DNA of 63,566 bases from a virus, in IMG/VR virus record IMGVR_UViG_3300033064_001031, positions 1 to 63,566 of that record; one strand, 5' to 3'. Below are positions 1 to 63,566 of this stretch, piece by piece. A program made the translations under genes and the position numbers. The first letter of the stretch is position 1. Each line of letters opens with the position of its first letter. Under the pieces are notes generated by a model. The model was not told where the DNA came from. It made no database searches and saw only the letters and a list, made by a program, of their open reading frames with translations.

Positions 1-1337
1 ACGTCCTGGATGTCATCGCCCAGCTCGAAGTGGATGAACCCGCACGGGGACACCTCGATGACCTGCCCCCACTCCCCCGTGGGGTAGTGGAAGAACGGGA
101 TCGGCAAGGACGCCCGCTTCGGGCGCTTGTCCTGCTTGGTCTTGCCAGGCAGAGCCTTCGCCTTGTCCCGCTGCTTCTGGCTCCGCTCCGCGATGGTCTT
201 GGCACCACCACCGGGACGACGCTCGAACCGCTCGGGCTTGTCGTCACGACGCTCGCGGTCGCTCTTGTACCTGCCGTTGCTGCGTAGCCGCTTGTGACGA
301 CGCTTCTGCCGCATCTTCGCTGGACCGCGCTTCCGCATGTACCGCTTGTGGAAGTACATGTAGGCCCGGCCCTTCTGCTTCCGCTGCCGCTTGGCACCGG
401 GATAGGCCGGGGGATACATCCCCGCCAGGCGGACAGCAGCCGCCGCAAGAGCTGGGTCCATCTCGTCCAGGAAGTCCTCATCCCACTCGCCGTCAGCCGT
501 CATCCCCGGACGACGGTTCGGGGTGATCAGCGAGTCGGTGATGTCCGGCGTCGGGTGGGTCGCCCCACCGTCGTACTGGCCGCCGGGCTTGCCCTTGGTC
601 CGGGCCTTGTCCTCGTGGATGTTCCCGCTGGAGTCGCTGCCGGACTCCCCAGGCGTGTTGAGGACGGTCGGCCCCTTGGTGGGCTTGCTGCGAGACCATG
701 GCGGGGAAGGGAGCCCCTGCGTCGGGTACTTGCCGCTCGATGAGTCGCCCGTGTCCGACTTCGTCGGAGCGGGGGTCTTCACGAACGTCCGGTAGCCACT
801 CAGGTCTTCATCAGACCGGGCGTGCTTGGGGTGATCCCCGCAGGTGCCGCCCCTGGGGTCGGGCTGACCATCCCAGTACGTCGTGATGATGATGGCCGTG
901 CCACGCTCGTTCTTGAAGACGACCTTGAGCCCACCGAGCTGCTTGTCGATCCACTCGATGGCCTCACCATAGTTGGTGTTCCGCTCGAAGCTCGACCACC
1001 CCGGCGACTGCTGGCTCTTCCAGTCGTTGAGCTGCTTGCTCAGGTGCTTCAGTGCGAGCCGAAGGTCTACGACCGTGACACCCCGCTGGTCCATGCGGTA
1101 CTGGGCATGGGGGGAGATCTTCATCGAGCGGAACATGCCGCTGCCCCGCTCAGTCTCCAGGGTGTAGACCTTGGCGGCTTCGGGGTTGGTCAACTTCTGG
1201 CCGTGCTCGACCTTCTCGGCCAGATCCTCACGCAGAGCCGGGCTCCGTACCCGGTCCTCGATGCGCTCCACCACCAGGCAGGGACCTGGCTTGTCCCACA
1301 TCCCTAGTGACGGATTGAGGTCGGCCCTCTTCCCCAT
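1..1337 (-). CDS. Unknown phage protein with DUF4258-like N-terminal segment (3' end beyond window)
   Basis: An open frame runs from an ATG at 1335-1337 through the left edge of the window, giving at least 445 residues without a stop. Near residue 75 the sequence SPHAQYRMDQRGVTVVDLRL matches the His-Ala-Arg-Met-Arg-Gly pattern of DUF4258/BrnT-like small domains, some of which are RNase toxins in other settings. The middle is low-complexity, rich in Gly, Ser, Pro and Thr, and the visible C-terminal part is strongly basic with many Arg-Lys clusters. The start lies 2 bases after the stop of the next upstream gene, which suggests cotranscription. Function is not known. A virion-associated nucleic-acid-binding role would fit the basic tail but is inference. 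Confidence 0.7.
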   Translation of the reverse strand, partial: MGKRADLNPSLGMWDKPGPCLVVERIEDRVRSPALREDLAEKVEHGQKLTNPEAAKVYTLETERGSGMFRSMKISPHAQYRMDQRGVTVVDLRLALKHLSKQLNDWKSQQSPGWSSFERNTNYGEAIEWIDKQLGGLKVVFKNERGTAIIITTYWDGQPDPRGGTCGDHPKHARSDEDLSGYRTFVKTPAPTKSDTGDSSSGKYPTQGLPSPPWSRSKPTKGPTVLNTPGESGSDSSGNIHEDKARTKGKPGGQYDGGATHPTPDITDSLITPNRRPGMTADGEWDEDFLDEMDPALAAAAVRLAGMYPPAYPGAKRQRKQKGRAYMYFHKRYMRKRGPAKMRQKRRHKRLRSNGRYKSDRERRDDKPERFERRPGGGAKTIAERSQKQRDKAKALPGKTKQDKRPKRASLPIPFFHYPTGEWGQVIEVSPCGFIHFELGDDIQD

Positions 1338-1339
1338 CG

Positions 1340-1750
1340 TCAGTCTCCTCGGAGCTGAGCCAACAGGTACCGCACGGTCAGTCGATCCATCGCACGGGCC
1401 TCGCGGGAGCCGTAGCGGAGGCCACCACCACCGAAGGCAGGCGTGACGGCCTCCTCGACCTGATTCTTGTCGTGCAGCGGGAGCCGGGCCTCCAGGAACG
1501 ACTCGCCCATCTTGGCGAGCGCGAGGGAGGTCCGGTCGAGGTCCAGCTCCAGACGCTCCAGCCGACGCGGGGCACCCTGGATGAGGTCGCCTGCGATCTG
1601 ATGGAGGTGCTCACCGTGGTCGGACTGCTCGACGAGCTTGATGGCCCGGTTGACCAGGTGCTTGAGCCGATGGGCCTCAACACGAGCTGACACCACTCCC
1701 TGAGTGATGAGAGCCCATGCTGCTTGGCTGCTCGCGGTCTTGTGGGGCAC
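1340..1750 (-). CDS. Hypothetical helical protein
   Basis: A 136-residue protein that I do not recognise. It is predicted to be mostly helical, with many Leu, Glu and Arg residues in heptad-like spacing through residues 20-95. A Gly-rich turn (GGGGLRYGSREARAMDRL) precedes a last helix. No Cys cluster, signal peptide or membrane segment is seen. It lies directly between the 444-residue gene and the partial gene at the left edge. Its upstream gap carries one copy of the late-promoter-like element about 45 bases before the ATG. The tight 2-base spacing to the next gene supports it being real. Confidence 0.6.
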   Translation of the reverse strand: MPHKTASSQAAWALITQGVVSARVEAHRLKHLVNRAIKLVEQSDHGEHLHQIAGDLIQGAPRRLERLELDLDRTSLALAKMGESFLEARLPLHDKNQVEEAVTPAFGGGGLRYGSREARAMDRLTVRYLLAQLRGD

Positions 1751-1794
1751 GAGAGTCCTCCAGGCAGGCCGGATGCCTCCTACCTGTCGGCCCC

Positions 1795-1809
1795 CATAGG
1801 GAGACTAGC
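1795..1809 (-). promoter_or_regulatory. Late-promoter-like element, copy B
   Basis: On the minus strand this reads GCTAGTCTCCCTATG, one of seven alignable 15-base elements with consensus GNTAGTNNNCCTATR. It lies in the 68-base gap before the 1340-1750 gene, about 45 bases from the ATG. The promoter role is inferred from recurrence and position. Confidence 0.5.
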
Positions 1810-1818
1810 GAACGGCAG

Positions 1819-3153
1819 TCAGACCCCGGCCAGCTTGTTGCGGATCTGCTCCGCGACCTTCTCGGACTCCTTGGCGCAGATGGCGTCGATGGCCTCGGGC
1901 CAGTCACCGTAGAAGTCCACGGCTTCCTGCACTCGCTTCTGCCAGTTGCGGCGGATGTTCCAGCCGTCCAGCACCTCGGCGATCTCCTGGTCCTCGGTCA
2001 GCACCGGGGGCTTGCGGTTGACCTGCCCGGCCACCGCTGCACCGGGCAGCAGGTCGGCCAGGTCGTCGCCGGAGATGGCCTCGTCCACGTCGCCGGTCGC
2101 ACCCCCCTGACGGATCTCGTCGATGCCGACGTTGCCCTCGCGCGGTACCTGCGTGGTCTGGCGAGCACGCACGGCCTGGGGCTCATGCGTGTGCATCGGG
2201 TCCTCGATGACCTGAGCACCCGGACGGGCCATGGCGACCGGCTTGCCGACCTGGACGGGCTGCTTGCCCGCGACCTTGGTGACGTTGGTGCCCTCCTTGA
2301 TCTCGCCCGCGATGCCCTCGCTGCCGACCACGGCTCCATCAGAGAACTTGTACTCGCCCACGACCTTGCCGCCGCTGTCGTCCTCGATGAGGGCGTACTT
2401 CCCGCCCTTGCCGACCCTGCGGCCACCGGAGTCCGGGGCGTCGTGACGCTCCCCGCCCATCTCTGCCCGCGTCTTGCGGGGGTCACGAGCCTCCAGCTCA
2501 GCGGTCTTACGGGCGATGTTCGCCTGGTTGATGGCGTTGGCACGAGCGACGCTGGCCTGCTCTGCGGGGTTGGCCTGCGCCTGCTGACCGGAGCTGTGAA
2601 CCGGCCGGGCCGTCATGTAGGTCTGCTCGGCGTGCTCCATCAGGGCCGCCTCGACCTCCGGGTCCACGTCGTCAGCGTTCTGCGGGGGCGGGGCATCCGG
2701 GTTCGAGTCGGACGCCTGGGAGATGCCGATGCTCGTCTTGCGGTCGCGTCGCTGCTGACGCAGGGCCTCCAGCCGATCCGTGTTGCCAGCCGCAGCCGCC
2801 TCGCGGATCTGCTTCTGCTCCGTCATCGTCCCGACGACCGCCTCCTCCTCGGAGGCCTCGTCCATCGTGAACTTGTCGCCGCGCTCGCGGGCCTCGGGGG
2901 TCGCGTGACTGACCTCCACCCCGGCGGGCTTGCTCTTGTAGGTCGTCGTCTGGTCGGCCACAGGCACGAACCAGTCGCCGAGCAAGCCCTGGAGCTGCGG
3001 GACGCCGTACTCCATCCCGCTGTAGCGGACCGTGGCACCGTCGTAGTCGAACTCGTCGTTCGCCAGGATGTCGGTCTCGTACCTGCCGAGGTGGATCTTG
3101 TTCGTTGCCCGGTAGGACCGGAACTCGCCACGCTTGAAAGCTGCTGCACCCAT
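1819..3153 (-). CDS. Unknown, probably virion-associated protein
   Basis: A 444-residue protein without a family I can name. The N-terminal 75 residues look globular (aromatic-rich, with YRATNKIHLGRYETDILAND). Residues about 85-240 are charged and Gln/Ala-rich, probably helical or coiled coil. A small beta-rich segment follows (GGKYALIEDDSGGKVVGEYK). The C-terminal 60 residues form a compact helical unit with several Trp. The start has upstream GGAGGAACG for ribosome binding. It follows the capsid region at some distance and is placed among unknown genes, so a structural role is only a guess. No catalytic motif was seen. Confidence 0.65.
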   Translation of the reverse strand: MGAAAFKRGEFRSYRATNKIHLGRYETDILANDEFDYDGATVRYSGMEYGVPQLQGLLGDWFVPVADQTTTYKSKPAGVEVSHATPEARERGDKFTMDEASEEEAVVGTMTEQKQIREAAAAGNTDRLEALRQQRRDRKTSIGISQASDSNPDAPPPQNADDVDPEVEAALMEHAEQTYMTARPVHSSGQQAQANPAEQASVARANAINQANIARKTAELEARDPRKTRAEMGGERHDAPDSGGRRVGKGGKYALIEDDSGGKVVGEYKFSDGAVVGSEGIAGEIKEGTNVTKVAGKQPVQVGKPVAMARPGAQVIEDPMHTHEPQAVRARQTTQVPREGNVGIDEIRQGGATGDVDEAISGDDLADLLPGAAVAGQVNRKPPVLTEDQEIAEVLDGWNIRRNWQKRVQEAVDFYGDWPEAIDAICAKESEKVAEQIRNKLAGV

Positions 3154-3179
3154 CGACGTTCCTCCGTCAGGAAGTGAGG

Positions 3180-3193
3180 CCCCGTGAACGGGG
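3180..3193 (-). terminator. Short GC hairpin between two minus-strand genes
   Basis: CCCCG-TGAA-CGGGG is a perfect 5-bp stem with a tetraloop in the 77-base gap between the stop at 3231 and the start at 3153. It lacks a long T-tract, so it may be a weak terminator or an mRNA-end stabiliser. Confidence 0.35.
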
Positions 3194-3230
3194 GGTAGAA
3201 GTTCAGCACCCTACCCACACGAGGCCCTGA

Positions 3231-3497
3231 TCATCCCGAGGTTGAAATTGCTCTACCCGCACTGGCAGCGTTGGCCACCAAAGATGCGGCAATCAGATCT
3301 CGAAGCACCGGCAGGTAGGCCTTGCGAACCGGCACCCGCTCCACGATCACGGCGCGGTCTTCCGTGGCTGAGTACACCAGGAACTCCAGCAGGCAGGTGC
3401 TACCGCTCTCCTGGACTCTGAAGGCGTTGGTGAACACTCCGAAGGCCCTCGAAGGGTCAACCACGACCTCACTGGCGACATGATGTAGTCCGGCCAT
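3231..3497 (-). CDS. Small protein, possibly DUF3467-like
   Basis: Starting at the ATG at 3497 gives 88 residues. The frame stays open upstream to 3572, but the longer form would run into the promoter region of the divergent Nudix gene, so the shorter start is preferred. The core has alternating beta strands followed by a helix (TCLLEFLVYSATEDRAVIVERVPVRK split by short loops), resembling the DUF3467 family pattern of a small alpha/beta domain. No function is established for such proteins. It is divergent from the Nudix gene. Confidence in a coding role is moderate and in the family low. Confidence 0.5.
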   Translation of the reverse strand: MAGLHHVASEVVVDPSRAFGVFTNAFRVQESGSTCLLEFLVYSATEDRAVIVERVPVRKAYLPVLRDLIAASLVANAASAGRAISTSG

Positions 3498-3554
3498 GGT
3501 GACCTGTACCCGCGAACGGAACCTGTTCGCGCACGCTCCAGATACCCGGTGGGC

Positions 3555-3581
3555 TCGACCCACGAACCCCACGGGTAGCGT
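3555..3581 (+). promoter_or_regulatory. Possible promoter for the Nudix gene
   Basis: TCGACC and TAGCGT (a TANNNT-type -10) are separated by 15 bases, with the ATG at 3614 about 33 bases downstream of the -10. The spacing is short of the usual 16-18, so support is weak, but it favours the 3614 start over the earlier in-frame ATG at 3587. Confidence 0.25.
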
Positions 3582-3613
3582 CTGACATGAGCCATCCCCA
3601 TCGAGGCAGCCCG

Positions 3614-4033
3614 ATGAAGAAGTACGTCGTCGCCTTCCTGTTCGACATGACCCGCACCCGTGTCGCCCTCGTGCAGAAGAACAAGCCCGACTGGCAGAGG
3701 GGCCTGTGGAACGGCATCGGTGGCAAGCTGGAGGAAGGGGAGGACTGGCTCGACTGCGTGAGCAGGGAGTTCCGGGAGGAGGCGGGCGTGGACCTGCCCC
3801 CGGACACGTGGGAGCACACCGTCACGCTGCACAACCAGTGGTTCGAGTGCCGGTTCTACCGGGGCTTCTCAGACGCCGTGATCGACGTGCGGACGATGGA
3901 GACGGAGAAGATCGCGGTGTTCCCGACCATCATGGTCCCGAAGCTGGCGACCATCCCGAACCTCTCGTGGCTCGTGCCCTTGCAGCTCGATGCCGGGCTC
4001 CACTTCCCCATCGCCCCCATCATGGACGGCTGA
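3614..4033 (+). CDS. Nudix hydrolase
   Basis: The protein hydrolyses nucleoside diphosphates linked to another moiety, typically oxidised dNTPs or related signalling nucleotides. The full Nudix box GX5EX7REUXEEXGU is present at about residues 36-58 as GKLEEGEDWLDCVS followed by REFREEAGV, so all metal-binding glutamates are retained. The 139-residue length is normal for a single-domain Nudix enzyme. I chose the ATG at 3614 because GAGG precedes it at proper spacing and the strand KKYVVAFLF starts the fold; an ATG at 3587 would add 9 residues. It is one of only two plus-strand genes. The substrate cannot be read from the sequence. Confidence 0.9.
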   Translation: MKKYVVAFLFDMTRTRVALVQKNKPDWQRGLWNGIGGKLEEGEDWLDCVSREFREEAGVDLPPDTWEHTVTLHNQWFECRFYRGFSDAVIDVRTMETEKIAVFPTIMVPKLATIPNLSWLVPLQLDAGLHFPIAPIMDG

Positions 4034-4306
4034 GGCAGGAGCCCCAAACGACGAAGCCCACCGGCCCCGAAGGACTACGGCAGGCTCGTTGTTGATCGTT
4101 TGCGCCTTCGGTTTCCCGCTCGCGCTTCCGGTCTCCCTCCCACCCTTGCTCGCTTTCGCGTCTGGGGGTAGCCCGCTTCCGTCCCCCGCTCTCACGGGGT
4201 TCTTCTGCGAGTCGAGTCAGATGAAGGTGATGGTCCCTTCTTCTCGACGTGGGTTCGGGTCGGCTTGTTTCATCCGCCCAGGAATTGGCTCTGTCGCCTC
4301 TCCCCT

Positions 4307-4327
4307 GACACCCCGACAGAGGGTGTC
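4307..4327 (+). terminator. Hairpin downstream of the Nudix gene
   Basis: A perfect 7-bp inverted repeat (GACACCC, 7-base loop, GGGTGTC). It lies 270 bases past the Nudix stop, so a terminator role is tentative. Confidence 0.3.
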
Positions 4328-4547
4328 CCATCGTTGAGGTCGGTAGCTCACCGGCCCCTACTCTGACTCTCGCTCCTGGGTGCTTGCCCGCTCGCTGCTG
4401 TCAGAGGTTCCGCAAGGTTTCCCCGTTGGAACAACGACCGGAGTGACTGCTCCGGCCTTCCCTCATGGCGGGGTGGGCGGTGTCTGCCGCCTATCCTCTC
4501 CCGAGGGGCCTCCAGGGTCTCCCCTGTCAGCGAGGCGAGTTGTACTC

Positions 4548-4565
4548 GACCCCCCCTCGGGGGTC
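4548..4565 (-). terminator. Hairpin downstream of the lipoprotein gene
   Basis: GACCCCC, 4-base loop, GGGGGTC: a 7-bp stem located 43 bases after the second stop (4609) of the lipoprotein frame on the minus strand. Its arms resemble those of the two hairpins downstream of the capsid gene. Confidence 0.45.
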
Positions 4566-4608
4566 AAGCGGCGGATTCACTTTTCTCGATCTTTCCTGCG
4601 GGGCGGAC

Positions 4609-4983
4609 CTACTCGCAGTTGTCAGGGGCTTCCGTGCCGTTCGCCACGCCGGAACAGTTCTCGTCGCCGGACCCCGGTTCGCAGATCTCGTCGGCGTCGG
4701 GGTTGTACTCCGGGCTGGTGTCGTCGCAGTCGCACCCCACCGTGCCCTCGCCGTCCTGGCAGGCGTCCCAGCAGTCCCCGTCCTGGTCGAGAGAATCCGG
4801 CACGCACTCAGGCTCGGTGGTGTCATCGTCGTCCGCAGGGACGTAGGCCTAGTCGTCGTCGTCCCAGTAGACGACCATCTGGCCGTCGTCGCTCATGGTG
4901 TCCAGCAGGATGCCGCTGGTGGGGTAGCAGCCCGCCATGAGCAGGGTGATGAGGGCAAGGATGAGTAGTCGTGCGGTCGTCAT
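4609..4983 (-). CDS. MopE-type lipoprotein interrupted by one in-frame amber codon
   Basis: The ATG at 4983 has a strong AGGAG site upstream. Residues 1-18 form a signal peptide (Leu/Ile/Ala-rich) ending LLMAG before Cys19, a lipobox, so export and lipidation are predicted. After 44 codons, ending YWDDDD, a TAG occurs at 4849-4851. The same frame then continues for 79 codons: an Asp-rich linker (PADDDDTTEPEC), DQDGDC, and a CDCDDTSPEYNPDADEIC stretch typical of MopE/calcium-binding Cys-Asp repeats, ending at a TAG at 4609. Both halves share the acidic linker style, so they are one ancestral gene. TAG ends many other genes here (portal, sliding clamp, reductase), so it is not globally recoded. 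Readthrough, a host suppressor or a nonsense mutation are all possible. A separate GTG start at 4803 lacks a good ribosome site. Confidence 0.65.
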
Positions 4984-5044
4984 GGTCGCTTTCTCCTGAG
5001 AGGGCTTCTCGCTCTCTGCCTCTACTACTGACGAGATCCGGGTT

Positions 5045-5080
5045 CTGAGCCCCGAATCGATCTTTTGTTCATGGGCTCAG
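5045..5080. repeat. 8-bp inverted repeat around AT-rich loop
   Basis: CTGAGCCC and GGGCTCAG flank a 20-base AT-rich loop upstream of the lipoprotein ATG (4983). It may be an operator or part of a promoter; no known binding site is recognised. Confidence 0.35.
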
Positions 5081-5257
5081 AAATGACTGGCTGGCAGTAG
5101 TTGATATGCAGGCGGGACACATCACCCCGCCACCGAGACGGCGCTGAAGCCGCGAAGGAGTCTGGATGGAGCTGAACTGACTGCTGACACGATTCCGTCT
5201 CATGCGAGGCCGCTGGGTGCGAACCACCTGGCGGCCTTGCTGCGTCTGGCCCAAACG

Positions 5258-5295
5258 ACTCGACCCCCGGAAGCCGAAGCCGCCGGGGGTCGAGT
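5258..5295 (-). terminator. Strong 13-bp hairpin downstream of the capsid gene (second of two)
   Basis: A perfect 13-bp stem (ACTCGACCCCCGG and its complement) with a 12-base loop. Together with the stem at 5360-5393 it forms a tandem pair after the major capsid gene, as expected where a very abundant transcript must end. Confidence 0.6.
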
Positions 5296-5359
5296 GGATT
5301 TCGTCAGGTCACCTCCCCGGAGGGAGGGCCGTCCTACTGAGAGCACCACCCCAGAACGA

Positions 5360-5393
5360 CAAGACCCCCGCCAGTCGCCCGGCGGGGGTCTTG
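5360..5393 (-). terminator. Strong 13-bp hairpin downstream of the capsid gene (first of two)
   Basis: A perfect 13-bp stem (CAAGACCCCCGCC and its complement), 8-base loop, 43 bases after the capsid stop codon. A T-rich but not pure T-tract follows on the minus strand (TTGTCGTTCT). Confidence 0.7.
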
Positions 5394-5435
5394 AAGTAGT
5401 CAGCCAGCTTCGAGAAGCCTAGCCGCTACGCGGGG

Positions 5436-6308
5436 TTACCGCGTGACGGTGAGGCGAGCCAGGCCGCGCGGGTTGTACGCGCCCAGGCCGAGGTTCTCAA
5501 AGATCGAGAAGCCGATCATCCGCCGCTTCGGGTCGTCCGCCGAGAGGACCGTCAGCTCGGTGCGGACCGGAATCCGACCGAACATCTCGGGCTCGCAGCA
5601 GAGGTAGACCGTGCCGTTCGGGACCAGGCGCGACGTGACCACGTTGGCCCCGTAGATCACGCCCTGGAGGCCCGTCTTCAGCAGGGTGGCCTGCGACTCG
5701 ATGTCCAGGATGTCGCGGCCGAACTTGCGGATGTCCGCGTAGTCCCGCGCGTTCATGTAGATGCGGGCGACCCGGAGGTCGTGCCGCTCGATGAGCGCGA
5801 AGGCATCGGCCAGCACCGCACCGGAGATCGGGGCGATGACGGGGATGTCGGCGTTGAGCTGACCGGGCAGGGAGTCGAAGCCCGCCGTGGCCACGGAGTC
5901 GAGGACCGCGAAGACACGCTCGTCCTCGGCCGCCTGGATCTGGGCACGGCCCAAGTCCTGCGACCGCTCGATCAGGTCGAAGCGACGCTCCTTGATCTGG
6001 GTGAGGGGGATCTCCGGGTTCGAGGCGATCTCGAACAGGGGGAAGATCACGCGCCGGGGCTTGGTGACGGCCAGGATGTTCTGGCCTTCCTCGCCCACGA
6101 CGTAGGCCGTGACATCCGGGTCCTTGTCGTAGATCGGAAGCGCACCGTCCGGGAGCTGCTCGACCAGGAAGGTCTTGCGGCCCACCGCCGCGTAGTCACG
6201 GCGGGTTCGGAGGGGCTGGGTCATGGAGGCGGCGAGCTTGGCACGACCCTGGGGGGTCTTGATGTACTCGCCGATGATCTTCTGCTTGACAGCGTTGGTG
6301 ACGCTCAT
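5436..6308 (-). CDS. Major capsid protein, HK97-fold type
   Basis: A 290-residue protein with the hallmarks of phage major capsid proteins. An N-terminal arm (residues 1-35) precedes a strand-rich E-loop-like region. A helix-rich spine (about 85-130, with FEIASNPEIPLTQIKERR then DLIERSQDLGRAQIQ) follows. The A-domain is in the middle (about 145-250). The C-terminus, MIGFSIFENLGLGAYNPRG, matches the 'E-nlG...nprg' ending common in this fold. It forms the icosahedral shell. It is last in the order portal, protease, scaffold, capsid, as in T4, and is followed by two strong terminators, as expected for a highly expressed gene. The ATG has GGAAC upstream and a 25-base spacer to the preceding gene. 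I see no LxE-type cleavage site, so the processing point is unknown. Confidence 0.82.
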   Translation of the reverse strand: MSVTNAVKQKIIGEYIKTPQGRAKLAASMTQPLRTRRDYAAVGRKTFLVEQLPDGALPIYDKDPDVTAYVVGEEGQNILAVTKPRRVIFPLFEIASNPEIPLTQIKERRFDLIERSQDLGRAQIQAAEDERVFAVLDSVATAGFDSLPGQLNADIPVIAPISGAVLADAFALIERHDLRVARIYMNARDYADIRKFGRDILDIESQATLLKTGLQGVIYGANVVTSRLVPNGTVYLCCEPEMFGRIPVRTELTVLSADDPKRRMIGFSIFENLGLGAYNPRGLARLTVTR

Positions 6309-6333
6309 GGCTTGTTCCTTTCAGACCTGTGGG

Positions 6334-7023
6334 TCAGATGCGCTGGTCGTAGACCAGGTCGCCCTGGGTTGCGTCGGGGACCATCTTCACGACGCCGATG
6401 GAGGTCGGGATCGCCAGAGAGCCGGTGGCGGTGATGACCGTGGCGGCCAGGGCGTTGAAGCCGAGGGTCATGTCCAGGGCCTCCCACGTCTGCTCCGACG
6501 TGGTGACCGCGTAGTCGGCGATGATGGCGTTGGTCAGGTAGCCGTTCCGGCTGGCGAACAGGTCCTGGCCGACGTTGTAGGCGGTCAGGGCGTTGCCCGC
6601 GTTGCCTGCGGTCAGGACCTTGTCCTCGAACAGGGTGTTCCCGAAGGAGCCCTGGCCCGAGCAGTAGGGACCCTTGCCGGAAGCCGTGCCGGGGGTGTTC
6701 TCGAAGGCGTTGCCGTTCGCGGAGTTGATGAAGACCCCGAGGATGGCGACGTTCGCCGTACCGACCGCTGCCGGTCCGCCGATGAAGTTGCTGCCGCCAC
6801 CCACGTCACCGCGAGCGAAGCAGACCGAGCCGCTCAGGACGCCCGTGAGCGTCTGATCGACCTGGGCCGTGATGGTCGCCGCGACGACGACCTGGGGGGG
6901 GTTGGTCTGGGTGAACGAGTCATCCGTGAGCACGCCGATGCTGTTCGCGATTCCGAGGTTCAGAATGCGAAGGGCGCTGCTCGACTCCGTCCATCCACCG
7001 CTGGCCTGTCCAAGCAAGGGCAT
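6334..7023 (-). CDS. Capsid-accessory or decoration protein candidate
   Basis: A 229-residue protein rich in Ala, Gly, Thr, Val and Asn, with a beta-sandwich-like alternation and few charged residues, typical of capsid decoration or minor head proteins. The ATG at 7023 is preferred because GGAG-TGGAGG lies just upstream; a GTG four codons earlier overlaps that ribosome site. It sits immediately before the major capsid gene with 25 bases between them, so the two probably share a transcript. Cys residues at about 75 and 125 are not arranged as a metal site. The decoration role is inferred from position and composition; it could also be a second shell component. Confidence 0.5.
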   Translation of the reverse strand: MPLLGQASGGWTESSSALRILNLGIANSIGVLTDDSFTQTNPPQVVVAATITAQVDQTLTGVLSGSVCFARGDVGGGSNFIGGPAAVGTANVAILGVFINSANGNAFENTPGTASGKGPYCSGQGSFGNTLFEDKVLTAGNAGNALTAYNVGQDLFASRNGYLTNAIIADYAVTTSEQTWEALDMTLGFNALAATVITATGSLAIPTSIGVVKMVPDATQGDLVYDQRI

Positions 7024-7195
7024 GAAAGCCTCCACTCCCTGTCAGGGGATTTGGTGTCTGGTGACCTCACCCAGTTACGTCGGGTTCGGTCCGGTTCGGC
7101 CACTCCAGCCCGGACGGATGGAGGAGGCCTTCGTCTATATGTGGAGGGCTATCGGATGAATAGTGAGGGTTTCGGAACGAATCCCCCCAAGCCAC

Positions 7196-7226
7196 AAGCC
7201 CGGCCCCGGATTTCGGGGCCGGGCTT
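7196..7226 (-). terminator. 13-bp hairpin after the scaffold candidate gene
   Basis: A perfect 13-bp stem (AAGCCCGGCCCCG and its complement) with a 5-base loop, 22 bases after the stop at 7248. It probably partially ends the scaffold transcript, separating its level from that of the capsid genes. Confidence 0.65.
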
Positions 7227-7247
7227 GGGATAGTTCTCAGCGGTTGC

Positions 7248-8828
7248 TCAGGAGAAGCTGCCGCTCACGTCGGGGTCGGACGCCCAGAGGTTGGACAGCT
7301 CCTGGACCTCGTTGCCCTTGACGCTGGCCGTCTTCGGCACGTTGCCCACGGACTTGACGCCCTTGGAAGCCGTGCGCTTCTGCGGCTTGAGCAGGGACGC
7401 CAGGCTGGCCTCCTTGTCGGAGCCCTTGTCCTCGTCGTCGTCCGCATCGTCGTCGTCGGAGCCGAAGACCTCCTGGAAGGCCGCCTTGTCCGCCGCCGTC
7501 AGCGAGGTGCCGTCGCTCAGACCCATGGGGTCGAAGCCGGTGGCGAAGAACTCGGCGTCGCCGGAAGCCTCCTTGTCGGAGCCCTCGTCGTCGTCGCCTT
7601 CGTCGTCGCCCTCGTCGTCGCCCTCATCGTCGCCCTCGTCGTCGCCCTCGTCGTCGCCCTCGTCGTCGTCGTCGTCGGACTTCTTGGCGGCCTTCTTGCC
7701 CCCGACGATCTCGTCGTCGGCGTCCTCGTCGTCATCCGACTTCTTGGCCTTCTTGCCCGCCATCACGTCGCCGCAGCCCATGACCTCATCCTCGGGGGCC
7801 TCGTCGAACTGCATGGCCGAGAGCATCTCCAGCTCATCGTCGTCGAAGTCGGCTTCGTGCCCGAACGCGAGCTTGCCCGCCTCCTTGCCCTCGTCGTCGT
7901 CCTCGTCCTCGTCGTCCGAGGCCTCCTTGTCGGAGCCCTTGTCCTTCTTGGCCTCGCAGTTGTCCCGCATCCCGCCCTCGGGGAGCTTCTCGCAGCCCGC
8001 CTGGACCTCGTGCCGGGCGATGATGCCGTCGCCGTCCGTGTCGAGGCTGGCGAACATGGAGCGGGGGCCGCCCCAGTCCTCGGCGGTCACGAAGCCGTCG
8101 CCGTCGTCGTCGTAGGCGTCGAACATGGCGAGGAAGGGAGCGGAACGGGCCTCCTTGTTGGCGGCCTCCTCTTCCTTCTTCTCCTGGTCCTCGGACTTGC
8201 CCTTGGCACCGAGGGTCTCGCCGTCCGGGTCGTTCTGGTCGGCTGCTGCACGCATGGCGAACAGCTCCTCCTCCATCGCCTTCAGACGGGCCTCCATGGG
8301 GTCCATGCCCATGTCGTCGAGGAGCATGTCTTCCTCGACCGTATCGTCCTCGGGGAACATGCCCATCAGCTCGTCTTCCATGCCGAGGAAGTCGCCGCCG
8401 AGACGCCCGATGCTGGCGTCGAGGGCACCGTCGTCCATCGACATGTAGCCGAAGGCCTGGTCCTCGATGGCGTCCCAGTTCGCCTTCTTGCCGAGGGTCG
8501 CCTTGGCGAGCACCAGAGCCTTGGCGGACTTGCGGCGGACCAGCTCCATGAGGGAGGCATTGCGGCCGACCTGACCCTGGTGGGCCGGGTGGTCCTGGTC
8601 TTCCACGCCGACGCCGGGCAGAGCGGGCGGGCCGCTGTCGCCGTAGGGGCCGGGGTGGACATCCTCAGCGAACTCCGAGGGGCCGCCGATGATGTAGTCG
8701 TCCTTGCCCGGGTCATCCTGGGTGTGGGCGGGGTGGTCCTGATCCTCGACTCCGTAGCCGGGGATCGCGGGGGGGGCAGACGCACCTCGGTCGAGGGCGG
8801 CCCACGTCATGCGCTGACGCTTGCTCAT
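7248..8828 (-). CDS. Acidic EF-hand protein, scaffold candidate
   Basis: A 526-residue, extremely acidic protein between the protease-like and capsid genes, the position of the scaffold (gp22) in T4-like phages. Residues 240-251 and 263-274 are a pair of EF-hand loops; the second (DTDGDGIIARHE) is fully canonical and the first has Asp at position 12. GVEDQDHPAH occurs twice (26-35 and 74-83). GSDKEAS occurs three times (298-304, 416-422, 469-475). Residues about 386-415 are a run of Asp-Asp-Glu-Gly units coded by 12-base repeats. A Met/Leu/Glu-rich helical part (about 90-200) could be the scaffold core. Calcium-dependent assembly is inference, and an internal core protein is an alternative. 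Confidence 0.6.
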   Translation of the reverse strand: MSKRQRMTWAALDRGASAPPAIPGYGVEDQDHPAHTQDDPGKDDYIIGGPSEFAEDVHPGPYGDSGPPALPGVGVEDQDHPAHQGQVGRNASLMELVRRKSAKALVLAKATLGKKANWDAIEDQAFGYMSMDDGALDASIGRLGGDFLGMEDELMGMFPEDDTVEEDMLLDDMGMDPMEARLKAMEEELFAMRAAADQNDPDGETLGAKGKSEDQEKKEEEAANKEARSAPFLAMFDAYDDDGDGFVTAEDWGGPRSMFASLDTDGDGIIARHEVQAGCEKLPEGGMRDNCEAKKDKGSDKEASDDEDEDDDEGKEAGKLAFGHEADFDDDELEMLSAMQFDEAPEDEVMGCGDVMAGKKAKKSDDDEDADDEIVGGKKAAKKSDDDDDEGDDEGDDEGDDEGDDEGDDEGDDDEGSDKEASGDAEFFATGFDPMGLSDGTSLTAADKAAFQEVFGSDDDDADDDEDKGSDKEASLASLLKPQKRTASKGVKSVGNVPKTASVKGNEVQELSNLWASDPDVSGSFS

Positions 8829-10330
8829 CGCTGTTCTCCTTCAGAGGGGCGACTGCCAGGTGTGTGGATGGACCCGCCGCGAGCCTGGCCTCGCGATAGG
8901 ATGAGCTTGCCGAGCCTGAGAAGTACCTTTGCCTCGGCAGAAGTGGGCTTGCGGCCGAGAGCCGCTTGGCAAGCCCGGACGTACTGGTTCAGCGACGAAT
9001 AGCCACTGGTCGAACCGAGCCGCAGAGCAGCCCGGTACAGGGGCACGGGGATTTCCACCCCGTACTCCATGTTCAGCAACGCGACCTTGTTCATCAGGTC
9101 AGCGTCATTTGAAGCGGTACGGCAGAGAATGGAGACGGCTCCACCGTATGCGGCCTTGCGGCCTGCATCGGGAACCATCTCATCCATCATCAGCCGGGAC
9201 TGCTTCACGATACTGTCGTTGGGAGCCGTGGACTCGCCGAGCGAGTCGTCCAGAGCCTCCCCGTCCATGTCCTTCTTGAGCTTCTTACGCACCCGGTCCT
9301 TCAGATGCTTCGCCAGCTCGTCTTCGAGGTCGTCGAAGGGACCAGATGGCTTCTCCGGGGCGGCCGGGGCATCACCCTCACCCTCGCCGTCACCCTCGTC
9401 CTCGTCACCCCACCCGGCCATGAAGGCATCGGGACCGAACGCCATCGAGGCAGCCTTCTGGCGGGTCGCCTTCGACCACTCTGCCGGAGGCTGGGCAAGA
9501 ATCGCGGCGGCTCTCTTTGCCAGTGCCGGAGTCACCTCGATGACGTTCCGAAGGACCGCGCCCGTGAACGCGGGGGTGCCGACCCAGGAGGCCTCGATGA
9601 AGTGGACCCCGCCGGTCGGGTCGATGGACTCGTGCCCACACAGCTCCGCGACCCGGTGCTGACGGCCCTGCTCATCGAAGAAGGTGTTGCCCTTCTCGTA
9701 CTTGATGTGGGGGCACATCTCCGTCTCGTCGGCGGCCCAGTGACCACACTTCGTACAGATCGTGCCATCGACGGTGCAGCCCATCGACAAGGTGCTCATC
9801 TTGCCGGACTCGATGGCAGTCACCAGGTCGGTGTGCTTGCGGTCCGTGGCGATGAGGATGTCCACGTACACCGAGCCGCCCACGTCGCGGGCAACCGCGT
9901 CGATGATGCGGCCCTTGCTCAGCTCCTCGACCTGAACGTGCTCGACGAAGTTGTGCCCGCCGATGAACGTCGCGTAGCTCTTGGCGAGTACCGCCCGGCT
10001 CCAGCAGTCGAGGTTGTTGTTGATGAACTTGTCGGCCCCGAGCTTGACCCGGAAATTGGCGAACTTCCGGTTGACCCTGAAGCCACCCTCCATCACGGAG
10101 CCGGTCTTGACCCCGGATGGCTCATCGACATCCACCGACGCCACGATGGTCGCGTGGGTGAGCAGGTAGTCCTTCGGGTCGAACGACTTGCCGAGGATCT
10201 CGCTGGCCCGGGTGACCAGGTTCTCGCTGACCTCAGCCGTCGCCTTGGCGGCCTGACGTACCTTCGACCAGCCCCGGCCAGAGACCTTGGGCTCCACGAT
10301 GGTCGCCTTGGCGAACTTCATCATGGGCAT
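8825..10330 (-). CDS. Prohead-protease-region protein with zinc-ribbon insert
   Basis: A 501-residue protein. The N-terminal 300 residues resemble the prohead protease/head protein family of large phages. A strand-rich region with VNRKFANFRVKLGADKFINN is followed by a small four-Cys/His insert (CTKCGHW then MCPH, near 192-210). GVHFIEASWVGTPAFTGAVL (about 250-270) is the segment that ends the protease-like domain in relatives. A candidate catalytic His (GGHNFVEHV, near 125) and Ser (KMSTLSMGC, near 182) can be proposed but not proven. The C-terminal 200 residues are acidic then helical and may be a scaffold-like extension. Its position between portal and capsid supports capsid maturation. It overlaps the scaffold start by 4 bases. 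Confidence 0.5.
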   Translation of the reverse strand: MPMMKFAKATIVEPKVSGRGWSKVRQAAKATAEVSENLVTRASEILGKSFDPKDYLLTHATIVASVDVDEPSGVKTGSVMEGGFRVNRKFANFRVKLGADKFINNNLDCWSRAVLAKSYATFIGGHNFVEHVQVEELSKGRIIDAVARDVGGSVYVDILIATDRKHTDLVTAIESGKMSTLSMGCTVDGTICTKCGHWAADETEMCPHIKYEKGNTFFDEQGRQHRVAELCGHESIDPTGGVHFIEASWVGTPAFTGAVLRNVIEVTPALAKRAAAILAQPPAEWSKATRQKAASMAFGPDAFMAGWGDEDEGDGEGEGDAPAAPEKPSGPFDDLEDELAKHLKDRVRKKLKKDMDGEALDDSLGESTAPNDSIVKQSRLMMDEMVPDAGRKAAYGGAVSILCRTASNDADLMNKVALLNMEYGVEIPVPLYRAALRLGSTSGYSSLNQYVRACQAALGRKPTSAEAKVLLRLGKLILSRGQARGGSIHTPGSRPSEGEQR

Positions 10331-11241
10331 CAGGACACCCTGACCTTCTGGCCGTCCAGTTCGACGCTGGCGATGTGGTCAGCCCCATCACCATCGAACC
10401 CGAACGCCTTGCGGTACTCGGAGTCGTCCGGGTCCACGACCACCTCGAAGCTGTGGCCGACGCTGCCGATGTCACCGATGTAGGCCATCATCTGCGACAT
10501 CGAGTCGGCACCGTCACCACGGCGGCTGAACTTCACCGTGAGGGTGGCGGGGGCGTCGTCTGCGGCCTGCTTGACCCGCTGGACCTGCTGGACCTCATCG
10601 AAGCCCTGATCCGTCGTGCCGTCCCACTCGGCCTCGATCCCGGCCTCGTCCACTTCCTCTTCGACGTAGTCCGGGTCACCGAGGATGTCCTGACGCTTGA
10701 TCAGGAACAAGCAGGACGGGCAGCCCAGCAGCCGGTGGCTCTGGCCATCCTGACGCTTGTAGTTGGCGGGACGGAGGTAGTTGGCCTCTTCCCCCTCGCC
10801 GTGGCACTTCTTGGGGCAGGCGTACTTGCCGCCGTCCACTTCGGCCTTGGTCGCCCGGTAGTGGCGATTCTTGCTGGCCCAGTAGAGAGCCGACTTCACG
10901 TAGGCGTGTGCCACCCGGTTGAGAGTCCGAGCAGCCGTCCGAGCATGTGGCCCACCGGGCACCCCGACTGACCCAGCCCCGCCGGGGACAGTCGCGTGCT
11001 CGGCATTCGGCGGGATGATCGAGATGTCGGTCACCCGCTGCACTTCCTCAACCGGGTAGCGCCCGGAACCCCACGGGAAGTCGATGTCCACCTGACCGAT
11101 AGCGGGCCAGACAGCCACCACGCTACCAGCCTGCGACTCGTCGGTCGCACCCCCGGCGAGGGGGTACGCCAAATCACCGACAGAGAACTCTGAAGCCCTC
11201 TGCTGGTAATCGACGTAGACGGTGGCTTGGCGCTCACTCAC
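10330..11241 (-). CDS. Unknown head-module protein with four-Cys zinc motif
   Basis: A 303-residue protein. Residues 1-75 form an SH3-like strand-rich unit (EFSVGDLAYPLAGG, GSVVAVWPAIGQVDIDFPWG). A zinc ribbon follows, made of CPKKC near 137-141 and CPSC near 172-175. The last 70 residues are an alpha/beta unit (ATLTVKFSRRGDGADSM). It overlaps the next gene by one base and is part of the block between the giant protein and the protease-like protein. It is probably a head component or packaged protein, but no family was recognised. Confidence 0.55.
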   Translation of the reverse strand: MSERQATVYVDYQQRASEFSVGDLAYPLAGGATDESQAGSVVAVWPAIGQVDIDFPWGSGRYPVEEVQRVTDISIIPPNAEHATVPGGAGSVGVPGGPHARTAARTLNRVAHAYVKSALYWASKNRHYRATKAEVDGGKYACPKKCHGEGEEANYLRPANYKRQDGQSHRLLGCPSCLFLIKRQDILGDPDYVEEEVDEAGIEAEWDGTTDQGFDEVQQVQRVKQAADDAPATLTVKFSRRGDGADSMSQMMAYIGDIGSVGHSFEVVVDPDDSEYRKAFGFDGDGADHIASVELDGQKVRVS

Positions 11242-11268
11242 GAAGGGAACCTCCCGGTCGTCTGCCGG

Positions 11269-12006
11269 TCAGGCGGACTTGGCGAGTCCGGCGAAGATGT
11301 CGGTCATGCGACCCAGCTTCTCGGCGGCGATGACGGGCACATCACCCGCGAGGTGCGGGAGGACGTGCCCGGCGGCACGGGTAAGCGCGGCAACCCGCTC
11401 CTCGGACTCGCTGCCTTCCAGCACGCGGGTCTGGAACTGGAGCACGTCGAGACCGGCCGAGGCCAGCTTCGTGCCCAGGCCCTTGACGGCCGGGTGCTCG
11501 GACGCGGCCAGCTTGGACGCGGCGTTGTTGATGTCGAGGTACAGGCTCGCCAGCCTCTTGCCGGTCTCCAGCGACGCCTGGATGCCCGCGTGCGGGGTCT
11601 GGCGGTCGGGGGAACCCGTGGGCAGCTCACCGGCCTCCTGCTTCTCACGAAGCTCGCGGTTCTCCTGCTGGGAGAAGTGACCGGCCATGTACGGCTCGTC
11701 GGTCTCCTGCTCCTTGGGGCCGGACTTCTCCTCACCGATGATCTCGGGGTCCTCGCCGATGTGGGCACCCTCGTCGAACACGTCGTCGCCCGTGAGACCC
11801 TGCTTGCGCTGGTCTGCGAGCTTCGCGATGTCCGCACCTGCCGACTTGGCGATGTGGTCGCTCAGGAGGTCGCACTGCATGGCGAACTTCTTGGCGATCT
11901 CCGGCTTGATGCCGAACGCCGCTGCGCCCTTGGTGATGAGGTCCGCTGCCTTGTCCAGGGTGTCGCCCGCGTTGCGAGCTGCCTGCTTCGAGAGCTTGCT
12001 GGCCAT
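11269..12006 (-). CDS. Helical head-module protein
   Basis: A 245-residue protein using the ATG at 12006, which has CGGAG about 10 bases upstream; the frame is open 17 codons further but without a ribosome site. It is almost entirely helical, with a Lys/Ala-rich N-terminus (ASKLSKQAARNAGDTLDKAADL), an acidic middle and an Ala/Leu-rich C-terminus. Its place between the portal/giant genes and the protease matches the small core proteins (gp67/gp68) of T4-like phages. That equivalence is by position only. Confidence 0.5.
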   Translation of the reverse strand: MASKLSKQAARNAGDTLDKAADLITKGAAAFGIKPEIAKKFAMQCDLLSDHIAKSAGADIAKLADQRKQGLTGDDVFDEGAHIGEDPEIIGEEKSGPKEQETDEPYMAGHFSQQENRELREKQEAGELPTGSPDRQTPHAGIQASLETGKRLASLYLDINNAASKLAASEHPAVKGLGTKLASAGLDVLQFQTRVLEGSESEERVAALTRAAGHVLPHLAGDVPVIAAEKLGRMTDIFAGLAKSA

Positions 12007-12083
12007 GATTTCTGTACTCCGGTGTCCGTTTCGGGGGGTGGACAGCACAGGGCGCACGATGGCCCTCGCTAATACCTTCCCGG

Positions 12084-12098
12084 TATAGGGGAACTATC
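12084..12098 (-). promoter_or_regulatory. Late-promoter-like element, copy A
   Basis: Minus strand GATAGTTCCCCTATA, in the 115-base gap between the giant gene stop and the 12006 start. A T7 run with a short AACC/GGTT stem just before it (12100-12121) may end the giant transcript. Confidence 0.55.
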
Positions 12099-12121
12099 AA
12101 AAAAACCTGCTCGGACGGTTT

Positions 12122-15100
12122 CTAAGCCGCCGCTCCCTCTCCTGTGTCCCCGAGAACCGCTTTCTCCAGCACGGCAAACTCTTCGGGGGTCATTTTCTGG
12201 ATTCTTTTCTTCTCGTCAGGGTCCGTCACATTCTCGATCCAGGCCTGGACGCGCTCTGCAAAGGGCTTCTCTGGCCGGATGGTCTTGTCGTCCAGCAGCT
12301 TGATGTCGCCACCGTTGTTGATGGCCCGGACGACGGCTACGGAGATGTCCTGCGGGTCGGGCTCGACATCGGAATCGTCCAGGACCTTCCCCGCCCCGGC
12401 GATCTGGGCTCGAACCAACATGTCCTCACCATCGAGGAGACAGGCAGCGACATCCTCACCGGATGCCATGCAGTCGGCCATGAACGAATTGATGGCGGGC
12501 GTCACCTCGTCTGCGATCACCGCGTCGGCCTTCTCGCGAGCAGCCTTGATGGCGTCGGCCTGCGTCTTGGGGTCGGCCTTGGTGTCCGTGATGGCCGCAG
12601 CCACCCCCTGCACCGTGGTCATGCTGTTGACGGCCATGTCGCGCATCATCGACCGCAGGAACTCCTGCACGTCGGGGGCAAGGGTTCGCTTGCCCTCCTT
12701 CAGGGACCTGCCGAGGGCTTCCCACGGTGTCCCCTCGGACATCTCGATGAGCATGTCGTCGTCCATGGTGCCCATCGCGTCACGGACAGCCGCACGACCC
12801 TCTGCCTGGTAGACCTTGGTGCTGTCGTCCATGAACAGGATGCCCGCGTTGCCCTGCTGGACCATGTGCCGGAGCAGCACCTCCCCCTTCGGGCTGAGAG
12901 GCTTCCGCAGGAGGTCACCGTTCGACCCCTGCACGTTGAACGTCTCCTCGTTCATGATGAACGCGGCCTGGATGCCGTCGATGATGGAGTTCAGCTCGGC
13001 AGCCTGTGGGCTCTCCGGGTCCAGCTCTGCGAGCTGCTCGACGGCCAGTTGCGCGGCCTTGGCCCGCTGCTCTGGGGACGCCCGCCGGAACTGCTTCATC
13101 GAGGCCAGTGCGCGATCCTTGCGGGCGTCACTGTCCAGGGGCTCCGACGACAAGGGCTTACCGCCGACCATGCTGGGGTTGAGCAGGACCGCATCGTTCA
13201 CCTTGGCCTGCACGATGGCCGCCGCGACCGCCATCGTGTCGCTGGTGTCCAGACCCTTGAACGGGTCCTTGGCCCCCTCCCGCATCATCTCGTTGGTGAT
13301 GCCGTGCTCAAGCAACTGCTCACGCATGGCCTTCAAGTCATCGGTGTACGCCGTGAACAGCTCTGGGTCCTTGGCCATCCCCTTCAGGAGAGCGGCTTCG
13401 GCCTTGGGCAGCTTGAGGTCGCCCAGGAGCTTTGCCACCTCCCCCTGGAACTGCTTCTGCTCGCTCTTGGGCTTCGCCGCAGGGGCCTCCGGGGACTTCT
13501 CATCCTCCGGTGGCTCATCCTCCGGTGGCTCGTCCTCTGGGGCCTCGTCCTCTGGAGCGGCATCGTCCGTGGGAGCCTCATCCTCTGGGGCTGCATCCGG
13601 GGCCTCCTCGTCGAGGGACTTCCCCTTGGCGTAGGCGTTGGCCTTCTCCTCGGCACCTTCCCCGTCCCCGAAGGGGTGCATGACCCCATCCGGGTTGATG
13701 GCCATCCACTTGCCGTCCTCCGTCTTCCACGGTGGTCCGCCCGGCTTGTGCTCCGGCTCTTCCTTCTTGGGCGGGGCCTTGAGCTTCGGGGGTGACGGTG
13801 GCTTCGGGGTCGGGGGCTTGTAGTGCTTGCGCTGGTCCTTCGGCTTCTTTGCCATCAGCACACGGACGTACCGCTCGGCCACCCGGCGAGCTGGTCCCGA
13901 TGCTGCGATCTTCTTGTAGTTGAGGCTCAAGTCCTTCTGGCCGTCTGACCCCATGCCCTCCATGTCGCCGTCATCGACGTTCATGCGGTCCCGGCGTAGG
14001 TCGTTGCGCGGGGGCTTCTTGCTGGGGTTCCGACGCTGGAGCCGCTCGACCTCGGCCTCCTCCTTCTGCCCATCGGTCTTCGTGGCCCGGTGGAGGTTCT
14101 TCGTGGGCATCTTCCACTGGTTGCGGAGCCCACCGATCCCTGCCCGCTCGTTCTGCACGCGAGACGGCTTCATGGAATCGACCGCCATGCTGAACCACTG
14201 GTTGTTCAACCGGAAGACGTAGCCCAGGGCACCACCACCCACGGAATCCGCTGGGTCCTTGTGGTCCGGGGGAACCTCGGACTGGCCCCAGTCGAAGACC
14301 GCGATGGCCTCGTCGGCTCGCTCGATGAACTTCTTGAGAGCACCCCGGAACGTCGCCCGGCGGGTCATCCATGCAGCAGCCCGGTAGAGCTTCGCTTTCG
14401 CCTGGAGCTGGCTCGACAACCCGATCTTGCCGTCATCAGCCTCGGAGAGGTAGCCCGCTGCCTGAAGCTCCGTCACGGCATCGGGGGCCACCGTGTAGCC
14501 TCGCCAGGTGAACGTGCCGTCCTTGGCGACCAGGATGTGCTCAGCCCCCCCAGCGGCCCGGTTCATGTCGTTGATGAGCGCCCACTCGTAGCTGGTCAGG
14601 CTGGAGATCAACCCGTCGAAGCCTTCCAGGGCGATCTGAGGGGCATCGCCTTCGTAGCCCTTCTCGTTCGGCCAGGCGTTGTTGATGTGGATGATGGCCG
14701 TGCGACTCATGCCCCGGCACTCGGGACACAGATCCGATGTCTCGACCTTGGGGCCACGACACCTGCACTGCGACACCTCCCCACAGCCGGGGCAGGTGTT
14801 GATGTAGGACTGATGGGCGACCCTCTCGCCAGCCAGCCGTCGCATGTCGGCCTGGGACGCCTGCTTCTGCCCGCACTGGTCGCAGAAGGGGTGGTCCACC
14901 GGGATGTCCTCGCCGCATCGGCCACATGGCTTCGTCGGCTTCGTCCCCTTGTAGTAGAGCACCACCCAGAAGGGCTTTCGCGGGGCCGTGGACCTCATCC
15001 CAAGGTCTGACCCGACGCCGTGGTAGCTGAGCTTGCCACCCCGCCAGTTCCAGTCGTGCAGCTCGTCTTCGACCGTGACGTTGAGCTTGTTCTTGTACGG

Positions 15101-18100
15101 GGACTTGGGCGTGCCGCCACCGAGCCACAGGTACAGCCGGTCAGGCTTCTCAGCCACCGGGATGCCATTGGAGCGACCACCCGGCAGCTTGAGGGGCACC
15201 CATCGCTCCAGGGCCGCCCCCTGCTTCGCCAGGTTCTCCTTGACCGTGCCGTCCCGCAGGTAGTTGTCCTCGATGCCCGGCACGAGGTACTGGCTCCGCA
15301 GAGTGGCTGCCTCGTGGCCCACCTCTTCGGCGGCCTCCGCGACGGCCTGCTCGAACTCCTTCTTGAGCTTCGTCTTCCGCTCCTTGTCGTCGGAGGGGAG
15401 TTTCCCGCCCTTGCCCCGGATGGCCTTCAACCGGGTCTGGACCTCGCGGTTGGCGTGGAGCCCCCGGATGTCCTTCGCCGTGATGCCATGGGGCTTCAGG
15501 TACTCGTTGACGGCTCCGGCATCGACCCTGCCGCCCTCGTAGGAGAACAGGGTGTCGCCCTTGCCCTTGTCCTTGACGGCCTCCTTGAGGGCAGACACCA
15601 GACCCGAGTCGGTGGTGGTCTTCTTCTGGCTGACGCCGGACTTGCCGACGTAGGTGATGGTCGCCTTGCCACCGCTGAACGTGACGTGCTCAGGCGTCCA
15701 GCCGGTCACGCCGACATGCCCATCCTTGGCGGACTCGTCGTTGCCGACCCGCTCGTAGGTGTCGTTCATCAGGCCCACGGCCAGGGCACTCAACCTGGTC
15801 TTGTCGTCCTTCGACTTGAGATCCTTCGTGACCGCCGACTGGAGCTTGTGGAGGCTGCCCCGGAGCTTCTCGACCTTCTTGGCCTTCTCCCGGTTCCGGT
15901 GCTGGATCTGCCCCTCGCTGTACTCGTAGACGGTGGTGGTCCCGGTGCCCTCGGCCTTGGGGACCTCCTTCTTGCCCTTGAACTTCGCGGCCGTCTTCGG
16001 GGGGTGTCCCGTCCGCATCATGGCATCCACCCACGCGACTACCTCTGGGTCCATGCTGCTCAAGGCCAGGATACGAGCGGACACCAGCTCTGCGAACCAC
16101 TCCAAGGAGTTCTCCTTGGAGTAGGCAGTCGGGAACCATGTCGTCAGGTGGTTCTCGTACCTCGCCTCGGGGGTCTTCGTCTGTTCGACAACGGCCTCGT
16201 TGTACGCCTCGTGTGCCTCCGTCTCCCACTTCTTCAATGCCGGGATGCCCTCGGCCAGCTTTGGACCCACCTGCTCCGGCCTCACCAGGTAACGGTCCGC
16301 ATGAACCACATTGAAGCTGGTCCCGAGGATGCCGAGCTGCTCCTCCTCTGGCGTCGGGGCATCGAAAGCCACCACGATCTTCGTGTTACGCCCCCGGCCC
16401 TTCTTCTCACGAACCACGACCCCCCGCTCGAACTCCGGCCCCTTCCACGGTCGGTGCTTGATGGTGAACCGCTGCCCCTTGCGGAACATCTTGGCGACGT
16501 TCCCCCACAACTTCCCGATCTTGTCCAGGGCCACCTGGGCCTGGGCCACCCCATCTTGTGGGGCTATGCCAGGCTCCAGAGTCGCCGCACGGGAGGCCGT
16601 GGCATACATCTCAGCGATGCTCCGATTACGGAACCCTCCGGGGACCTGGTGGGCGTGGACGTAATGGGCCAGCTCGTGGACGAACGTGGCGAACTCCGCC
16701 TTCGTGTCGAACGCCGAGGGCACCAACTGGATGAACCCACCATTCATAGGCGAGTAGATGGACCGCCGAGACCCGAAAGGTCGAGCTGCCATCAGCACCG
16801 GGATGTTGTCAGGTAGCCGGTACTTCGCTCGTGAATAGGCCGATTCCGTCCGCTTGAGGCCGTCGAGCACGACCGGCACCATGTCCGCGTACCGGGGCAG
16901 ATACCAGACGATGAAACGACCCTGCTTGATGGACTTCTGCCCCTTTGACCCAGGGGCAGCCCTCGCCGCCACCCGCACCTGGTCGGCCACGAACCGCATC
17001 GCCACCCGATCGAGGATCGCTCCCCAGATCTCCTCCTGCGGGTCAGGACCATCGAACCCACGGGGCAGAGCTGCTGTGCTCCGACCGTAGACCGGAACCT
17101 CCTGGAGCCCGGCCTGCTTCGATGCCTTGTCCTTCGCGGCCTGGTCCTTGTCGTAGCGGACCTTGAAGACCTTGACCTCCTTCTTGACCCCGCCCCCCGT
17201 GTCGCCCTTGGGCGTCTTGCGGACGATGACCGTGGGGTCGCCCTTGTCGTTCTCCCCGAAGCTCTCGATGCGACCAGGGCTGTTGAGGTACTTGCCCATC
17301 AGCAGCGGGTCACCGACATCCAGATCGAACTTCTTGGCGGCCTTGTCCTTCATCTGCATCCGAAGGAACTCGGTGTACTCCCCCGCGACCTTGCCGCCCT
17401 TGAGGTCGTCCCAAACGCGCTGTGTCAGCCGCCGGGAGTCCGTGGAGAGGGCAGGGTCGGACAGCAGGTGGCGGCGGGCGTACTCGCCCACCTGGCGGAC
17501 CTGCGGCCCCTGGAGGTTGAACTCCGTCATCAGCCTCCGGGTGTCCATCGACTTGCCCGGCTGCCGGAGCACCGCGACGTACTGATGTGCAGCGTCGCTG
17601 GAGAGCCCAACCGTGATCTCCCGCACGCGGGCGAGCTGGTAGGCGTCGAGGAAGCTCAGGCTCTTGCCGCTGGGGAGCCCCATGTCCATCAGGTCGAAGA
17701 TGAACTCGACCTTGGCCTCGCGGTCAGCCCAGTTGCCGAGGGCGTCCCGGAACGACTTGTCCTTCTGGGCGATCTCCTTGATCACATCCAGGAGGCCGAG
17801 CTTCTCCATCTCGATCAATGCCTTCTTGCCGGTGGGCTCCCGGAGGAAGGTGTTGATGAGCATGTTGCTCAGGTGGCCCGCCGGGATGTTCTTGATCTTC
17901 GCCTTGTTCTTGGTGATGGACCGACCGACTTCGGGGCTGATCTTGAAGCCGTACTTCACCAGGAACTTGATGGCCCTGATCATCCGGCTCGGGTCGTCGG
18001 TGAACGTCTTGTCCGGGCTGGAAGGGCACCGCATCACCCCCTCCTGGAGGTCACGCAGACCGCAGCCAGTCAGGTCGAGGATCTCGGCCTTGTCCGGCCC

Positions 18101-18577
18101 CTGTGCCAGGTCGTGCAGCCGCCAGAGCAGGGTGTTGAACGTGAACTCCCGGCGTCCCACGTCCTGCTCGATGGTGGACTTCTCCACGGACTCGGGGGTG
18201 TAGCCGCCCTGCCCGTAGCTCTCCGTCCGGGCGTTGGCGATCTCGATGTCCTCACCCTTGAGGTTCGCCTCACCGAGCATCCAGTCGCCGACGATGTGCA
18301 GCAGGGCGACGCCGTACTGGTTCGTGGCGATGTTGGTCCGGGTCGGGATGGCCTTGGCGACCTCCTTGGCGAACCAGTCGGAGTCCTTGCCGTTCAAGGC
18401 CACCGAGTCGATGACGATGTCCACATCCTTCACAGGCTGCTTGATGATGAAGTTGCGGACGGCCCCGCCCACGACGTAGACGTGCCTGCTGACCCCGAGC
18501 CGCTTGGACAGGTCAGACAGGAACTTCATCAGGGCCAGGGATGCCTGATTGTCCATCGCTGTGAGGGCTACGGTCAC
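12122..18577 (-). CDS. Giant polyvalent protein: nucleotidyltransferase, metallopeptidase, topoisomerase IB, zinc ribbons
   Basis: A 2151-residue fusion. (1) Residues 25-270 are a class II CCA/poly(A)-polymerase head: VVGGAVRNF at 35-43, catalytic Asp51 and Asp53, GRREFTFNTL at 141-150, DDPSRMIRAIKF at 194-205. (2) About 530-850 is a zincin-type metallopeptidase: HELAH at 634-638 and SLEWFAEL near 826 as the likely third ligand. (3) About 905-1130 is a topoisomerase IB catalytic domain with Arg943, Lys979, Arg1038, His1088 and Tyr1097; the spacings 36/59/50/9 match poxvirus enzymes. (4) Two zinc ribbons lie at about 1218-1240 and 1262-1300. (5) A Pro/Glu/Asp repeat linker lies near 1650-1690, then about 430 mostly helical residues. 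It lies between portal and protease, so packaging in the head or delivery with DNA is likely. This architecture fits the 'polyvalent protein' concept of Iyer, Burroughs and Aravind. Confidence 0.8.
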   Translation of the reverse strand: MTVALTAMDNQASLALMKFLSDLSKRLGVSRHVYVVGGAVRNFIIKQPVKDVDIVIDSVALNGKDSDWFAKEVAKAIPTRTNIATNQYGVALLHIVGDWMLGEANLKGEDIEIANARTESYGQGGYTPESVEKSTIEQDVGRREFTFNTLLWRLHDLAQGPDKAEILDLTGCGLRDLQEGVMRCPSSPDKTFTDDPSRMIRAIKFLVKYGFKISPEVGRSITKNKAKIKNIPAGHLSNMLINTFLREPTGKKALIEMEKLGLLDVIKEIAQKDKSFRDALGNWADREAKVEFIFDLMDMGLPSGKSLSFLDAYQLARVREITVGLSSDAAHQYVAVLRQPGKSMDTRRLMTEFNLQGPQVRQVGEYARRHLLSDPALSTDSRRLTQRVWDDLKGGKVAGEYTEFLRMQMKDKAAKKFDLDVGDPLLMGKYLNSPGRIESFGENDKGDPTVIVRKTPKGDTGGGVKKEVKVFKVRYDKDQAAKDKASKQAGLQEVPVYGRSTAALPRGFDGPDPQEEIWGAILDRVAMRFVADQVRVAARAAPGSKGQKSIKQGRFIVWYLPRYADMVPVVLDGLKRTESAYSRAKYRLPDNIPVLMAARPFGSRRSIYSPMNGGFIQLVPSAFDTKAEFATFVHELAHYVHAHQVPGGFRNRSIAEMYATASRAATLEPGIAPQDGVAQAQVALDKIGKLWGNVAKMFRKGQRFTIKHRPWKGPEFERGVVVREKKGRGRNTKIVVAFDAPTPEEEQLGILGTSFNVVHADRYLVRPEQVGPKLAEGIPALKKWETEAHEAYNEAVVEQTKTPEARYENHLTTWFPTAYSKENSLEWFAELVSARILALSSMDPEVVAWVDAMMRTGHPPKTAAKFKGKKEVPKAEGTGTTTVYEYSEGQIQHRNREKAKKVEKLRGSLHKLQSAVTKDLKSKDDKTRLSALAVGLMNDTYERVGNDESAKDGHVGVTGWTPEHVTFSGGKATITYVGKSGVSQKKTTTDSGLVSALKEAVKDKGKGDTLFSYEGGRVDAGAVNEYLKPHGITAKDIRGLHANREVQTRLKAIRGKGGKLPSDDKERKTKLKKEFEQAVAEAAEEVGHEAATLRSQYLVPGIEDNYLRDGTVKENLAKQGAALERWVPLKLPGGRSNGIPVAEKPDRLYLWLGGGTPKSPYKNKLNVTVEDELHDWNWRGGKLSYHGVGSDLGMRSTAPRKPFWVVLYYKGTKPTKPCGRCGEDIPVDHPFCDQCGQKQASQADMRRLAGERVAHQSYINTCPGCGEVSQCRCRGPKVETSDLCPECRGMSRTAIIHINNAWPNEKGYEGDAPQIALEGFDGLISSLTSYEWALINDMNRAAGGAEHILVAKDGTFTWRGYTVAPDAVTELQAAGYLSEADDGKIGLSSQLQAKAKLYRAAAWMTRRATFRGALKKFIERADEAIAVFDWGQSEVPPDHKDPADSVGGGALGYVFRLNNQWFSMAVDSMKPSRVQNERAGIGGLRNQWKMPTKNLHRATKTDGQKEEAEVERLQRRNPSKKPPRNDLRRDRMNVDDGDMEGMGSDGQKDLSLNYKKIAASGPARRVAERYVRVLMAKKPKDQRKHYKPPTPKPPSPPKLKAPPKKEEPEHKPGGPPWKTEDGKWMAINPDGVMHPFGDGEGAEEKANAYAKGKSLDEEAPDAAPEDEAPTDDAAPEDEAPEDEPPEDEPPEDEKSPEAPAAKPKSEQKQFQGEVAKLLGDLKLPKAEAALLKGMAKDPELFTAYTDDLKAMREQLLEHGITNEMMREGAKDPFKGLDTSDTMAVAAAIVQAKVNDAVLLNPSMVGGKPLSSEPLDSDARKDRALASMKQFRRASPEQRAKAAQLAVEQLAELDPESPQAAELNSIIDGIQAAFIMNEETFNVQGSNGDLLRKPLSPKGEVLLRHMVQQGNAGILFMDDSTKVYQAEGRAAVRDAMGTMDDDMLIEMSEGTPWEALGRSLKEGKRTLAPDVQEFLRSMMRDMAVNSMTTVQGVAAAITDTKADPKTQADAIKAAREKADAVIADEVTPAINSFMADCMASGEDVAACLLDGEDMLVRAQIAGAGKVLDDSDVEPDPQDISVAVVRAINNGGDIKLLDDKTIRPEKPFAERVQAWIENVTDPDEKKRIQKMTPEEFAVLEKAVLGDTGEGAAA

Positions 18578-18614
18578 CAGCCAGTCGCTCCTACGTCCTC
18601 TGATGGGGACGGCT

Positions 18615-18629
18615 CATAGGCAAACGACC
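18615..18629 (-). promoter_or_regulatory. Late-promoter-like element, copy H
   Basis: Minus strand GGTCGTTTGCCTATG, between the portal stop (18632) and the ATG of the giant gene (18577), 38 bases upstream of it. It differs from the consensus in one TAG base. Confidence 0.45.
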
Positions 18630-18631
18630 GT

Positions 18632-20329
18632 CTACCCGAACCGGCCCTCGCCCTCTTCCTTCGGCTTCTTGTACGTGAGCCCCAGGTACTCAGCGGTCTT
18701 CTCTGTGAAGTCGGAGTTCTCAGCCAGGGCGTCACCGACGCGGGAGTAGAGGCCCCGGAGGATCTCGTTGAACGTGGCGTCCAGGACGGTGCCCTGGTCG
18801 GCAAGCAGCTTCTCCCGGATGGTCACCGGGTCGAGGTTGAGGTGCTCGTAGATGGTGTCTACGTCCAGCGAGCCCTTCTGGTACAGGTTGAACAGGGCGT
18901 CGTAGGTCTCCGTGTTGTCCCGGAAGCTGAGTCGCGTGAACGACAGCTTCGGCACGATGACCTGGAGGACACCATCCTCATCCTCCTCAACGAACCCCAT
19001 CCGGGCGCACATGGGCCGGAGGAACTGGTCCTCCACCAGGTCTTGCAGCATCTCCCGGTTGAGCATGAACCGGGTGTTGATCACCTCCAGGTTGATGCGG
19101 TCGCCGGAGTAGCTGGACTCGCCGGACAGCAAGCTCTCGGTCACACCGAGGCCCGCGTACATCTGGCGGTCGGTGAAGTCGAACACCCACGACCAGTCGG
19201 GGAGCCGCTGGTCCGCCCCCATCTCCTCCCAGGTGACCTGGAAGTTCGTGATGATGGAGAAGTCCGGGTCCTGAAGGGCGAGGTCAACCTGCTCGCGGAG
19301 GTCTTCGGTCTGCTCCGCGTTCATGTCCTCTGCGTAGATCAACCTGCACGGCGTCATGTGCCGCGAGGCGATGGAGGTCATGCTCTGCCGGACCTTGTCC
19401 CGGAAGATCAGGGTCCGCAGGCACCGACCGAGGATGCTCTTGCCACGGGGCTCATACTGGCTCTTCTTGCGGGCCAAGTAGTGATAGAAGCTGCCGCCGG
19501 AGGCATCGGTGCTCAGGGGGATGTTCTGCCCCTGAGCGATGGCCTCCACCACGTCCTGCGGCATCGAGTTGACGACCCGCTGTGCATGGGGGTCGCCGGA
19601 CTTCGCCCGGTTGATGACCGCCTTCGTCTTCGCGTCAGGGATCAGCTCGACTAGCTTCTCATCCGTGAACGGGAAGCTCTCCATGTGGATCTGCTCGGGC
19701 GGCAGGCAGCGGATAGCTGTCCAGCCCTTGTAGTTCCGCTTCAGCCACTTGACGGAACGCTCCTTGGCGTCCGGGCGCTTCTCCTTGCGCTCGATGATCT
19801 GCCCATCTGCCGTGACCTCGCGGACGATCTCGAACTCGATGTCCTCCGGCATGTCCTCCGAGGTGTCCTCGCAGAACAGGTGGACCTCCCCTAGCAGGTT
19901 CCACTCGTGGTTGACCTCCATGAGCCGCGACAGCAGCTTGACCCGGCCAGCCCACCCCTCGCAGAACCGGAGGGACGCAGCAGCCAGCTTCTCGTTCTTC
20001 GCCTTGGGCTTGCGGAGCCGGACCTTCGACAGGGGCAGCTCGTCCAGCAGGTCGATGGCCTGACCCACGAAGGGGTCGTGGTCGTAGAAGAAACGGTAGA
20101 AGTTGCGCTTCTCGTCGTCGCTCTGTGGCAGCTCCAGGAAGTCGGTGGACAGCTCTGGCGAGTAGAAGTTGCCGCCCGCCCCCATCATGGAGCCGCCGGA
20201 CGCCGGGAACGCGACCTTCGACCTCATCGCCGAGGTGATGATCTTGCCTGGCTTCCCCACCGTCACACCCTTGCGGTCCGCGATCTTGCGGACGACGGTG
20301 GTGTCGTCTGGGTCATTCGTTCTAGCCAT
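18632..20329 (-). CDS. Portal protein
   Basis: A 565-residue protein forming the dodecameric ring at the unique capsid vertex through which DNA is packaged and ejected. It lies downstream of the terminase in the packaging order and has the size and layout of T4 gp20/SPP1-type portals. The N-terminal region has RNFYRFFYDHDPFVGQAIDL. A wing region follows. The stem/crown region has SWVFDFTDRQMYAGLGVTES and GDRINLEVINTRFMLNREML, the segments usually conserved in large-phage portals. The C-terminus is helical and Lys/Glu-rich. It ends in TAG. It overlaps the preceding gene by 8 bases. Confidence 0.82.
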   Translation of the reverse strand: MARTNDPDDTTVVRKIADRKGVTVGKPGKIITSAMRSKVAFPASGGSMMGAGGNFYSPELSTDFLELPQSDDEKRNFYRFFYDHDPFVGQAIDLLDELPLSKVRLRKPKAKNEKLAAASLRFCEGWAGRVKLLSRLMEVNHEWNLLGEVHLFCEDTSEDMPEDIEFEIVREVTADGQIIERKEKRPDAKERSVKWLKRNYKGWTAIRCLPPEQIHMESFPFTDEKLVELIPDAKTKAVINRAKSGDPHAQRVVNSMPQDVVEAIAQGQNIPLSTDASGGSFYHYLARKKSQYEPRGKSILGRCLRTLIFRDKVRQSMTSIASRHMTPCRLIYAEDMNAEQTEDLREQVDLALQDPDFSIITNFQVTWEEMGADQRLPDWSWVFDFTDRQMYAGLGVTESLLSGESSYSGDRINLEVINTRFMLNREMLQDLVEDQFLRPMCARMGFVEEDEDGVLQVIVPKLSFTRLSFRDNTETYDALFNLYQKGSLDVDTIYEHLNLDPVTIREKLLADQGTVLDATFNEILRGLYSRVGDALAENSDFTEKTAEYLGLTYKKPKEEGEGRFG

Positions 20330-20792
20330 CGGTCACCCCGTAGTTCGGTACTGCCACCTGCTGCGGGGGCTCGAAGGGAAGGACAGGCTTCGCATCATCA
20401 TCGCTCTCTGCACCGGTCATGGACTCAAGGAAGCCAAGCACCTGTCGAAGCCTGTCCTGGTACTCCTGACCACGACGGGAAGGTCTGCGGACACCCCCGG
20501 CTCGCTCCCGGCTCTCCAGCCACGAGCACAAGGCCCGTGCCTCATTCCTCAAGTCAACCTGCGCCTCATCGGATGTGAGGTGGCCGATCTCGCCGAGCAT
20601 CTGAAGGGCCTTGGCCAGCCGTTGCTGCTGTGCGTGAAACTGGTCGGCGTCATCGGAGGTCTTCTGACGCCTCCGGGTCGCACGGGCACACACGTCCATC
20701 CCCGCCCGCACCGCGCTGCTGGCACGGCCTAGGTGGGTATGCAGCTCTCGGTCAACAGCAGACCGGGCGAACGTGGCTCGAATGCGACCCAT
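20322..20792 (-). CDS. Hypothetical helical protein upstream of portal
   Basis: A 156-residue, Arg- and Gln-rich, helical protein with no recognised family. The core (about 50-115) has a coiled-coil-like pattern (QQQRLAKALQMLGEI, SWLESRERAGG). The C-terminal 30 residues are Pro-rich and acidic. Its stop overlaps the portal start by 8 bases, so the two are likely translationally coupled. It may assist head assembly, but this is from position only. Confidence 0.55.
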   Translation of the reverse strand: MGRIRATFARSAVDRELHTHLGRASSAVRAGMDVCARATRRRQKTSDDADQFHAQQQRLAKALQMLGEIGHLTSDEAQVDLRNEARALCSWLESRERAGGVRRPSRRGQEYQDRLRQVLGFLESMTGAESDDDAKPVLPFEPPQQVAVPNYGVTDG

Positions 20793-21047
20793 CTACTTCC
20801 ATGGCTCCGTCTTGGTGAGGTAGCCGTTCTTGAACGCGACCTTGAGCACGGTCTTCAGCAGGTTGATGTCCTCTACCGAACCGTTGAACACGCGCTTCCA
20901 CGATCCACCGGCCTTGGAGAATACCCGCGAGACTCTGTTGAACTCGCTGGGCATCGGCACGACCTTGCCGTTGAGGATCATGGCCGCCATCTTGAGGATG
21001 AAGCGGTGGTCCGCTCGGACGGGCGACTGTGGTGTCAGGGACGCCAT
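20793..21047 (-). CDS. Small basic hypothetical protein
   Basis: 84 residues, directly abutting the next gene and 3 bases from the end of the terminase gene. It is predicted mainly helical and basic, with no Cys. Sequence such as NRVSRVFSKAGGSWKRVFNGSVED suggests a compact domain. No family is recognised. It is kept because it fills the packed operon with no alternative frame. Confidence 0.5.
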   Translation of the reverse strand: MASLTPQSPVRADHRFILKMAAMILNGKVVPMPSEFNRVSRVFSKAGGSWKRVFNGSVEDINLLKTVLKVAFKNGYLTKTEPWK

Positions 21048-21050
21048 CGG

Positions 21051-22925
21051 TCATCTCCCCCCACGGCCACGGTTCTGACCCCGGTTGATGCTGGATACTT
21101 GACGGTCAGGACTGGACCCACCGAGCCGGGATCGACGCCGGGCCTTGACCGCGACCTTCGCCAGGTCGGTGGGGGAAGGGCCTTTGCCGTTGCGGCTGCG
21201 GTTCATCGAGCCCGCGATGTACTTCCGCTTGCCCATGTGCTGAGTCGCCTCCCACACCATGCGAACGAGGGCGTCGGAGTAGTCATCGAACTTGTCCGGG
21301 GTGTTCGGGGCCTCGACGGTGATGAGGTACTTGCTGTGGGTCTCAGCCTGAAGCTCCATCAGCTCCGCGATGTGGGGTGAGTACATCTCGCCCTGCACGT
21401 CCACGGTCTTCGGGAAGTCGAAGAGCACCAGGTTCTTCTCGTACATGAGCGTCTTGAAGTTGGCGAACACCTGACTCGTCAGGGGCTTCGTGAAGAACAC
21501 GGATTTGCACTGGGTCAGGCCCTTGTTATGCAGCGCAGCCTCGAAGGGCATCCCGGCCCACTGGTCGAACAGCCCGGACGAAATGTAGAACCGCCTCGAC
21601 AGGGCGTAGAGCCAGCCAGTGATCTCATCGAACGACAGCCGCTCCAGGTGCTCGTACTCGCCCTCGCCTGCCCGGATGCGCTCGATGCAGTCGAGGATGA
21701 TGTTGCCCGTGTCGTCGATGTGGCCGATAGCGACCGCGCAGTAGTCACCGTCGATGAGCCCCGCCGAGATGTCGATGCCCATGAAGTGCGGGGCTCTGAC
21801 GGGGGCCTTGACAGCCGGGCGTAGCCCGGAGTCCACGCAGGCCAGCAGGGCAGCAGGGTTCAACCAGCCCTTGGTGCGGTCGGTGAACTCCGCCCCGTAC
21901 TCCGTGAAGAAGCTGTCCGGGTCGGTGACGTACTCCTCTGCGAGGAACTCTGCCTCCACCGTGGGGTTCACCTCCCACGTCGGAGCCTGGATGCAGAGCA
22001 TGTTCCGGGACTCCAGCCCTGCCCTCCAACCCTGCCGGAACTTGCGGTAGAAGAACCCCTGCTTGCCGAGGGGACTGGAGATCGAGAGGATGCGTCCTTC
22101 GACCTTGCCGATGGTGATGCGGCGGTCGATCTGGTCCTTCGGGGAGAAGGCAGCCAGCGACGGCTTGACGGCTCTGTAGATCTTCAGGGCGTCCGACTGG
22201 CCCACGTCGTTGAAGTGAGCCAGCTCGTCCAGGATGATGACGATGTTGCCCGCTCCACGGAGTCCCTTGGCGACGCAGGACTTGAACGAGACCTTGATGG
22301 TCGCCTTTGCCGTGGGGTCGTCCACGTAGCGACCGAACCGCTTGATGTCCTCCGGCGACTGGAACTTCGCGTAGGACATCGTGTTGTTGGCGGTGTAGGG
22401 CTTGTAGAACGCGCAGTCCGCGAAGTGCCCCGACGCCTCGTTGTAGAGCAGCCCGGCCTGGTCCTTGTCCGTGGCGACCGAGATGAGCTGGATGACGTTG
22501 GCCTTGGGGATGCCGTAGTAGGACTGCGGGTTGTCCTTGAGGATCAGCTTGTAGACCTCATAGGCGACCACGCAGGCGCACAGGAAGGTCTTGCCTGACC
22601 GACGACCGATGGAGAGCACCAGCTCCCGCCGCTGGACGCCCGGGATGACCTCCTTGATGTTCGACCGACCCTCTGCGTAGAGCTTGTGGAGGTACTCGAC
22701 CTCCGTGAGCTTCTGCGGGTTCTCCCGCCGCCAGTCGGTGATGACGACATCGCGCACCGTGTCGTCGAGGGCGATGCCGTAGTGGGCCTTGAGGATGACG
22801 CGCTGGACGGGGAACAGCGAGATATTGAGCCCCCAGGAGGACTCGATGAACTCGATGATGTCTACAGCCGTCCGAGTGGTCTTGTCCTGCCTCCCGGCTT
22901 CGAGGGCAATCGCCTGGAGGCTCAT
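21051..22925 (-). CDS. terL: Terminase large subunit
   Basis: The packaging motor and headful/cos nuclease. The 624-residue protein has a Walker A at 107-113 (GRRSGKT), Walker B at about 228-234 (IVIILDE with catalytic Glu), the coupling motif SISSP near 281-285, and an RNase-H-like nuclease domain starting at HFMGIDISAG with Asp385 and later acidic residues (DGDYCAVAIG). It acts with the portal on the prohead. The gene is 10 bases after the gene proposed as small subunit and precedes the portal block. The C-terminal 35 residues are basic (Arg/Gly-rich), which may bind DNA. Confidence 0.93.
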   Translation of the reverse strand: MSLQAIALEAGRQDKTTRTAVDIIEFIESSWGLNISLFPVQRVILKAHYGIALDDTVRDVVITDWRRENPQKLTEVEYLHKLYAEGRSNIKEVIPGVQRRELVLSIGRRSGKTFLCACVVAYEVYKLILKDNPQSYYGIPKANVIQLISVATDKDQAGLLYNEASGHFADCAFYKPYTANNTMSYAKFQSPEDIKRFGRYVDDPTAKATIKVSFKSCVAKGLRGAGNIVIILDELAHFNDVGQSDALKIYRAVKPSLAAFSPKDQIDRRITIGKVEGRILSISSPLGKQGFFYRKFRQGWRAGLESRNMLCIQAPTWEVNPTVEAEFLAEEYVTDPDSFFTEYGAEFTDRTKGWLNPAALLACVDSGLRPAVKAPVRAPHFMGIDISAGLIDGDYCAVAIGHIDDTGNIILDCIERIRAGEGEYEHLERLSFDEITGWLYALSRRFYISSGLFDQWAGMPFEAALHNKGLTQCKSVFFTKPLTSQVFANFKTLMYEKNLVLFDFPKTVDVQGEMYSPHIAELMELQAETHSKYLITVEAPNTPDKFDDYSDALVRMVWEATQHMGKRKYIAGSMNRSRNGKGPSPTDLAKVAVKARRRSRLGGSSPDRQVSSINRGQNRGRGGR

Positions 22926-22935
22926 GGACTACCCC

Positions 22936-23616
22936 CTAGATGGACTTCTTCATCCGAATCTTCGCTTCGTTCTTCCAGTCGTCGTCCACCATCGAGGAGA
23001 ACTTCGCAAAGACCGTCTCGACCTGCTCTGGCCGCAGCTTCGTAGCGTTCATGGCCTCCCGGAACGTGTCCATGATGATCTTGAACAGGATGTTGAATCC
23101 AGGTGAGTCCATGTCGATGGACTTGGCCGAGAGCTGGTCCATCCGCTTGAGCCACGTGTCCGCCGTGGCCCGGAGTGCCAGAACCCGCTTCGATGAGAGG
23201 CCGGACGTGTCCTTGCCCTCGCGGGCCGCCTCTTCGCGCTCGAACTTCAGGCTGGCCGTCTCCTCACCGAGCCCGATGATGACCGCTTGCAGCAGGTCGG
23301 CTGACTCCGGGTCGGACTTCATCTGCGCGAGGATCGCATCGGAGGCCATCGCCGCCTCTTTGCGTGCCAGGAGCACAGCAACGGTGGCGTTGGCGGGGCC
23401 GACCTCGACCAGGGACTTCCGACCGGGCTTCCCCTTCATCACGATGGGGTCGCCGGTCTTGTTGAGCTGGATGACATCGGTGTCGGCCAGGTCGTCCATG
23501 GCCTTGTACTTCGTCTCGCCCTTGGCCGTCAGCACCCGCACACGAGTTGCGCTCGGCGGAACACGGGCCAGCATGTCGGCACGAAGCTGTCGGTCGGTGG
23601 TGCTCTTGCGCGACAT
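22936..23616 (-). CDS. Possible terminase small subunit
   Basis: A 226-residue protein directly upstream of the large terminase. The N-terminus is basic (SRKSTTDRQLRADML). The middle has the strand-turn pattern DTDVIQLNKTGDPIVMKGKPGRK. The C-terminal two-thirds is helical with coiled-coil character (ASLKFEREEAAREGK, LRATADTWLKRMDQL). Small terminases typically have an N-terminal DNA-binding helix-turn-helix and a helical oligomerisation core; no classical HTH is obvious here. The call rests mainly on location and size. It could instead be another packaging or head protein. Confidence 0.4.
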   Translation of the reverse strand: MSRKSTTDRQLRADMLARVPPSATRVRVLTAKGETKYKAMDDLADTDVIQLNKTGDPIVMKGKPGRKSLVEVGPANATVAVLLARKEAAMASDAILAQMKSDPESADLLQAVIIGLGEETASLKFEREEAAREGKDTSGLSSKRVLALRATADTWLKRMDQLSAKSIDMDSPGFNILFKIIMDTFREAMNATKLRPEQVETVFAKFSSMVDDDWKNEAKIRMKKSI

Positions 23617-23625
23617 GGTGCCTCC

Positions 23626-24162
23626 TTACGTCAGCAGGGGTGCGACCGGGGCAGGTGTCCCCCGGTTCATGAACCCCGGCCGGTTGAGGGCGGTGAGAGC
23701 AAAGGCGCTCGCTGCACCCCACTCGACGACCTCGGTGACGTGATCATCACCATGACCGGAGGTGCTGCCGAAGGTCACGGTATCCACACCGTCCGACACC
23801 GCAAGGTACCCGGAGAGAGCGGTGATGGCCGCCGCCAGGTTGGCCGCCAGAGCGATGTCGTTGGCCCCCACCACGAAGTCCACGGCGGGCCGCAGCTCGA
23901 AGGTGCCCACCCTGATGATGTGCGTGCCGGGGGTGACGTTGGCCTGCGTCACGACGATCTCAGCCTGTGCAGGCACGGTCGCACCTGCCATCCGGGCCAC
24001 CAGCCCACTGCCGTTGCCCCGCTTGACCCACGACTGCGTGACCGTCTGCCGGGTCGGGACGGGCTGGCCCAGGGCCTTGACCGTCTGGCTCGGGTCGGTG
24101 CCGAAGGGGTGGCAAGGGACGTGCGAGGTGAACGCCGGGCCGCTGCTGAACTTGTCCGCCAT
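23626..24162 (-). CDS. Putative virion structural protein
   Basis: A 178-residue protein using the ATG at 24162. It has a Pro/Gly-rich N-terminal arm, then a beta-rich domain (AEIVVTQANVTPGTHIIRV, FELRPAVDFVVGANDIA) with an amphipathic Ala-rich helix in between, and a Gly/Pro tail. The composition (Val, Thr, Ala, few Lys) is typical of head-fibre or tail-related virion proteins. It lies 9 bases upstream of the small-terminase candidate. No specific family recognised. Confidence 0.5.
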   Translation of the reverse strand: MADKFSSGPAFTSHVPCHPFGTDPSQTVKALGQPVPTRQTVTQSWVKRGNGSGLVARMAGATVPAQAEIVVTQANVTPGTHIIRVGTFELRPAVDFVVGANDIALAANLAAAITALSGYLAVSDGVDTVTFGSTSGHGDDHVTEVVEWGAASAFALTALNRPGFMNRGTPAPVAPLLT

Positions 24163-24171
24163 CACGTCCTC

Positions 24172-26439
24172 CTAGAGAATCAGCCCGCCGAACAGCACCT
24201 CGCCGATGTCCTCCGTGACCGCAGGCTCGCTGAGGTCGATGTCCGACATGGGGTTGCCGAGGTTGAACTCGCCGGGGTTGAACAGGGATGCCGTGATCTC
24301 GTGGTCCGGGGCGTCCGCCGCGTGGAGCATCTGCGCCTTGAACTGAGCAGCGTTCTTGGGGAGCTTGTGCAACAGCTCCTTGCCGTACTTCGTACAAACG
24401 CCGTTGCTGTTCGCCAGCGTGCAGCCGGAGCACCGTTCCATCGCCTTGACGAAGCGGATCTGATTGGCCCGATGCTTCGGAGCCGCCTTCTCGCAGCCGC
24501 CCGTGCCGGTCTTCGAGGCGTAGGCCGCCGCGTCCACGTACAGGTGGCCGGAGATGCCTTCGTGCTCCTCCCGGAGGAGAGCGATGAGTCCTTCGGCTGC
24601 CGTCCGCAGGGGGCCAGCGAACCGAATGTGCATCATCGCCGTCAGGTCGTCACCAGCCATGCCTTCGGACATCTGCTGGCGAGCCCACCGAGCCATCGTC
24701 TTGAACTCGGCGACCCGGATGCCGCTCGTGGCCGAAGCCTCGCGCATGGCCAGCTCGTCGGCGGCCAGCTTCTTGGTCTTGGGGCCGTTGACGTGTGCCT
24801 GCTTGAAGGCGTGACCGTCGTAGTCCTTGGCCGAGGCCGACCGCTTCATGGCCACCTTGCGGGTGCCGGAGGCGTTGGCGAACGCCGTGGCGACCTTGAG
24901 CACCTGCTCCGGGGTCTCCTGTGCGACAGCCTGACGCCCCTCGTTGTGGGTCAACTGCCCGGCCTGGACCATCTTGACGACGTGGTTCTGGGCCTTGCCC
25001 ATCGCGTTCGCGTTCAGCTCTGCCTGTGCCAGCTTCGCCCACGCGGCGTTCTGGCCCTCCTGCTGGTGCTCCGTCATCCGGGTACCCAGGCCGCTGTAGG
25101 TGGCCTCCTTGGGCATCTGGTTGGCCCGTGCGATGGCCTCGACCGCGTGCCGGATGGCTACCGGGTTGGCCTTCGACTGAGCGAGCTTGATGGCGTCCGC
25201 GTGCGAGATCAGCCCGGCCTGCGCTGCCTTCCGAACGGTCACCAGGACAGCCTTGCGAGCCTTGGCGGTGTCATCCCGACTGATGACCTCTCGGGCCTGC
25301 CTCGGGGCCTTCTTGGCTGCCGCCTTGGCAGCCGCGAGGGTGACCCCATCTGCCGGGCGGACATCGACCGGCTTCGTGCTGGCGACATGCTCGGCGACCT
25401 TCGGGCCAGTCAGGAACGCGAGCTGAAGGGTCTTCTTGGGGTCACCGCCGACCGAGGCCACCCGGTAGCCCGCCGCCTGAAGGTGGGGGGCGTAGTGCCG
25501 GAGAGCCTTGCGGTAGGGCACCTCGCTGACCATCTGCATGGAGAGCTTCGACGCCACAGCGGGATCATCGGTGACGACGTACCGGGCTGTCCGGGCGAAC
25601 TTCTTGATCTCCTTGACCCACTTGCCGTTGCGGATGCCGGGGAAGGCAGACGCACGCACGAAGACCTTGCCCGCGACCCCGTGCTCGTTGGCGATCATCA
25701 ACAGGGCCTTCGAGACGACCTTCTTGTCGAGGTTCGCCGTCAGGTAGTTGCTGATCTCCGTCATCGACTGGCCGTAGTGCGACATCCGCACGGCCTTCTT
25801 GATGTGCCAGGCCACGTCAGCCGCGTTCTTCTCGACGCCTGGCGTCGCCGGGAGCCCGCTCTCGATGGAGTCCTCGTACTTGGCGATCTCCTTGTCCCGG
25901 TTCGGCACCAGGGCCAGCCCGTCCGTGCGACGGTTGACACCCCAGGCCTCCTCCAGCTCAGGGGACGAGTTCAGGGGCGGCTTGTCCGGTCGCAGCTCCT
26001 TCGGGAGCCGCTCGGGGTCCTGCTCCTGCGTGGGGTCGAGCCACGCGAGGTCAGCGAGCGATGCCGCCAGCTTCACATCGGCAGAGAGATGCAGGGCACC
26101 CTCGTCGGGGGACAGCATCGCGGACAGGTCGAACGTGTCCTCGTCGGTGAACGAGAGCGTTTCGTAGCTGTCGTCGCCGTCACCATCGCCAGCCATGACG
26201 CCATCCGGCAGCTCCGACATCCCCGTGCTCTGGGCAGGGGTGATGGGGCCGGAGAGCCCGGACTGGTCGCCACGGTTCCGGGTGCCCTCGCCTAGGGTCT
26301 GGTCGTGGTGGAACCCGTCGAGCCCGTAGTTGGAGCCCTCGGTCCAGGTGAACTCGTCCGCAGGCATGTCGGAGCCCTCACCAGAGGGGTCCTGCACGGC
26401 CAGGATCATGTCGGCCCAGTCAGCCATCTTCTTGGTCAC
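24172..26439 (-). CDS. Large unknown virion-type protein with Cys cluster
   Basis: A 755-residue protein. The N-terminal 140 residues are acidic and low-complexity. Residues about 190-340 form an alpha/beta region (VFVRASAFPGIRNGKWVK, KALRHYAPHLQAAGYRVASV). The middle is Ala/Lys/Gln-rich helix. Near residues 640-690 is a Cys cluster (GGCEKAAPKHR, then MERCSGCTLANSNGVCTKYG) that probably binds zinc or Fe-S. The last 60 residues are acidic. It overlaps the upstream gene by 4 bases (ATGA). Such Cys-cluster proteins are common in the structural regions of large phages, but no function is established. Confidence 0.55.
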   Translation of the reverse strand: MTKKMADWADMILAVQDPSGEGSDMPADEFTWTEGSNYGLDGFHHDQTLGEGTRNRGDQSGLSGPITPAQSTGMSELPDGVMAGDGDGDDSYETLSFTDEDTFDLSAMLSPDEGALHLSADVKLAASLADLAWLDPTQEQDPERLPKELRPDKPPLNSSPELEEAWGVNRRTDGLALVPNRDKEIAKYEDSIESGLPATPGVEKNAADVAWHIKKAVRMSHYGQSMTEISNYLTANLDKKVVSKALLMIANEHGVAGKVFVRASAFPGIRNGKWVKEIKKFARTARYVVTDDPAVASKLSMQMVSEVPYRKALRHYAPHLQAAGYRVASVGGDPKKTLQLAFLTGPKVAEHVASTKPVDVRPADGVTLAAAKAAAKKAPRQAREVISRDDTAKARKAVLVTVRKAAQAGLISHADAIKLAQSKANPVAIRHAVEAIARANQMPKEATYSGLGTRMTEHQQEGQNAAWAKLAQAELNANAMGKAQNHVVKMVQAGQLTHNEGRQAVAQETPEQVLKVATAFANASGTRKVAMKRSASAKDYDGHAFKQAHVNGPKTKKLAADELAMREASATSGIRVAEFKTMARWARQQMSEGMAGDDLTAMMHIRFAGPLRTAAEGLIALLREEHEGISGHLYVDAAAYASKTGTGGCEKAAPKHRANQIRFVKAMERCSGCTLANSNGVCTKYGKELLHKLPKNAAQFKAQMLHAADAPDHEITASLFNPGEFNLGNPMSDIDLSEPAVTEDIGEVLFGGLIL

Positions 26440-27101
26440 GAGGGCCTCCTTGCAAGCCAGCGTAGAGCGAGCCGTTCCACAGCAGCCATGCGGACGTTCC
26501 CCCGATGCTGGGACGCCATCTTCGATTCCGGTGCAGCTTCTCCATCGCCGTCCGCTTCCTCACCCTCGGCCCACTCTTCGGGGTCTTCGCGGATCTCCTC
26601 CACGTCGTCCATGATCTGCTTCACCTCACCGCGCTCGCGGGGGTTGCCACCAGAGTCATCGACATCCGGGTGCCAGTGGACCGCCTGCATCTCGTCGTAC
26701 AGGGAGTCGGTCACGGCGGACAGAGCTTCGTCGCAGTTGGCGAGCTGCTTTCGGATGTCCTTGATGGGCATCACGTAGCCCTTGCCGCCGATGTTCCCGT
26801 CCGGGCTGATGCGCTGCGACCGGATCTTGGTGAACGTCGTCCGAGCCGTCTGGATGTGCCCGAGAGCCATCAGGGCAGAGCGAAGGGTGGCTGCGACGGG
26901 CTTGAGGTTCTTGGCGTCGAACTTGTAGTCGGGATCAATGTCCCGCTCGTTCGCGTTCGGTGGGTTCCAGCCCCACTCGTTGTGGTCGCCACCACGGTCC
27001 TTGATGAACCGGACCTCGCCTGCCGTCTTCAGCACAGACGACTGCGCGACACGGCCAACCAGCCGGTCGAGAGCTTCTTTCGTCTTGCGGTCGTCGGGCA
27101 C
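26436..27101 (-). CDS. Unknown virion-module protein with terminal amphipathic peptide
   Basis: A 221-residue protein. The N-terminal half is a globular domain with several Trp and Asn (GDHNEWGWNPPNANERD). A helical segment follows (VAATLRSALMALGHIQTA), then a conserved-looking stretch around MQAVHWHPDVDD and a long acidic linker. The C-terminus ends in the basic amphipathic peptide AAVERLALRWLARR. Similar peptides recur in other proteins of this window and could be packaging signals. It follows one late-promoter-like element 36 bases upstream. Function unknown. Confidence 0.55.
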   Translation of the reverse strand: MPDDRKTKEALDRLVGRVAQSSVLKTAGEVRFIKDRGGDHNEWGWNPPNANERDIDPDYKFDAKNLKPVAATLRSALMALGHIQTARTTFTKIRSQRISPDGNIGGKGYVMPIKDIRKQLANCDEALSAVTDSLYDEMQAVHWHPDVDDSGGNPRERGEVKQIMDDVEEIREDPEEWAEGEEADGDGEAAPESKMASQHRGNVRMAAVERLALRWLARRPS

Positions 27102-27136
27102 GAGAGGCAGTCCTCCAGCTTCTACAGGGGGCCAGG

Positions 27137-27151
27137 TATAGGCTGGCTAGC
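27137..27151 (-). promoter_or_regulatory. Late-promoter-like element, copy D
   Basis: Minus strand GCTAGCCAGCCTATA, overlapping the TAG stop of the 27147-27998 gene and lying 36 bases before the 27101 start. It fits the seven-copy consensus. Confidence 0.5.
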
Positions 27152-27998
27152 GCGTGGCCATGTTCGGGTTCACGTTGAAGTCCTTCTGCATCAGAGCCCA
27201 GTCCACGGAAAAGCCCCGTCCCGTCCAGGTGACGTAGCGGTGCTGGACCAGGTAGAGCACCCGAGCCGCGATGGCTGCGGGCAGCAAGGTGAAAGTGCTG
27301 AAGCCGAATACGTTGAGCAGGGCTCCGAACGCCGACCCCGGCAGCGATGCCAGGAAGGCCGGGAAGGACAGAGCCCCCGTGATGGCATCGGCCAGGCCCT
27401 TGATGTCCCACTCGAACTCGACGACGTTCATCCACACCCAGATGTAGATGCCGACCATCACGGCCCCGCCGATGTGGGGAGCCTTCTTGCGAAGCATCTC
27501 CCCGAAGTCACCGACCTTGCTGATCGCTGAGTCGAGAGCCCGCTTGAGGGCCGGGGACTTCGACACGAGGCCACTGATCAGGTCGTTGAACGACGCGAGC
27601 TTGCCCTTCTCCAGCGTGTAGATGCGTAGCGGCCAGGAGTCGAACATCCTGGCCAGCACCTTGCGGAGGGCCTTTTTCGCGGTGGCTGCCAGCTTCTTGA
27701 TGGCCCCGGGCAGGTCCGCGAGGCTCTGGACTCCGATGACCCGCTTGAACCCCTCCCACAGCCGAGGGGCCTTCTTGAACACGGCCACGAGCTGCTTGAG
27801 CATCCGCACCAGGCCGCCGAACGCGACCCGGCCTTGATGCTGCGGCAGGTAGAAGTGCTCGGCAAAGGCCGCCACCACGTCAGGGGTCAGCCCGGCGGAC
27901 GCCATGCGAGTGCCTGACCCGGCACAGGCTTCGTGGGCGGCCATGCGGACCAGATAGCGGTCAGCCAGCCGGTCGATGGCGAGGCGGGCTTGCTGCAT
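27147..27998 (-). CDS. Membrane-associated virion-module protein
   Basis: A 283-residue protein starting at the ATG at 27998, 2 bases after the upstream stop; a longer upstream frame is Arg/Pro-rich and rejected. The N-terminus carries an amphipathic basic helix (RLAIDRLADRYLVRMA). Residues 55-165 are Lys-rich helices. Two to three hydrophobic segments follow: GGAVMVGIYIWVWMNVV near 185-201, and a pair near 220-260 (FPAFLASLPGSAFGALLNVF, FTLLPAAIAARVLYLV). This suggests insertion into a membrane, for example during DNA ejection, or a holin-like function. Its place among virion genes favours the former; this is inference. Confidence 0.5.
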   Translation of the reverse strand: MQQARLAIDRLADRYLVRMAAHEACAGSGTRMASAGLTPDVVAAFAEHFYLPQHQGRVAFGGLVRMLKQLVAVFKKAPRLWEGFKRVIGVQSLADLPGAIKKLAATAKKALRKVLARMFDSWPLRIYTLEKGKLASFNDLISGLVSKSPALKRALDSAISKVGDFGEMLRKKAPHIGGAVMVGIYIWVWMNVVEFEWDIKGLADAITGALSFPAFLASLPGSAFGALLNVFGFSTFTLLPAAIAARVLYLVQHRYVTWTGRGFSVDWALMQKDFNVNPNMATR

Positions 27999-28000
27999 GG

Positions 28001-28651
28001 CTAGACCTTGAGAGGGTTGCCGTCCTCTGTGAACAACCGCTCGATGACGAACTCCCCCCCCTGCTCGGAGAAGGACCAGAGATCCTTCGTCGCCTTGTGG
28101 ATGAGGTCGGTGGAGCCGGTCTTCGCCTGCTCGAAGAAGCTGGAGAGGTCGCCCATGGACGAGAAGGCCTGTCGCAGATTGCTTGCTTGCCTCTTGGTTC
28201 CCGAGACTGCCCGGAGGTGCTCTGCGGCGATGGCCCGGAACGAGCCGTCGTCCCACATGACGTGGACCTTGTCGTTGTACGCAGTCACGTCGCCGTCAGC
28301 AGAGCGCACGGTAACCACCGTCCCCTCGACGCCGATGTCCGGGATGTCGCCATAGGAGAGGACCGAACCGAGGTTGTGGGCGAACGTCACCCGCTCGCCT
28401 GCCTTGACCGGGAGCCGGAGGGCGTCTGCCTTCTTGGCCTTGTCGGTGAGGGCCTTGAGCGAGCTTGCTTCTACGCCGCCGATGGAACGGCCCTGGAGCA
28501 CGTGATCGATGGCCCCGGTGTCGCCCCAGTGGATGTCATCGCCGATCTCATCACGACCTGGCAGGAAGCTCGCGGTCTTCGTGTGCGCCTGCTTCCGCAC
28601 CTCTGCCGGGAGCAGCTCGCTGTCGTCCTTGAGGAAGTCGTTCAGATCCAT
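28001..28651 (-). CDS. Unknown virion-module protein with SH3/KOW-like unit
   Basis: A 216-residue protein. After an N-terminal helical part with TKTASFLPGRDEIGD, a strand-rich unit at about 85-145 (AGERVTFAHNLGSVL, GVEGTVVTVRSADGD, DKVHVMWDDGSFRAI) has the pattern of an SH3/KOW-type barrel. The C-terminal third is helical (LRQAFSSMGDLSSFFEQA) and ends in a small strand pair. It is 2 bases from the membrane protein gene and 8 from the beta-helix gene. Not assigned to a family. Confidence 0.5.
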   Translation of the reverse strand: MDLNDFLKDDSELLPAEVRKQAHTKTASFLPGRDEIGDDIHWGDTGAIDHVLQGRSIGGVEASSLKALTDKAKKADALRLPVKAGERVTFAHNLGSVLSYGDIPDIGVEGTVVTVRSADGDVTAYNDKVHVMWDDGSFRAIAAEHLRAVSGTKRQASNLRQAFSSMGDLSSFFEQAKTGSTDLIHKATKDLWSFSEQGGEFVIERLFTEDGNPLKV

Positions 28652-28659
28652 GGGTCACC

Positions 28660-29925
28660 TCATGCGTCGTAGCGAGTCGCCAACCATCGAGCGGTCATCG
28701 TCTGCGCGGTCTGGAAGTTGATGGTGAACCCCGTCACCGCCTTGAGCGTCACCCACGGCGTCTCGTCGTTCACGGGCCTGCTCGGCAGCTCCAGGCTGAC
28801 CTCGAAGTTGGCGTCGGTCATCGGGATGTCGAACGCGACCGCGACCGTGGCGACCGCACCCATCACCGCCGTACCCCGCTTCTTGGGGAGGTCCAGCTCA
28901 GCCGTCAGGTTCCCAGCCACGAGGGCCTGAACCAAGGTGTTCGGAGCCGTCACCGACACCGTTTCCAACAAGTTCAACGATGTGGCGATGCAACCCCGCA
29001 GAACCATTGACCTGTCGCCCGACAAGTTCGCCTGACCATCCAGGGTGCAGCCCTCGAAGAGCATGATCCCGTCGCCTGCGAGGTCCACCGTGATGGGAGT
29101 CGCCAGTGCAGTGAGGCCAGCGATGTTCCCGCAGTCGATCATCGAGTAGGAGAGCCCGCCGAGGGATGGCTGGTCTTCGGTGGTGTCGTACCGGAGGTCG
29201 ATGGCCCCGATGCCGGACACGGCCACAGCGGAGAAGGTCGCCACCTCTTGAAGGAGCAGGAGACCTAGGTTCGCTGCTTCGCTCCAGTAGCCGCCGTACA
29301 CCCGGATGACGTTGACTGCCGTGGCCCAGATGCTCCGGTTCCCGCCCGCCCCGTTCGCCCGGATGTCACAGTCCTTGATGAAGATGCCGCCGGAGCCCAC
29401 CGTCGAGGCGGCAGCTCCGATGACACGGACGCACGCCTTGTTCGTGTGGACGTTCGAGATGATGAAGCCGCTGATGATCGTGGACAGCGGGATGGTGCCG
29501 AGCTGCGCTGAGATGATGACCGTGTGGTCGTTGCCACCAGCGTCAGGAGTCGCTTCGAGAGCTGACCGGATCTCCGGCTGCCCGATGCCGATGAGCCGGA
29601 CGCCATCGCGGACGATGTTCACCGTCTCGTCGTACCGGCCCGGCATGACCAGGACGATGTAGGGATTCGTGGAGCTGGCCGCAGAGGGGACGACATCCAG
29701 AGCTGCCTGGATGGTCGTGTACTGCGCTCCGGCACCGGACTTGCCGACGATCAGGACGTTGGGGACGTTCCGCAGACCCGCGAGCTGCACCAGGGTCAGG
29801 GGGCTGGTGACCACGGTGTCCTGGAACGCCATGCCACCCGTGCCCGCATCGCGGTTGATGCGACGGGTGCCGACCGAGCCGGGCTCGATGTCGATCTGGT
29901 CAATCAGAAAGGGATCTTGGGGCAT
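28660..29925 (-). CDS. Beta-helix fibre/spike protein with lectin-like tail
   Basis: A 421-residue protein. Residues about 60-310 have the pectin-lyase-type right-handed beta-helix pattern: QYTTIQAALDVVPSAA then PYIVLVMPGRYDETVNI, DGVRLIGIG, followed by repeated short strands with Asn, Gly and Ser turns. The C-terminal 75 residues (FEVSLELPSRPVNDETPWVT, AVTGFTINFQTAQTM) match the H-type-lectin-like unit seen at phage fibre ends. It probably forms a trimeric surface spike or fibre that contacts the host or decorates the head. It is followed at 9 bases spacing by a gene made of the same lectin-like unit. Confidence 0.6.
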   Translation of the reverse strand: MPQDPFLIDQIDIEPGSVGTRRINRDAGTGGMAFQDTVVTSPLTLVQLAGLRNVPNVLIVGKSGAGAQYTTIQAALDVVPSAASSTNPYIVLVMPGRYDETVNIVRDGVRLIGIGQPEIRSALEATPDAGGNDHTVIISAQLGTIPLSTIISGFIISNVHTNKACVRVIGAAASTVGSGGIFIKDCDIRANGAGGNRSIWATAVNVIRVYGGYWSEAANLGLLLLQEVATFSAVAVSGIGAIDLRYDTTEDQPSLGGLSYSMIDCGNIAGLTALATPITVDLAGDGIMLFEGCTLDGQANLSGDRSMVLRGCIATSLNLLETVSVTAPNTLVQALVAGNLTAELDLPKKRGTAVMGAVATVAVAFDIPMTDANFEVSLELPSRPVNDETPWVTLKAVTGFTINFQTAQTMTARWLATRYDA

Positions 29926-29933
29926 CTGCTACC

Positions 29934-30623
29934 TCACACGAACACGTCGTAGCCGACATCGACCGACTGCCCCGCTGGGGGCACATGGCCGAGTTCGATG
30001 GTGAACCCCGTCTTCAACTTCGTGGCCGTGGGGACATGGGCGTCGAAGAATCCCCGTGGCTCCAGCAGCACCCGGTAGTTGACCGTCGCCAGCGGAGTGG
30101 TGAACACGATGGCCTTCGACCCTGCGTCCGTGTCGGCGATGGTCATCACGCCCGAGAGGTCGCTCGTCTGGGCGGTCTTGGCCAGCACCGAGTAGCCCAC
30201 GGTCACCGGAGCCGCGATGGTGCCGTAGACGGAGGCCGCCACCGCATTGAACCCGGTGATGGTCTTGCCGGTCGTCTGGAGGATGGTCCCGTCCGGGGTC
30301 GTGTAGATCACGCGGTAGTTCGTGTTGTTGAGCGTCCCGCCAGGGATGACCACAGCGACACTGGTGACGCCAGCGAAGACGATGTTGCCGCTGTCCACCT
30401 CAGATTCGAGCTGGAGCAGGGTGACCAGCTCCGTCGCCGCTGCCATGTCGTCGATGACCACCTGGGGCAGCGAGGTGCTCGTGTCCTGGATCAGGCCGAA
30501 GGGCGACCTGAGATTCCGAACGGACACGAGTCCCTGTGCATCCACCACCACGTCGAACAGGTATTCCTGCGACCCGGAGGCGGACGAGTAGGTGTGAACC
30601 GACTGCTGGCGGGTCAACGCCAT
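29934..30623 (-). CDS. Fibre-like protein with two lectin-like units
   Basis: A 229-residue beta-rich protein. After an N-terminal segment (YLFDVVVDAQGLVSVRNLRS), two tandem units of similar pattern occur. The first is near 108-165 (VAVVIPGGTLNNTNYRVIYT, GKTITGFNAVA). The second is near 170-229 (AIVFTTPLATVNYRVLLEP, TKLKTGFTIELG). These resemble the C-terminal unit of the neighbouring beta-helix protein. It is probably a second fibre or decoration protein of the virion surface. No chaperone motif is seen. Confidence 0.5.
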   Translation of the reverse strand: MALTRQQSVHTYSSASGSQEYLFDVVVDAQGLVSVRNLRSPFGLIQDTSTSLPQVVIDDMAAATELVTLLQLESEVDSGNIVFAGVTSVAVVIPGGTLNNTNYRVIYTTPDGTILQTTGKTITGFNAVAASVYGTIAAPVTVGYSVLAKTAQTSDLSGVMTIADTDAGSKAIVFTTPLATVNYRVLLEPRGFFDAHVPTATKLKTGFTIELGHVPPAGQSVDVGYDVFV

Positions 30624-30636
30624 CTACCGCTACCTC

Positions 30637-31938
30637 CTACGAGAGCTTGTTCCAGGCGGCCTCGCTCATGTCGTACTGCTCCTTGCGCTTGCCGTTCTGC
30701 TTCTTCTCGGTCGCCCGGAAGATGGTGTGCAGCGCGTCCTTGGAGAGCCCATCGGCCCACTTCTTGATGGCGTCCTGGCTGTCGATGCGCTCGCGCATCT
30801 GCGTCATGCCCTTCAGGACACCCCCGCCGATCTTGCTTCGGAGGTCGTCCAACGACTTCGGCATCCACGGCCACGTGACCACCTTGGCCAGACCCGCCGA
30901 GGCGACGGAGTTGCTCGGGGCCTTCCACGCGGCGGTACGCATGGCACGAAGCTCGGCGAGGCGACCAGCCTGACCCTCGGCGGACTTCATGTCCCACCGC
31001 TGCTTGCGGTACTTCTTGTTGTACTCGGCCCGGTTCTTCGAGCTGCCAGTGTCGGGCTTCGGGCCGCCGGGACCGCCGTTGGTGGTCGTGTAGCAGCGGT
31101 CGGCCTCATCGCCCGTCTCGTAGAAGCACTTGCCCTTCTGCTGCGGGTCCCACTTGCCCTTGTCCATGCCCTCCGACTTGTACGGAGGGCCGTAGGTCTC
31201 GTTCTTGTGCGGGCCGGGATCGTACTTCCGCCCGGCGAACATCTCGTCCAGCTCCCCCGCCATGCGGTCGTCGCCACAGCCGCAGCTCGCGTGCCGCTGG
31301 AGGAGGGGAACGAGGTACTGCCTCGACTCGGGAACCTCGGAGGCGATGCGCTGAAGGGCCTGCTTGACGGTGCTCATGTTCTTCTCCTTGCCGTCTCCGG
31401 CCTGGCGGTACTGCCTGCGAAGGCCGGGTAGCTGCTTGCTGTTGATTTCCGAGACGCCCTGGATCATGTCGATCAGGAGGGGGCCGAACTGCGGAGCCCG
31501 AATCACCGCTCGGATGGCGTGGTAGATGGCGGCTTCCCAGTCCGAGACTGCATCCTGGAGCTTGTGAATCTCCTTGGGGATGGGACCCAGATCGCCGGTC
31601 GCGGCACGAATGGAAAACGGCCACTGTCGAACCCGGATGGTGTACGTCTTCTCAGGCTCGCTACCGAGGTGGTAGCCGCCTTCCCCATCGACCCACACCG
31701 TCTTGTCAGACGAGCCCCAGACCTTCCCGCTTTGGAGCGGCGAGTAGCCCTGCGGCTTGAGGGCCTTGGTGATGGCCGCGAATACATCGCGGGAGTCCAT
31801 CATGTCGGTGTCCACCTTGACGATGACATCCCGCCCACGAATGGGTCGGCCACTGTCGCGCCCGAGGGTGACCTTCAGGAATACGCCTGCTCCCCGAAGG
31901 GCACGAACGATCTGCGGTGCTGCTTCGTTGTAGTCCAT
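30637..31938 (-). CDS. Unknown two-part protein with internal ribosome site
   Basis: A continuous 433-residue frame. The first part (1-185) is an alpha/beta domain (VFLKVTLGRDSGRPI, VIVKVDTDMMDSRDVFAAIT). At residue 188 an in-frame ATG (31377) is preceded by GCAAGGAGAAGAAC, a strong ribosome-binding site, so a second product of 246 residues may be made. That second part starts STVKQALQRIASEVPESRQY, has CGCG near its residue 28, a Pro/Gly/Lys-rich region with Tyr repeats, and a helical basic end. The arrangement suggests fusion of two once-separate genes. No family recognised. Confidence 0.5.
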   Translation of the reverse strand: MDYNEAAPQIVRALRGAGVFLKVTLGRDSGRPIRGRDVIVKVDTDMMDSRDVFAAITKALKPQGYSPLQSGKVWGSSDKTVWVDGEGGYHLGSEPEKTYTIRVRQWPFSIRAATGDLGPIPKEIHKLQDAVSDWEAAIYHAIRAVIRAPQFGPLLIDMIQGVSEINSKQLPGLRRQYRQAGDGKEKNMSTVKQALQRIASEVPESRQYLVPLLQRHASCGCGDDRMAGELDEMFAGRKYDPGPHKNETYGPPYKSEGMDKGKWDPQQKGKCFYETGDEADRCYTTTNGGPGGPKPDTGSSKNRAEYNKKYRKQRWDMKSAEGQAGRLAELRAMRTAAWKAPSNSVASAGLAKVVTWPWMPKSLDDLRSKIGGGVLKGMTQMRERIDSQDAIKKWADGLSKDALHTIFRATEKKQNGKRKEQYDMSEAAWNKLS

Positions 31939-31944
31939 GATGCC

Positions 31945-32256
31945 CTACCAGATCCCCGTGGTCTCGAAACCACGCTTCTCGAACCAGTTGCCGAGTGCCA
32001 TCAAGCCCTCGCGGTCCTTCGACCACAGCTCGATGCCGTCAAACGAAGTCTTGATGCCCAGGTCTGCCACACGGGGGACACCCGTCATGGCCACCCGACC
32101 ATCGCGGAAGGACTGGAGGAGGCCCGTCAGGTTGCGGATCTCACGAGTGCCGTAGAGGACTCGGATGCGGTGCTCGGGAAACGAGACGGCACGGAGCCAC
32201 CTTGCGGCGACCCGTTTCGTCATCAGCACCCGTTTGTCCGACCCGTTCTTCGCCAT
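31945..32256 (-). CDS. Small unknown protein with basic N-terminal peptide
   Basis: 103 residues from the ATG at 32256 (two codons earlier is also possible). The N-terminus has TKRVAARWLRAV, an amphipathic basic peptide similar to others in the virion module. The rest is an alpha/beta domain (HRIRVLYGTREI, FDGIELWSKDREGLMALGNW). It lies 6 bases before the next gene and about 36 bases after a late-promoter-like element. Function unknown. Confidence 0.5.
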   Translation of the reverse strand: MAKNGSDKRVLMTKRVAARWLRAVSFPEHRIRVLYGTREIRNLTGLLQSFRDGRVAMTGVPRVADLGIKTSFDGIELWSKDREGLMALGNWFEKRGFETTGIW

Positions 32257-32291
32257 GGGCATGAGCCCCCTATGCTCTACCTGCCCGGCGG

Positions 32292-32306
32292 CATAGGCGA
32301 ACTAAC
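32292..32306 (-). promoter_or_regulatory. Late-promoter-like element, copy C
   Basis: Minus strand GTTAGTTCGCCTATG, the best match to the consensus. It lies in the 55-base gap between the HTH gene stop and the 32256 start, at the border between the replication and virion modules. Confidence 0.6.
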
Positions 32307-32317
32307 GCCACCCGCCG

Positions 32318-32920
32318 CTAGTCGATCACGTGGGTCCAGCGACCATCCCAGGAGGGGCGTTTGACCTCACGGAGGATGTTCAGGTTGTCGGAGATGGTGT
32401 CGAACATCTCGGCCAGGGCCGTGAGAGCCTCGTGGTCTCTCATGCGCTTGACCGCCCTGATGAACCGATGCCTGACGAGCCCCTGCGTGACCCCAAGGCG
32501 CTTGGCCACCTCGCTCTGGCAGGTCGTCTCCCACATGAGGACCATGATCTGCGCGTCGAGCGGGTCGGGGAGGAAGCCGGTCATGGCGTCCTCCAGCTCT
32601 GGGCGGGTGATGGCGGGGAGTTCGAGGAGGAACTGGATGCGGGAGATGGCCCGCTTGAGCCGGTAGCAGACCGTGGGCTGGCTGACGCCAAAGATGCCCG
32701 CGATGTCGGTCTGATTGAGGTGCCGGAAGAAGTAGAGGTCTACGAAGTCGGCCTCACGGGCGGGGAGCTGGTCCAACAACCCTCTGACCCGCTCTCGCTT
32801 CGCCATCGACTCGTCAGATGGCTCCGTGAACACGGCTTCCATGTGCGCGATGGAGTCCTCATTGGAGAACCGTGTCTCGATGTCGATGGGATTGACCATC
32901 TGATGCCCTGACCAGCTCAT
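32318..32920 (-). CDS. Double-HTH sigma-region-4-like regulator
   Basis: A 200-residue protein with two helix-turn-helix units of the sigma-70 region 4 type. The first is near 53-100 (LPAREADFVDLYFFRHLNQT, then DIAGIFGVSQPTVCYRLKRA). The second is near 118-165 (DAQIMVLMWETTCQSEVAKR, LGVTQGLVRHRFIRAVKRM). No region 2 is visible, so it is unlikely to act alone as a complete sigma factor. It may bind promoter DNA with RNA polymerase or act as an antirepressor. It sits at the start of the virion module, just before the best late-promoter-like element. A second ATG (32899) is possible. Confidence 0.65.
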   Translation of the reverse strand: MSWSGHQMVNPIDIETRFSNEDSIAHMEAVFTEPSDESMAKRERVRGLLDQLPAREADFVDLYFFRHLNQTDIAGIFGVSQPTVCYRLKRAISRIQFLLELPAITRPELEDAMTGFLPDPLDAQIMVLMWETTCQSEVAKRLGVTQGLVRHRFIRAVKRMRDHEALTALAEMFDTISDNLNILREVKRPSWDGRWTHVID

Positions 32921-32998
32921 GCTGCTCCACGCTGCGAGGATCTTCAGGGCCAGAAGTACCAGGGGGTCTATTTACACTAATCCCCCACCGTTTGCCCA

Positions 32999-33541
32999 TC
33001 ATTCCTCTTGACGTTCATCCAGGAAGATGCGGGGGATCGTGGCTACAACGTCAAGGGACCGCAAGGTGATCCTGATGAAGGCATTGTCCTTGTCCATGCC
33101 CGTTACCAGCCCAGCCAACCCCCGATAGGGGCCGTCGAGGATCATCACGTAGACGCTCAGGGGGATCTCCGAAGTGATCATCTCCCTGAGCTTCTCGCGC
33201 ATCGCCTGGACCTGAGCATCGCTGATGACCGCGAGGGTCCGAAGCCGGTGCCTCCCGGACTGGGTGCTCATCACCGCACTGATGTAGGGCAAGTGCTCCA
33301 ACGCGAAGTAGGCCACGTCCTCAAGGCCAGAGGCCACGAAGGCGTAGCCCTCCATCAGGTGAATGGGAGTGACCCTGCCGTCCCGCCGGAACAACGCGAC
33401 GGGGACGAAGATGGGGTGGTCGGGGTCTACGTCGAGGTCACGTCGGAGCTGTGCCTCCAAGGTCCCATCGACCGCCTTCATCTCACCGGAACGCGACAGC
33501 TCTATCGCCACCCACGTCAGGCCATCACGGAGATCCGCCAC
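32999..33541 (-). CDS. NusG-like transcription elongation factor
   Basis: A 180-residue protein with an N-terminal NGN-like domain and a C-terminal KOW domain. It starts near TWVAIELSRSGEMKAVD, the strand that opens NusG proteins. YAFVASGLEDVAYFALEHL and RTLAVISDAQVQAMREKLRE fit the NGN body and linker. IPLSVYVMILDGPYRGLAGL is the KOW signature. It would bind RNA polymerase and alter pausing or termination. The GTG at 33541 is chosen because TGGAG lies 7 bases upstream and longer versions read into the dnaX frame; it overlaps dnaX by 17 bases. Phage NusG/RfaH-like proteins often act as antiterminators of late genes. Confidence 0.7.
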   Translation of the reverse strand: MADLRDGLTWVAIELSRSGEMKAVDGTLEAQLRRDLDVDPDHPIFVPVALFRRDGRVTPIHLMEGYAFVASGLEDVAYFALEHLPYISAVMSTQSGRHRLRTLAVISDAQVQAMREKLREMITSEIPLSVYVMILDGPYRGLAGLVTGMDKDNAFIRITLRSLDVVATIPRIFLDERQEE

Positions 33542-34913
33542 TACCGGACTCCAGGTCCAGCAGGGTTCGCCCGAGCAGCTCTCCGAACTGCGCTGATGAG
33601 AGAGCGGTCGATCTGATCTTCCTCCCACTGGCGTCGGGGGTGCCATTGCGCTTCACCGCTGCGGGGCCTTGCTTGGCCTGCACCCACAGGGCGTCCTGGT
33701 CAGGAACAGTACCAGCCGTGTCAGACGTTTCTGGCAGTGCATCGACCTTGAGCGGGGCGGAAGCCTCAACTGCCGCCCGCACCGGAGGGGGGACTGTCTG
33801 CGTCGGACCCCCGACCGCCTGCACATGGATGACCGCCTGTGGGTCCGTGACCGACCCGCCGACGTGGTGGAGGTGCGCGATGTCCATCAACAGCATGGAA
33901 GCCGTTGGCCGACCCGGACGACTAGCGAACCGAGAGGCGTACCCCAACAGGTTCATGCCCTTGGAGGCCCCCAGAGCCATCAGGCGCTCCTTGCCCCAGT
34001 GGGACGGCACACTCTCCCCAAGGGAGGCCCGGAACGCGAGCATGATGACCTCAGCCAGCTTCTCGTAGCAGGTCACGGGGGACGCCCGCTCCATGATCTT
34101 CCGAGCGGATGCAAAGGCGACGATGAGGTCGTTCCCGATGGCATCCAGCAGGTCGAGGTAGGCCGCGTTGAGATCGAGGTGCAGGTACGCGGTGACGTTC
34201 GCCTTGTTGAGCGCACCGAGCATCGACACACCCTCGATGGCCTTGAGGGCATCGCGGATGTGGCATTCGGTGATCTCGGCAACCAGCGTCAGCATGTCCG
34301 GCTCGAACTCGATGCTCTCCTGCTCGCAGATGTGCTGGAGCCGGGCCGCGATGGTGCTGGGCTTCTGCGGCTGGACCACGAAGGCGGGGGCACACCGAGA
34401 CAGCACCGTCGCCCGCATCTTCTCCGGCTCCGTCGTACAGAAGATGCACGTCAGCTTCTTGTCGTCGGAGCCCGGCATGTTGTCTTCGAGGGGCTTCAAC
34501 AGCGCATCGAGGGCGTGCGGGGAGAGCTGGTGGGACTCATCGAACAGGTAGATCCGCCGCTTGCCGCTGAACGTGGCGTAGGCGATCTCGTCTGTGATCC
34601 GGGTCACGTCCTCCTTGCCGGAATGGGTCGCTGCATCGACCTCCATGAAGTCGGCTGACGTGCCACCTTCCAGCAGGCTCTTGCACGAGAAACACTCGTC
34701 ACAGGGGTTCCCCTCGACAGGCTTCTCGCACAGCAGGGCACGGGCGAGAATGCGGCCGAGGGTGGTCTTGCCGGAGCCGTGCCCACCGCAGAAGAGGTAG
34801 GACTGGCGGAACCCCCGCCCCTGCGCGACGTACTCGCGGAGGATGGTGATGGTGGAGTCCTGCCCCAGCACGTCGTCGTAGGTGCGGGGGCGGTAGGTGA
34901 TGTCCAGGCTCAC
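33525..34913 (-). CDS. dnaX: DNA polymerase III clamp-loader subunit, DnaX (gamma/tau-like)
   Basis: The AAA+ ATPase that opens the sliding clamp. The 462-residue protein has Walker A GGHGSGKT at 43-50, a zinc module Cys62/Cys71/Cys74/Cys77, Walker B YLFDESH at 122-128 (the usual DEVH is DESH) and the SRC motif at 172-174 with the arginine finger. Domain III follows to about residue 330, then a Pro/Ala/Thr-rich tail that is shorter than in bacterial tau. With delta (56185-57156), delta-prime-like (57847-58464) and the clamp (38662-39846) it completes a bacterial-style loader. The ATG is preceded by GGAGAG. Confidence 0.9.
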   Translation of the reverse strand: MSLDITYRPRTYDDVLGQDSTITILREYVAQGRGFRQSYLFCGGHGSGKTTLGRILARALLCEKPVEGNPCDECFSCKSLLEGGTSADFMEVDAATHSGKEDVTRITDEIAYATFSGKRRIYLFDESHQLSPHALDALLKPLEDNMPGSDDKKLTCIFCTTEPEKMRATVLSRCAPAFVVQPQKPSTIAARLQHICEQESIEFEPDMLTLVAEITECHIRDALKAIEGVSMLGALNKANVTAYLHLDLNAAYLDLLDAIGNDLIVAFASARKIMERASPVTCYEKLAEVIMLAFRASLGESVPSHWGKERLMALGASKGMNLLGYASRFASRPGRPTASMLLMDIAHLHHVGGSVTDPQAVIHVQAVGGPTQTVPPPVRAAVEASAPLKVDALPETSDTAGTVPDQDALWVQAKQGPAAVKRNGTPDASGRKIRSTALSSAQFGELLGRTLLDLESGSGGSP

Positions 34914-34934
34914 AGTGGCTCTCCAGTGTCCGGG

Positions 34935-35087
34935 TTACCCCTTGGAAGGGGGAGGCAAGTCCTCCCCCTTCGGGGCAACCGCCGGAGCGGGACGAGGCAC
35001 CGGAGACCCCGGGGTCTTGACGGCCTTGGCGGCTTCACGCCGAGGTCCCTCGGCATTCATCCGAATGATGGTGTCGAGGTCCCACAT
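34935..35087 (-). CDS. Small unknown protein
   Basis: 50 residues from the ATG at 35087, 2 bases downstream of the stop of the metallopeptidase-like gene. It begins MWDLDTIIRMNAEGPRREAA, a helical start, followed by a Pro/Lys-rich tail. Its placement fills an otherwise empty gap before dnaX with typical operon spacing, which supports translation. Function unknown. Confidence 0.45.
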   Translation of the reverse strand: MWDLDTIIRMNAEGPRREAAKAVKTPGSPVPRPAPAVAPKGEDLPPPSKG

Positions 35088-35089
35088 GG

Positions 35090-35578
35090 TCAGGGGGCCG
35101 GGGTGGCGGGGGCCTGGTTCGGGGGCACGCCGAACAGCTCGTCGATGAGGTTCGGCTCGGGGGTCGTGCCGCTGGTCCGCCAGAAGCCGTACTTCTCGAC
35201 CTCCTCGCGGAAGAAGGACACGTCGGGGAGCTTGACGTAGCACTTCATGTTGCCCGTGTCGGCGTTCTCCTCGATCCCGCAGGCGGACAGGTGATGGAAC
35301 AGCAGGGCCTCCTGCTCGGTGGAGCCCATCGTCATCCACTCGTCCTGCGCGAGCGTGATCACGAACTGGTACTTCTCCTCCGCGACGACCGACAGCAGGG
35401 GCGCGGCCTTGCTGGTCTTGCCCGCGACGACGTGATCGCCGGTCTTGCTCGCCTTCTCCTTGAAGACGATCAGGATCTCGTCGTCCACCATCGCGAGGTC
35501 CGAGAGACTCGCGTTGTTGGCGATGAGGGTCTGCATGGTCTTGTAGACCTCGTCGCCAGCCTTGAAGATTTCGCCCAT
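35090..35578 (-). CDS. Phage metallopeptidase-like protein with degenerate active site
   Basis: A 162-residue protein matching the layout of the phage metallopeptidase family (PF18894-type): residues 1-50 helix-rich, a strand pair with Ala/Ser (SKAAPLLSVV), then YQFVITLAQDEWMTMG and the central helix that in active members carries HELCH. Here that helix reads ALLFHHLSACGI, so only one or two His remain and the Glu is absent. The C-terminal KCYVKLPDVSFFREEVEKYG matches the family end. It therefore probably lacks peptidase activity and may be a binding protein. The assignment is by pattern and moderate. Confidence 0.5.
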   Translation of the reverse strand: MGEIFKAGDEVYKTMQTLIANNASLSDLAMVDDEILIVFKEKASKTGDHVVAGKTSKAAPLLSVVAEEKYQFVITLAQDEWMTMGSTEQEALLFHHLSACGIEENADTGNMKCYVKLPDVSFFREEVEKYGFWRTSGTTPEPNLIDELFGVPPNQAPATPAP

Positions 35579-35594
35579 GTTCCTGTGCTCCCGT

Positions 35595-36314
35595 CTATGA
35601 GAACGCCGCCTTCATCGCAGCGACGCCTCCGTGGTTCCAGATTTCACCGGGGTCTTTCCCCCGGTAGCTGATGCTCGTTGCCTGCACCTCTACCCGCCTG
35701 AGCCGATGAAGTGCCCCCCACCGGGTCTTCCCCTTCTCATCGATCCAGTCGTGGACGCCATGTTGCCCCGCCTCATCGTTGTCGTAGACCATCCGCACCC
35801 AACCACGGCAGTACCGGCGAAGAAACTCGACGTGCTTGTCGGTCAGCTTCGCCCGCTCTGACCCCAGCACCACGTCGGTCGCCGGGATGGCCCACTCCAG
35901 CGGCAGCAGGTCGAAGATGCCCTCCACGACCCACACGTCGGCACCCGCCCAGATCCGCTCCATCACGTCAGGCGTCAGGCCCGTCCAGATCGGCTGCCAC
36001 CCGGCGGTGGACAACAGGTGGCGGATGATGCGCTTCTCCGTGCCCTTGCGCCCAGCACAGCCGATGACCCTGCCTCGCGGCGAGTACAGCGGCCAGAGCA
36101 CCCAGTCACCCAGCCGTTCCCCCCTGTCGCCGTACCGTTCGCAGAAGTCGATGTCGGGGGAGTCCTCTGACATCGGCTGCCACGTCTTCACCCCCAGGCG
36201 AGCGATGGACTCTTCCCGTGCGCCTCGCCCCAAGAAGTAGCCCTCATGGGCCTCATCCAGGCTCAGCGTCTCGAAGTGGGCTGCCAGCCAGTTCGGGGGC
36301 TTCGATTCGGACAT
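35595..36314 (-). CDS. DnaG-type primase core (Toprim), minimal
   Basis: A 239-residue protein that would synthesise RNA primers. The N-terminal part (GYFLGRGAREESIARLGV, DWVLWPLYSPRGRVIGCAGR) matches the RNA-polymerase basic subdomain of DnaG. The Toprim fold follows with Glu131 (VVEGIFDLL) and Asp178/Asp180 (VYDNDEAG). No zinc-binding domain and no helicase-interaction domain are present, so it must find its template or partner differently, or work with another subunit. Its start overlaps the upstream gene by 62 bases. It is in the same operon as dnaX and the clamp. Confidence 0.8.
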   Translation of the reverse strand: MSESKPPNWLAAHFETLSLDEAHEGYFLGRGAREESIARLGVKTWQPMSEDSPDIDFCERYGDRGERLGDWVLWPLYSPRGRVIGCAGRKGTEKRIIRHLLSTAGWQPIWTGLTPDVMERIWAGADVWVVEGIFDLLPLEWAIPATDVVLGSERAKLTDKHVEFLRRYCRGWVRMVYDNDEAGQHGVHDWIDEKGKTRWGALHRLRRVEVQATSISYRGKDPGEIWNHGGVAAMKAAFS

Positions 36315-36993
36315 GAGACGGCTCCCCTTCCTGCCCTGGGCCTCGGACGATGGCGATGCCGCGAGCGGCGTTGTGGACGACCCCGACGATCTTCTTGGAG
36401 GTCAACCTGTTGACGACCCCCACGAACGAACGGTCCTTGGGGACCACGATGATGGTCCCCTCCGGGACCCATGCGGAAGCCCGGAACGGCAGCCCTGTGT
36501 CCTCGATGAACGGGCGAAGCTCCGGGGGCATCAGGTCCACGGACTTTACTCGCGGGGGCTCACCGTGAACCTCCCGGTACAGCTCTGCCTCTTCATCATC
36601 GCCGTCGTCCAGCATCGGGTCCAGCTCGTCCGGCGGGTGTGACCTCGGAATGAGCAGCTCGACCGGGCCCAGCTCGTAAAACTCCAGGTGCTCGATGGCC
36701 GCCGTCAGACCCTCGGTGGTCAGCGGGTGGACGTTGCCCCACTGCATCTCTCGCCCCATCGAGGCCACCGCCTCGATGACCTCGCGGAAGAAGTCGTCCG
36801 GGGTCAGCTCCCGGACGGCGGCCTTCACGGTGGACCCAGGATGCGTGTCGTTGATCCACATGACCGACGACGATGAGGACACCAGGTACGGAGCCGTCTC
36901 CTCAGATACGGTGTACTCCACCATCAGGGGCACGGTGGTCTTGCGCTGCATGGCCTTCGACTGCAACCGGGTCACGACGAGCAGGTGACTCAT
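36253..36993 (-). CDS. Unknown protein of the replication operon
   Basis: 246 residues from the ATG at 36993, which overlaps the upstream stop as ATGA; the longer frame to 37029 is rejected. The N-terminal half is alpha/beta (LLVVTRLQSKAMQRKTTVPL, DDFFREVIEAVASMGREM). An acidic linker (DDGDDEEAE) follows. The C-terminal part has a strand-rich unit (WVPEGTIIVVPKDRSFVGVV, GVVHNAARGIAIV). No catalytic motif. Translational coupling on both sides places it functionally with the primase, but its role is unknown. Confidence 0.55.
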   Translation of the reverse strand: MSHLLVVTRLQSKAMQRKTTVPLMVEYTVSEETAPYLVSSSSSVMWINDTHPGSTVKAAVRELTPDDFFREVIEAVASMGREMQWGNVHPLTTEGLTAAIEHLEFYELGPVELLIPRSHPPDELDPMLDDGDDEEAELYREVHGEPPRVKSVDLMPPELRPFIEDTGLPFRASAWVPEGTIIVVPKDRSFVGVVNRLTSKKIVGVVHNAARGIAIVRGPGQEGEPSHVRIEAPELAGSPLRDAEPG

Positions 36994-37475
36994 CCCTTGC
37001 CTCCAAGAATCCTTGGCCAGCGGAGCCACGACTTCTCAGGCTCGTGGTCCTTCACCGGAGGACTGAGTTCATCGATCTCTGCCTGGGTGGGAACGTCGGT
37101 GGGGTCGTCCATCACCCACATCAAGGCGGCGATGTCGGGGAACTCCGAGGCGATGACCCCACGGTCGCCCGACTGGACGATCTCGTGGAACTCGATCTTC
37201 GCCTCATCCTTGGTCTGCAACGGCTCCCACAAGGGGCACTCGCGGGCCACGTCGTTGCACCGGGCGATCCGGTCGTCGCACAGCAGGTCACGGGAGACAC
37301 CGTGCGGGGAGAGCACTCCGCACAGGCGGACGTAGCTGCCGCACTCGTCTAGGAGCACTTCGCGGTTGTGCAGACAGGTCTCCGGGCGCTGCTGGAAGAG
37401 CTTCCGCAGTCGCTTCTGGAGATGCCGGAAGGTCACCTGCTTGAGCTGGTGCCGAATCTGGGTCTGTGACCTCAT
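36990..37475 (-). CDS. Cys-rich unknown protein
   Basis: 161 residues with a basic, Gln/Arg-rich N-terminal helix and a cluster of Cys at about 34, 45, 52, 65, 73 and 80 (CLHN, ECGSYVRLC, LLCDD, ARCNDVARECPLW). This probably coordinates zinc or an Fe-S cluster. The remainder is acidic and helical. It overlaps the next gene by 4 bases. A structural metal site in a small adaptor of the replication operon is likely, but I know no characterised homologue. Confidence 0.55.
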   Translation of the reverse strand: MRSQTQIRHQLKQVTFRHLQKRLRKLFQQRPETCLHNREVLLDECGSYVRLCGVLSPHGVSRDLLCDDRIARCNDVARECPLWEPLQTKDEAKIEFHEIVQSGDRGVIASEFPDIAALMWVMDDPTDVPTQAEIDELSPPVKDHEPEKSWLRWPRILGGKG

Positions 37476-37487
37476 GCGTCCGGCACC

Positions 37488-38021
37488 CTACCCGTCGTCA
37501 GCGTCGATGAGAGCAAGCGCCTCTTCGACTGCTTGGTCTGTGGCGGCCATCCGCACCTCCCGCTGCTTGACCATCCCGATGACCCACAGCAGGTCTTCGG
37601 ACCCTAGCGGCTCCAGGAGTGCATCCAGTTCACGTCGAAGGGCGCTCTTGGCCTTCGTCTCGACCCGTTGCTCGACCCGCAAAGCTGGAGGGACTGCAAC
37701 CCAGACGCCTGCCTGACGACCGGATGTGGTCGGTCTACGGGTGCCGGAGTCCTTGACGGCCCCCAGCTCGACCAGCTCGCCACGACGGGGCCGTTCCGTG
37801 CTGGGGTTCATGCTCAGAGCGATCTGGATCTCCTCGTCGGTGGCCCCATCGCTCCCGGCATCTTCAAGAAACCGCAGGACTTCAGCCCGGAGAACACCAG
37901 CCGATGCCCCCATGGACTTCGCCGCATCCTCCGACGTGTCGGAGCCCTTCACGAAGGGCAGGGGAGCCGAAGGCGTGTCGAACAGGAAGTCGAGGTCGTC
38001 GGTGTCGCCCCACATGGTCAT
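37488..38021 (-). CDS. Winged-helix protein of the replication operon
   Basis: 177 residues. After a short acidic N-terminus, residues about 45-108 form a winged HTH (RAEVLRFLEDAGSDGATDEE, MNPSTERPRRGELVELGAVK, TSGRQAGVWVAV) of the type widespread in phages. The RPRR-GEL wing is typical. The C-terminal 65 residues are helical (RRELDALLEPLGSEDLLWVI). It overlaps the Rad50 C-half gene by 4 bases (ATGA). It may bind DNA or act as a subunit of a replication complex rather than as a transcription factor, since it is embedded in that operon. Confidence 0.6.
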   Translation of the reverse strand: MTMWGDTDDLDFLFDTPSAPLPFVKGSDTSEDAAKSMGASAGVLRAEVLRFLEDAGSDGATDEEIQIALSMNPSTERPRRGELVELGAVKDSGTRRPTTSGRQAGVWVAVPPALRVEQRVETKAKSALRRELDALLEPLGSEDLLWVIGMVKQREVRMAATDQAVEEALALIDADDG

Positions 38022-38653
38022 CGCATCACCTCGAACTTCGCACCGCTCTTGGTCCGGGTGATGCGATATGCCTTGTTGGATGCGTCCACCAAGGCGGGGT
38101 TGTGGGTCACCAGCAAGATGTCGATGTCCAGCCGCTCGCAGATGAGCTGGAGGAACTCGCCCATGTTCTGCACGTAGTTGCCGTCGAACGCAGGCAGCGT
38201 TTCGTCCAGGAGCAGCAGGGGCCTGAGCCCCCGTCGCTTCATCACGATGATGCGGAGCAGGACCGACTGGACCGTAGCGACTGCCCCGCCGAAGGCGTCG
38301 TTGGTGACGCCCCGGATGACGGTGCCGTCCGGGCGCTCGTGGACCGTGATCAGGTCCACGCTGACCTTGCCCCGCGAGATGTTCACCTCGGACTCCACCG
38401 AGAGCTTCTGGTCGTGGAACACCGTGCGGAGCCCCTCGGTCAGCAGCTTCTCGACGGCCTTGACCCCGGTGGTGACCTCCTGGTCGATGAGCGTTCGCAA
38501 GACCACCTGGACGAGGGAGAGCAGCTCCCCCTCGTCCTCCATGTCCTTGATGGCCTTGCGGGTGTCGGCCACCCGCTTGACCGCTGCATCACGGGCACCC
38601 GTCAGTCGGTCGGCCTGTGACCGCAAGTGGTCGATGGCAGGCAGGGCACGCAC
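38018..38653 (-). CDS. Rad50/SbcC C-terminal half (split SMC-type ATPase)
   Basis: A 211-residue protein with an N-terminal coiled-coil segment (1-45) and an ABC/SMC C-lobe. FGGAVATVQSVLLRIIVMKR (about 121-140) stands in the signature-motif position. PLLLLDETLPAFD (about 145-157) is Walker B with the catalytic Glu and D-loop. ILLVTHN (about 178-184) is the switch His. No Walker A is present; that half is encoded separately at 43647-44726. The two would pair to form the DNA-end-tethering ATPase that works with the SbcD-like nuclease. The separation by about 5 kb is unusual. Confidence 0.75.
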   Translation of the reverse strand: MRALPAIDHLRSQADRLTGARDAAVKRVADTRKAIKDMEDEGELLSLVQVVLRTLIDQEVTTGVKAVEKLLTEGLRTVFHDQKLSVESEVNISRGKVSVDLITVHERPDGTVIRGVTNDAFGGAVATVQSVLLRIIVMKRRGLRPLLLLDETLPAFDGNYVQNMGEFLQLICERLDIDILLVTHNPALVDASNKAYRITRTKSGAKFEVMR

Positions 38654-38661
38654 TCAGCCCC

Positions 38662-39846
38662 CTAGGTCAGCCACGCGATGATGGTCAGGTACTTGTCGCT
38701 GGGCGTCTCCGTCACGAACCGGACGAAGCCCCGGTTGCCGCTCACGTTGATGCCCAGCGTCACCTCATCCTCCTTCCGTGCTCCCAGCACCTTGGCGAGG
38801 CGGAAGTGGTCGATGGCGAAGCCCTCCGGCGGGATCTCCGGGGCCTTGTCCAGCGAGTCCAGCACCTTGCACGCGAGGGTCAGCTCCGTCTTCTTGCCCG
38901 TGGCCGACATCATCCACATGATGACCTCGTTGTCCTCTGTGCCGGGGGCGAAGTGCAGGCGGTTGTCCTCCCACGCGGCTCCCGACGTGAGGAACCCGAT
39001 GCCCTCGTCGATCTCGGTCTTGGACAGCACCCACTGGTGCTGGTCGGCGTCGTCCATCTGGATCTTGAGGCCGGGGAAGTCGGCCTGGAACCGGCTCTCG
39101 CCGAACACCGCACCGTCGCCCCGCCGCAGCACGAGAATCCGCTCATGCTCCAGCACCTCGACATCGGTGCTCTCGCAGGTGCCCAGGAACGCAATGAGTC
39201 CGGGCACGTCCTTGCCGTGGATTCGCAGCGCGGATTCGGTCATCCCCTCCACACGGATGAGGCAGACCGCCTTCTTGTCGGTCGAGTAGAGGATGCCCCC
39301 TTCGTGGGTCACCGTGCCGTCCTCTTCGACCACGCGGGGCCGGAACTCACAGACGCACAGCTCCGGCTGCTCGCTCTCCTTGACCGACGCGAAGAGCCGG
39401 GAGTAGCCGAGAGCCGCCGCCAGCCGGTCGGCTGGCAGGGTGGCCGTCAACTTGGCTGCCTTCAGCGTCTTGTCCCAGACGAAGCGAGAGTCGGGGTCGA
39501 GGCTCTGGAAGGTCTGCTGACCCTTCGGGGCACGGGCGACGACCTCAGCCTCGTCGAGAGCGAACGTCAGGGCCGCATCGGGGACGTGGGCGAGCCACTG
39601 CTTGAGCCGCTTGCCCTCAATGGTGAAGGACCCCTTCTCGCCGGGGTCCTCGACATCGGCGATCAGCGGGCAGGAGGAGAACACCCGACCGGAGCAGGTG
39701 AGGACATCGACGCCGTAGCCGTCCGCCTTCGTCCCGGTTCGCCGAAAGACGAAGTGGGTCGTGATGTCCGACCCGGTACTGGAAATGCTCGGACTGACGA
39801 CCTGAAGGGCCGCATCGAGGTCTTGCTTCGCCACCTTGAATCTCAT
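38662..39846 (-). CDS. dnaN: DNA polymerase III sliding clamp (beta)
   Basis: A 394-residue protein with the size and three-fold domain plan of bacterial beta clamps: MRFKVAKQDLDAALQVV at the start, KLTATLPADRLAAALGYSRL opening the second domain, HQWVLSKTEIDEGIGFLTSG opening the third, and FVRFVTETPSDKYLTIIAWL at the end in place of the usual 'MPMRL'. It encircles DNA and tethers polymerase and other partners. In T4 the clamp also activates late transcription. It ends in TAG and its start overlaps the next small gene by 4 bases. Confidence 0.78.
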   Translation of the reverse strand: MRFKVAKQDLDAALQVVSPSISSTGSDITTHFVFRRTGTKADGYGVDVLTCSGRVFSSCPLIADVEDPGEKGSFTIEGKRLKQWLAHVPDAALTFALDEAEVVARAPKGQQTFQSLDPDSRFVWDKTLKAAKLTATLPADRLAAALGYSRLFASVKESEQPELCVCEFRPRVVEEDGTVTHEGGILYSTDKKAVCLIRVEGMTESALRIHGKDVPGLIAFLGTCESTDVEVLEHERILVLRRGDGAVFGESRFQADFPGLKIQMDDADQHQWVLSKTEIDEGIGFLTSGAAWEDNRLHFAPGTEDNEVIMWMMSATGKKTELTLACKVLDSLDKAPEIPPEGFAIDHFRLAKVLGARKEDEVTLGINVSGNRGFVRFVTETPSDKYLTIIAWLT

Positions 39847-40121
39847 CGAACGTCTCCCTGGATGAACGGGGCGAGCTTGCCCTCGGCTTCTGCGATTTCA
39901 GTCTCGAAGGCCGTCAACGCCTTGTCGTGACGGCCTTCGAGCTGCTTGATTGCTGCATCGAGCTTCGCGGGGGGCACCCCCCGCTCCACGCACTCCTCCT
40001 CGACCGTGGCCACATCGTCCTGAGCAGCCTGGAGCCGCCCCTGAAGCCGCTGGACAGTCGTACTGGCCCTGTCCCGCCTGCTGATGGCATCGGTGAGTCG
40101 CTGATGGTCGTGGTCGCTCAT
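39843..40121 (-). CDS. Small coiled-coil protein next to the clamp
   Basis: 92 residues forming one long helical coiled coil (VQRLQGRLQAAQDDVATVEE, KLDAAIKQLEGRHDKAL) with a small break at RGVPP. It overlaps the clamp gene as ATGA. The coiled coil and the nearby Rad50 C-half suggest it may be the missing arm segment of the split Rad50/SbcC, or a clamp accessory. Neither can be shown from sequence alone. Confidence 0.5.
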   Translation of the reverse strand: MSDHDHQRLTDAISRRDRASTTVQRLQGRLQAAQDDVATVEEECVERGVPPAKLDAAIKQLEGRHDKALTAFETEIAEAEGKLAPFIQGDVR

Positions 40122-40128
40122 GGGCTGC

Positions 40129-41178
40129 CTACTCGTCTGGAGTGACGATGGAGCCCCCCGGCCCCATCCCGAAGTTCACGAACCCAGTCTGACCGTCGAA
40201 AAAGGCGTCGCTGGACTTCTTGTTCCGGCGGTTCGCGGCCTTCTGTGCCTGCCGCTCCGAGCACACCGTCTCGTAGTCGCAGAATCGACAGGTGGTCGGG
40301 GAAGGCGCGGCCTCGAACTTCTCACGGTTCATCGCCCGGAGAGCGTCCCGTGCCCTGGTGGCGATCCCCTTGAGGTCATCCCGGTCGAACTCCACCCAGT
40401 CCACCCCGGACTCGACCTCCATCTTGCCCGTGGGCATCCCGTTGTCGTCCACCTCGGGGATCTCGTCCCCATCGGTGTCGAGCTTCGGCTGGCCGTAGGG
40501 GTACCGGAAGTACACGAACCCAAGCCGGTCCGGCATCCGTTTGTAGGCCAGGTAGAAGCAGAGGGCGTACCACCGGAGCTGGTCAGGGTCCGTGTAGGTG
40601 ATGAAGCCGGGCTTCACACCCTTGCGCTTCGGGGCCTTGTACCGGCGGCTATTCTTGCCGTCGAGAATGGTGATCTGGTCTACGCCGTCCACCTTGCGGC
40701 GGAAGATGAGGTCGGCCCGGCCACCGATGGGCGTCCACTTGTTGACGTAGCAGGTCAGGTCCACCTCGCTGCGGGCGTAGGGGCCTAGCAGCTTGTGGTG
40801 CTTCATCGTCCCGATGTAGCCCCGGATGCCGTTCTCGACGGCCTCCCACAGCTCGTCACGGGGAGGGGAGAGCCTCCAGTCGATGAACTTGTTGATGACC
40901 TGGAGCGAGAAGTCCTTGCGGGCCTTCTCCAGCAGCCGGTCTACCAGACCGTGAGGGTGCTTCCACTCCTCGTCGTTGTAGAGCCACTCCCAGAAGTTGG
41001 CGAGCACTATGCCCATGATGGCGTGGTGCTCCGACCGCTCCACCGGCTTCGGCTTGCGCCTGCCCGGCCCACCACCACAGTCGATGGTGCCCCACCCACG
41101 GCTCCACAAGAACGCCTGAGGGCAGCCCTCGTAGGTGGTCATGCTCGACCAGTACAGTGTGAACCGACGTGTGCTCAT
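40129..41178 (-). CDS. RecB/Cas4-type PD-(D/E)XK nuclease with Fe-S site
   Basis: A 349-residue exonuclease of the Cas4/AddB/RecB family. Catalytic residues are visible: His51/His52, Asp156 (GGRADLIFR) and Asp173-Gly-Lys175 (ITILDGKN), followed by LRWYALCFYLAYKR, the QxxxY-type helix variant. Cys19 (YEGCP) with Cys297, Cys300 and Cys306 (CRFCDYETVC) matches the 4Fe-4S arrangement of Cas4-like enzymes. It would resect DNA ends for recombination. It lies among Rad50/SbcD and RecA genes, with no cas genes nearby, so a recombination role is preferred over CRISPR adaptation. Confidence 0.8.
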   Translation of the reverse strand: MSTRRFTLYWSSMTTYEGCPQAFLWSRGWGTIDCGGGPGRRKPKPVERSEHHAIMGIVLANFWEWLYNDEEWKHPHGLVDRLLEKARKDFSLQVINKFIDWRLSPPRDELWEAVENGIRGYIGTMKHHKLLGPYARSEVDLTCYVNKWTPIGGRADLIFRRKVDGVDQITILDGKNSRRYKAPKRKGVKPGFITYTDPDQLRWYALCFYLAYKRMPDRLGFVYFRYPYGQPKLDTDGDEIPEVDDNGMPTGKMEVESGVDWVEFDRDDLKGIATRARDALRAMNREKFEAAPSPTTCRFCDYETVCSERQAQKAANRRNKKSSDAFFDGQTGFVNFGMGPGGSIVTPDE

Positions 41179-41215
41179 CCAGTCTCCGTGCCCCGTTTAC
41201 CCCGTGCGTACCCGA

Positions 41216-41998
41216 TCAGGGTCCCTGCGTAGTGCCGAACACCTCGTCCACGGTCTTGAACATGAGGGCCATGTCCATGTCCGATGGCCGCTCGATGGGG
41301 AACACGCCGATCTCGGAGAAGACCTCGAAGCTGTCCGTATCAACGTGCCCGAACCGGGTCTTCTGGTGGAACTCGCAGAGCAGTTCCACCCCCACGTCCG
41401 CCCGTGGGATGGCGGTGATGGGGGTCAGAACCAGGGTGACGAGCGTGCAACCAGCCCGGAACGCATCGTCCAGCAGCAGGAACTTGTTGTCGCTGAACGC
41501 CTCGAACTTCTGCTGAAGCTCCTCCGCTGCCCGCAGGAACTCCGACTCGGGATCGTCTGCTGACTCGAACCCTGGATGGTGAAGCATCTGAGCGTTGCCC
41601 GGCATCGCCTCGCCATCCAGGCCACCGGGGATGTGGTCCCTGACGATGCGACTGACGACCACACCTGACTGCCGCTGGTACCGCACCGGGCCTTCCTTCT
41701 CGTCACCCCGCTCGGCACGAGCTATGGCCTCGTCGAACACGGCTCCGGGGTTGAGGCCACCATCGTCGGTGCCCTCGATGGGCACGTCACCGTGCCCGGC
41801 CCAGCCCATGACCTTCTTCATGGAGGCCTTCAAGGTGTCGTGGACGACCAGGTGCTTGAGGTCTTCGTCAATGGGCACACCCGCGTCCAACTGCTGCCGC
41901 AGTCGTCGGAGCTGCTCGACATCGACATGCTCGACGAGCGCCTTTCGGGCGACGACGATGTGCCGGTAGATCGGACGGTCTTCTTGGGGTGCTGGCAT
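41216..41998 (-). CDS. Unknown protein of the recombination module
   Basis: 260 residues without a recognised family. The N-terminal 60 residues are helical (ALVEHVDVEQLRRLRQQLDA). The middle has a charged stretch around RAERGDEKEGPVRYQ. The C-terminal 95 residues form an alpha/beta unit (KFLLLDDAFRAGCTLVTLVL, VGVELLCEFHQKTRFGHVD). No catalytic pattern is clear. It is set off upstream by a strong hairpin (42000-42022) and lies 37 bases before the Cas4-like gene. Confidence 0.5.
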   Translation of the reverse strand: MPAPQEDRPIYRHIVVARKALVEHVDVEQLRRLRQQLDAGVPIDEDLKHLVVHDTLKASMKKVMGWAGHGDVPIEGTDDGGLNPGAVFDEAIARAERGDEKEGPVRYQRQSGVVVSRIVRDHIPGGLDGEAMPGNAQMLHHPGFESADDPESEFLRAAEELQQKFEAFSDNKFLLLDDAFRAGCTLVTLVLTPITAIPRADVGVELLCEFHQKTRFGHVDTDSFEVFSEIGVFPIERPSDMDMALMFKTVDEVFGTTQGP

Positions 41999-41999
41999 C

Positions 42000-42022
42000 T
42001 GTCCTCCGTCGCACGGAGGACA
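42000..42022 (-). terminator. 9-bp hairpin between unknown genes
   Basis: TGTCCTCCG, 5-base loop, CGGAGGACA: a perfect 9-bp stem 2 bases before the 41998 start and 15 bases after the 42038 stop. Because its minus-strand right arm carries GGAGG, it could also hide the ribosome site of the 41998 gene and regulate its translation. Confidence 0.5.
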
Positions 42023-42037
42023 GTACCCACGCGGGCG

Positions 42038-42415
42038 TCAGTTCACCCACTCCCCGTCTGGTGCGGGGGATGAGTCGAGAGCCTCGTCGGCATCTTCGTC
42101 CCTGGCGAAGATGGCATCCCAGTTCGCAGCGAACTTCTCTTTCGATACGCCCATGGCCTTCCACCCGCTGCCACTCGCGGGGGCATCCGGCGACTCGTAG
42201 GCGGTCTTGACGTGGAGGTGCCCGTTGCAGGGCCGGACTTGCAGAAGGTCGGCACCCGGCGGGAGGGGCATCCCTTCAGCCAACGGGTACAGGACGCCCA
42301 AGGTCGCCTCCTTGGGGCCGGTATCGTCCCCAAGGACACGGAGCAGCTTCGGGTGCCCGTCGTCGGTCATCCCGACCGGGATAGCTACTTCACGCATCTT
42401 GGGGTCTTCGCTCAT
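42038..42415 (-). CDS. Small unknown protein
   Basis: 125 residues. A strand-rich core (MREVAIPVGMTDDGHPKLLR, GVLYPLAEGMPLPPGADLLQ, CNGHLHVKTAYES) is followed by a Trp-containing helix (GVSKEKFAANWDAIF) and an acidic tail. Such small proteins with a 'GVSKEKFAANWDAIFG'-type helix are common next to recombination genes in phages, but no function is known to me. Confidence 0.5.
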   Translation of the reverse strand: MSEDPKMREVAIPVGMTDDGHPKLLRVLGDDTGPKEATLGVLYPLAEGMPLPPGADLLQVRPCNGHLHVKTAYESPDAPASGSGWKAMGVSKEKFAANWDAIFARDEDADEALDSSPAPDGEWVN

Positions 42416-42439
42416 TTGGTCCTCGGGCCTCCTCTCAGA

Positions 42440-42640
42440 CTACGCCTGTGTCGAAGGATCTGAGCCCTCATCGTGGAACGCCTTACAGGAGGCGCAGTAG
42501 CGATGCTCCACGTCCTGCGGGTGCCACGAAACGCACTTGCAGACATCGCACCGGATGGCCTTGCCCTCGTGGAGGATGCTGTAGGTGGCGGGTCGCGGGA
42601 TGACGGGGGCCTCACGGCCCCCTCTGGTCGCCGTGGTCAC
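42440..42640 (-). CDS. Small zinc-ribbon protein
   Basis: 66 residues with two CxxC motifs (CDVCKCVSW and YCASCKAFH) joined by HPQDVEHR, a very common phage zinc-ribbon type. It overlaps the SbcD-like gene by 4 bases (ATGA). The ribbon probably binds nucleic acid or a protein partner; no specific function is established. Confidence 0.65.
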   Translation of the reverse strand: MTTATRGGREAPVIPRPATYSILHEGKAIRCDVCKCVSWHPQDVEHRYCASCKAFHDEGSDPSTQA

Positions 42641-43650
42641 GATGCCCCCTCCTCTTCGAGGTAAAGGATCAGCCGCTCGCGCACGGGGTCGAGCATGTCC
42701 ATCTCGCGGACTTCATCGAGCAGGGGCTTGCGGGTCTGCTGCGTGAGCGTCTCCTTCACCGACTCCACGAAGGCATCCACCGTCATCGACTTCGCCTCCT
42801 GCCGGGTGCGGCCTTCGAGGTCGAACACGTCAGCAGCGGGCTTCACGTCCAGCTCCCGCCGCTCGATGGTGATCCCCTTCTCCGCGTCGAACCGGAGGAT
42901 GGCCACCTCCGGCGTGCGGGACACGTCATCCTCATTCAGCGCCCCACGGGTCAGGCTGCCGAGGTTGACGATGGCCTTCTGACCTAGCTGGGTGACGCCC
43001 TGATTCTTGTGCCAGTGGCCGAACATCCACACGTCGGGGTCGAGGTTCGCCAGGTCGCCGTAGGCCACGATGTCCTCGCTGCCGAACATCTCGCCCCCGG
43101 CGGGGGAGGCGAGGAGGTGGGCAGCGACCACGAGGTACCTCTCCTTGCCCTTCACGATGGTCGTCAGGAGGTTCTGGTCGTAGACCTTGCCGTGGTACGG
43201 GATGCCGACGACCCGGACGCTGTTCACCAGGTAGCTGTCCTCCTGGTAGCTGTTGCCCGACTGCTCCGACTCGTGCTCCTCGAACTTCGCCTCGATGTCC
43301 CCACCGAGCCGCTTGAACACGCCCGTCTCGAAGAGCACCCCCAGCGGGGCCTCATTGACGAAAGCGGGATCGCCGTACTTCACGTCATGGTTCCCCGTCA
43401 GCCCGTAGACCGGGCAGGGGTACTCAGCGTGGACGGCAGCAACCCGCTGGATCAGCGCATGGGTCGTCCGGCTCGGGGTCTTGATGTGGAAGAAGTCCCC
43501 GCCGTCGATGACGGCATTGGCCCCGACCTCGCGGGCGATCTCGCCGACCTGCCGGAGCTTGTCGAGCACCGTGTCAGCCCAGTCGTCCGTGCGGGACTGC
43601 GGGGCCTGCACCGCCAGGTGAACGTCTGTCCTCCAGACGAGTGTGATCAC
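42637..43650 (-). CDS. SbcD/Mre11-like nuclease
   Basis: A 337-residue calcineurin-like phosphodiesterase. Using the GTG at 43650 (GTGA overlap with the upstream gene), the motifs are DVHLA near 9-13, DGGDFFH near 49-55, GNHD near 85-88, AAHLLAS in the middle and FGHWHK near 211-216, the full metal-binding set. Together with the split Rad50 ATPase it should process double-strand ends and hairpins. The preferred start removes nine residues of the longer frame because it is positioned by translational coupling. Confidence 0.88.
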   Translation of the reverse strand: MITLVWRTDVHLAVQAPQSRTDDWADTVLDKLRQVGEIAREVGANAVIDGGDFFHIKTPSRTTHALIQRVAAVHAEYPCPVYGLTGNHDVKYGDPAFVNEAPLGVLFETGVFKRLGGDIEAKFEEHESEQSGNSYQEDSYLVNSVRVVGIPYHGKVYDQNLLTTIVKGKERYLVVAAHLLASPAGGEMFGSEDIVAYGDLANLDPDVWMFGHWHKNQGVTQLGQKAIVNLGSLTRGALNEDDVSRTPEVAILRFDAEKGITIERRELDVKPAADVFDLEGRTRQEAKSMTVDAFVESVKETLTQQTRKPLLDEVREMDMLDPVRERLILYLEEEGAS

Positions 43651-44726
43651 GCCGTAGCTCCCATCTCTGTTCCACACACCGGGCAGGAACCCAGCTCTGC
43701 GAGCACCGCTTCCGCTGCTTCCGCAGCGTCCGCCTGAGCCACTTCGGCCTCATCCAGCTCCCGCTGCCGTGTCACTACGGATGCCTCTGCTTTCCTGAGC
43801 CTGCCACGCAGGCTCGTCAGCACGTCGAGAGCAGACTTGACCCGCCGCACCGGAGCGGGATCGACCTCGACCAGCAGGTCGTTGATGCCGTCGTACTTCG
43901 TCACCTCGGCCTGAGCCGCGATGAGCCGGTCACGGATGTCCCGAAGGGCCTCCAGCTCGTCCTGAATCACCGTGACATCCGCACCATCGGGCACAGTGAT
44001 CTCAGCCACAGGAGCCAGCTTCTTGGCGTCGGCCCGAGCCGCCTCCAGACGATCACGCAGGTCGGTCAGGCCGCTGACGGCCCTCCCGACGTTGGCCACA
44101 TTCAAGCGGCTGGCTTCCAGTGCCGTGACGGCCGCCAGGGCGTCGTCCAGACCGTCGAACGCCTTCAGCTCTGCCTCGTGCTTGGTGATGTCGTCCTGGC
44201 GCACCTTGAGGGCTGCTGCGGCCTGCCGCCGGTCAGACTCCGATGCCCTCAAGGCCCGGTTCAACTGGCCCACCCGCTCCACGTCGGCTACGGCTTCAGC
44301 CAGAGCCGAGCCGGGGCGGTCGAGCAGGAAGATCTGGCCGGTGAACTGCGGGGCGATGGTGGGCCATACCTCCTGGCCACCAGCCTGGATGGGGATGACC
44401 CCGAAGGCGGCAACCTCTGGGGGGACAGCGGTGCCGGGGTACATGGGGTCGCCGTCGTTGACGACGTAGGTGGGCCGGTCCCGCTTGCCGGTGCCCTTCG
44501 ACCACTTGACCTTCCCGTCCTTGCCGAAGTCCACCTCGACCGAGCACTGAGTCTCACCCTCGCGGATGAACGCAGTGCCGCCCGTGTTCTGGAACACGCC
44601 ACGGATGGCCCGCTGCAACGCCGTCTTGCCGGAGTTGTTGGTCCCGGTGCAGACGGTGAAGCGGTCCACCACGATCTCGGCGTTGCGGATCGACTGGAAG
44701 TTCTTTGCTCGAATCGTGACGGGCAT
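43647..44726 (-). CDS. Rad50/SbcC N-terminal half with zinc hook
   Basis: A 359-residue protein with Walker A GTNNSGKT at 28-35, typical Rad50/SbcC opening strands (MPVTIRAKNFQSIRNAEIVV) and a Q-loop-like region near 128-140 (PQFTGQIFLLDRPG). A long coiled coil runs from about 150 to 340. The last ten residues contain Cys348-Pro-Val-Cys351, the zinc hook. The frame ends there, so the returning coiled coil and C-lobe are missing and are found in 38018-38653. Two such proteins would dimerise through the hook. Confidence 0.78.
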   Translation of the reverse strand: MPVTIRAKNFQSIRNAEIVVDRFTVCTGTNNSGKTALQRAIRGVFQNTGGTAFIREGETQCSVEVDFGKDGKVKWSKGTGKRDRPTYVVNDGDPMYPGTAVPPEVAAFGVIPIQAGGQEVWPTIAPQFTGQIFLLDRPGSALAEAVADVERVGQLNRALRASESDRRQAAAALKVRQDDITKHEAELKAFDGLDDALAAVTALEASRLNVANVGRAVSGLTDLRDRLEAARADAKKLAPVAEITVPDGADVTVIQDELEALRDIRDRLIAAQAEVTKYDGINDLLVEVDPAPVRRVKSALDVLTSLRGRLRKAEASVVTRQRELDEAEVAQADAAEAAEAVLAELGSCPVCGTEMGATA

Positions 44727-44743
44727 GGCCGACCCTACCCCCG

Positions 44744-46021
44744 TCAGATGGTGATGAAGCCCAGCGCCTCGTCCACGTCGTCCTCTTCATCGGCCACAGC
44801 AGCGATGGAGTCGCGGCCACCGGCACGGATGGCTCCAACGACCTTCTCGGCCAGCTCGTCGTAGGCCCCCGGAGTGGCGAGGAGGTCGTCCTTGAACGCG
44901 ATGGTCCCCTGCGACCTGAGGACTGATCCGTCGTTCCGCTCGAAGGAGTACCAGGCCCCGCCCTTGACGACGATGCCGTGGGCCGACCCCACCGCGATCA
45001 GGTCGCGGACGTTGTCGATGCCCTCGCCGAACGTGATGTGGAACTCGGCCTCGCGCTGCTGGGAGTTGCTGATCTTCGACTTCTTGATGGTCGCCTTGAT
45101 CACGGCAGACGTGAACCGCTCGACCTGCTTGTGGGTCAGGGCATCGTAGTCCTTGGTCTTGAGGCTCTTGACCCGGCGGAAGCTGACCCGCAGGGCGCTG
45201 TAGAACTTCCACGCCTCGCCACCCTGATGCGTGCTGCCGTCGCCCCCGCCGTAGCCCCCCGTGTTGATCTTCTTGCGGAGCTGCGAGAGGCCCATGACGT
45301 GCGAGCCGGAGTCCGCGATGTCTCCGGCGAGCTGCGGGAGCACACTCGACCACTTCGCGGCCACCAGACCCACGCGACCGATGTTCCCGGCCTCTTCGAG
45401 CGACTGGTCACGGATGGCCTTGGGGACACCGGCCCCCACGGAGTCGAGGATGATGAGGTCCACCCCTGCCTGGGCACAGGCGAACAGGACGGAGAGCCCG
45501 GCCTCCAGCGTGTTCGGCTGGACCAGGTAGAAGCGGTCGGGGTCGTCCACGGGGCAGCCGAGAGACGCCGCGTAGTCCGGGCTGATGGCGTGCTCCCAGT
45601 CGATGAAGCACACCAGCCCACCAGCCTCGCAGACCGCTGCGGCGGCCTCCAGAGCCACCGTGGTCTTGCCCGCCGACTCGTGGCCGAAGATGTTGCTGAT
45701 CATCCCCTTGGGCCAGCCGGGGCACGGGGCGACGCCGTGGCGGTTGAGCGACCCGCCGATGAGGTAGTCGAGGACGACCGACCCGCTGGTGATGTGCGGG
45801 CGGGACTTCTTCAACTGGTTGGAGTCGATGACGACTCCGGGATCATCGGCCTTGAGCACCTTGGCGACCACACCACGGACGGCGGACAGCATCGACGGAG
45901 TGGGCTTGGCCGACTTCGTCTTCTTGACGGGGGCCTTCTTGACGGCGGGCTTCTTGGGGGCCTTCGGAGCTACGAGGGGCTCGTTCGGGTCAACGGCGGG
46001 CTCAGAGGCGGGGTCAGTCAT
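44744..46021 (-). CDS. RecA/UvsX-type recombinase
   Basis: A 425-residue strand-exchange ATPase. Residues 1-42 are a Lys/Ala/Pro-rich extension resembling histone-tail repeats. The core has Walker A GHESAGKTT (113-121), FIDWEHAISPDYA (139-151, with the catalytic Glu), Walker B LIILDSVGA (189-197), and loop regions around MGLSQLRKKINTGGYGGG. The C-terminus is acidic (EEDDVDEAL), as in RecA. It is flanked by RuvC and the Rad50/SbcD pair. It overlaps ruvC by 4 bases. Confidence 0.9.
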   Translation of the reverse strand: MTDPASEPAVDPNEPLVAPKAPKKPAVKKAPVKKTKSAKPTPSMLSAVRGVVAKVLKADDPGVVIDSNQLKKSRPHITSGSVVLDYLIGGSLNRHGVAPCPGWPKGMISNIFGHESAGKTTVALEAAAAVCEAGGLVCFIDWEHAISPDYAASLGCPVDDPDRFYLVQPNTLEAGLSVLFACAQAGVDLIILDSVGAGVPKAIRDQSLEEAGNIGRVGLVAAKWSSVLPQLAGDIADSGSHVMGLSQLRKKINTGGYGGGDGSTHQGGEAWKFYSALRVSFRRVKSLKTKDYDALTHKQVERFTSAVIKATIKKSKISNSQQREAEFHITFGEGIDNVRDLIAVGSAHGIVVKGGAWYSFERNDGSVLRSQGTIAFKDDLLATPGAYDELAEKVVGAIRAGGRDSIAAVADEEDDVDEALGFITI

Positions 46022-46677
46022 GTGTCGTCCTTGGACCAGAGGAAAAAGCGTTCATCCGCACGGTAGAGGATGCCCTTCTTGACGGTCTGGCCTGCGCGTT
46101 TGCCGCGAGTGAAAGTGTGGATGCTGCGGAACTGCTTGGCTTCAATGGGCGTCAGGTCGTCCACCCCGACTACTCCGTCGTGGTGCAACCAGAACCGGGT
46201 GGCTGCCCGTGCCACCCAGAATGCGTCGGCCTCGTTGTGATCCCAGTGGCCTGTGCCGCCCGTGGCCTCCCGAGCCGCCTCCACCATGTCCGGCTTCCGC
46301 ATCACCCAGACGGAACCGCCGGGTGAAGGGCGGTCAAGAAACTGGCGGGCGTGGGCCTTGACCTGCGGAGGAGCGAAGAACACGAGGTCCACCTTGGCCC
46401 GCCGCAGGGCCTCGCAGGTGTAGAGGAACAGCCCGTACATCCCCTCCGACCACAGATCGTTGAAGATGGGATACTCGCAACCAACGCGGTCCACCTCTAG
46501 CCGCTGGGCGAGAGCGAACACGCTTTCCCGCATCTCGATGTAGCGGTCCACGAACAGCATCTTGGATGAGGTTTGGAACCGACCCCTCTCGGGACAAGCC
46601 GCCTTGCCTACGCCATCTGTGTCGTAGACCGCCCACCCGAAGTTGGTGAGCGATGGGTCAAGTCCGAGGACTCGCAT
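46018..46677 (-). CDS. ruvC: RuvC-like Holliday junction resolvase
   Basis: A 219-residue RNase-H-fold nuclease. MRVLGLDPSLTNFGWAV provides Asp7. VDRVGCEYPIF provides Glu68. HWDHNEADAFWVARAA near 144-159 provides the C-terminal acidic pair (Asp146 or His147, and Asp151). It cuts four-way junctions produced by the RecA pathway before packaging. The C-terminal 55 residues are basic and may bind DNA. It is coupled to recA by a 4-base overlap. Confidence 0.85.
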   Translation of the reverse strand: MRVLGLDPSLTNFGWAVYDTDGVGKAACPERGRFQTSSKMLFVDRYIEMRESVFALAQRLEVDRVGCEYPIFNDLWSEGMYGLFLYTCEALRRAKVDLVFFAPPQVKAHARQFLDRPSPGGSVWVMRKPDMVEAAREATGGTGHWDHNEADAFWVARAATRFWLHHDGVVGVDDLTPIEAKQFRSIHTFTRGKRAGQTVKKGILYRADERFFLWSKDDT

Positions 46678-46753
46678 CGGGGCACCTCGAAGGGCAGCCG
46701 CCCACGCCCGAAGACGTGAACGGCTGCCAGCTCAAACGACCTAGGGGGGGATC

Positions 46754-47488
46754 TCAGTCGTCGAGCAGGTCTTCGAGGGCGTCGTCGATGTCCTCGGTGG
46801 CCGCCGAGTCGTTCACCGGGGAGCCGCCGCCACCGCCGGTCGAGGTGCCGCTGCCGCCCGCGAGCTTCTCGCGGATCTGGTCGAGCGACATCGTCCGCCC
46901 GATCTCGTTGTTGACGTTGGGGATGAGCGCCTGTCCGGCCTCGATGATCTGCTTGACCAGCGGGCTGTCGGCCCCCTTCGTCAGCAGCTTGCGGAGCACG
47001 GAATCCTTGCACGGGCTGAAGGACATCTTCTGGAAGCCCGCATCCGAGCACTTGATCTGGAGGTCGTGCTGCCCGAGGGGCCACTCGGCGTGGATCGGCT
47101 TGATCTCGTCGTACTTGCCCTCGTCGAAGACCCAGTAGATGACCTCGAAGTCACCGTTCTGGATGCCCTCCATGTCGAGCTTGCCGTTGCTCCGGGTCGG
47201 CCACTTCACGATGATCGTGTTGATCCGCATCTTCGGGGGCTCGCCCGCGATCTTCGTGAACTCCGGTCCCTGGTTGATGAAGTAGCCGACGCCCTTGAGG
47301 TAGTGCCGGGGGGCACCCACGAAGCCAGGGGTCGGGCTGTCGAGGTTCGGCGTGCCGTCCGCGAGGCCGGGCCACCACAGGAAGGAGATCCGGGCGACTT
47401 CGCCCTTGTCCATCTTGAGTCGCGCACCCTTGCGTCCGACGTTGGTGTCATTGCTGCCGAAACCGAACTGCTGGAATCCGTCTGTCAT
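46754..47488 (-). CDS. Single-stranded DNA-binding protein candidate
   Basis: 244 residues from the ATG at 47488 (AGGAGAGAG upstream). The N-terminal 150 residues are strand-rich (ARLKMDKGEVARISFLWWPG, DGTPNLDSPTPGFVGAP, YFINQGPEFTKIAGEP), fitting an OB-type domain. A helical region with MSLDQIREKLAG and a Gly/Ser linker follow. The C-terminus is the acidic tail ATEDIDDALEDLLDD, as in SSB and T4 gp32, used to recruit partners. It lies beside ruvC, recA and a helical gene that may be a recombination mediator. No direct homology was seen, so the call rests on architecture and neighbours. Confidence 0.6.
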   Translation of the reverse strand: MTDGFQQFGFGSNDTNVGRKGARLKMDKGEVARISFLWWPGLADGTPNLDSPTPGFVGAPRHYLKGVGYFINQGPEFTKIAGEPPKMRINTIIVKWPTRSNGKLDMEGIQNGDFEVIYWVFDEGKYDEIKPIHAEWPLGQHDLQIKCSDAGFQKMSFSPCKDSVLRKLLTKGADSPLVKQIIEAGQALIPNVNNEIGRTMSLDQIREKLAGGSGTSTGGGGGSPVNDSAATEDIDDALEDLLDD

Positions 47489-47587
47489 GGCTCTCTCTCC
47501 TGTCGGGTCTGGTTTTACGTAGTCCGAGGTTGGTGGACGTGACCCGCTTCTGGTTTCTCTACCCTTCAACCAAGGGGGTGTACCCCC

Positions 47588-48703
47588 CTAGCTGCTCTTG
47601 AAATTGAGAAGAATGGACTCGATGTCCAAATCTTCATCCGCCTCTTCGATCTCCCGCCGGGACATGGTGGGTTCCAGGTCGGAAGTCGTGTCCGACAAGA
47701 AGTTCGACACGTCATCGTCCTCCACCGTGCCGGGCAGCACCGTAACTGCCGGTGGCTCATCCCCCGCACTGGCGAGTGGGGCAGCCTCCTCCGGTGCTAC
47801 GGACTCGGCTCCTCCGTGCCCATTCGGACAAGTCATTCCGCTGCCGACCGCCCGGAACTGCACGTCGCCACACACCTCGCAGTGGGGGATGAAGCCGAAC
47901 TCGCCAGCCAGGTCCTCACCGGGAATGACCGCTGGGTCCGGCTCCTCCGCAGGAGCCTCTGGCTCATCAGGCTCATCAGGCTCATCAGGCTCATCAGGCT
48001 CATCGTCCAGGTCACTGCCCGCGAGGTCAGCCTCCACCTCATCCTCTGGATCGGTGTCGTCCACCTCTGCCGTGAGGTGCCTCTCAGCATCGGACACGGC
48101 CCGGACCTCTTCGATCAGGTCGTCCACGTCCTGGATGTCCTTGCCATCGGCGAAGCCCTGTCCGGGCTCCAGCTCTGTCGGTCGGTAGGACTTGCTACCC
48201 CATCGACCGTTGAGCCCGATCTCCTCCTGGCAGAGGCGAATCTGGTCCCGGAGCCGTCCCTGCGTGTCCCGCAGGTCGGACCGCTTGGCCTTGACCACCG
48301 CCAGCACGGCTTCGAGGTCTTCGACCGCGTGCTGGTTGTTGTGGACGGCCTGCACCTCGACCTTGAGCTTGCCGGTGGCGATGGCGTCCCGCTCTGAGAC
48401 CGCACGGCCAGCCCGCACCTCCGGGTCGTTGGCGAGGAGGTGCTTCTTGCCCAGGTCGAGGAGGAGGTCCGCCGACCGCAACGCCCGCTTGTACTGCGAG
48501 AGCCGCTGTGACACATCGAGGAACAGCCGCTCGCATCGGGCCAGCATCTTGCGGGCCAGTGCGATCTTGAGGTTCAGCCGCTTCGGCCCGTAGATCAACG
48601 GGTCTGCGTCGAGCAGGATCTCCAGACCCATCAGCTCCGTGAAGATGCCATCTGCGTAGTCCGCATCGAGCCCCGCGAAGATCTCATCGTCCTGACTCAT
48701 CAC
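47588..48703 (-). CDS. Helical protein, possible recombination mediator, with DEP repeats and zinc ribbon
   Basis: 371 residues. The N-terminal 170 residues are long helices (LNLKIALARKMLARCERLFL, RLSQYKRALRSADLLLDL) ending in CQEEIGLNGRWGS. The pattern of helices, length and position beside the SSB candidate recall UvsY-type recombination mediators, but identity is not shown. An acidic linker carries (Asp-Glu-Pro) repeats, coded by five 9-base units. A ribbon follows (CEVCG then MTCPNGHG), then an acidic helical tail. It overlaps the upstream gene by 4 bases. Confidence 0.45.
   Translation of the reverse strand: MMSQDDEIFAGLDADYADGIFTELMGLEILLDADPLIYGPKRLNLKIALARKMLARCERLFLDVSQRLSQYKRALRSADLLLDLGKKHLLANDPEVRAGRAVSERDAIATGKLKVEVQAVHNNQHAVEDLEAVLAVVKAKRSDLRDTQGRLRDQIRLCQEEIGLNGRWGSKSYRPTELEPGQGFADGKDIQDVDDLIEEVRAVSDAERHLTAEVDDTDPEDEVEADLAGSDLDDEPDEPDEPDEPDEPEAPAEEPDPAVIPGEDLAGEFGFIPHCEVCGDVQFRAVGSGMTCPNGHGGAESVAPEEAAPLASAGDEPPAVTVLPGTVEDDDVSNFLSDTTSDLEPTMSRREIEEADEDLDIESILLNFKSS
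47961..48005. repeat. Tandem 9-base repeats (ggctcatca)
   Basis: Five head-to-tail copies of ggctcatca (the last ending in g), coding for Asp-Glu-Pro units in the flexible linker of the helical protein. Near-identity suggests recent slippage. Confidence 0.85.
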
Positions 48704-49146
48704 TCGCCCTCTGCTTTGGCCTCGTTGCCGTTGCCGTTGCGGCCTGCGACTGCTTCGGCCAGGAGCTTGCTGTAGTTGCGCTTGATCGCGTTGGTGGCCC
48801 GCTGGTGGTCCTGCTTGTTGATGGCCCCACCACCGAGCGCGTGGCTGGTGGCCTGGAGGTCAACCTGCATCCCGAGGATGCACCCGGCGATCTTCGCCTC
48901 CTTGAGCGTCATCCCACCCCGCATGACGGCCTCGTGCTGCTCACCGTCGCCCATGGCGTCGATGAGGTCGGCACCCATGCCGCCCGCGTCTTCCTGCCGG
49001 GTGTCCCAGGCTGCGGACATGCCGACGAAGAAGTCGCCGTTCTTGGTCTTGATGGCCCTGGTCGCCACGACCTTGCTGACCCGCAGACCGTCCTTGACCA
49101 TCTTGAGGGTCGCCATCTGCTCTTCGTTGAGATCCTTGATGTCCAT
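48700..49146 (-). CDS. Conserved phage protein of the recombination module
   Basis: 148 residues from the ATG at 49146, which has GGAGG eight bases upstream; ten further N-terminal codons are possible. The body reads VVATRAIKTKNGDFFVGMSA, then MTLKEAKIAGCILGMQVDLQ and NAIKRNYSKLLAEAV, a set of motifs I associate with a phage protein family commonly found near replication genes. Its function is unknown to me. The C-terminus is a Gly/Asn-rich acidic tail. Confidence 0.55.
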   Translation of the reverse strand: MDIKDLNEEQMATLKMVKDGLRVSKVVATRAIKTKNGDFFVGMSAAWDTRQEDAGGMGADLIDAMGDGEQHEAVMRGGMTLKEAKIAGCILGMQVDLQATSHALGGGAINKQDHQRATNAIKRNYSKLLAEAVAGRNGNGNEAKAEGE

Positions 49147-49183
49147 TTGTCCAGCCTCCAAGGCGGTTTGCGTCACGTCTGGT

Positions 49184-51559
49184 CTACTCGCTGGGGCATG
49201 TGGCGAGCCCCCTGACCAGCCGGTCGAGGAACAGCGTGGCTCTCTCGTCCTGCTTCGCGTTGAACACCGCCTTGACCAGTGCCTCCCTGTGCCCCACGAG
49301 GACCACCTGCTGTCGGGCTCGCGTGATCGCCGTGTAGATGAGGTTCCGCTGGAGCTGGTGATAGAAGCCCGTCACCAAGGGCATCACGATGCGGTCGTAC
49401 TCCAACCCCTGTGCCTTGTGGACGGTGCAGGCGTAGGCGAGCACCAGCAGGCGAGGGACGTTCTTGAAATCGATCTCCACCTCCAGGGGCGGGGTACCGA
49501 AGATGCGGACGATGACGACCTTCTTGGCCTTGTCCACACGAGCGATCTTGCCCACGTCACCGTTGTAGATGTTCAACTTGTAGTCGTTCTTGATGATCAT
49601 GATCCGGTCGCCCTCGCGGACCGTCTCCCGACCCAGCCGCATCTCGGCCAGACCCGCCGATGCCGGGTTGAGCAGCTCCCGGAGCCGGGCGTTGAGGTTC
49701 GTGACCCCGACCGTGCCTCTGTGCTTGGGCGAGAGGATCTGGAAGTTGTGCCGCTTCTCGTAGAAGCTCTGCCCGATCTTCAAGACCGCCGCCAGCACGT
49801 CATCCTCTGACTGAAGCTGGATGAGCCGGAAGTCCTTGTCGAAGTCCGGCACCTCGCCGTTCACCATCGAGTGAGCTGCGTACACGATGCCGCTCGTGTC
49901 GTCCTGCCGGAAGATCTGCGTCAGCCTGATGGTCGGGAACAGGTTCGCGTGAATCAGGTCGTGCAGCACGTTGCCAGGGCCGACGCTGGGGAGCTGCTCG
50001 TAGTCACCCACGAACACCAGCCGGGCTGTGGGCTTGGTGCAGTCGAGCAACCGGAAGATGAGGTGCTGGTCCACCATCGAAGCCTCGTCGATGATGATCA
50101 CGTCCGCCGGGTGCGGGTTGTCCTGGTTGTAGCCCCAGCCACCGCCACCCTCGCCACCGATGACCGCCTTGCTTGAGTCACCGACGATGCCTGCGTAGGT
50201 GCGCTCCCGCCGATTGTCAGAGGAGCCCTTCGCCGCGAACGCCCGGTGGATGGTGCTCGCTACGGCCCCCGTCCGAGCCGACAGGTTCTTCGCCGCGATG
50301 CCAGTGGGAGCGCACAGCAGGAAGGGCACTCCAGCGTCCTGGAGGATGCGTACCGCCGCCCGGAGGCTGGTGGTCTTGCCAGTGCCCGGAAGTCCCGCGA
50401 GGATGGACGCGGGAGCCGTCAGGGCGTTGAAGATGCCCTCCTTCTGCGGGTCGGACAGGACGAGCTGTGCCTGACTACCCCACTCGTTGATGGCCGTCCG
50501 AACCACACGCTCCAGCCGTCCTGCCTTGCGACCTGTCTTCGCAGAGGCCTCCGTCAACGGGCCGACTGATCCGAGGTTCTTGAGGTAGCGGGTCGTGCGC
50601 TCGTCACCCGGAATGAGCATGGCCTTCTGGACTCTGGCCGTGAGCAGCTCCGCACCCTGCTTCTCCATCTCGTAGCCCCACGGCTCGTAGACGGCAGTGG
50701 TCCCCGGACGGGTCTTCTTGTCGATGACCAGCAGGCCTTCCTTGTGCAGGTCCGCGAGGGCCGTGGCGATGACCTTCGACTCGGTGCCAGATACCATCGA
50801 TCTGACGGCATGGAAGATGGAGCCCGTCTGCAAGTACAGGTGCCCGAAGCCCCTGCCGTTCTTGCAGGCGTAGAGGACAGCCCCTCTGATCTGCTTCGGC
50901 TCATCCACCAGGCCGAGCTTGCGGGCCACCTCGTCAGCCTGCTGGAAGGTGATGCCGTCCACCTCGACCAGTGACCACGGGTTCGTGACCAGCACCTTCT
51001 CTGCGTCGTCCCCGAAGTGGGCCCAGATGTCCCGGACGAGGCCGGAGGGAAGCCCAAGGCTCCCTAGGAACTCCAGCGCCTTGAAGTGGGCCTGGACCGA
51101 CTCCCATCGGCTTGCGACGTGCATCGCAGAGAACTTGGCGATGCCCGGCACCTCTTCGAGGCGAGTCGCGTCCGCGAGGGCACTCAGCAGGTCGTCGTCC
51201 CCGAAGTGCTCACGGATGGCAAGCATCACCCCACCACCGACGCCGTTGGCGACCAGCATCTTGCTGGCCGTCTCTGGGTCCCAGCCGTTCTTGAGCACGG
51301 GAGCACGGGTGATGTCGAGCTGCTTCCCGAACGTCGCGTGGTGGGTCCACTTGCCCTCGAATCCGAACCACGCACCAGGGGCCACCCGGATGCCGGGGAC
51401 GTTGCCCTTGACCGACACCGGAGCCACGGTCTTGCCTGCTGAGAACAAGCTGAGAGCGTCGTCCTCTGTGTCGAGGATCATGCGGACGATGTAGAAGGCG
51501 TTCTCCTCGTTGGAGAACACGACCGACTGGACACGCCCGGAGAAATACTGGTCGCTCAT
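49184..51559 (-). CDS. RecD2-like SF1B helicase
   Basis: A 791-residue 5'-3' helicase. An N-terminal OB-like region (SGRVQSVVFSNEENAFYIVR) and tandem HhH-like helices (about 90-200) precede the motor. Walker A GLPGTGKTT is near 388-396. Motif II VIIIDEAS is near 483-490. The Q/GDYEQLPSVGPG motif III is near 510-525. The C-terminal VHKAQGLEYDRIV motif V and YTAITRARQQV motif VI are typical of RecD. It is the only helicase seen in the window and may unwind forks or recombination intermediates. It overlaps the next gene by 4 bases. Confidence 0.9.
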   Translation of the reverse strand: MSDQYFSGRVQSVVFSNEENAFYIVRMILDTEDDALSLFSAGKTVAPVSVKGNVPGIRVAPGAWFGFEGKWTHHATFGKQLDITRAPVLKNGWDPETASKMLVANGVGGGVMLAIREHFGDDDLLSALADATRLEEVPGIAKFSAMHVASRWESVQAHFKALEFLGSLGLPSGLVRDIWAHFGDDAEKVLVTNPWSLVEVDGITFQQADEVARKLGLVDEPKQIRGAVLYACKNGRGFGHLYLQTGSIFHAVRSMVSGTESKVIATALADLHKEGLLVIDKKTRPGTTAVYEPWGYEMEKQGAELLTARVQKAMLIPGDERTTRYLKNLGSVGPLTEASAKTGRKAGRLERVVRTAINEWGSQAQLVLSDPQKEGIFNALTAPASILAGLPGTGKTTSLRAAVRILQDAGVPFLLCAPTGIAAKNLSARTGAVASTIHRAFAAKGSSDNRRERTYAGIVGDSSKAVIGGEGGGGWGYNQDNPHPADVIIIDEASMVDQHLIFRLLDCTKPTARLVFVGDYEQLPSVGPGNVLHDLIHANLFPTIRLTQIFRQDDTSGIVYAAHSMVNGEVPDFDKDFRLIQLQSEDDVLAAVLKIGQSFYEKRHNFQILSPKHRGTVGVTNLNARLRELLNPASAGLAEMRLGRETVREGDRIMIIKNDYKLNIYNGDVGKIARVDKAKKVVIVRIFGTPPLEVEIDFKNVPRLLVLAYACTVHKAQGLEYDRIVMPLVTGFYHQLQRNLIYTAITRARQQVVLVGHREALVKAVFNAKQDERATLFLDRLVRGLATCPSE

Positions 51560-52098
51560 GTCCCGGCCTTCCGCAGACGGTCGAGCATGGCTTCAAGATC
51601 CGTCACATTCACTCCTGATGCTGCCAAAGCCTCAGAGGACACGCCCATCAGGGCCTCGCGCATCTTCTCCACGTCCATCAGGCTTGCCGCCCCTACCCGA
51701 CCGTAGTGCCCAGGCATCCCCCGCAGAGGCACCTCTTTCCGAATACCGTCGAACCCCATCATCGTCCAGTTGGGGCCGTCCGCCCCAGAGACGAGCTTGT
51801 GCCCCTCCGTCAACACACCCTCCATGTGGAAGGAAAGCAGTCGGTCCGGGGACAGGTCGTGGCGGACGGGGCATCCGACGCCATCGGGCCACCGGCAGGA
51901 GCCAGCACCGGGCTTGCCCAGCTCCAGACCATTCGGCGGAAGGTGGTGAAGGGCGAGCTGGATGTGCTGTCCCAAGACGGGCTCGATGACGCTCATCCAC
52001 GAGACGTGAACGCCGTCATCGCGTTCGATGAACAGCTCGCCGTTGTCGGTGTGCTCGTAGAAGAGGCCTTCGACCAGGATGGCTTGAAAGTCGTTCAC
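51556..52098 (-). CDS. Unknown protein after the RecD2 helicase gene
   Basis: 180 residues from the GTG at 52098, where the coding pattern begins (NDFQAILVEGLFYEHTDNGE); upstream of it the same frame is Arg/Pro/Gln-rich and lies opposite the HNH gene, so it is excluded. The core is strand-rich with several Trp and His (VHVSWMSVIEPVLGQHIQLA) and a CRWPDG motif. The C-terminal 45 residues are helical. It overlaps the helicase start by 4 bases. No function known. Confidence 0.5.
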   Translation of the reverse strand: MNDFQAILVEGLFYEHTDNGELFIERDDGVHVSWMSVIEPVLGQHIQLALHHLPPNGLELGKPGAGSCRWPDGVGCPVRHDLSPDRLLSFHMEGVLTEGHKLVSGADGPNWTMMGFDGIRKEVPLRGMPGHYGRVGAASLMDVEKMREALMGVSSEALAASGVNVTDLEAMLDRLRKAGT

Positions 52099-52157
52099 GG
52101 GATGGGGTACCTCATGTCTGTCAGGTACTACCCGGACGACCGGGGCGGTGAGGCCCC

Positions 52158-52787
52158 CTAACGCGGCTTGCTGAAGTCGATCTCGCAGGCACCGCCGTCG
52201 CAGACGCCTCGCATCCACGACACCAACTTCTCCATCTCGCTCAGCGACGCATCCCGCTTCAAGCTGTTGGCTCGCCACGAAATGACCGCCACATTCCCCC
52301 GCACGTAGCCTTGACCGGGTGCAATCTGATCCAGACTGGGCGAGCTGGGGCGATGCCTCCCCCGCACCTGCGTCAACTTGATGCCCAGAACAGGGCATCG
52401 CTCTGGGATCTCGATGTCCGCCTCCGTCAGATTGAATGGCAACCCTGCTCGTTTGGCCCTGCCCTTGGCGGCAGACAACAGGTACTTCACAGGGTTCCTG
52501 CGGTAAGAGTCCCGCAGACGGGACTTCTGGCACTCCGCACAATGGCTCTGGCGTCCTGTAGTCCTGCGAGGATCCTCGTAGAACTCGGAGCAATCCTTGG
52601 GCTCCTTGCAACGGGAGCAAATCAGAACCCCTGCGGGTCCCGGTTGGCCTTTGCCCTTGCTGTATGCCTGTCGGGATCTCTCCCGGCGACAAGCCCGACA
52701 CTGGCCCATCCGCCCATCTGATGCACGCCGGTCTGGGGAGAACTGGTCGAGGGGCTTGTCATCTTTGCAGCAGGTACATTGCTTCAT
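52158..52787 (-). CDS. HNH / endonuclease VII-like nuclease, probably homing type
   Basis: 209 residues from the ATG at 52787. Four zinc-binding CxxC pairs are visible: CTCCK, QCRACR, CSRCK and HCAECQ. The C-terminal part (SPSLDQIAPGQGYVRGNVAV, then ISWRANSLKRDASLSEMEKL) is the signature of phage endonuclease VII-like/HNH enzymes, with Asp and Asn as metal ligands. Two duplicated ribbons suggest DNA targeting. It lies alone between the reductase and helicase genes, behind a strong hairpin, and its composition is less GC-biased than its neighbours. These features fit a free-standing mobile endonuclease. Confidence 0.75.
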   Translation of the reverse strand: MKQCTCCKDDKPLDQFSPDRRASDGRMGQCRACRRERSRQAYSKGKGQPGPAGVLICSRCKEPKDCSEFYEDPRRTTGRQSHCAECQKSRLRDSYRRNPVKYLLSAAKGRAKRAGLPFNLTEADIEIPERCPVLGIKLTQVRGRHRPSSPSLDQIAPGQGYVRGNVAVISWRANSLKRDASLSEMEKLVSWMRGVCDGGACEIDFSKPR

Positions 52788-52796
52788 GCCCACAGG

Positions 52797-52825
52797 ATAC
52801 ACCCGTCGCTGTGCGACGGGTGTAT
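52797..52825 (-). terminator. 12-bp hairpin after the reductase gene
   Basis: ATACACCCGTCG, 5-base loop, CGACGGGTGTAT: a perfect 12-bp stem 14 bases after the reductase stop and 10 bases before the HNH ATG. It would separate HNH expression from the reductase transcript. Confidence 0.7.
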
Positions 52826-52838
52826 TTCTGCGACGGGC

Positions 52839-55800
52839 CTACTGGTTGTCCCTGAAGGACCGGATCTCGCAGGCATCCGTCGTACAGAACTTGTCTTCCA
52901 CCTCCTGCTTGGAGGACGTGAGATCCATCGGGGTGACCCGGGCGACCATCGCGTTGTACTCGTCCTCGCTGATCTCGATGTACGGAGCCTGGACGTACCC
53001 GCTGTCCTCCCGCAGAGGGAGGAACGAGATGCTCTTGAGCCGGTCCTCGAAGACCTCCAGCACGGTCGAGATCTCGGCAGCTTCATCAGCCTTGAACGTC
53101 ACGGTGACGCTGACCTGGTTGTCGGCCCAGTACCGCTGCACGTCAGACGCGAGGGCGACCTGCTCCCAGATGCTCACGTCCCGCTTGCCCTTGTGGCAGT
53201 TCTCGGTCTTCACCGGGAAGCTGATGACCCAGGTGGCGTCGGCATAGGCGTCCTTCTCGACCTTGTACCCCGCATTGAGAGCCGCCTGCCGGAGCGGGCT
53301 GTGCTCGTTCACCCGGATGTTTCGGATGTAGAAGGGGCTGTGGGGTGGGTGGATGCCGGGGGTCGCTCCGCAGAGCAGGCTGACCGTGCCGGACGGCTTC
53401 ACGCTCGTCGTCTTGATCGAGCGAGGGATGCCCAGCCAGTCGGAGTAGATGGTGTCGAGTTCCTGGATGTACCCGTAGCCCTGGTCGGACCAGTTCAGGA
53501 ACTCCCGGCGGCCCAGACGGTCGATGGCCTGTCGGATGCCCGACATCGAGCAGCCGATCCGCCGGTTGCGGTTCATCACCGCGTTCGCACGCGGGTCGTG
53601 CGTCGGCATCAGGGTGACGGTCTTGGCGTAGAGGTAGGCGAACTTCAACGTCCGCTGGAAGTCCTCATAGCTGTCGTGGTGGGCCGGGTACGTCTCGACC
53701 AGGCAGCACAGCTCGAACGACTCCAGGGTCTGCTCGGCACAGGGGTTCGCACCCTGAGCGCGGCGGTCCTTGTTGTTCGCCGGATCGACCATCCGACCGA
53801 ACTTCCGCATGTTGTCGAGCCACAGGATGCCGGGCTCGCCGTTCTGAGCGATGGACCCACCGACCTCGGTGTAGTCCATCCCCACGGTGCCGAAGATGCT
53901 GTTGTTGGAGGCCCAACGGTGACTACGCAGCGGGTGAAGGTCGATCTCCTCCTGGAGGGCCTCGATCTCCGTCTCCAGCGTCGCCCTGACCATGACCGAC
54001 GTGGTTGCGTCGAGGTTGGTCTTCAGGACGCCCATCCGCTTGTCGAGCGGGATGAGGGTCGTGGGGTCCTTGAGGGACCGAAACTCGTCGTCATCGGCCT
54101 GACCGATCATCAGCTCCGCTGACCGCCGGACACCACCGGCCACCACACAGGCACCGACCATGTTGAAGATGTCGGTGATGCGACCGGAGGTGATGCGGTA
54201 CGGCTGCCCCTCGCCCGCCATGAACATCTGGAGCTGCGCGATCTTGCCGGGCTCCTCAGGGTCGAACGACTCCTCGAAGTACACCTCGACGCCCGGCGGC
54301 ATCAGCATCCGGGCGATGTTCTTCACGAGCTTCGCCAGCGGCCCGGGGCCGGAGGCCGTACCACCGAAGCCCCGGATGCGCTGGCCCTTGGACCGGACGC
54401 CGGAGAAGTCGATGATCGAGGGGAACCCGCCCTTGCCCACGAACGAGTTCAGAACCGTCCGGGCCAGATCCACCCACCCCTCGCGGTGGTCGGGGACGGT
54501 GAACACGCCAGGGCTCATCTTGGGCATCTGGAGCTTCACCTTGCCCACACCACGGGTGTCCCCGCCGACGCCGACGCCGAGCATCGACATGTCCATGAGG
54601 AACGTGAACGGCCCGGCGAAGTCCTCGTCGATGTGGTCGCTGGATACGAAGGCGCAGTTGGACGTGAGCACGAACCCGTCAATGACAAACTGCTCGTAGT
54701 CCGGCACCACAGCGCACAGCACTCGCTGTTCTCCAGCATCCTCGATTTGCAGCACCTTGGCGTACTTGCGCTTCGGTTCCTGGCCCCGATTGCCCCATCT
54801 CCCCCGATGGTCATCTCGCAGGAAGAAACCTTCCCAGAGGTCATGCGTGTGGGGCGTCATCGTCCACAGCTCCCGCTCGTCCGAGTAGTTGGACGAGGTG
54901 GAAATCAACCGCACGTCCCCCACGCGCACCCCGACCGACTGGAACAGGCGGCGTACATCCTCCAGCTCAGATCGCCGTGCAGATGAAAGGGAGCACGACC
55001 CGTTCTCTGCCACGCAGCCGTCCGCTGCGAAGTAGCCCGCCAGGAAACCGTAGATGTACGAGATGTCATCCAGCGACGAGGGGATCAGGGACCACGCACG
55101 AGGGCAGTTGCGAACCACCCACTCATCATCCCGACGATGGTCCACCTGCACAGCCATCGACCCGAACAGATCCCGAAGCACAGGCACAGAGGCATCGAAC
55201 TGGTGCAGCTCGCCGTTGGAACGGGTGCCGTCCCCGAAGAACATCCCGTGCTGGGCACCAAACCGGCTCACGGGGGCCACCTTGGCGGGCAGTACCACCG
55301 GGAACTGGTCACCTTCGTTGAGATCCAGAGTGGTGACCCGCTCCCATTCCTTCTTGACAGATCCCCGGCGGAACCAGCGGTGGTTCTCGCTCACCACGAT
55401 CTCTGTCCCGAACCCCGAGTTGTCGCGTAGCACGAGACGCTTGCATGGCTGAACCTCGATGTGTGAGACAGAGGCGTTCGTCCAGATGGACTTGCTCACC
55501 GTCGAGGTGTGGTCCCGCCCGTAGAGCTTGATGGACGACAGCAGGGTCACGTCCTTCTGCCCAGCCAAGGAACCGAGGGGCACCCACCCATGTTCACGAG
55601 TCAGAACGGGTGTGTCCTCATGGAGCGGGTTGTTCAAGCACGCCCCGCCCTTCTTGAACATGAAGGGCGCACCCATCTGGGCCAGTCCACGTCCCGGCGG
55701 GGTGAACTTGAAGTCCCACATCCGCTGGTACATCTCCTGCGCGGAGCCCTGAGCCTTCGGCTCGTTCCACGGCAGGGACAGACGGCGGCAGTGCATCTTC

Positions 55801-56045
55801 TGGACGTTGTAGGCGCCCTCGACGACCCGCTGGCAGGTCTGCCAGAACTCCTCGGTGGGGTGCCCGCAGGTGTGGGGATCGTTGCAGTCACAGGTCGGAC
55901 GCGCGTAGGTCCGCTTGAACGTGAAGTACCCGACCGGCCCCCAAGCTGGCTGCTGCCCCTCGAATCCAGCAAGGAACGACGAAGCCAGACTGAACTGGCG
56001 AACCTTGCGGCTGGACGTGGTGGGGGTAAACAGTTCGGTCATCAT
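52839..56045 (-). CDS. Class II (B12-dependent) ribonucleotide reductase with intein
   Basis: A 1068-residue precursor; about 744 residues remain after splicing. It reduces ribonucleotides to deoxyribonucleotides using adenosylcobalamin. The N-terminal extein carries FKRTYARP and the CDCNDPHTCG Cys cluster. The spliced joint GGACLNN-CAFVSS restores the first redox Cys (464 in the precursor). FLMDMSMLGVGVGGDTRG binds substrate. The radical site is Asn767-Pro-Cys769-Ala-Glu771. ESFELCCLVETYP follows. GTVSLLCGATPGIHPPHS is the phosphate-binding loop. No separate small subunit is coded nearby, as expected for class II. It ends in TAG. Confidence 0.9.
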   Translation of the reverse strand: MMTELFTPTTSSRKVRQFSLASSFLAGFEGQQPAWGPVGYFTFKRTYARPTCDCNDPHTCGHPTEEFWQTCQRVVEGAYNVQKMHCRRLSLPWNEPKAQGSAQEMYQRMWDFKFTPPGRGLAQMGAPFMFKKGGACLNNPLHEDTPVLTREHGWVPLGSLAGQKDVTLLSSIKLYGRDHTSTVSKSIWTNASVSHIEVQPCKRLVLRDNSGFGTEIVVSENHRWFRRGSVKKEWERVTTLDLNEGDQFPVVLPAKVAPVSRFGAQHGMFFGDGTRSNGELHQFDASVPVLRDLFGSMAVQVDHRRDDEWVVRNCPRAWSLIPSSLDDISYIYGFLAGYFAADGCVAENGSCSLSSARRSELEDVRRLFQSVGVRVGDVRLISTSSNYSDERELWTMTPHTHDLWEGFFLRDDHRGRWGNRGQEPKRKYAKVLQIEDAGEQRVLCAVVPDYEQFVIDGFVLTSNCAFVSSDHIDEDFAGPFTFLMDMSMLGVGVGGDTRGVGKVKLQMPKMSPGVFTVPDHREGWVDLARTVLNSFVGKGGFPSIIDFSGVRSKGQRIRGFGGTASGPGPLAKLVKNIARMLMPPGVEVYFEESFDPEEPGKIAQLQMFMAGEGQPYRITSGRITDIFNMVGACVVAGGVRRSAELMIGQADDDEFRSLKDPTTLIPLDKRMGVLKTNLDATTSVMVRATLETEIEALQEEIDLHPLRSHRWASNNSIFGTVGMDYTEVGGSIAQNGEPGILWLDNMRKFGRMVDPANNKDRRAQGANPCAEQTLESFELCCLVETYPAHHDSYEDFQRTLKFAYLYAKTVTLMPTHDPRANAVMNRNRRIGCSMSGIRQAIDRLGRREFLNWSDQGYGYIQELDTIYSDWLGIPRSIKTTSVKPSGTVSLLCGATPGIHPPHSPFYIRNIRVNEHSPLRQAALNAGYKVEKDAYADATWVISFPVKTENCHKGKRDVSIWEQVALASDVQRYWADNQVSVTVTFKADEAAEISTVLEVFEDRLKSISFLPLREDSGYVQAPYIEISEDEYNAMVARVTPMDLTSSKQEVEDKFCTTDACEIRSFRDNQ
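54657..55628 (-). mobile_element. Class 3 intein with LAGLIDADG endonuclease
   Basis: Residues 140-463 of the reductase precursor (324 aa). It starts with Pro140 in PLHEDTPV, aligning with the canonical block A so that Asp-Thr fall at positions 5-6. It therefore lacks the usual Cys1/Ser1. Block B is VSENHRW with His222 and Trp224 (B:12). Block F has Cys444 (F:4) in RVLCAVV. Block G ends VLTSN, with Thr461 (G:5) and Asn463, before Cys464. The Trp/Cys/Thr set defines class 3 inteins. The homing endonuclease motif IYGFLAGYFAADG is at 331-343. The insertion is directly before the catalytic redox Cys, which serves as +1 nucleophile. Confidence 0.8.
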
Positions 56046-56083
56046 GGTGCTGGATTCCGCTCGTAAGGGGCCGGGGCCAGTGA

Positions 56084-56103
56084 CCCCCGCAAGATGGCGG
56101 GGG
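56084..56103 (-). terminator. 7-bp hairpin upstream of the reductase
   Basis: CCCCCGC, 6-base loop, GCGGGGG. One of two hairpins in the 139-base gap between the delta-subunit stop and the reductase start. Confidence 0.45.
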
Positions 56104-56159
56104 CAGAATGACCGCCCCCTCTAGGTCACAGGTATCAACTAACTAACGACCCCCACCAC

Positions 56160-56176
56160 CCCCCGAGAATCGGGGG
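56160..56176 (-). terminator. 7-bp hairpin after the delta subunit gene
   Basis: CCCCCGA, GAA loop, TCGGGGG, 8 bases past the stop at 56185. The region between the two hairpins (TAGTTAGTTGATACC on the minus strand) may hold the reductase promoter. Confidence 0.5.
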
Positions 56177-56184
56177 ATCGCCCA

Positions 56185-57156
56185 TCAGCAGGCCGCCAGC
56201 AAACGAGCCGTCAACACCGTCCATGGACTCACTGCACCGTTGAGCACGGCACGTTCCGATGCCGCGAGATCGGCTGCCAGTCGAACCGTACCCGCCTTGC
56301 CCCAGAGCCGGGCCGGAGGCAGCACCTTGTTCTCGAAAAACCACGGGTTGATCCCCAGCTCCGTTGCCGCTGCACGAGGGGGCAGGTTGTCGAGATGAGC
56401 TGCCTGAATCCACCGGGTCACGCTGGAACCCAGGAGTCGGCAGATCCGCATCGTCGGGTCGGTCTTGCTCGTCCTGCGGATCGATGCCAACGCCTTCGAC
56501 AGCCGCTTCTGATTCCGGGTCGCCAGGGCGTCCACGATGGGGGCAACTGCGGCCTCTGCGATGGGGGCAATGGCTCCCTTGATCTGCTCTGGCTCGATGG
56601 CTGTGACCCCTGCGGCCTGGGCCAGCAAGACCATCTTCTCGACCTCGAAGGCCAGCATCCCCAGGTCGGACCCCACCCGAGCGATCACCGCATGAGCCAG
56701 AGCTGGCCGGATGGTCATGCCGTAGCCCTCGACCTCTGAGTGGATGAAGGTGGCTCCCACCTTGGGGCCATCCCACTCCGATGCCTTCGGGAAGCCCTTG
56801 TGGACGTTGCCCAGCTTCTTCACGAACTTGCCGAACTTCGTCCGACCGTCCGGCTCCCCCTCGATGTGCAGGAGGAGGGTCACCTCGTAGTCCGTGGCCT
56901 CGTGGTGCTTCGTCAGCAGGTCCAGGTCCATCTTCTGCGGCGTGTGGACCACCCCTAGAACATGCCCCACCACGAACATCCCGCCGTCCAGCACGTCACG
57001 GACAGCCATCGAGTCGGACCCGTCCACGTCCTCGACGCCCCACCCGGCAGCGAGCTGCGTCGCCCTGATGTGGTTGATGAACCGACGCCGGAGCAGCACC
57101 TCGCTGCCGCTGACGACCAGCAAGGAGGGGAACTTGTCAGGCTTCTTCTTCGCCAC
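56185..57156 (-). CDS. holA: DNA polymerase III delta subunit (clamp loader wrench)
   Basis: A 323-residue protein with the plan of HolA: an AAA+-like fold without a P-loop (LLVVSGSEVLLRRRFINHIR, SDSMAVRDVLDGGMFVVGHV) and the middle helical domain (LGMLAFEVEKMVLLAQAAGV). The C-terminal collar domain is SKALASIRRTSKTDPTMRIC. Delta opens the clamp ring at one interface. The match is by order of motifs rather than by any single signature. It overlaps the next gene by one base. Confidence 0.7.
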   Translation of the reverse strand: MAKKKPDKFPSLLVVSGSEVLLRRRFINHIRATQLAAGWGVEDVDGSDSMAVRDVLDGGMFVVGHVLGVVHTPQKMDLDLLTKHHEATDYEVTLLLHIEGEPDGRTKFGKFVKKLGNVHKGFPKASEWDGPKVGATFIHSEVEGYGMTIRPALAHAVIARVGSDLGMLAFEVEKMVLLAQAAGVTAIEPEQIKGAIAPIAEAAVAPIVDALATRNQKRLSKALASIRRTSKTDPTMRICRLLGSSVTRWIQAAHLDNLPPRAAATELGINPWFFENKVLPPARLWGKAGTVRLAADLAASERAVLNGAVSPWTVLTARLLAAC

Positions 57157-57734
57157 TAGACCTCTTCCAGGAAGACCTTGAACCCCGCACTACCCGTGGG
57201 CTCCTTCGTCCCCGTGATCCTTACCCGAACGGGTAGCCGACCGAGCCTATTCGTGAGCTGCTTCACCACCTCCTGCACCCGGTTCCTCGCCGCGATCATG
57301 GTCGCCTTGTCCAAGGGCATCCCGAGCAGCTCGCCCAGCACTTCATGGACCTTCTGGTCCACCAGCTCCGTCTTCCACTTCCGGTCGAGAGCGATCATCT
57401 TCGGGGCCATGCCCGGAGGCGTGTCCTTCGGGATGGACGGCAGCACCGACAGAGCATGTTCCAGCAGACGGTTGACATCCGTGGGAGGGATCTTCGCCTC
57501 GGCAGCATCAGCTCGCCGATGGAGCCGGTCCACCAGGTCCAGCCGGTCCTTGTCCATCAGGTGAACGGCCCAGTCCGACCGGGAGTAGCCCGGTGGGACT
57601 CGCTCCATCTGAGCGAGCGTCCAGGCGGTCTTCGCGTGCAGCTTGACCTGTTCCTCGATGTTCGGGATGGGGTTCTCGATCTGGTCCTTCAAGGCCTTGA
57701 TGGACTTGCGGAGATCGAAGTTCACCTCGGTCAT
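57156..57734 (-). CDS. Unknown protein of the clamp-loader operon
   Basis: 192 residues from the ATG at 57734 (TGATG overlap with the upstream gene). It starts with helices (NFDLRKSIKALKDQIENPIP, EEQVKLHAKTAWTLAQMERV), has a middle part with DRLHRRADAAEAK, and ends in a strand-rich piece (GRLPVRVRITGTKEPTGSAG). No family recognised. Coupling on both sides places it in the same functional block as delta and delta-prime. Confidence 0.5.
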   Translation of the reverse strand: MTEVNFDLRKSIKALKDQIENPIPNIEEQVKLHAKTAWTLAQMERVPPGYSRSDWAVHLMDKDRLDLVDRLHRRADAAEAKIPPTDVNRLLEHALSVLPSIPKDTPPGMAPKMIALDRKWKTELVDQKVHEVLGELLGMPLDKATMIAARNRVQEVVKQLTNRLGRLPVRVRITGTKEPTGSAGFKVFLEEV

Positions 57735-57847
57735 CAGCTCAGACACCCGTGGGCGAACCAGCCCACGGAGCAGCCGAATAGGAACAAGGCCAGCATGAAC
57801 CACAGCAGGCCCTTGAAGCAGCCGTCCTCTTGGGGCTGGCTGGCCAT
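57734..57847 (-). CDS. Small single-span membrane protein
   Basis: 37 residues: ASQPQEDGCFKG, then LLWFMLALFLFGCSVGWFA as one transmembrane helix, ending HGCLS. Starts and stops are joined to both neighbours by TGATG, which is strong evidence that this short frame is translated. Function unknown; it may modify the host membrane. Confidence 0.6.
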   Translation of the reverse strand: MASQPQEDGCFKGLLWFMLALFLFGCSVGWFAHGCLS

Positions 57848-58464
57848 CAGGGCGTCCCAGGCAGGAACGCCGAGATGACCTCCATCTGAGTCGGGTTCCG
57901 CCAGCGAGCAACCGCCCGGACCCGCTCCCACAGTGGGAGCACCTTCGGGTTGTCCAGCAGCACGGTCATGGCATCAGCCACCTCACCGAGCAGCTCCGGC
58001 AACTTGCCCTTCATCTTCTGGACCAGCCCCGGAACCAGGAACCCCTGCTCGTTGAGAGCCGCGTTCAGCAGCTCGCGGGCCGTCTTCTCCAGTTCATCAT
58101 CAACGGGCTCGTTTCCAGTCGCGGGACACCAGACGGGCAGACAGCGAGAGCGGATGGTGCCCTTGACCCCGCCGATGTCGGTGGCCCACAGGATCGCCTG
58201 GACGTACTTGTTCGGCTGCTCGATGGACTTGAGCAAGGCGTCCGCCGACTTCAACCCCTTCGTCATGTCCATCGGCCCGGCGATGACGACACCCAGGTCG
58301 ATGCCGAGGGGAGCTGACTGGAGCAGGGACACCATCTCGCGGGCGTCATCCACCTTCAGCCCGTCATCCCCGAACGGAGCGTGCAGGAGCCGACCGCGAC
58401 GACCAGCTTCATCAACGGCGAACTGACGGGCACCGGGGCCGTGACAGAGGAGGCAGGAGTCCAT
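57847..58464 (-). CDS. Clamp-loader delta-prime-like protein, N-terminally short
   Basis: 205 residues resembling HolB from its zinc region onward: CLLCHGPG at the start, DDAREMVSLLQSAP, GVVIAGPMDMTKGLKSADAL and LLKSIEQPNKYVQAILWATD. The SRC motif is at about 109-111. The helical collar follows. The usual first 80-100 residues with the P-loop-like segment are missing. Delta-prime is normally the stator of the loader and does not need ATPase activity, so a shortened form could work. It is coupled to its neighbour by TGATG. Confidence 0.65.
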   Translation of the reverse strand: MDSCLLCHGPGARQFAVDEAGRRGRLLHAPFGDDGLKVDDAREMVSLLQSAPLGIDLGVVIAGPMDMTKGLKSADALLKSIEQPNKYVQAILWATDIGGVKGTIRSRCLPVWCPATGNEPVDDELEKTARELLNAALNEQGFLVPGLVQKMKGKLPELLGEVADAMTVLLDNPKVLPLWERVRAVARWRNPTQMEVISAFLPGTP

Positions 58465-58488
58465 GTCTGGGTCTACCCGACTGGGGAG

Positions 58489-58680
58489 CTACACCGTGAC
58501 GGTGAACGACCCGTTGCATGTCTGACAGCGGTAGCGGCGAGTCGTCCCGCCACCCTGAAGGAGGGTCTTCTTGAAGATGAGCGTGCAGATCGCCTGGTTG
58601 CCTTCGCAGTGCTCGGCAGCCCGGCACTTGATCCACACGGGTTCTTGATTCGCCGGAACGATGGGCTTCTGCTGACTCAT
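58489..58680 (-). CDS. Small zinc-ribbon protein
   Basis: 63 residues from the ATG at 58680 (TGAGG upstream). Cys residues in VWIKCRAAEHCEG, ICTLIFKK and YRCQTCNGSF give a ribbon-type metal site. It probably binds a nucleic acid or protein partner. No family assignment beyond the ribbon. Confidence 0.55.
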   Translation of the reverse strand: MSQQKPIVPANQEPVWIKCRAAEHCEGNQAICTLIFKKTLLQGGGTTRRYRCQTCNGSFTVTV

Positions 58681-58687
58681 AGGGACC

Positions 58688-59377
58688 TCACTCGTCGAAC
58701 CGCTGGTATGGGCTCCCGTCACCAGTACCCGGCGGGACGATGGGCTCTCCCGGAGCGACAGGAGGGAGCACCACCTGATCCTGGTTCACCTGGTACGGCG
58801 TCGTGAGATCAGGAGCCGTGGGCATCGGCACGACAGCAGACACCGGAGGGCTCTCAGCCATCGCAGCTTCCCAGACAGCCTGAGCCTGTTCAGCCGCCGC
58901 GAGAGTCTGAGCTTCAGCTACCAGCTCCGCTTCGGTCTTGTAGACCAGGGGACCATCAGCAGTCACCTCGTACTCCGTGGTCGTGGCAGAGGGGGGCATG
59001 TAGCCCTCGTCGATGAGGCCCCTGAGCAAGGCCTGTTCGATCTTGACCAGCAGCCCTTCAAGGTCGCCCGGCAGCATCTCCTTGTTGATCTGCTGCCGCA
59101 GGGTCTCGTTCGTGCCCCCCAGCACCTTCACCAGGACTGAGCCATCTTCAAACAGGGGGACGACCACCTTCTGCCACCGGCCCCAGAGCACGAAGAACGG
59201 GAACAGGTGGGTGTGGCTGGCATCCAGCACCGTGAGCGGCGGGATCAGGGTGACGTGGACTGCGTAGCTGGGGTGACTCGGGGTGGTCGTCGGGAAGTCC
59301 ACATCAGCTCGACCCAGGTTCAAGTAGAGGACGCCGACAGCCAGTTGTCTCAAGTCGGTCTGGAACGGGTTGCTCAT
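58688..59377 (-). CDS. Unknown protein downstream of iteron region
   Basis: 229 residues from the ATG at 59377 (AGGAGG upstream); the longer frame to 59416 is rejected. The N-terminal half is strand-rich (AVGVLYLNLGRADVDFPTTT, AVHVTLIPPLTVLDASHTHL). The middle is helical (LRQQINKEMLPGDLEGLLVK). The C-terminal 90 residues are Ala/Pro/Glu-rich and probably disordered. A weak late-promoter-like element precedes it. The function is unknown; a structural role is possible. Confidence 0.5.
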   Translation of the reverse strand: MSNPFQTDLRQLAVGVLYLNLGRADVDFPTTTPSHPSYAVHVTLIPPLTVLDASHTHLFPFFVLWGRWQKVVVPLFEDGSVLVKVLGGTNETLRQQINKEMLPGDLEGLLVKIEQALLRGLIDEGYMPPSATTTEYEVTADGPLVYKTEAELVAEAQTLAAAEQAQAVWEAAMAESPPVSAVVPMPTAPDLTTPYQVNQDQVVLPPVAPGEPIVPPGTGDGSPYQRFDE

Positions 59378-59402
59378 CAGCAGCCTCCTACCTCCCCCCG
59401 TG

Positions 59403-59417
59403 CATAGCCCCATCACC
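59403..59417 (-). promoter_or_regulatory. Late-promoter-like element, copy G (degenerate)
   Basis: Minus strand GGTGATGGGGCTATG, 26 bases before the 59377 start. It keeps the CTATG part and the first G and T but not the TAG. Confidence 0.3.
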
Positions 59418-59426
59418 AGCAGCCAG

Positions 59427-59698
59427 AGAATCTGCCCGTTTTTTCTCAGTGCTGTTCTAAGTGATTTTTTTCCACTCAGACCCCCACTGAAAGAATCTGA
59501 GTTTCTCGTCCCACCGATTCTCTGATTCTCGCAACACAGCCCTAAACGTCGAAAAACCCGTCGAGAATGTTTCTCGCGGGATTCGGTGGGGGTCTAGGCG
59601 ATTCTTTTTCGATCAGGAACCATTCTCAGGCTCTACCGACCAACCCTAGTGGTTTTCTGTTCTGTGTTTCTCTGCGTCTGGAGAATCAGGAGAATCTG
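59427..59698. repeat. AT-rich cluster of AGAATC-type repeats (possible origin or control region)
   Basis: Within about 270 bases the hexamer AGAATC (or GATTCT on the other strand) occurs at 59427, 59492, 59516, 59524, 59600, 59682 and 59691, plus near-copies AGAATG and ATTCTC. Three copies extend to AGAATCTG. T-runs (TTTTTT, TTTTTTT) and a much lower GC content than anywhere else in the window mark the same stretch. No gene is supported. Iteron-like binding sites of a replication origin, or operator sites between the two transcription blocks, are the likeliest explanations. Confidence 0.55.
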
Positions 59699-60265
59699 GT
59701 TTTTCGTGGTGATTTCTAGGTTCAGGCGTATTTCGGGCATGGTGACTATCCTGACTACTTCATCTTGTATCAGCCTGACGGCTGCTACTGCGATTCGGTG
59801 TCGGGTCACTACATGGTGAACCATCATTATTGATAATCAGGTCGTCCTACGGACTCCCTTCCTTCTCTACTAAGGCCCAGAGAAGTGGGGAGAGGGTCGT
59901 AGGCGATAGGGGCTACAAGTTCCAGCGGGTGACCCCCACCGTGCTGACAGCACCCCTTCGGCCCTCCTGCTGTCAGGAGGTTCGCCAAGCGGATTTCCAT
60001 CATCGAGGTCCAGGGGTCTGGATGCAGATGACGGGATCGGTGATGCAAAGAGCGTCTGGATTCAACGTGGCAGCTTCCACGTAGCTCAACGGCATCTGCT
60101 CGGGTCACCCCGATGCTCGACCAGCTACCTCTCACGGACCTGCAAGCGGTAGCACCTGAGTCAATGTCCCCCGGAGGGGACGGCAGATCAGGCTGACGAG
60201 CACAACCTCCCCTGACGAGGAGTCGTTGAATCCACCGGGCAGTAGAAAGGGGCCGACCCCTGCTG
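59699..60265. other. Non-coding interval with several hairpins
   Basis: No convincing gene. Visible structures are ATTATTGATAAT at about 59826-59837, GTGCT-GAC-AGCAC at 59941-59953, CCTCCTG-CTGT-CAGGAGG near 59963-59980, and TCCCC-CGGA-GGGGA near 60167-60180. The series suggests a structured RNA or terminators for the sigma-like gene at 60266. A tRNA-like string (GTAGCTCAACGGCA) near 60081 has no matching arms. Two minus-strand frames (59633-59827 and 59827-60135) are His/Arg-rich without ribosome sites. Confidence 0.45.
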
Positions 60266-61312
60266 TCAAGCGGAAGTCGCGGCTCGCTTGATCAGGTGCA
60301 GGTGGGCACTCCGCATCATCGCCCGCTCACCGATGTCCCGGAGCTGGCCGAGGAACTGCTTGTCCCGCTGGATGCTCTCGATGGCCGGGGTCATCTTCTC
60401 CCTGATGACCTTGGAGAGCGTGCCGGGGGCCATGCCGTACTGCGCGGCCATGTCCTGCTTCTTGACCTTCTTGCCGGTGAGCTGCGCGATGAACAGCTCA
60501 GTGGCCATGTCCGCCCACTTGCCCTCGCCACGGAGGGACTTCTCGAACGACTTCTGGATGAGCTGGCGGACGCCGCTGCGGGGATCGACCAGGAGGTCCT
60601 GGAGCACCTGATAGAAGTCGCCCTTGTCCCGGCTCATTGAGTCGAAGACGCTGTGGCCCTCGGCATCCTCGGTGGGAGCCCGGTTGCGGTCGCCACCCTT
60701 GAACTCGTCGCCGACGTTCTGGACGAAGAACTTGGCCGCGATGCCAGCGACCCCCTGCGGGGTCTCCTTGCCACGGGGGATGTTCGCTGCCACGCCCTTG
60801 TTGAAGGCCCCGAACTGGAAGAAGTACGGACCCTTGGCCAGCGCACCCATGCCGTCCTTGGTCAGCCCCATCAGCCCGTTCTGGATGATGTCGTCGGGGG
60901 AGAAGTGGACCTCGCGCTTCCGCGACCACTTGTTGAACTCCTGCCGCACCATCCCCAGCACCTTGCTGATCATCCCGGTGTTCCCCGTCGAGAACCACGA
61001 CGGGTCGATGTCCGTGCCCTTGAAGTGGTCCTGTGCAGCAGCCAGACCACGCCGACCCTGCTTCCACCACTTCCCGGCGTGCTTGCCGGGAGCCGCACCG
61101 GAGGCTCCTTCGAGCACCTGGAGCCGGGCGAGGATGTCGTAGTCGGCCGAGTCCACGTTCCCGAAGACGTAGCGCGACGCCAGACGACACAGCAACCGGG
61201 CCTGTACGGAGAGCGCCGGGTCCACGGAGGCACAGCGGAGGTCGAACGCGACCGGCAGCCTCTCGTGAAGAGCGGCGGTGCGAAGTCGGGCTGCGGTCAT
61301 TTTGCGGGTCAT
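60266..61312 (-). CDS. Sigma-70-like protein
   Basis: 348 residues from the ATG at 61312, preceded by GTGAGGAACACC. The middle shows sigma region 2-like features (GMVRQEFNKWSRKREVHFSP, DDIIQNGLMGLTKDGM, FFQFGAFNKGVAANI). The C-terminal part has a region 4-like HTH (ATELFIAQLTGKKVKKQDMA, AQYGMAPGTLSKVIREKMTP). The N-terminus (KMTAARLRTAALHERL) and C-terminus (RSAHLHLIKRAATSA) are basic amphipathic peptides like those of virion-module proteins, so it might also be carried in the particle. It could direct RNA polymerase to the phage-specific promoters. Similarity is by pattern. Confidence 0.5.
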   Translation of the reverse strand: MTRKMTAARLRTAALHERLPVAFDLRCASVDPALSVQARLLCRLASRYVFGNVDSADYDILARLQVLEGASGAAPGKHAGKWWKQGRRGLAAAQDHFKGTDIDPSWFSTGNTGMISKVLGMVRQEFNKWSRKREVHFSPDDIIQNGLMGLTKDGMGALAKGPYFFQFGAFNKGVAANIPRGKETPQGVAGIAAKFFVQNVGDEFKGGDRNRAPTEDAEGHSVFDSMSRDKGDFYQVLQDLLVDPRSGVRQLIQKSFEKSLRGEGKWADMATELFIAQLTGKKVKKQDMAAQYGMAPGTLSKVIREKMTPAIESIQRDKQFLGQLRDIGERAMMRSAHLHLIKRAATSA

Positions 61313-61366
61313 GGTGTTCCTCACGCAGGTCCCCGAAGGATGCCAGCTTCTCTGCTTGCCACCGCC

Positions 61367-61381
61367 TATAGAGGGATAACC
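61367..61381 (-). promoter_or_regulatory. Late-promoter-like element, copy E
   Basis: Minus strand GGTTATCCCTCTATA, 55 bases before the sigma-like gene's ATG. It has TTAT where others have TTAG or CTAG. Confidence 0.4.
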
Positions 61382-61426
61382 GCCGGAGGAGTAGGCCCAG
61401 CGAGCCATCAAAAAAGAGGGGGCTCA

Positions 61427-61442
61427 GCCCGAAAAAACGGGC
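61427..61442. repeat. 5-bp hairpin with A6 loop
   Basis: GCCCG-AAAAAA-CGGGC in the divergent region between the two sigma-like genes. It may be an operator or a stray structure. Confidence 0.3.
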
Positions 61443-61451
61443 CTGGGAGGC

Positions 61452-61479
61452 TTGACCAGGGGGGTCGCCGTGGTAGCTT
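61452..61479 (+). promoter_or_regulatory. Host sigma-70-type promoter for the plus-strand regulator
   Basis: TTGACC (-35) and TAGCTT (-10, TANNNT type) with a 16-base spacer, about 94 bases before the TTG start codon. The leader contains an AACGACCCG/CGGGATCGTT hairpin at 61539-61561. It is the best host-type promoter seen, as expected for an early gene. Confidence 0.5.
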
Positions 61480-61572
61480 CATTGAGCGTGCGTCCTCGTC
61501 CTCAGTGACTCAAACAGTCGTGCGCCAGACGGAACCGTAACGACCCGAAGACGGGATCGTTCAGGAGGCACC

Positions 61573-63015
61573 TTGAGCACGAATCTTGGCGGAACCACGC
61601 CACACGTCCCCCCTCCGCGACCCGGCCAGCTTCGAGAGCCTCTGCTGAAGGCACTCTGCAAGGCCACCAACTACACCGCCAACGTCTTCGTTCCGCACTC
61701 CACGGTGCTCGATGACGTGATCCGCGAGGCGGGCTACGACCCGTCGAACCTGCCGGTCGGCTGGAGCCGGGAGACCCGCTGCTCTGACGGCAGCGGGGCA
61801 GGGCTCGACCGGAACATCTCGCTCGCCTTCCGCTACGCCTACCGGGACAAGAAGCCCGCCCTGACCGTGAAGGGGCCGAAGGCAGGCCAGTGGGGACTGA
61901 CCGACCACGGTGTCTCTCTCATCAAGGGGCTGCTGCCGCGACCCCTCCCCCGCCCCAAGACCTTCCACGACCCGCTGCTGAAGGTGCTCGGCACCCTCTC
62001 GGACCACACCGCCAAGGTCGCCATCGCCCACGACGACGTGATTCGCGGGGTGATGGTCGAGATCGGGGTCGATCCCGACAACCTGCCGATGGGCTGGCGG
62101 GACCGGGGATCGAACCGGCAGATCCAGGCATTCGACCGTGTGCGATGGGCCGTCAAGTCCATGCGCGGCGGCAAGGTCCCCACCATCTCGCAGCCCACCC
62201 GTGGCATGTGGGCTCTGACCCCAGCGGGCGAGCTGCTCGCCCGTGACCTCAACAACGTCGTCACGTTGACCGTGCTGGCCCCTGTCCGCCCGACAGAGCC
62301 GCCCAAGGCCAAGAGGCCGACCACCGGCCCCAACGAGACTGCCGTGTGGCTGGGAGAGCACCTGCGGCCCGCTCCGGGGCACAAGGAGAGTGACCTTCAC
62401 CGGATGGCACGGGCGGCCTTGTGCCGTCGTCTGCCGGTGTCCGCGAACGCGGGGATGATCGAGGACCACATCCAGAACTACTGGATGAAGGCCATCCGTC
62501 TGAACTCGCTGCGGAAGCTGTTGCAGGACGGCGGCAAGGTGCCGTACAGCAAGGTGGTCGCCTACGCCGTGAACTCCGGTCGGACCGACGCCCGTGACAT
62601 GGGCACCGAGCCGGTGTGCCGGGAGCTGTACGGAGCCCGCACAGAGAAGGAGCGGCGGGAGCGCAAGGATCTGCCGACCCCGCAGTTCGGTGACAAGCCC
62701 ATGGGGGCGTGGGACACGGACGGGAACATGAAGTCCCCGGACGATGCTGATGGGGCCATTGACGACACGGGGCTGGACTTCGACCTCATCTGGTCTCAGG
62801 TCGAGAACGTCGTCCAGGACGAGAAGCCGCAGGCGTGGAAGCGGTACTCCCACATCCTCGCCATGCGGGCACAGGGCCTCACCACCCGCGAGATCGCAGC
62901 CGTCGAGAACGTCAGCCGCAACCGGGCTGCGTCGATGCTGGCCGAAGCTCGTCGTTGTGTTCGGAAGGGCGCGACCGAGGGCCACCTCAACGGCTTCATC
63001 GAAGCGCGGGACTAG
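61573..63015 (+). CDS. Regulator with two winged-helix repeats and sigma-like C-terminus
   Basis: 480 residues from a TTG start with AGGAGG five bases upstream. Residues about 22-120 and 132-226 are two copies of an Mrr-N-like winged helix (GYDPSNLPVGW and GVDPDNLPMGW; GQWGLTDHG and GMWALTPAG). Residues about 275-360 resemble a sigma region 2 or related helical domain (IEDHIQNYWMKAIRLNSLRK, KVVAYAVNSGRTDARDMGTE). Residues about 428-470 are a region 4-type HTH (HILAMRAQGLTTREIAAVEN, VSRNRAASMLAEARRC). It is the only long plus-strand gene and has a host-type promoter. It may be an early-expressed regulator or sigma factor for later genes. Confidence 0.6.
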   Translation: MSTNLGGTTPHVPPPRPGQLREPLLKALCKATNYTANVFVPHSTVLDDVIREAGYDPSNLPVGWSRETRCSDGSGAGLDRNISLAFRYAYRDKKPALTVKGPKAGQWGLTDHGVSLIKGLLPRPLPRPKTFHDPLLKVLGTLSDHTAKVAIAHDDVIRGVMVEIGVDPDNLPMGWRDRGSNRQIQAFDRVRWAVKSMRGGKVPTISQPTRGMWALTPAGELLARDLNNVVTLTVLAPVRPTEPPKAKRPTTGPNETAVWLGEHLRPAPGHKESDLHRMARAALCRRLPVSANAGMIEDHIQNYWMKAIRLNSLRKLLQDGGKVPYSKVVAYAVNSGRTDARDMGTEPVCRELYGARTEKERRERKDLPTPQFGDKPMGAWDTDGNMKSPDDADGAIDDTGLDFDLIWSQVENVVQDEKPQAWKRYSHILAMRAQGLTTREIAAVENVSRNRAASMLAEARRCVRKGATEGHLNGFIEARD

Positions 63016-63383
63016 TCCTCGAACGCTGCGGACAACAGGAACGAGTCCATGTCGTCCACGGGCGGGGCCTCGTAGCCGACCTCCAACAGGTCAGCCTCTT
63101 CCTCGCTCATCGTCGGTCCCTTGCGGGCGATGGGGTCGGTCAAGGCCATGGTCACGAGGTCGAAACCACCACCGCTGGGGACCTTGGTGCCGGTGGCCCG
63201 GAGCTGGCGGACGAAGAGCAGCATCAGCTTCTCCACGCTGGCCATCGTCATCGTGCCCTCGGCCACCAGCTCACGGGCGAAGCCCTGCGTGTTGGCGTTG
63301 ACGACCTGGCTGAACAGCCGCTTGCCGGACAGGTTGCGGACGTAGACGGCCCAGTCGTCGAGGGTCTGCGGTCGGTTGCTCAT
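63012..63383 (-). CDS. Small unknown protein, convergent with the regulator
   Basis: 123 residues. Helical N-terminal part (TLDDWAVYVRNLSGKRLFSQ, ELVAEGTMTMASVEKLMLLF), then a Gly/Ser loop and an acidic tail. It overlaps the end of the plus-strand regulator by 4 bases and begins in a TGATG overlap with the partial gene at the right edge. No family recognised. Confidence 0.55.
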   Translation of the reverse strand: MSNRPQTLDDWAVYVRNLSGKRLFSQVVNANTQGFARELVAEGTMTMASVEKLMLLFVRQLRATGTKVPSGGGFDLVTMALTDPIARKGPTMSEEEADLLEVGYEAPPVDDMDSFLLSAAFED

Positions 63384-63566
63384 CAGACGCGCTCCAGCAT
63401 GGGTGACAGCATGAGGTCCACCACCTTCTCATCGAGCCGCCAGAGCGAGGCGTCCCGTTTCTTGACGCCCTCCCACTCGGCACCTAGCTCGATGCCCTGT
63501 GCGTCCTTGATGATGCTGTCGAAGCTCGCCCCGTCCATCTCCTGAAACGACTTGCGGATCTGGTCG
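63383..63566 (-). CDS. Partial gene at the right edge (3' part only)
   Basis: The last 60 codons of a minus-strand gene whose start lies beyond the window. They read DQIRKSFQEMDGASFDSIIK, then ELGAEWEGVKKRDASLWRLD, ending in TGA that overlaps the next ATG (TGATG). The reading frame has no internal stop and the coupling is typical of this genome. Function cannot be judged. Confidence 0.6.
   Translation of the reverse strand, partial: DQIRKSFQEMDGASFDSIIKDAQGIELGAEWEGVKKRDASLWRLDEKVVDLMLSPMLERV

Follow-up and report, generated by a model that had tools for sequence, protein, structure and literature searches.

A polyvalent protein encoded in the head module of an uncultured giant phage joins nucleotidyltransferase, zincin-like and topoisomerase IB modules

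Why several unrelated enzymes should be joined in one very long polypeptide and encoded among phage head genes is the question raised by a 2151-aa open reading frame (ORF) in the stretch of 63,566 nucleotides analyzed here (the window; IMG/VR record IMGVR_UViG_3300033064_001031). The source is an uncultured giant tailed-phage-type virus of bacteria, known here from sequence. An earlier note on this DNA had placed the frame at 12122..18577, which proved correct, and the strand, which it had not given, is minus. The ORF starts with GTG, with a Shine–Dalgarno-like AGGAG located 10 nt 5′ of it, and stops at 12122; an ATG at codon 8 is a possible alternative start. All the residues that the note had named were found in the translation (G37, G38, D51, D53, HELAH at 634–638, R943, K979, R1038, H1088, and Y1097). 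Its late-promoter-like element found no support: a search confined to sigma-70-type sites revealed no sigma-70-like promoter before the ORF in 11000–20500.

The neighboring genes also lie on the minus strand. Immediately upstream is the portal protein gene (18632..20329; PHROG 16240, 9.2e-28), followed by that of the terminase large subunit, TerL (21051..22925; PHROG 2, 1e-20). Downstream are the genes of a head maturation protease-like protein (8825..10330; PHROG 18299, 2.8e-12) and the major head protein (5436..6308; PHROG 2522, 2.8e-48). Polyvalent proteins carry at least two unrelated catalytic domains per polypeptide, lie in a packaging or head context and have variable mosaic architectures among orthologues. 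The window ORF sits between the portal and head protease genes and combines topoisomerase IB, nucleotidyltransferase, and zincin modules, and its relatives differ in architecture, in support of the earlier view that this is a head-module fusion of the polyvalent type. The identity and anatomy of the protein, described below, are well supported.

Residues 1–400 (17378..18577, minus strand) were assigned to a class II tRNA nucleotidyltransferase/poly(A) polymerase head with its RNA-binding part, based on matches to Pfam PolyA_pol (PF01743; residues 33–183, 2.4e-16), PHROG 2244 (tRNA nucleotidyltransferase, 3.6e-28), and PDB entries. The motifs of this class (GG...DxD, RRxFTxN, and (D/E)DxxR) were present as GG (37–38), DxD (51–53), RR (142–143), and DDPxR (194–198), and G37, G38, D51, D53, R142, R143, D195, and R198 were invariant in 15/15 relatives, so the CCA/poly(A)-polymerase-like head noted earlier has intact catalytic motifs. 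The best PDB match was E. coli poly(A) polymerase (PAP; 5.6e-17), with CCA enzymes close behind; judged from sequence, the matches fit CCA addition and poly(A) addition alike. Plasmid and phage tblastn matches to the N-terminus of the ORF were set aside as ordinary CCA/PAP enzymes. The head is followed by m412 (residues 405–456; 17210..17365, minus strand), a small module that recurs in more than 20 loci, either fused or standing as ORFs of ~90–140 aa.

The next module, a zincin-like metallopeptidase (residues 545–860; 15998..16945, minus strand), was recognized from its HExxH homologues. It contains HELAH at residues 634–638 (16664–16678, minus strand) and, downstream, E826 (16100–16102, minus strand), the presumed third zinc ligand. 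H634, E635, H638, and E826 were invariant across 13 homologous sequences from other loci, as expected for zincins, which pair HExxH with a downstream Glu on a second helix, and HExxH occurred 26 times in the topoisomerase ORFs, compared with 3.25 in shuffles. These results indicate a real zincin family, in agreement with the peptidase that the earlier note had read from HELAH, but the fold comparison gave no significant match. The predicted model (m083a3a345b40) had a mean pLDDT of 57.9, with ~80 in the core; Foldseek returned nothing below 1e-3, and its weak matches included BlaR1, 4l7a, Certhrax, and other zinc peptidases. A Pfam search of the window ORF left the peptidase without a match, and a scan of viral_contigs with the zincin alone found no matches.

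Residues 861–1120 (15218..15997, minus strand) form a topoisomerase IB (TopIB) catalytic domain without a separate N-terminal clamp domain. Pfam Topoisom_I matched residues 892–1092 (3.6e-25), and the module profile matched the solved enzymes of D. radiodurans (2f4q, 1.5e-19) and variola virus (2h7f, 3.1e-15). In the sequence alignment to these two structures, the Arg/Lys/Arg/His(Asn)/Tyr pentad was found as R943, K979, R1038, H1088, and Y1097, corresponding to R130/K167/R223/H265/Y274 of variola TopIB. The pentad was invariant in 66/66 relatives, and the intact pentad claimed earlier thus stands at the level of alignment.

A paired CxxC zinc-ribbon-like segment (residues 1215–1292; 14702..14935, minus strand) recurs in five loci; of the paired zinc ribbons described earlier, the four CxxC (at 1218, 1232, 1262, and 1284) are present, but the score for Pfam DZR (double zinc ribbon) was under the cut-off (0.032). 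Residues 1498–1558 (13904..14086, minus strand) form a 61-aa anchor block, m1440, the constant portal-linked head part, with the consensus ATKTxxEKEDEExERLVRPxPKKKPPRxDLRRxR...DKDLSxNYKxVA. It is followed by RVAERY (residues 1565–1570; 13868..13885, minus strand), a copy of a recurring R[VIL]AxR[YWHF] peptide, a Pro/Glu/Asp-rich low-complexity linker (residues 1570–1700; 13478..13870, minus strand), and an all-helical C-terminal domain, Ct (residues 1700–2151; 12125..13480, minus strand; predicted model with pLDDT 87.9 and pTM 0.80). Neither the block nor Ct had a Pfam or PHROG match, unfused anchor proteins gave no family in a PHROGs search, and a fold search with the confident Ct model found no significant match; hits to designed helical proteins and hits of BAR and armadillo type were dropped as generic (TM <0.3). 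The R[VIL]AxR[YWHF] peptide occurred 113 times, compared with 3.1 in shuffled and 7 in reversed sequences, and was positioned at module borders. It was rejected as a proven encapsidation tag, as it also occurs in function-unassigned proteins far from head genes and is carried by only 22 sequence clusters. No capsid-targeting or protease-cleavage motif of a known type was identified in the polyvalent protein.

The ORF is not a singleton, but one member of a large huge-phage family in which enzymes are swapped around topoisomerase IB and the 61-aa block. A scan of viral_contigs with the whole protein found one overlapping contig only, and the family was reached only via the topoisomerase and anchor profiles. 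With these, more than 100 contigs were matched and 63 non-redundant topoisomerase loci were obtained, many of them in metagenomic phages of 200–620 kb. The sole match in 50,697 deposited phage records was one metagenomic genome, and the family is without a cultured member. The topoisomerase gene lay in the head module in 46/63 loci, in the order terL > portal > topoisomerase > ... > protease > major head protein; it comes after the portal in 30 of these and before the protease in 44. Head linkage is not universal, since 17/63 loci had no head genes nearby.

The 61-aa block was encoded in all 46 head-linked loci, and Ct was kept in 27 of them. When the topoisomerase lay elsewhere, the block was present once per record in 12/15 phages, nearly all of these near the portal. 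Unfused, it begins at residues 3–5 of its own ORF, mostly directly after the portal, and topoisomerase-free versions of the anchor protein occupy the same genomic place. The C-terminal third of the window protein (the block with or without Ct) therefore corresponds to a protein encoded separately in other members. Since the block stands at the N-terminus of a separate portal-adjacent protein, it marks a portal-linked head protein to which enzymes are fused N-terminally; in the window lineage, topoisomerase IB and further enzymes were joined in frame ahead of the head protein part. Across the family the modules form a gradient from separate neighboring ORFs to a single ORF, with unchanged order. 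In the topoisomerase tree, solo enzymes away from head genes, solo enzymes between terL and portal, and fused enzymes were largely separate (7 changes, compared with 23.8 for shuffled labels).

The swapped enzymes mostly act on RNA ends. Nucleotidyltransferases were partners in 20/47 and 2H domains in 22/47, with HAD_SAK in four and RNA ligase in one; GNAT, inorganic pyrophosphatase, zincins, and ART were further partners. All 23 2H domains examined retained the paired HxT motifs. On the tree, partners changed 10 times for nucleotidyltransferase, 12 for 2H, and 8 for HExxH. The window itself has only the nucleotidyltransferase and no complete repair chain, the set of 2H, HAD_SAK, RNA ligase, and nucleotidyltransferase being found in the family overall. 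For jumbo phages, an RNA-repair logic has been described that runs from 2H through HAD Swiss-army-knife to RNA ligase, with a CCA enzyme in addition (PMC7824862).

We infer both virion packaging and function from this arrangement. The explanation that we consider probable is a polyvalent fusion, built on a head-module protein of an uncultured clade of huge tailed phages, by which topoisomerase and tRNA-repair activity would be brought into the cell. The head part would guide the chain to the prohead, to lie either inside it or on its surface, and the enzymes would travel with the particle and reach the next cell together with the DNA. After entry, the topoisomerase could relax the incoming genome while it is first transcribed and replicated; the nucleotidyltransferase could restore tRNA 3′ ends. 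The 2H, HAD_SAK, and RNA ligase modules of relatives would heal and then seal RNA that host anticodon nucleases or tail-cutting nucleases have cleaved. The zincin may free the modules from each other or cleave a host protein. Suppose instead that the protein serves the producing cell: a portal-linked topoisomerase would clear torsion or tangles of the concatemer while a very large genome is packaged, and the RNA enzymes would sustain late translation. The locus beside terminase and portal, including the solo topoisomerases between terL and portal, agrees with this, as do the topoisomerases away from the head module, which must act intracellularly. It would leave tRNA/RNA-repair enzymes, GNAT, ART, and pyrophosphatase at a head protein unexplained, however, and the anchor protein is found in the same place without topoisomerase; we regard such a role as unlikely.

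An injected attack protein seems to us somewhat less likely still. In that case, 2H would serve as an RNase or degrade signals, host tRNA ends would be blocked by the nucleotidyltransferase, the zincin would cleave host proteins, and host DNA would be nicked or relaxed by the topoisomerase. RNase or nucleotide-signal roles are favored for polyvalent 2H domains and zincins may be effectors (PMC5512222), and MenT toxins are tRNA nucleotidyltransferases (PMC11541572). But the nucleotidyltransferase here has every catalytic motif of the CCA/PAP class and is not of the minimal Pol-beta type, and HAD_SAK and RNA ligase partners suit repair better. With RNA-end repair enzymes recurring as partners, tRNA-damage repair is a better first guess than host attack. 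Neutral read-through, by which neighboring late-operon genes were fused without a shared destination, would fit the relatives that encode the same modules as separate ORFs, but is very improbable given an anchor block kept in every head-linked locus, invariant catalytic residues, a module order that is maintained, and several switches between fused and separate forms.

Returning to delivery with the particle, we tentatively propose a broader version, which is possible but falls short of being likely: a general loading system in which a head protein with the 61-aa anchor, perhaps with R[VI]AxR[YW] border peptides, has a topoisomerase and tRNA-repair kit injected with the genome. If true, it would shield early translation from tRNA-cutting immunity, including CCA-tail-removing nucleases. 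RNA repair and DNA relaxation would then arrive with the particle and not through synthesis after infection, changing the timing at which tRNA-targeting defenses are effective. The authors of the Cas12a3 study stated that viral resistance would require other, yet unknown means (PMC12851939); the loading system would be a testable answer to how phages might survive tRNA-tail cutting. The 61-aa block could also serve as a portable sequence marker for huge-phage head cargo in metagenomes.

Compared with known systems, the phage enzymes share the catalytic domain and pentad with vaccinia/variola and D. radiodurans TopIB, and have His at the fourth pentad position like poxviruses, whereas D. radiodurans has Asn. 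Unlike poxvirus TopIB, the phage domain consists of the catalytic part only, without the poxvirus-type N-terminal part, and is fused to other enzymes. Vaccinia virion enzymes include topoisomerase I and poly(A) polymerase (PMC1540416). Topoisomerase IB also occurs, solo, in the jumbo phages Motura, RSL1, Lu11, and PaBG, for which fusion or head linkage was not reported (PMC7824862); the PaBG enzyme has only ~31% identity to that of the window over about half of the domain.

With the phage polyvalent proteins defined by Iyer, Burroughs, Anand, de Souza, and Aravind in 2017 (PMC5512222), the protein shares a large chain of unrelated enzyme domains, mosaic architectures, recurrent zincin, 2H, GNAT, ART, and InPase modules, and the portal/terminase context. 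The set differs, being RNA repair here and methylase-helicase or ArdC there. The text of that paper names neither TopIB nor a CCA/PAP-type nucleotidyltransferase among the polyvalent domains of phages: topoisomerase appears in a reference title only, and the Pol-beta nucleotidyltransferase is listed for conjugative elements only. N-terminal propeptides direct T4 Alt, the T4 internal proteins, and SPN3US head proteins to the prohead, and these proteins are packaged in the head (PMC7411985). The putative anchor of the present family would act in a similar way, but it lies within the chain or on the C-terminal side of the enzymes; the parallel drawn concerns the mode of packaging rather than sequence. 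The RNA repair enzymes of jumbo phages share their classes and chemical logic with this family, but they were described as phage genes (PMC7824862), whereas here they are fused to, or adjoin, a head protein.

The window is an IMG/VR virus record with a length of 63,566 bases. The frame that the earlier note had claimed at 12122-18577 is a real ORF of 2151 aa, on the minus strand, and every residue named there was found at its position. Pfam searches matched Topoisom_I (3.6e-25) and PolyA_pol (2.4e-16), and PHROGs gave a tRNA nucleotidyltransferase match (3.6e-28). The neighbours identified with PHROGs were portal, terminase large subunit and head maturation protease, and the major head protein lies at 5436-6308. 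Between the protease and the major head protein, a 526-aa protein (7248-8828), found at the same place in most relatives, carries EF-hand-like calcium loops (Pfam EF-hand_6, 5.1e-9).

The reading in the earlier note requires that the topoisomerase pentad, and the HExxH motif with a downstream Glu, each fall in a common site. The topoisomerase profile matched the solved structures of Deinococcus radiodurans (2f4q, 1.5e-19), another DNA topoisomerase I (6z01, 2.6e-19) and variola TopIB (2h7f, 3.1e-15). R943, K979, R1038, H1088 and Y1097 aligned to R130, K167, R223, H265 and Y274 of the variola enzyme and were invariant in 66/66 aligned sequences. In the N-terminal nucleotidyltransferase, GG, DxD, RRxF(T/S)xN and DDPxR were kept in all 15 sequences, bar single conservative exchanges. 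Among solved structures, its nearest relatives were the poly(A) polymerase of E. coli and a number of CCA enzymes, so its product may be either a CCA or an A tail. The window peptidase had no match in Pfam; however, when it was aligned with peptidases from other family loci, H634, E635, H638 and E826 were invariant in 13 sequences, and HExxH in topoisomerase ORFs reached eight times the shuffled expectation. For its AlphaFold model, weak as a whole (pLDDT 57.9, with about 80 in the core), no fold match was significant, and several zinc peptidases were among the weak matches. Thus, a common site is supported for the topoisomerase by alignment to solved structures, and is suggested for the zincin by conservation rather than geometry.

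Scanning with the topoisomerase segment yielded 7 contigs, and a 7-sequence profile yielded 102, of which 80 were kept. Many of these contigs were 200-620 kb, indicating that the carriers are huge phages. All family sequences were metagenomic: no close relative was found among deposited cultured phages, the sole match in 50,697 records being the metagenomic 485-kb LR745208, and two MAG contigs among 84,980 species genomes had the gene. The topoisomerase ORF ranged from 272 aa (solo) to 2834 aa.

Modules were mapped on all loci with Pfam and with profiles iterated at E 1e-3, by which a few calls may be false. The slot between portal and head protease holds a changing set. Among the head-linked loci (47 with the window or 46 without it; counts approximate to a few loci, given a hand-made duplicate list, and module absence unreliable for cut loci), 22 had a 2H phosphoesterase, 21 the 46-aa module m412, 20 a CCA/PAP nucleotidyltransferase, 14 an HExxH peptidase and 9 a GNAT, while HAD_SAK_1, PAP2 and the InPase of polyvalent proteins occurred in 4 each, and RNA ligase, ART-PolyVal, PRTase and carboxypeptidase once each. 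Some phages have the modules as one ORF and others as separate ORFs, with the order largely kept. On the topoisomerase tree, the nucleotidyltransferase switched at least 10 times, 2H 12 times and HExxH 8 times, counts somewhat inflated by loci that are truncated at the end of a contig or flank. The largest member (2834 aa; 6929-15433 of its locus, L048) combines DUF5661 with polyvalent InPase, a carboxypeptidase-like M99/AstE part, topoisomerase IB, RNA ligase and zinc ribbons, and also has the anchor. The homologue of g10330, another head-module gene, is ~160-300 aa in most loci and 1001-1419 aa in six (L158, L165, L169, L170, L188 and L219), so this second head gene may have gained fused domains too.

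The constant parts of the head-linked loci were topoisomerase IB and a 61-aa block (consensus ATKTxxEKEDEExERLVRPxPKKKPPRxDLRRxR...DKDLSxNYKxVA), present in 46/46. In phages that have the topoisomerase at another place, or as a small gene flanked by terL and portal, the block in most cases begins its own ORF at residue 3-5, mostly directly 3' of portal. From a scan by the block alone, we examined 67 distinct loci, with the topoisomerase in the same ORF in 30; portal lay within the fetched stretch, sometimes truncated, in 47 and head protease in 53. Since the block mostly begins portal-adjacent ORFs with head genes nearby, it marks a head-module protein to whose N-terminus the enzymes were joined. 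The all-helical C-terminal domain gave a high-confidence model (pLDDT 87.9, pTM 0.80) that matched no known fold. On the topoisomerase tree, the "away", "solo in head" and "fused" forms were largely separate (7 changes vs 23.8 shuffled). A third arrangement, in L165, L169 and L219, has a 476-485 aa topoisomerase ORF on the opposite strand adjoining a short anchor-block protein.

Four related phages have an intein at the identical point of the nucleotidyltransferase (local coordinates L005:5117-13534, L019:4010-12430, L046:4137-8243 and L082:5002-8883). It interrupts the catalytic motif RREFTFN|T, starts with Cys and ends with HN followed by Thr, and has LAGLIDADG parts where scanned. Near the topoisomerase gene of a further locus, a 1342-aa ORF (L010:12652-16680) has intein-splicing stretches at three places, along with several matches to LAGLIDADG. 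A peptide, R[VIL]AxR[YWHF], recurs at module borders, N-termini and C-termini, with 113 copies in 1107 ORFs vs 3.1 shuffled and 7 reversed. It is uneven among these phages, with 15 in one 133-kb record and few in others. The window ORF at 12122-18577 has it at residues 524-529 and 1565-1570; the window ORFs at 26436-27101, 27147-28256, 31945-32262 and 60266-61411 carry it too, and so do many loci beyond the window. One copy, RIASRW, ends a protein (L125:12183-12845) with a weak polynucleotide kinase match (0.0033), possibly another RNA-repair enzyme with the R[VI]AxR[YW] tag.

The enzyme motifs are intact, the gene lies in the head module, and the enzymes are fused to a head-linked protein. 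We infer that the polyvalent protein is incorporated in the prohead and then delivered. Precedents are the prohead-targeting propeptides of T4 Alt, T4 internal proteins and SPN3US head proteins (PMC7411985), the polyvalent-protein model (PMC5512222) and the poxvirus virion, where topoisomerase I and poly(A) polymerase count among the known enzymes (PMC1540416). Once delivered, the topoisomerase could relax the entering DNA for early transcription; the main rival is that it could serve packaging instead. A 2026 paper described a CRISPR nuclease that cleaves the CCA tails of tRNA, and stated that the means of viral resistance is unknown (PMC12851939); purely as a hypothesis, a delivered CCA enzyme would be a candidate for such resistance.

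The recurrent partner enzymes belong to the classes of jumbo-phage tRNA repair, in which 2H opens cyclic ends, the HAD Swiss-army-knife enzyme takes off phosphates, ligase seals and the CCA enzyme restores tails (PMC7824862). The window carries the tail enzyme only. No published account of this fusion was found in the open-licence literature. The window ORF resembles polyvalent proteins in architecture and context, with delivery predicted. Topoisomerase IB is an addition, as topoisomerase is named in the 2017 survey in one reference title only. So is the CCA/PAP-type nucleotidyltransferase, since that survey has Pol-beta NTase for conjugative elements only (PMC5512222). With the RNA-repair theme and the new anchor as further additions, the window ORF fits as an extension of the known polyvalent-protein kind.
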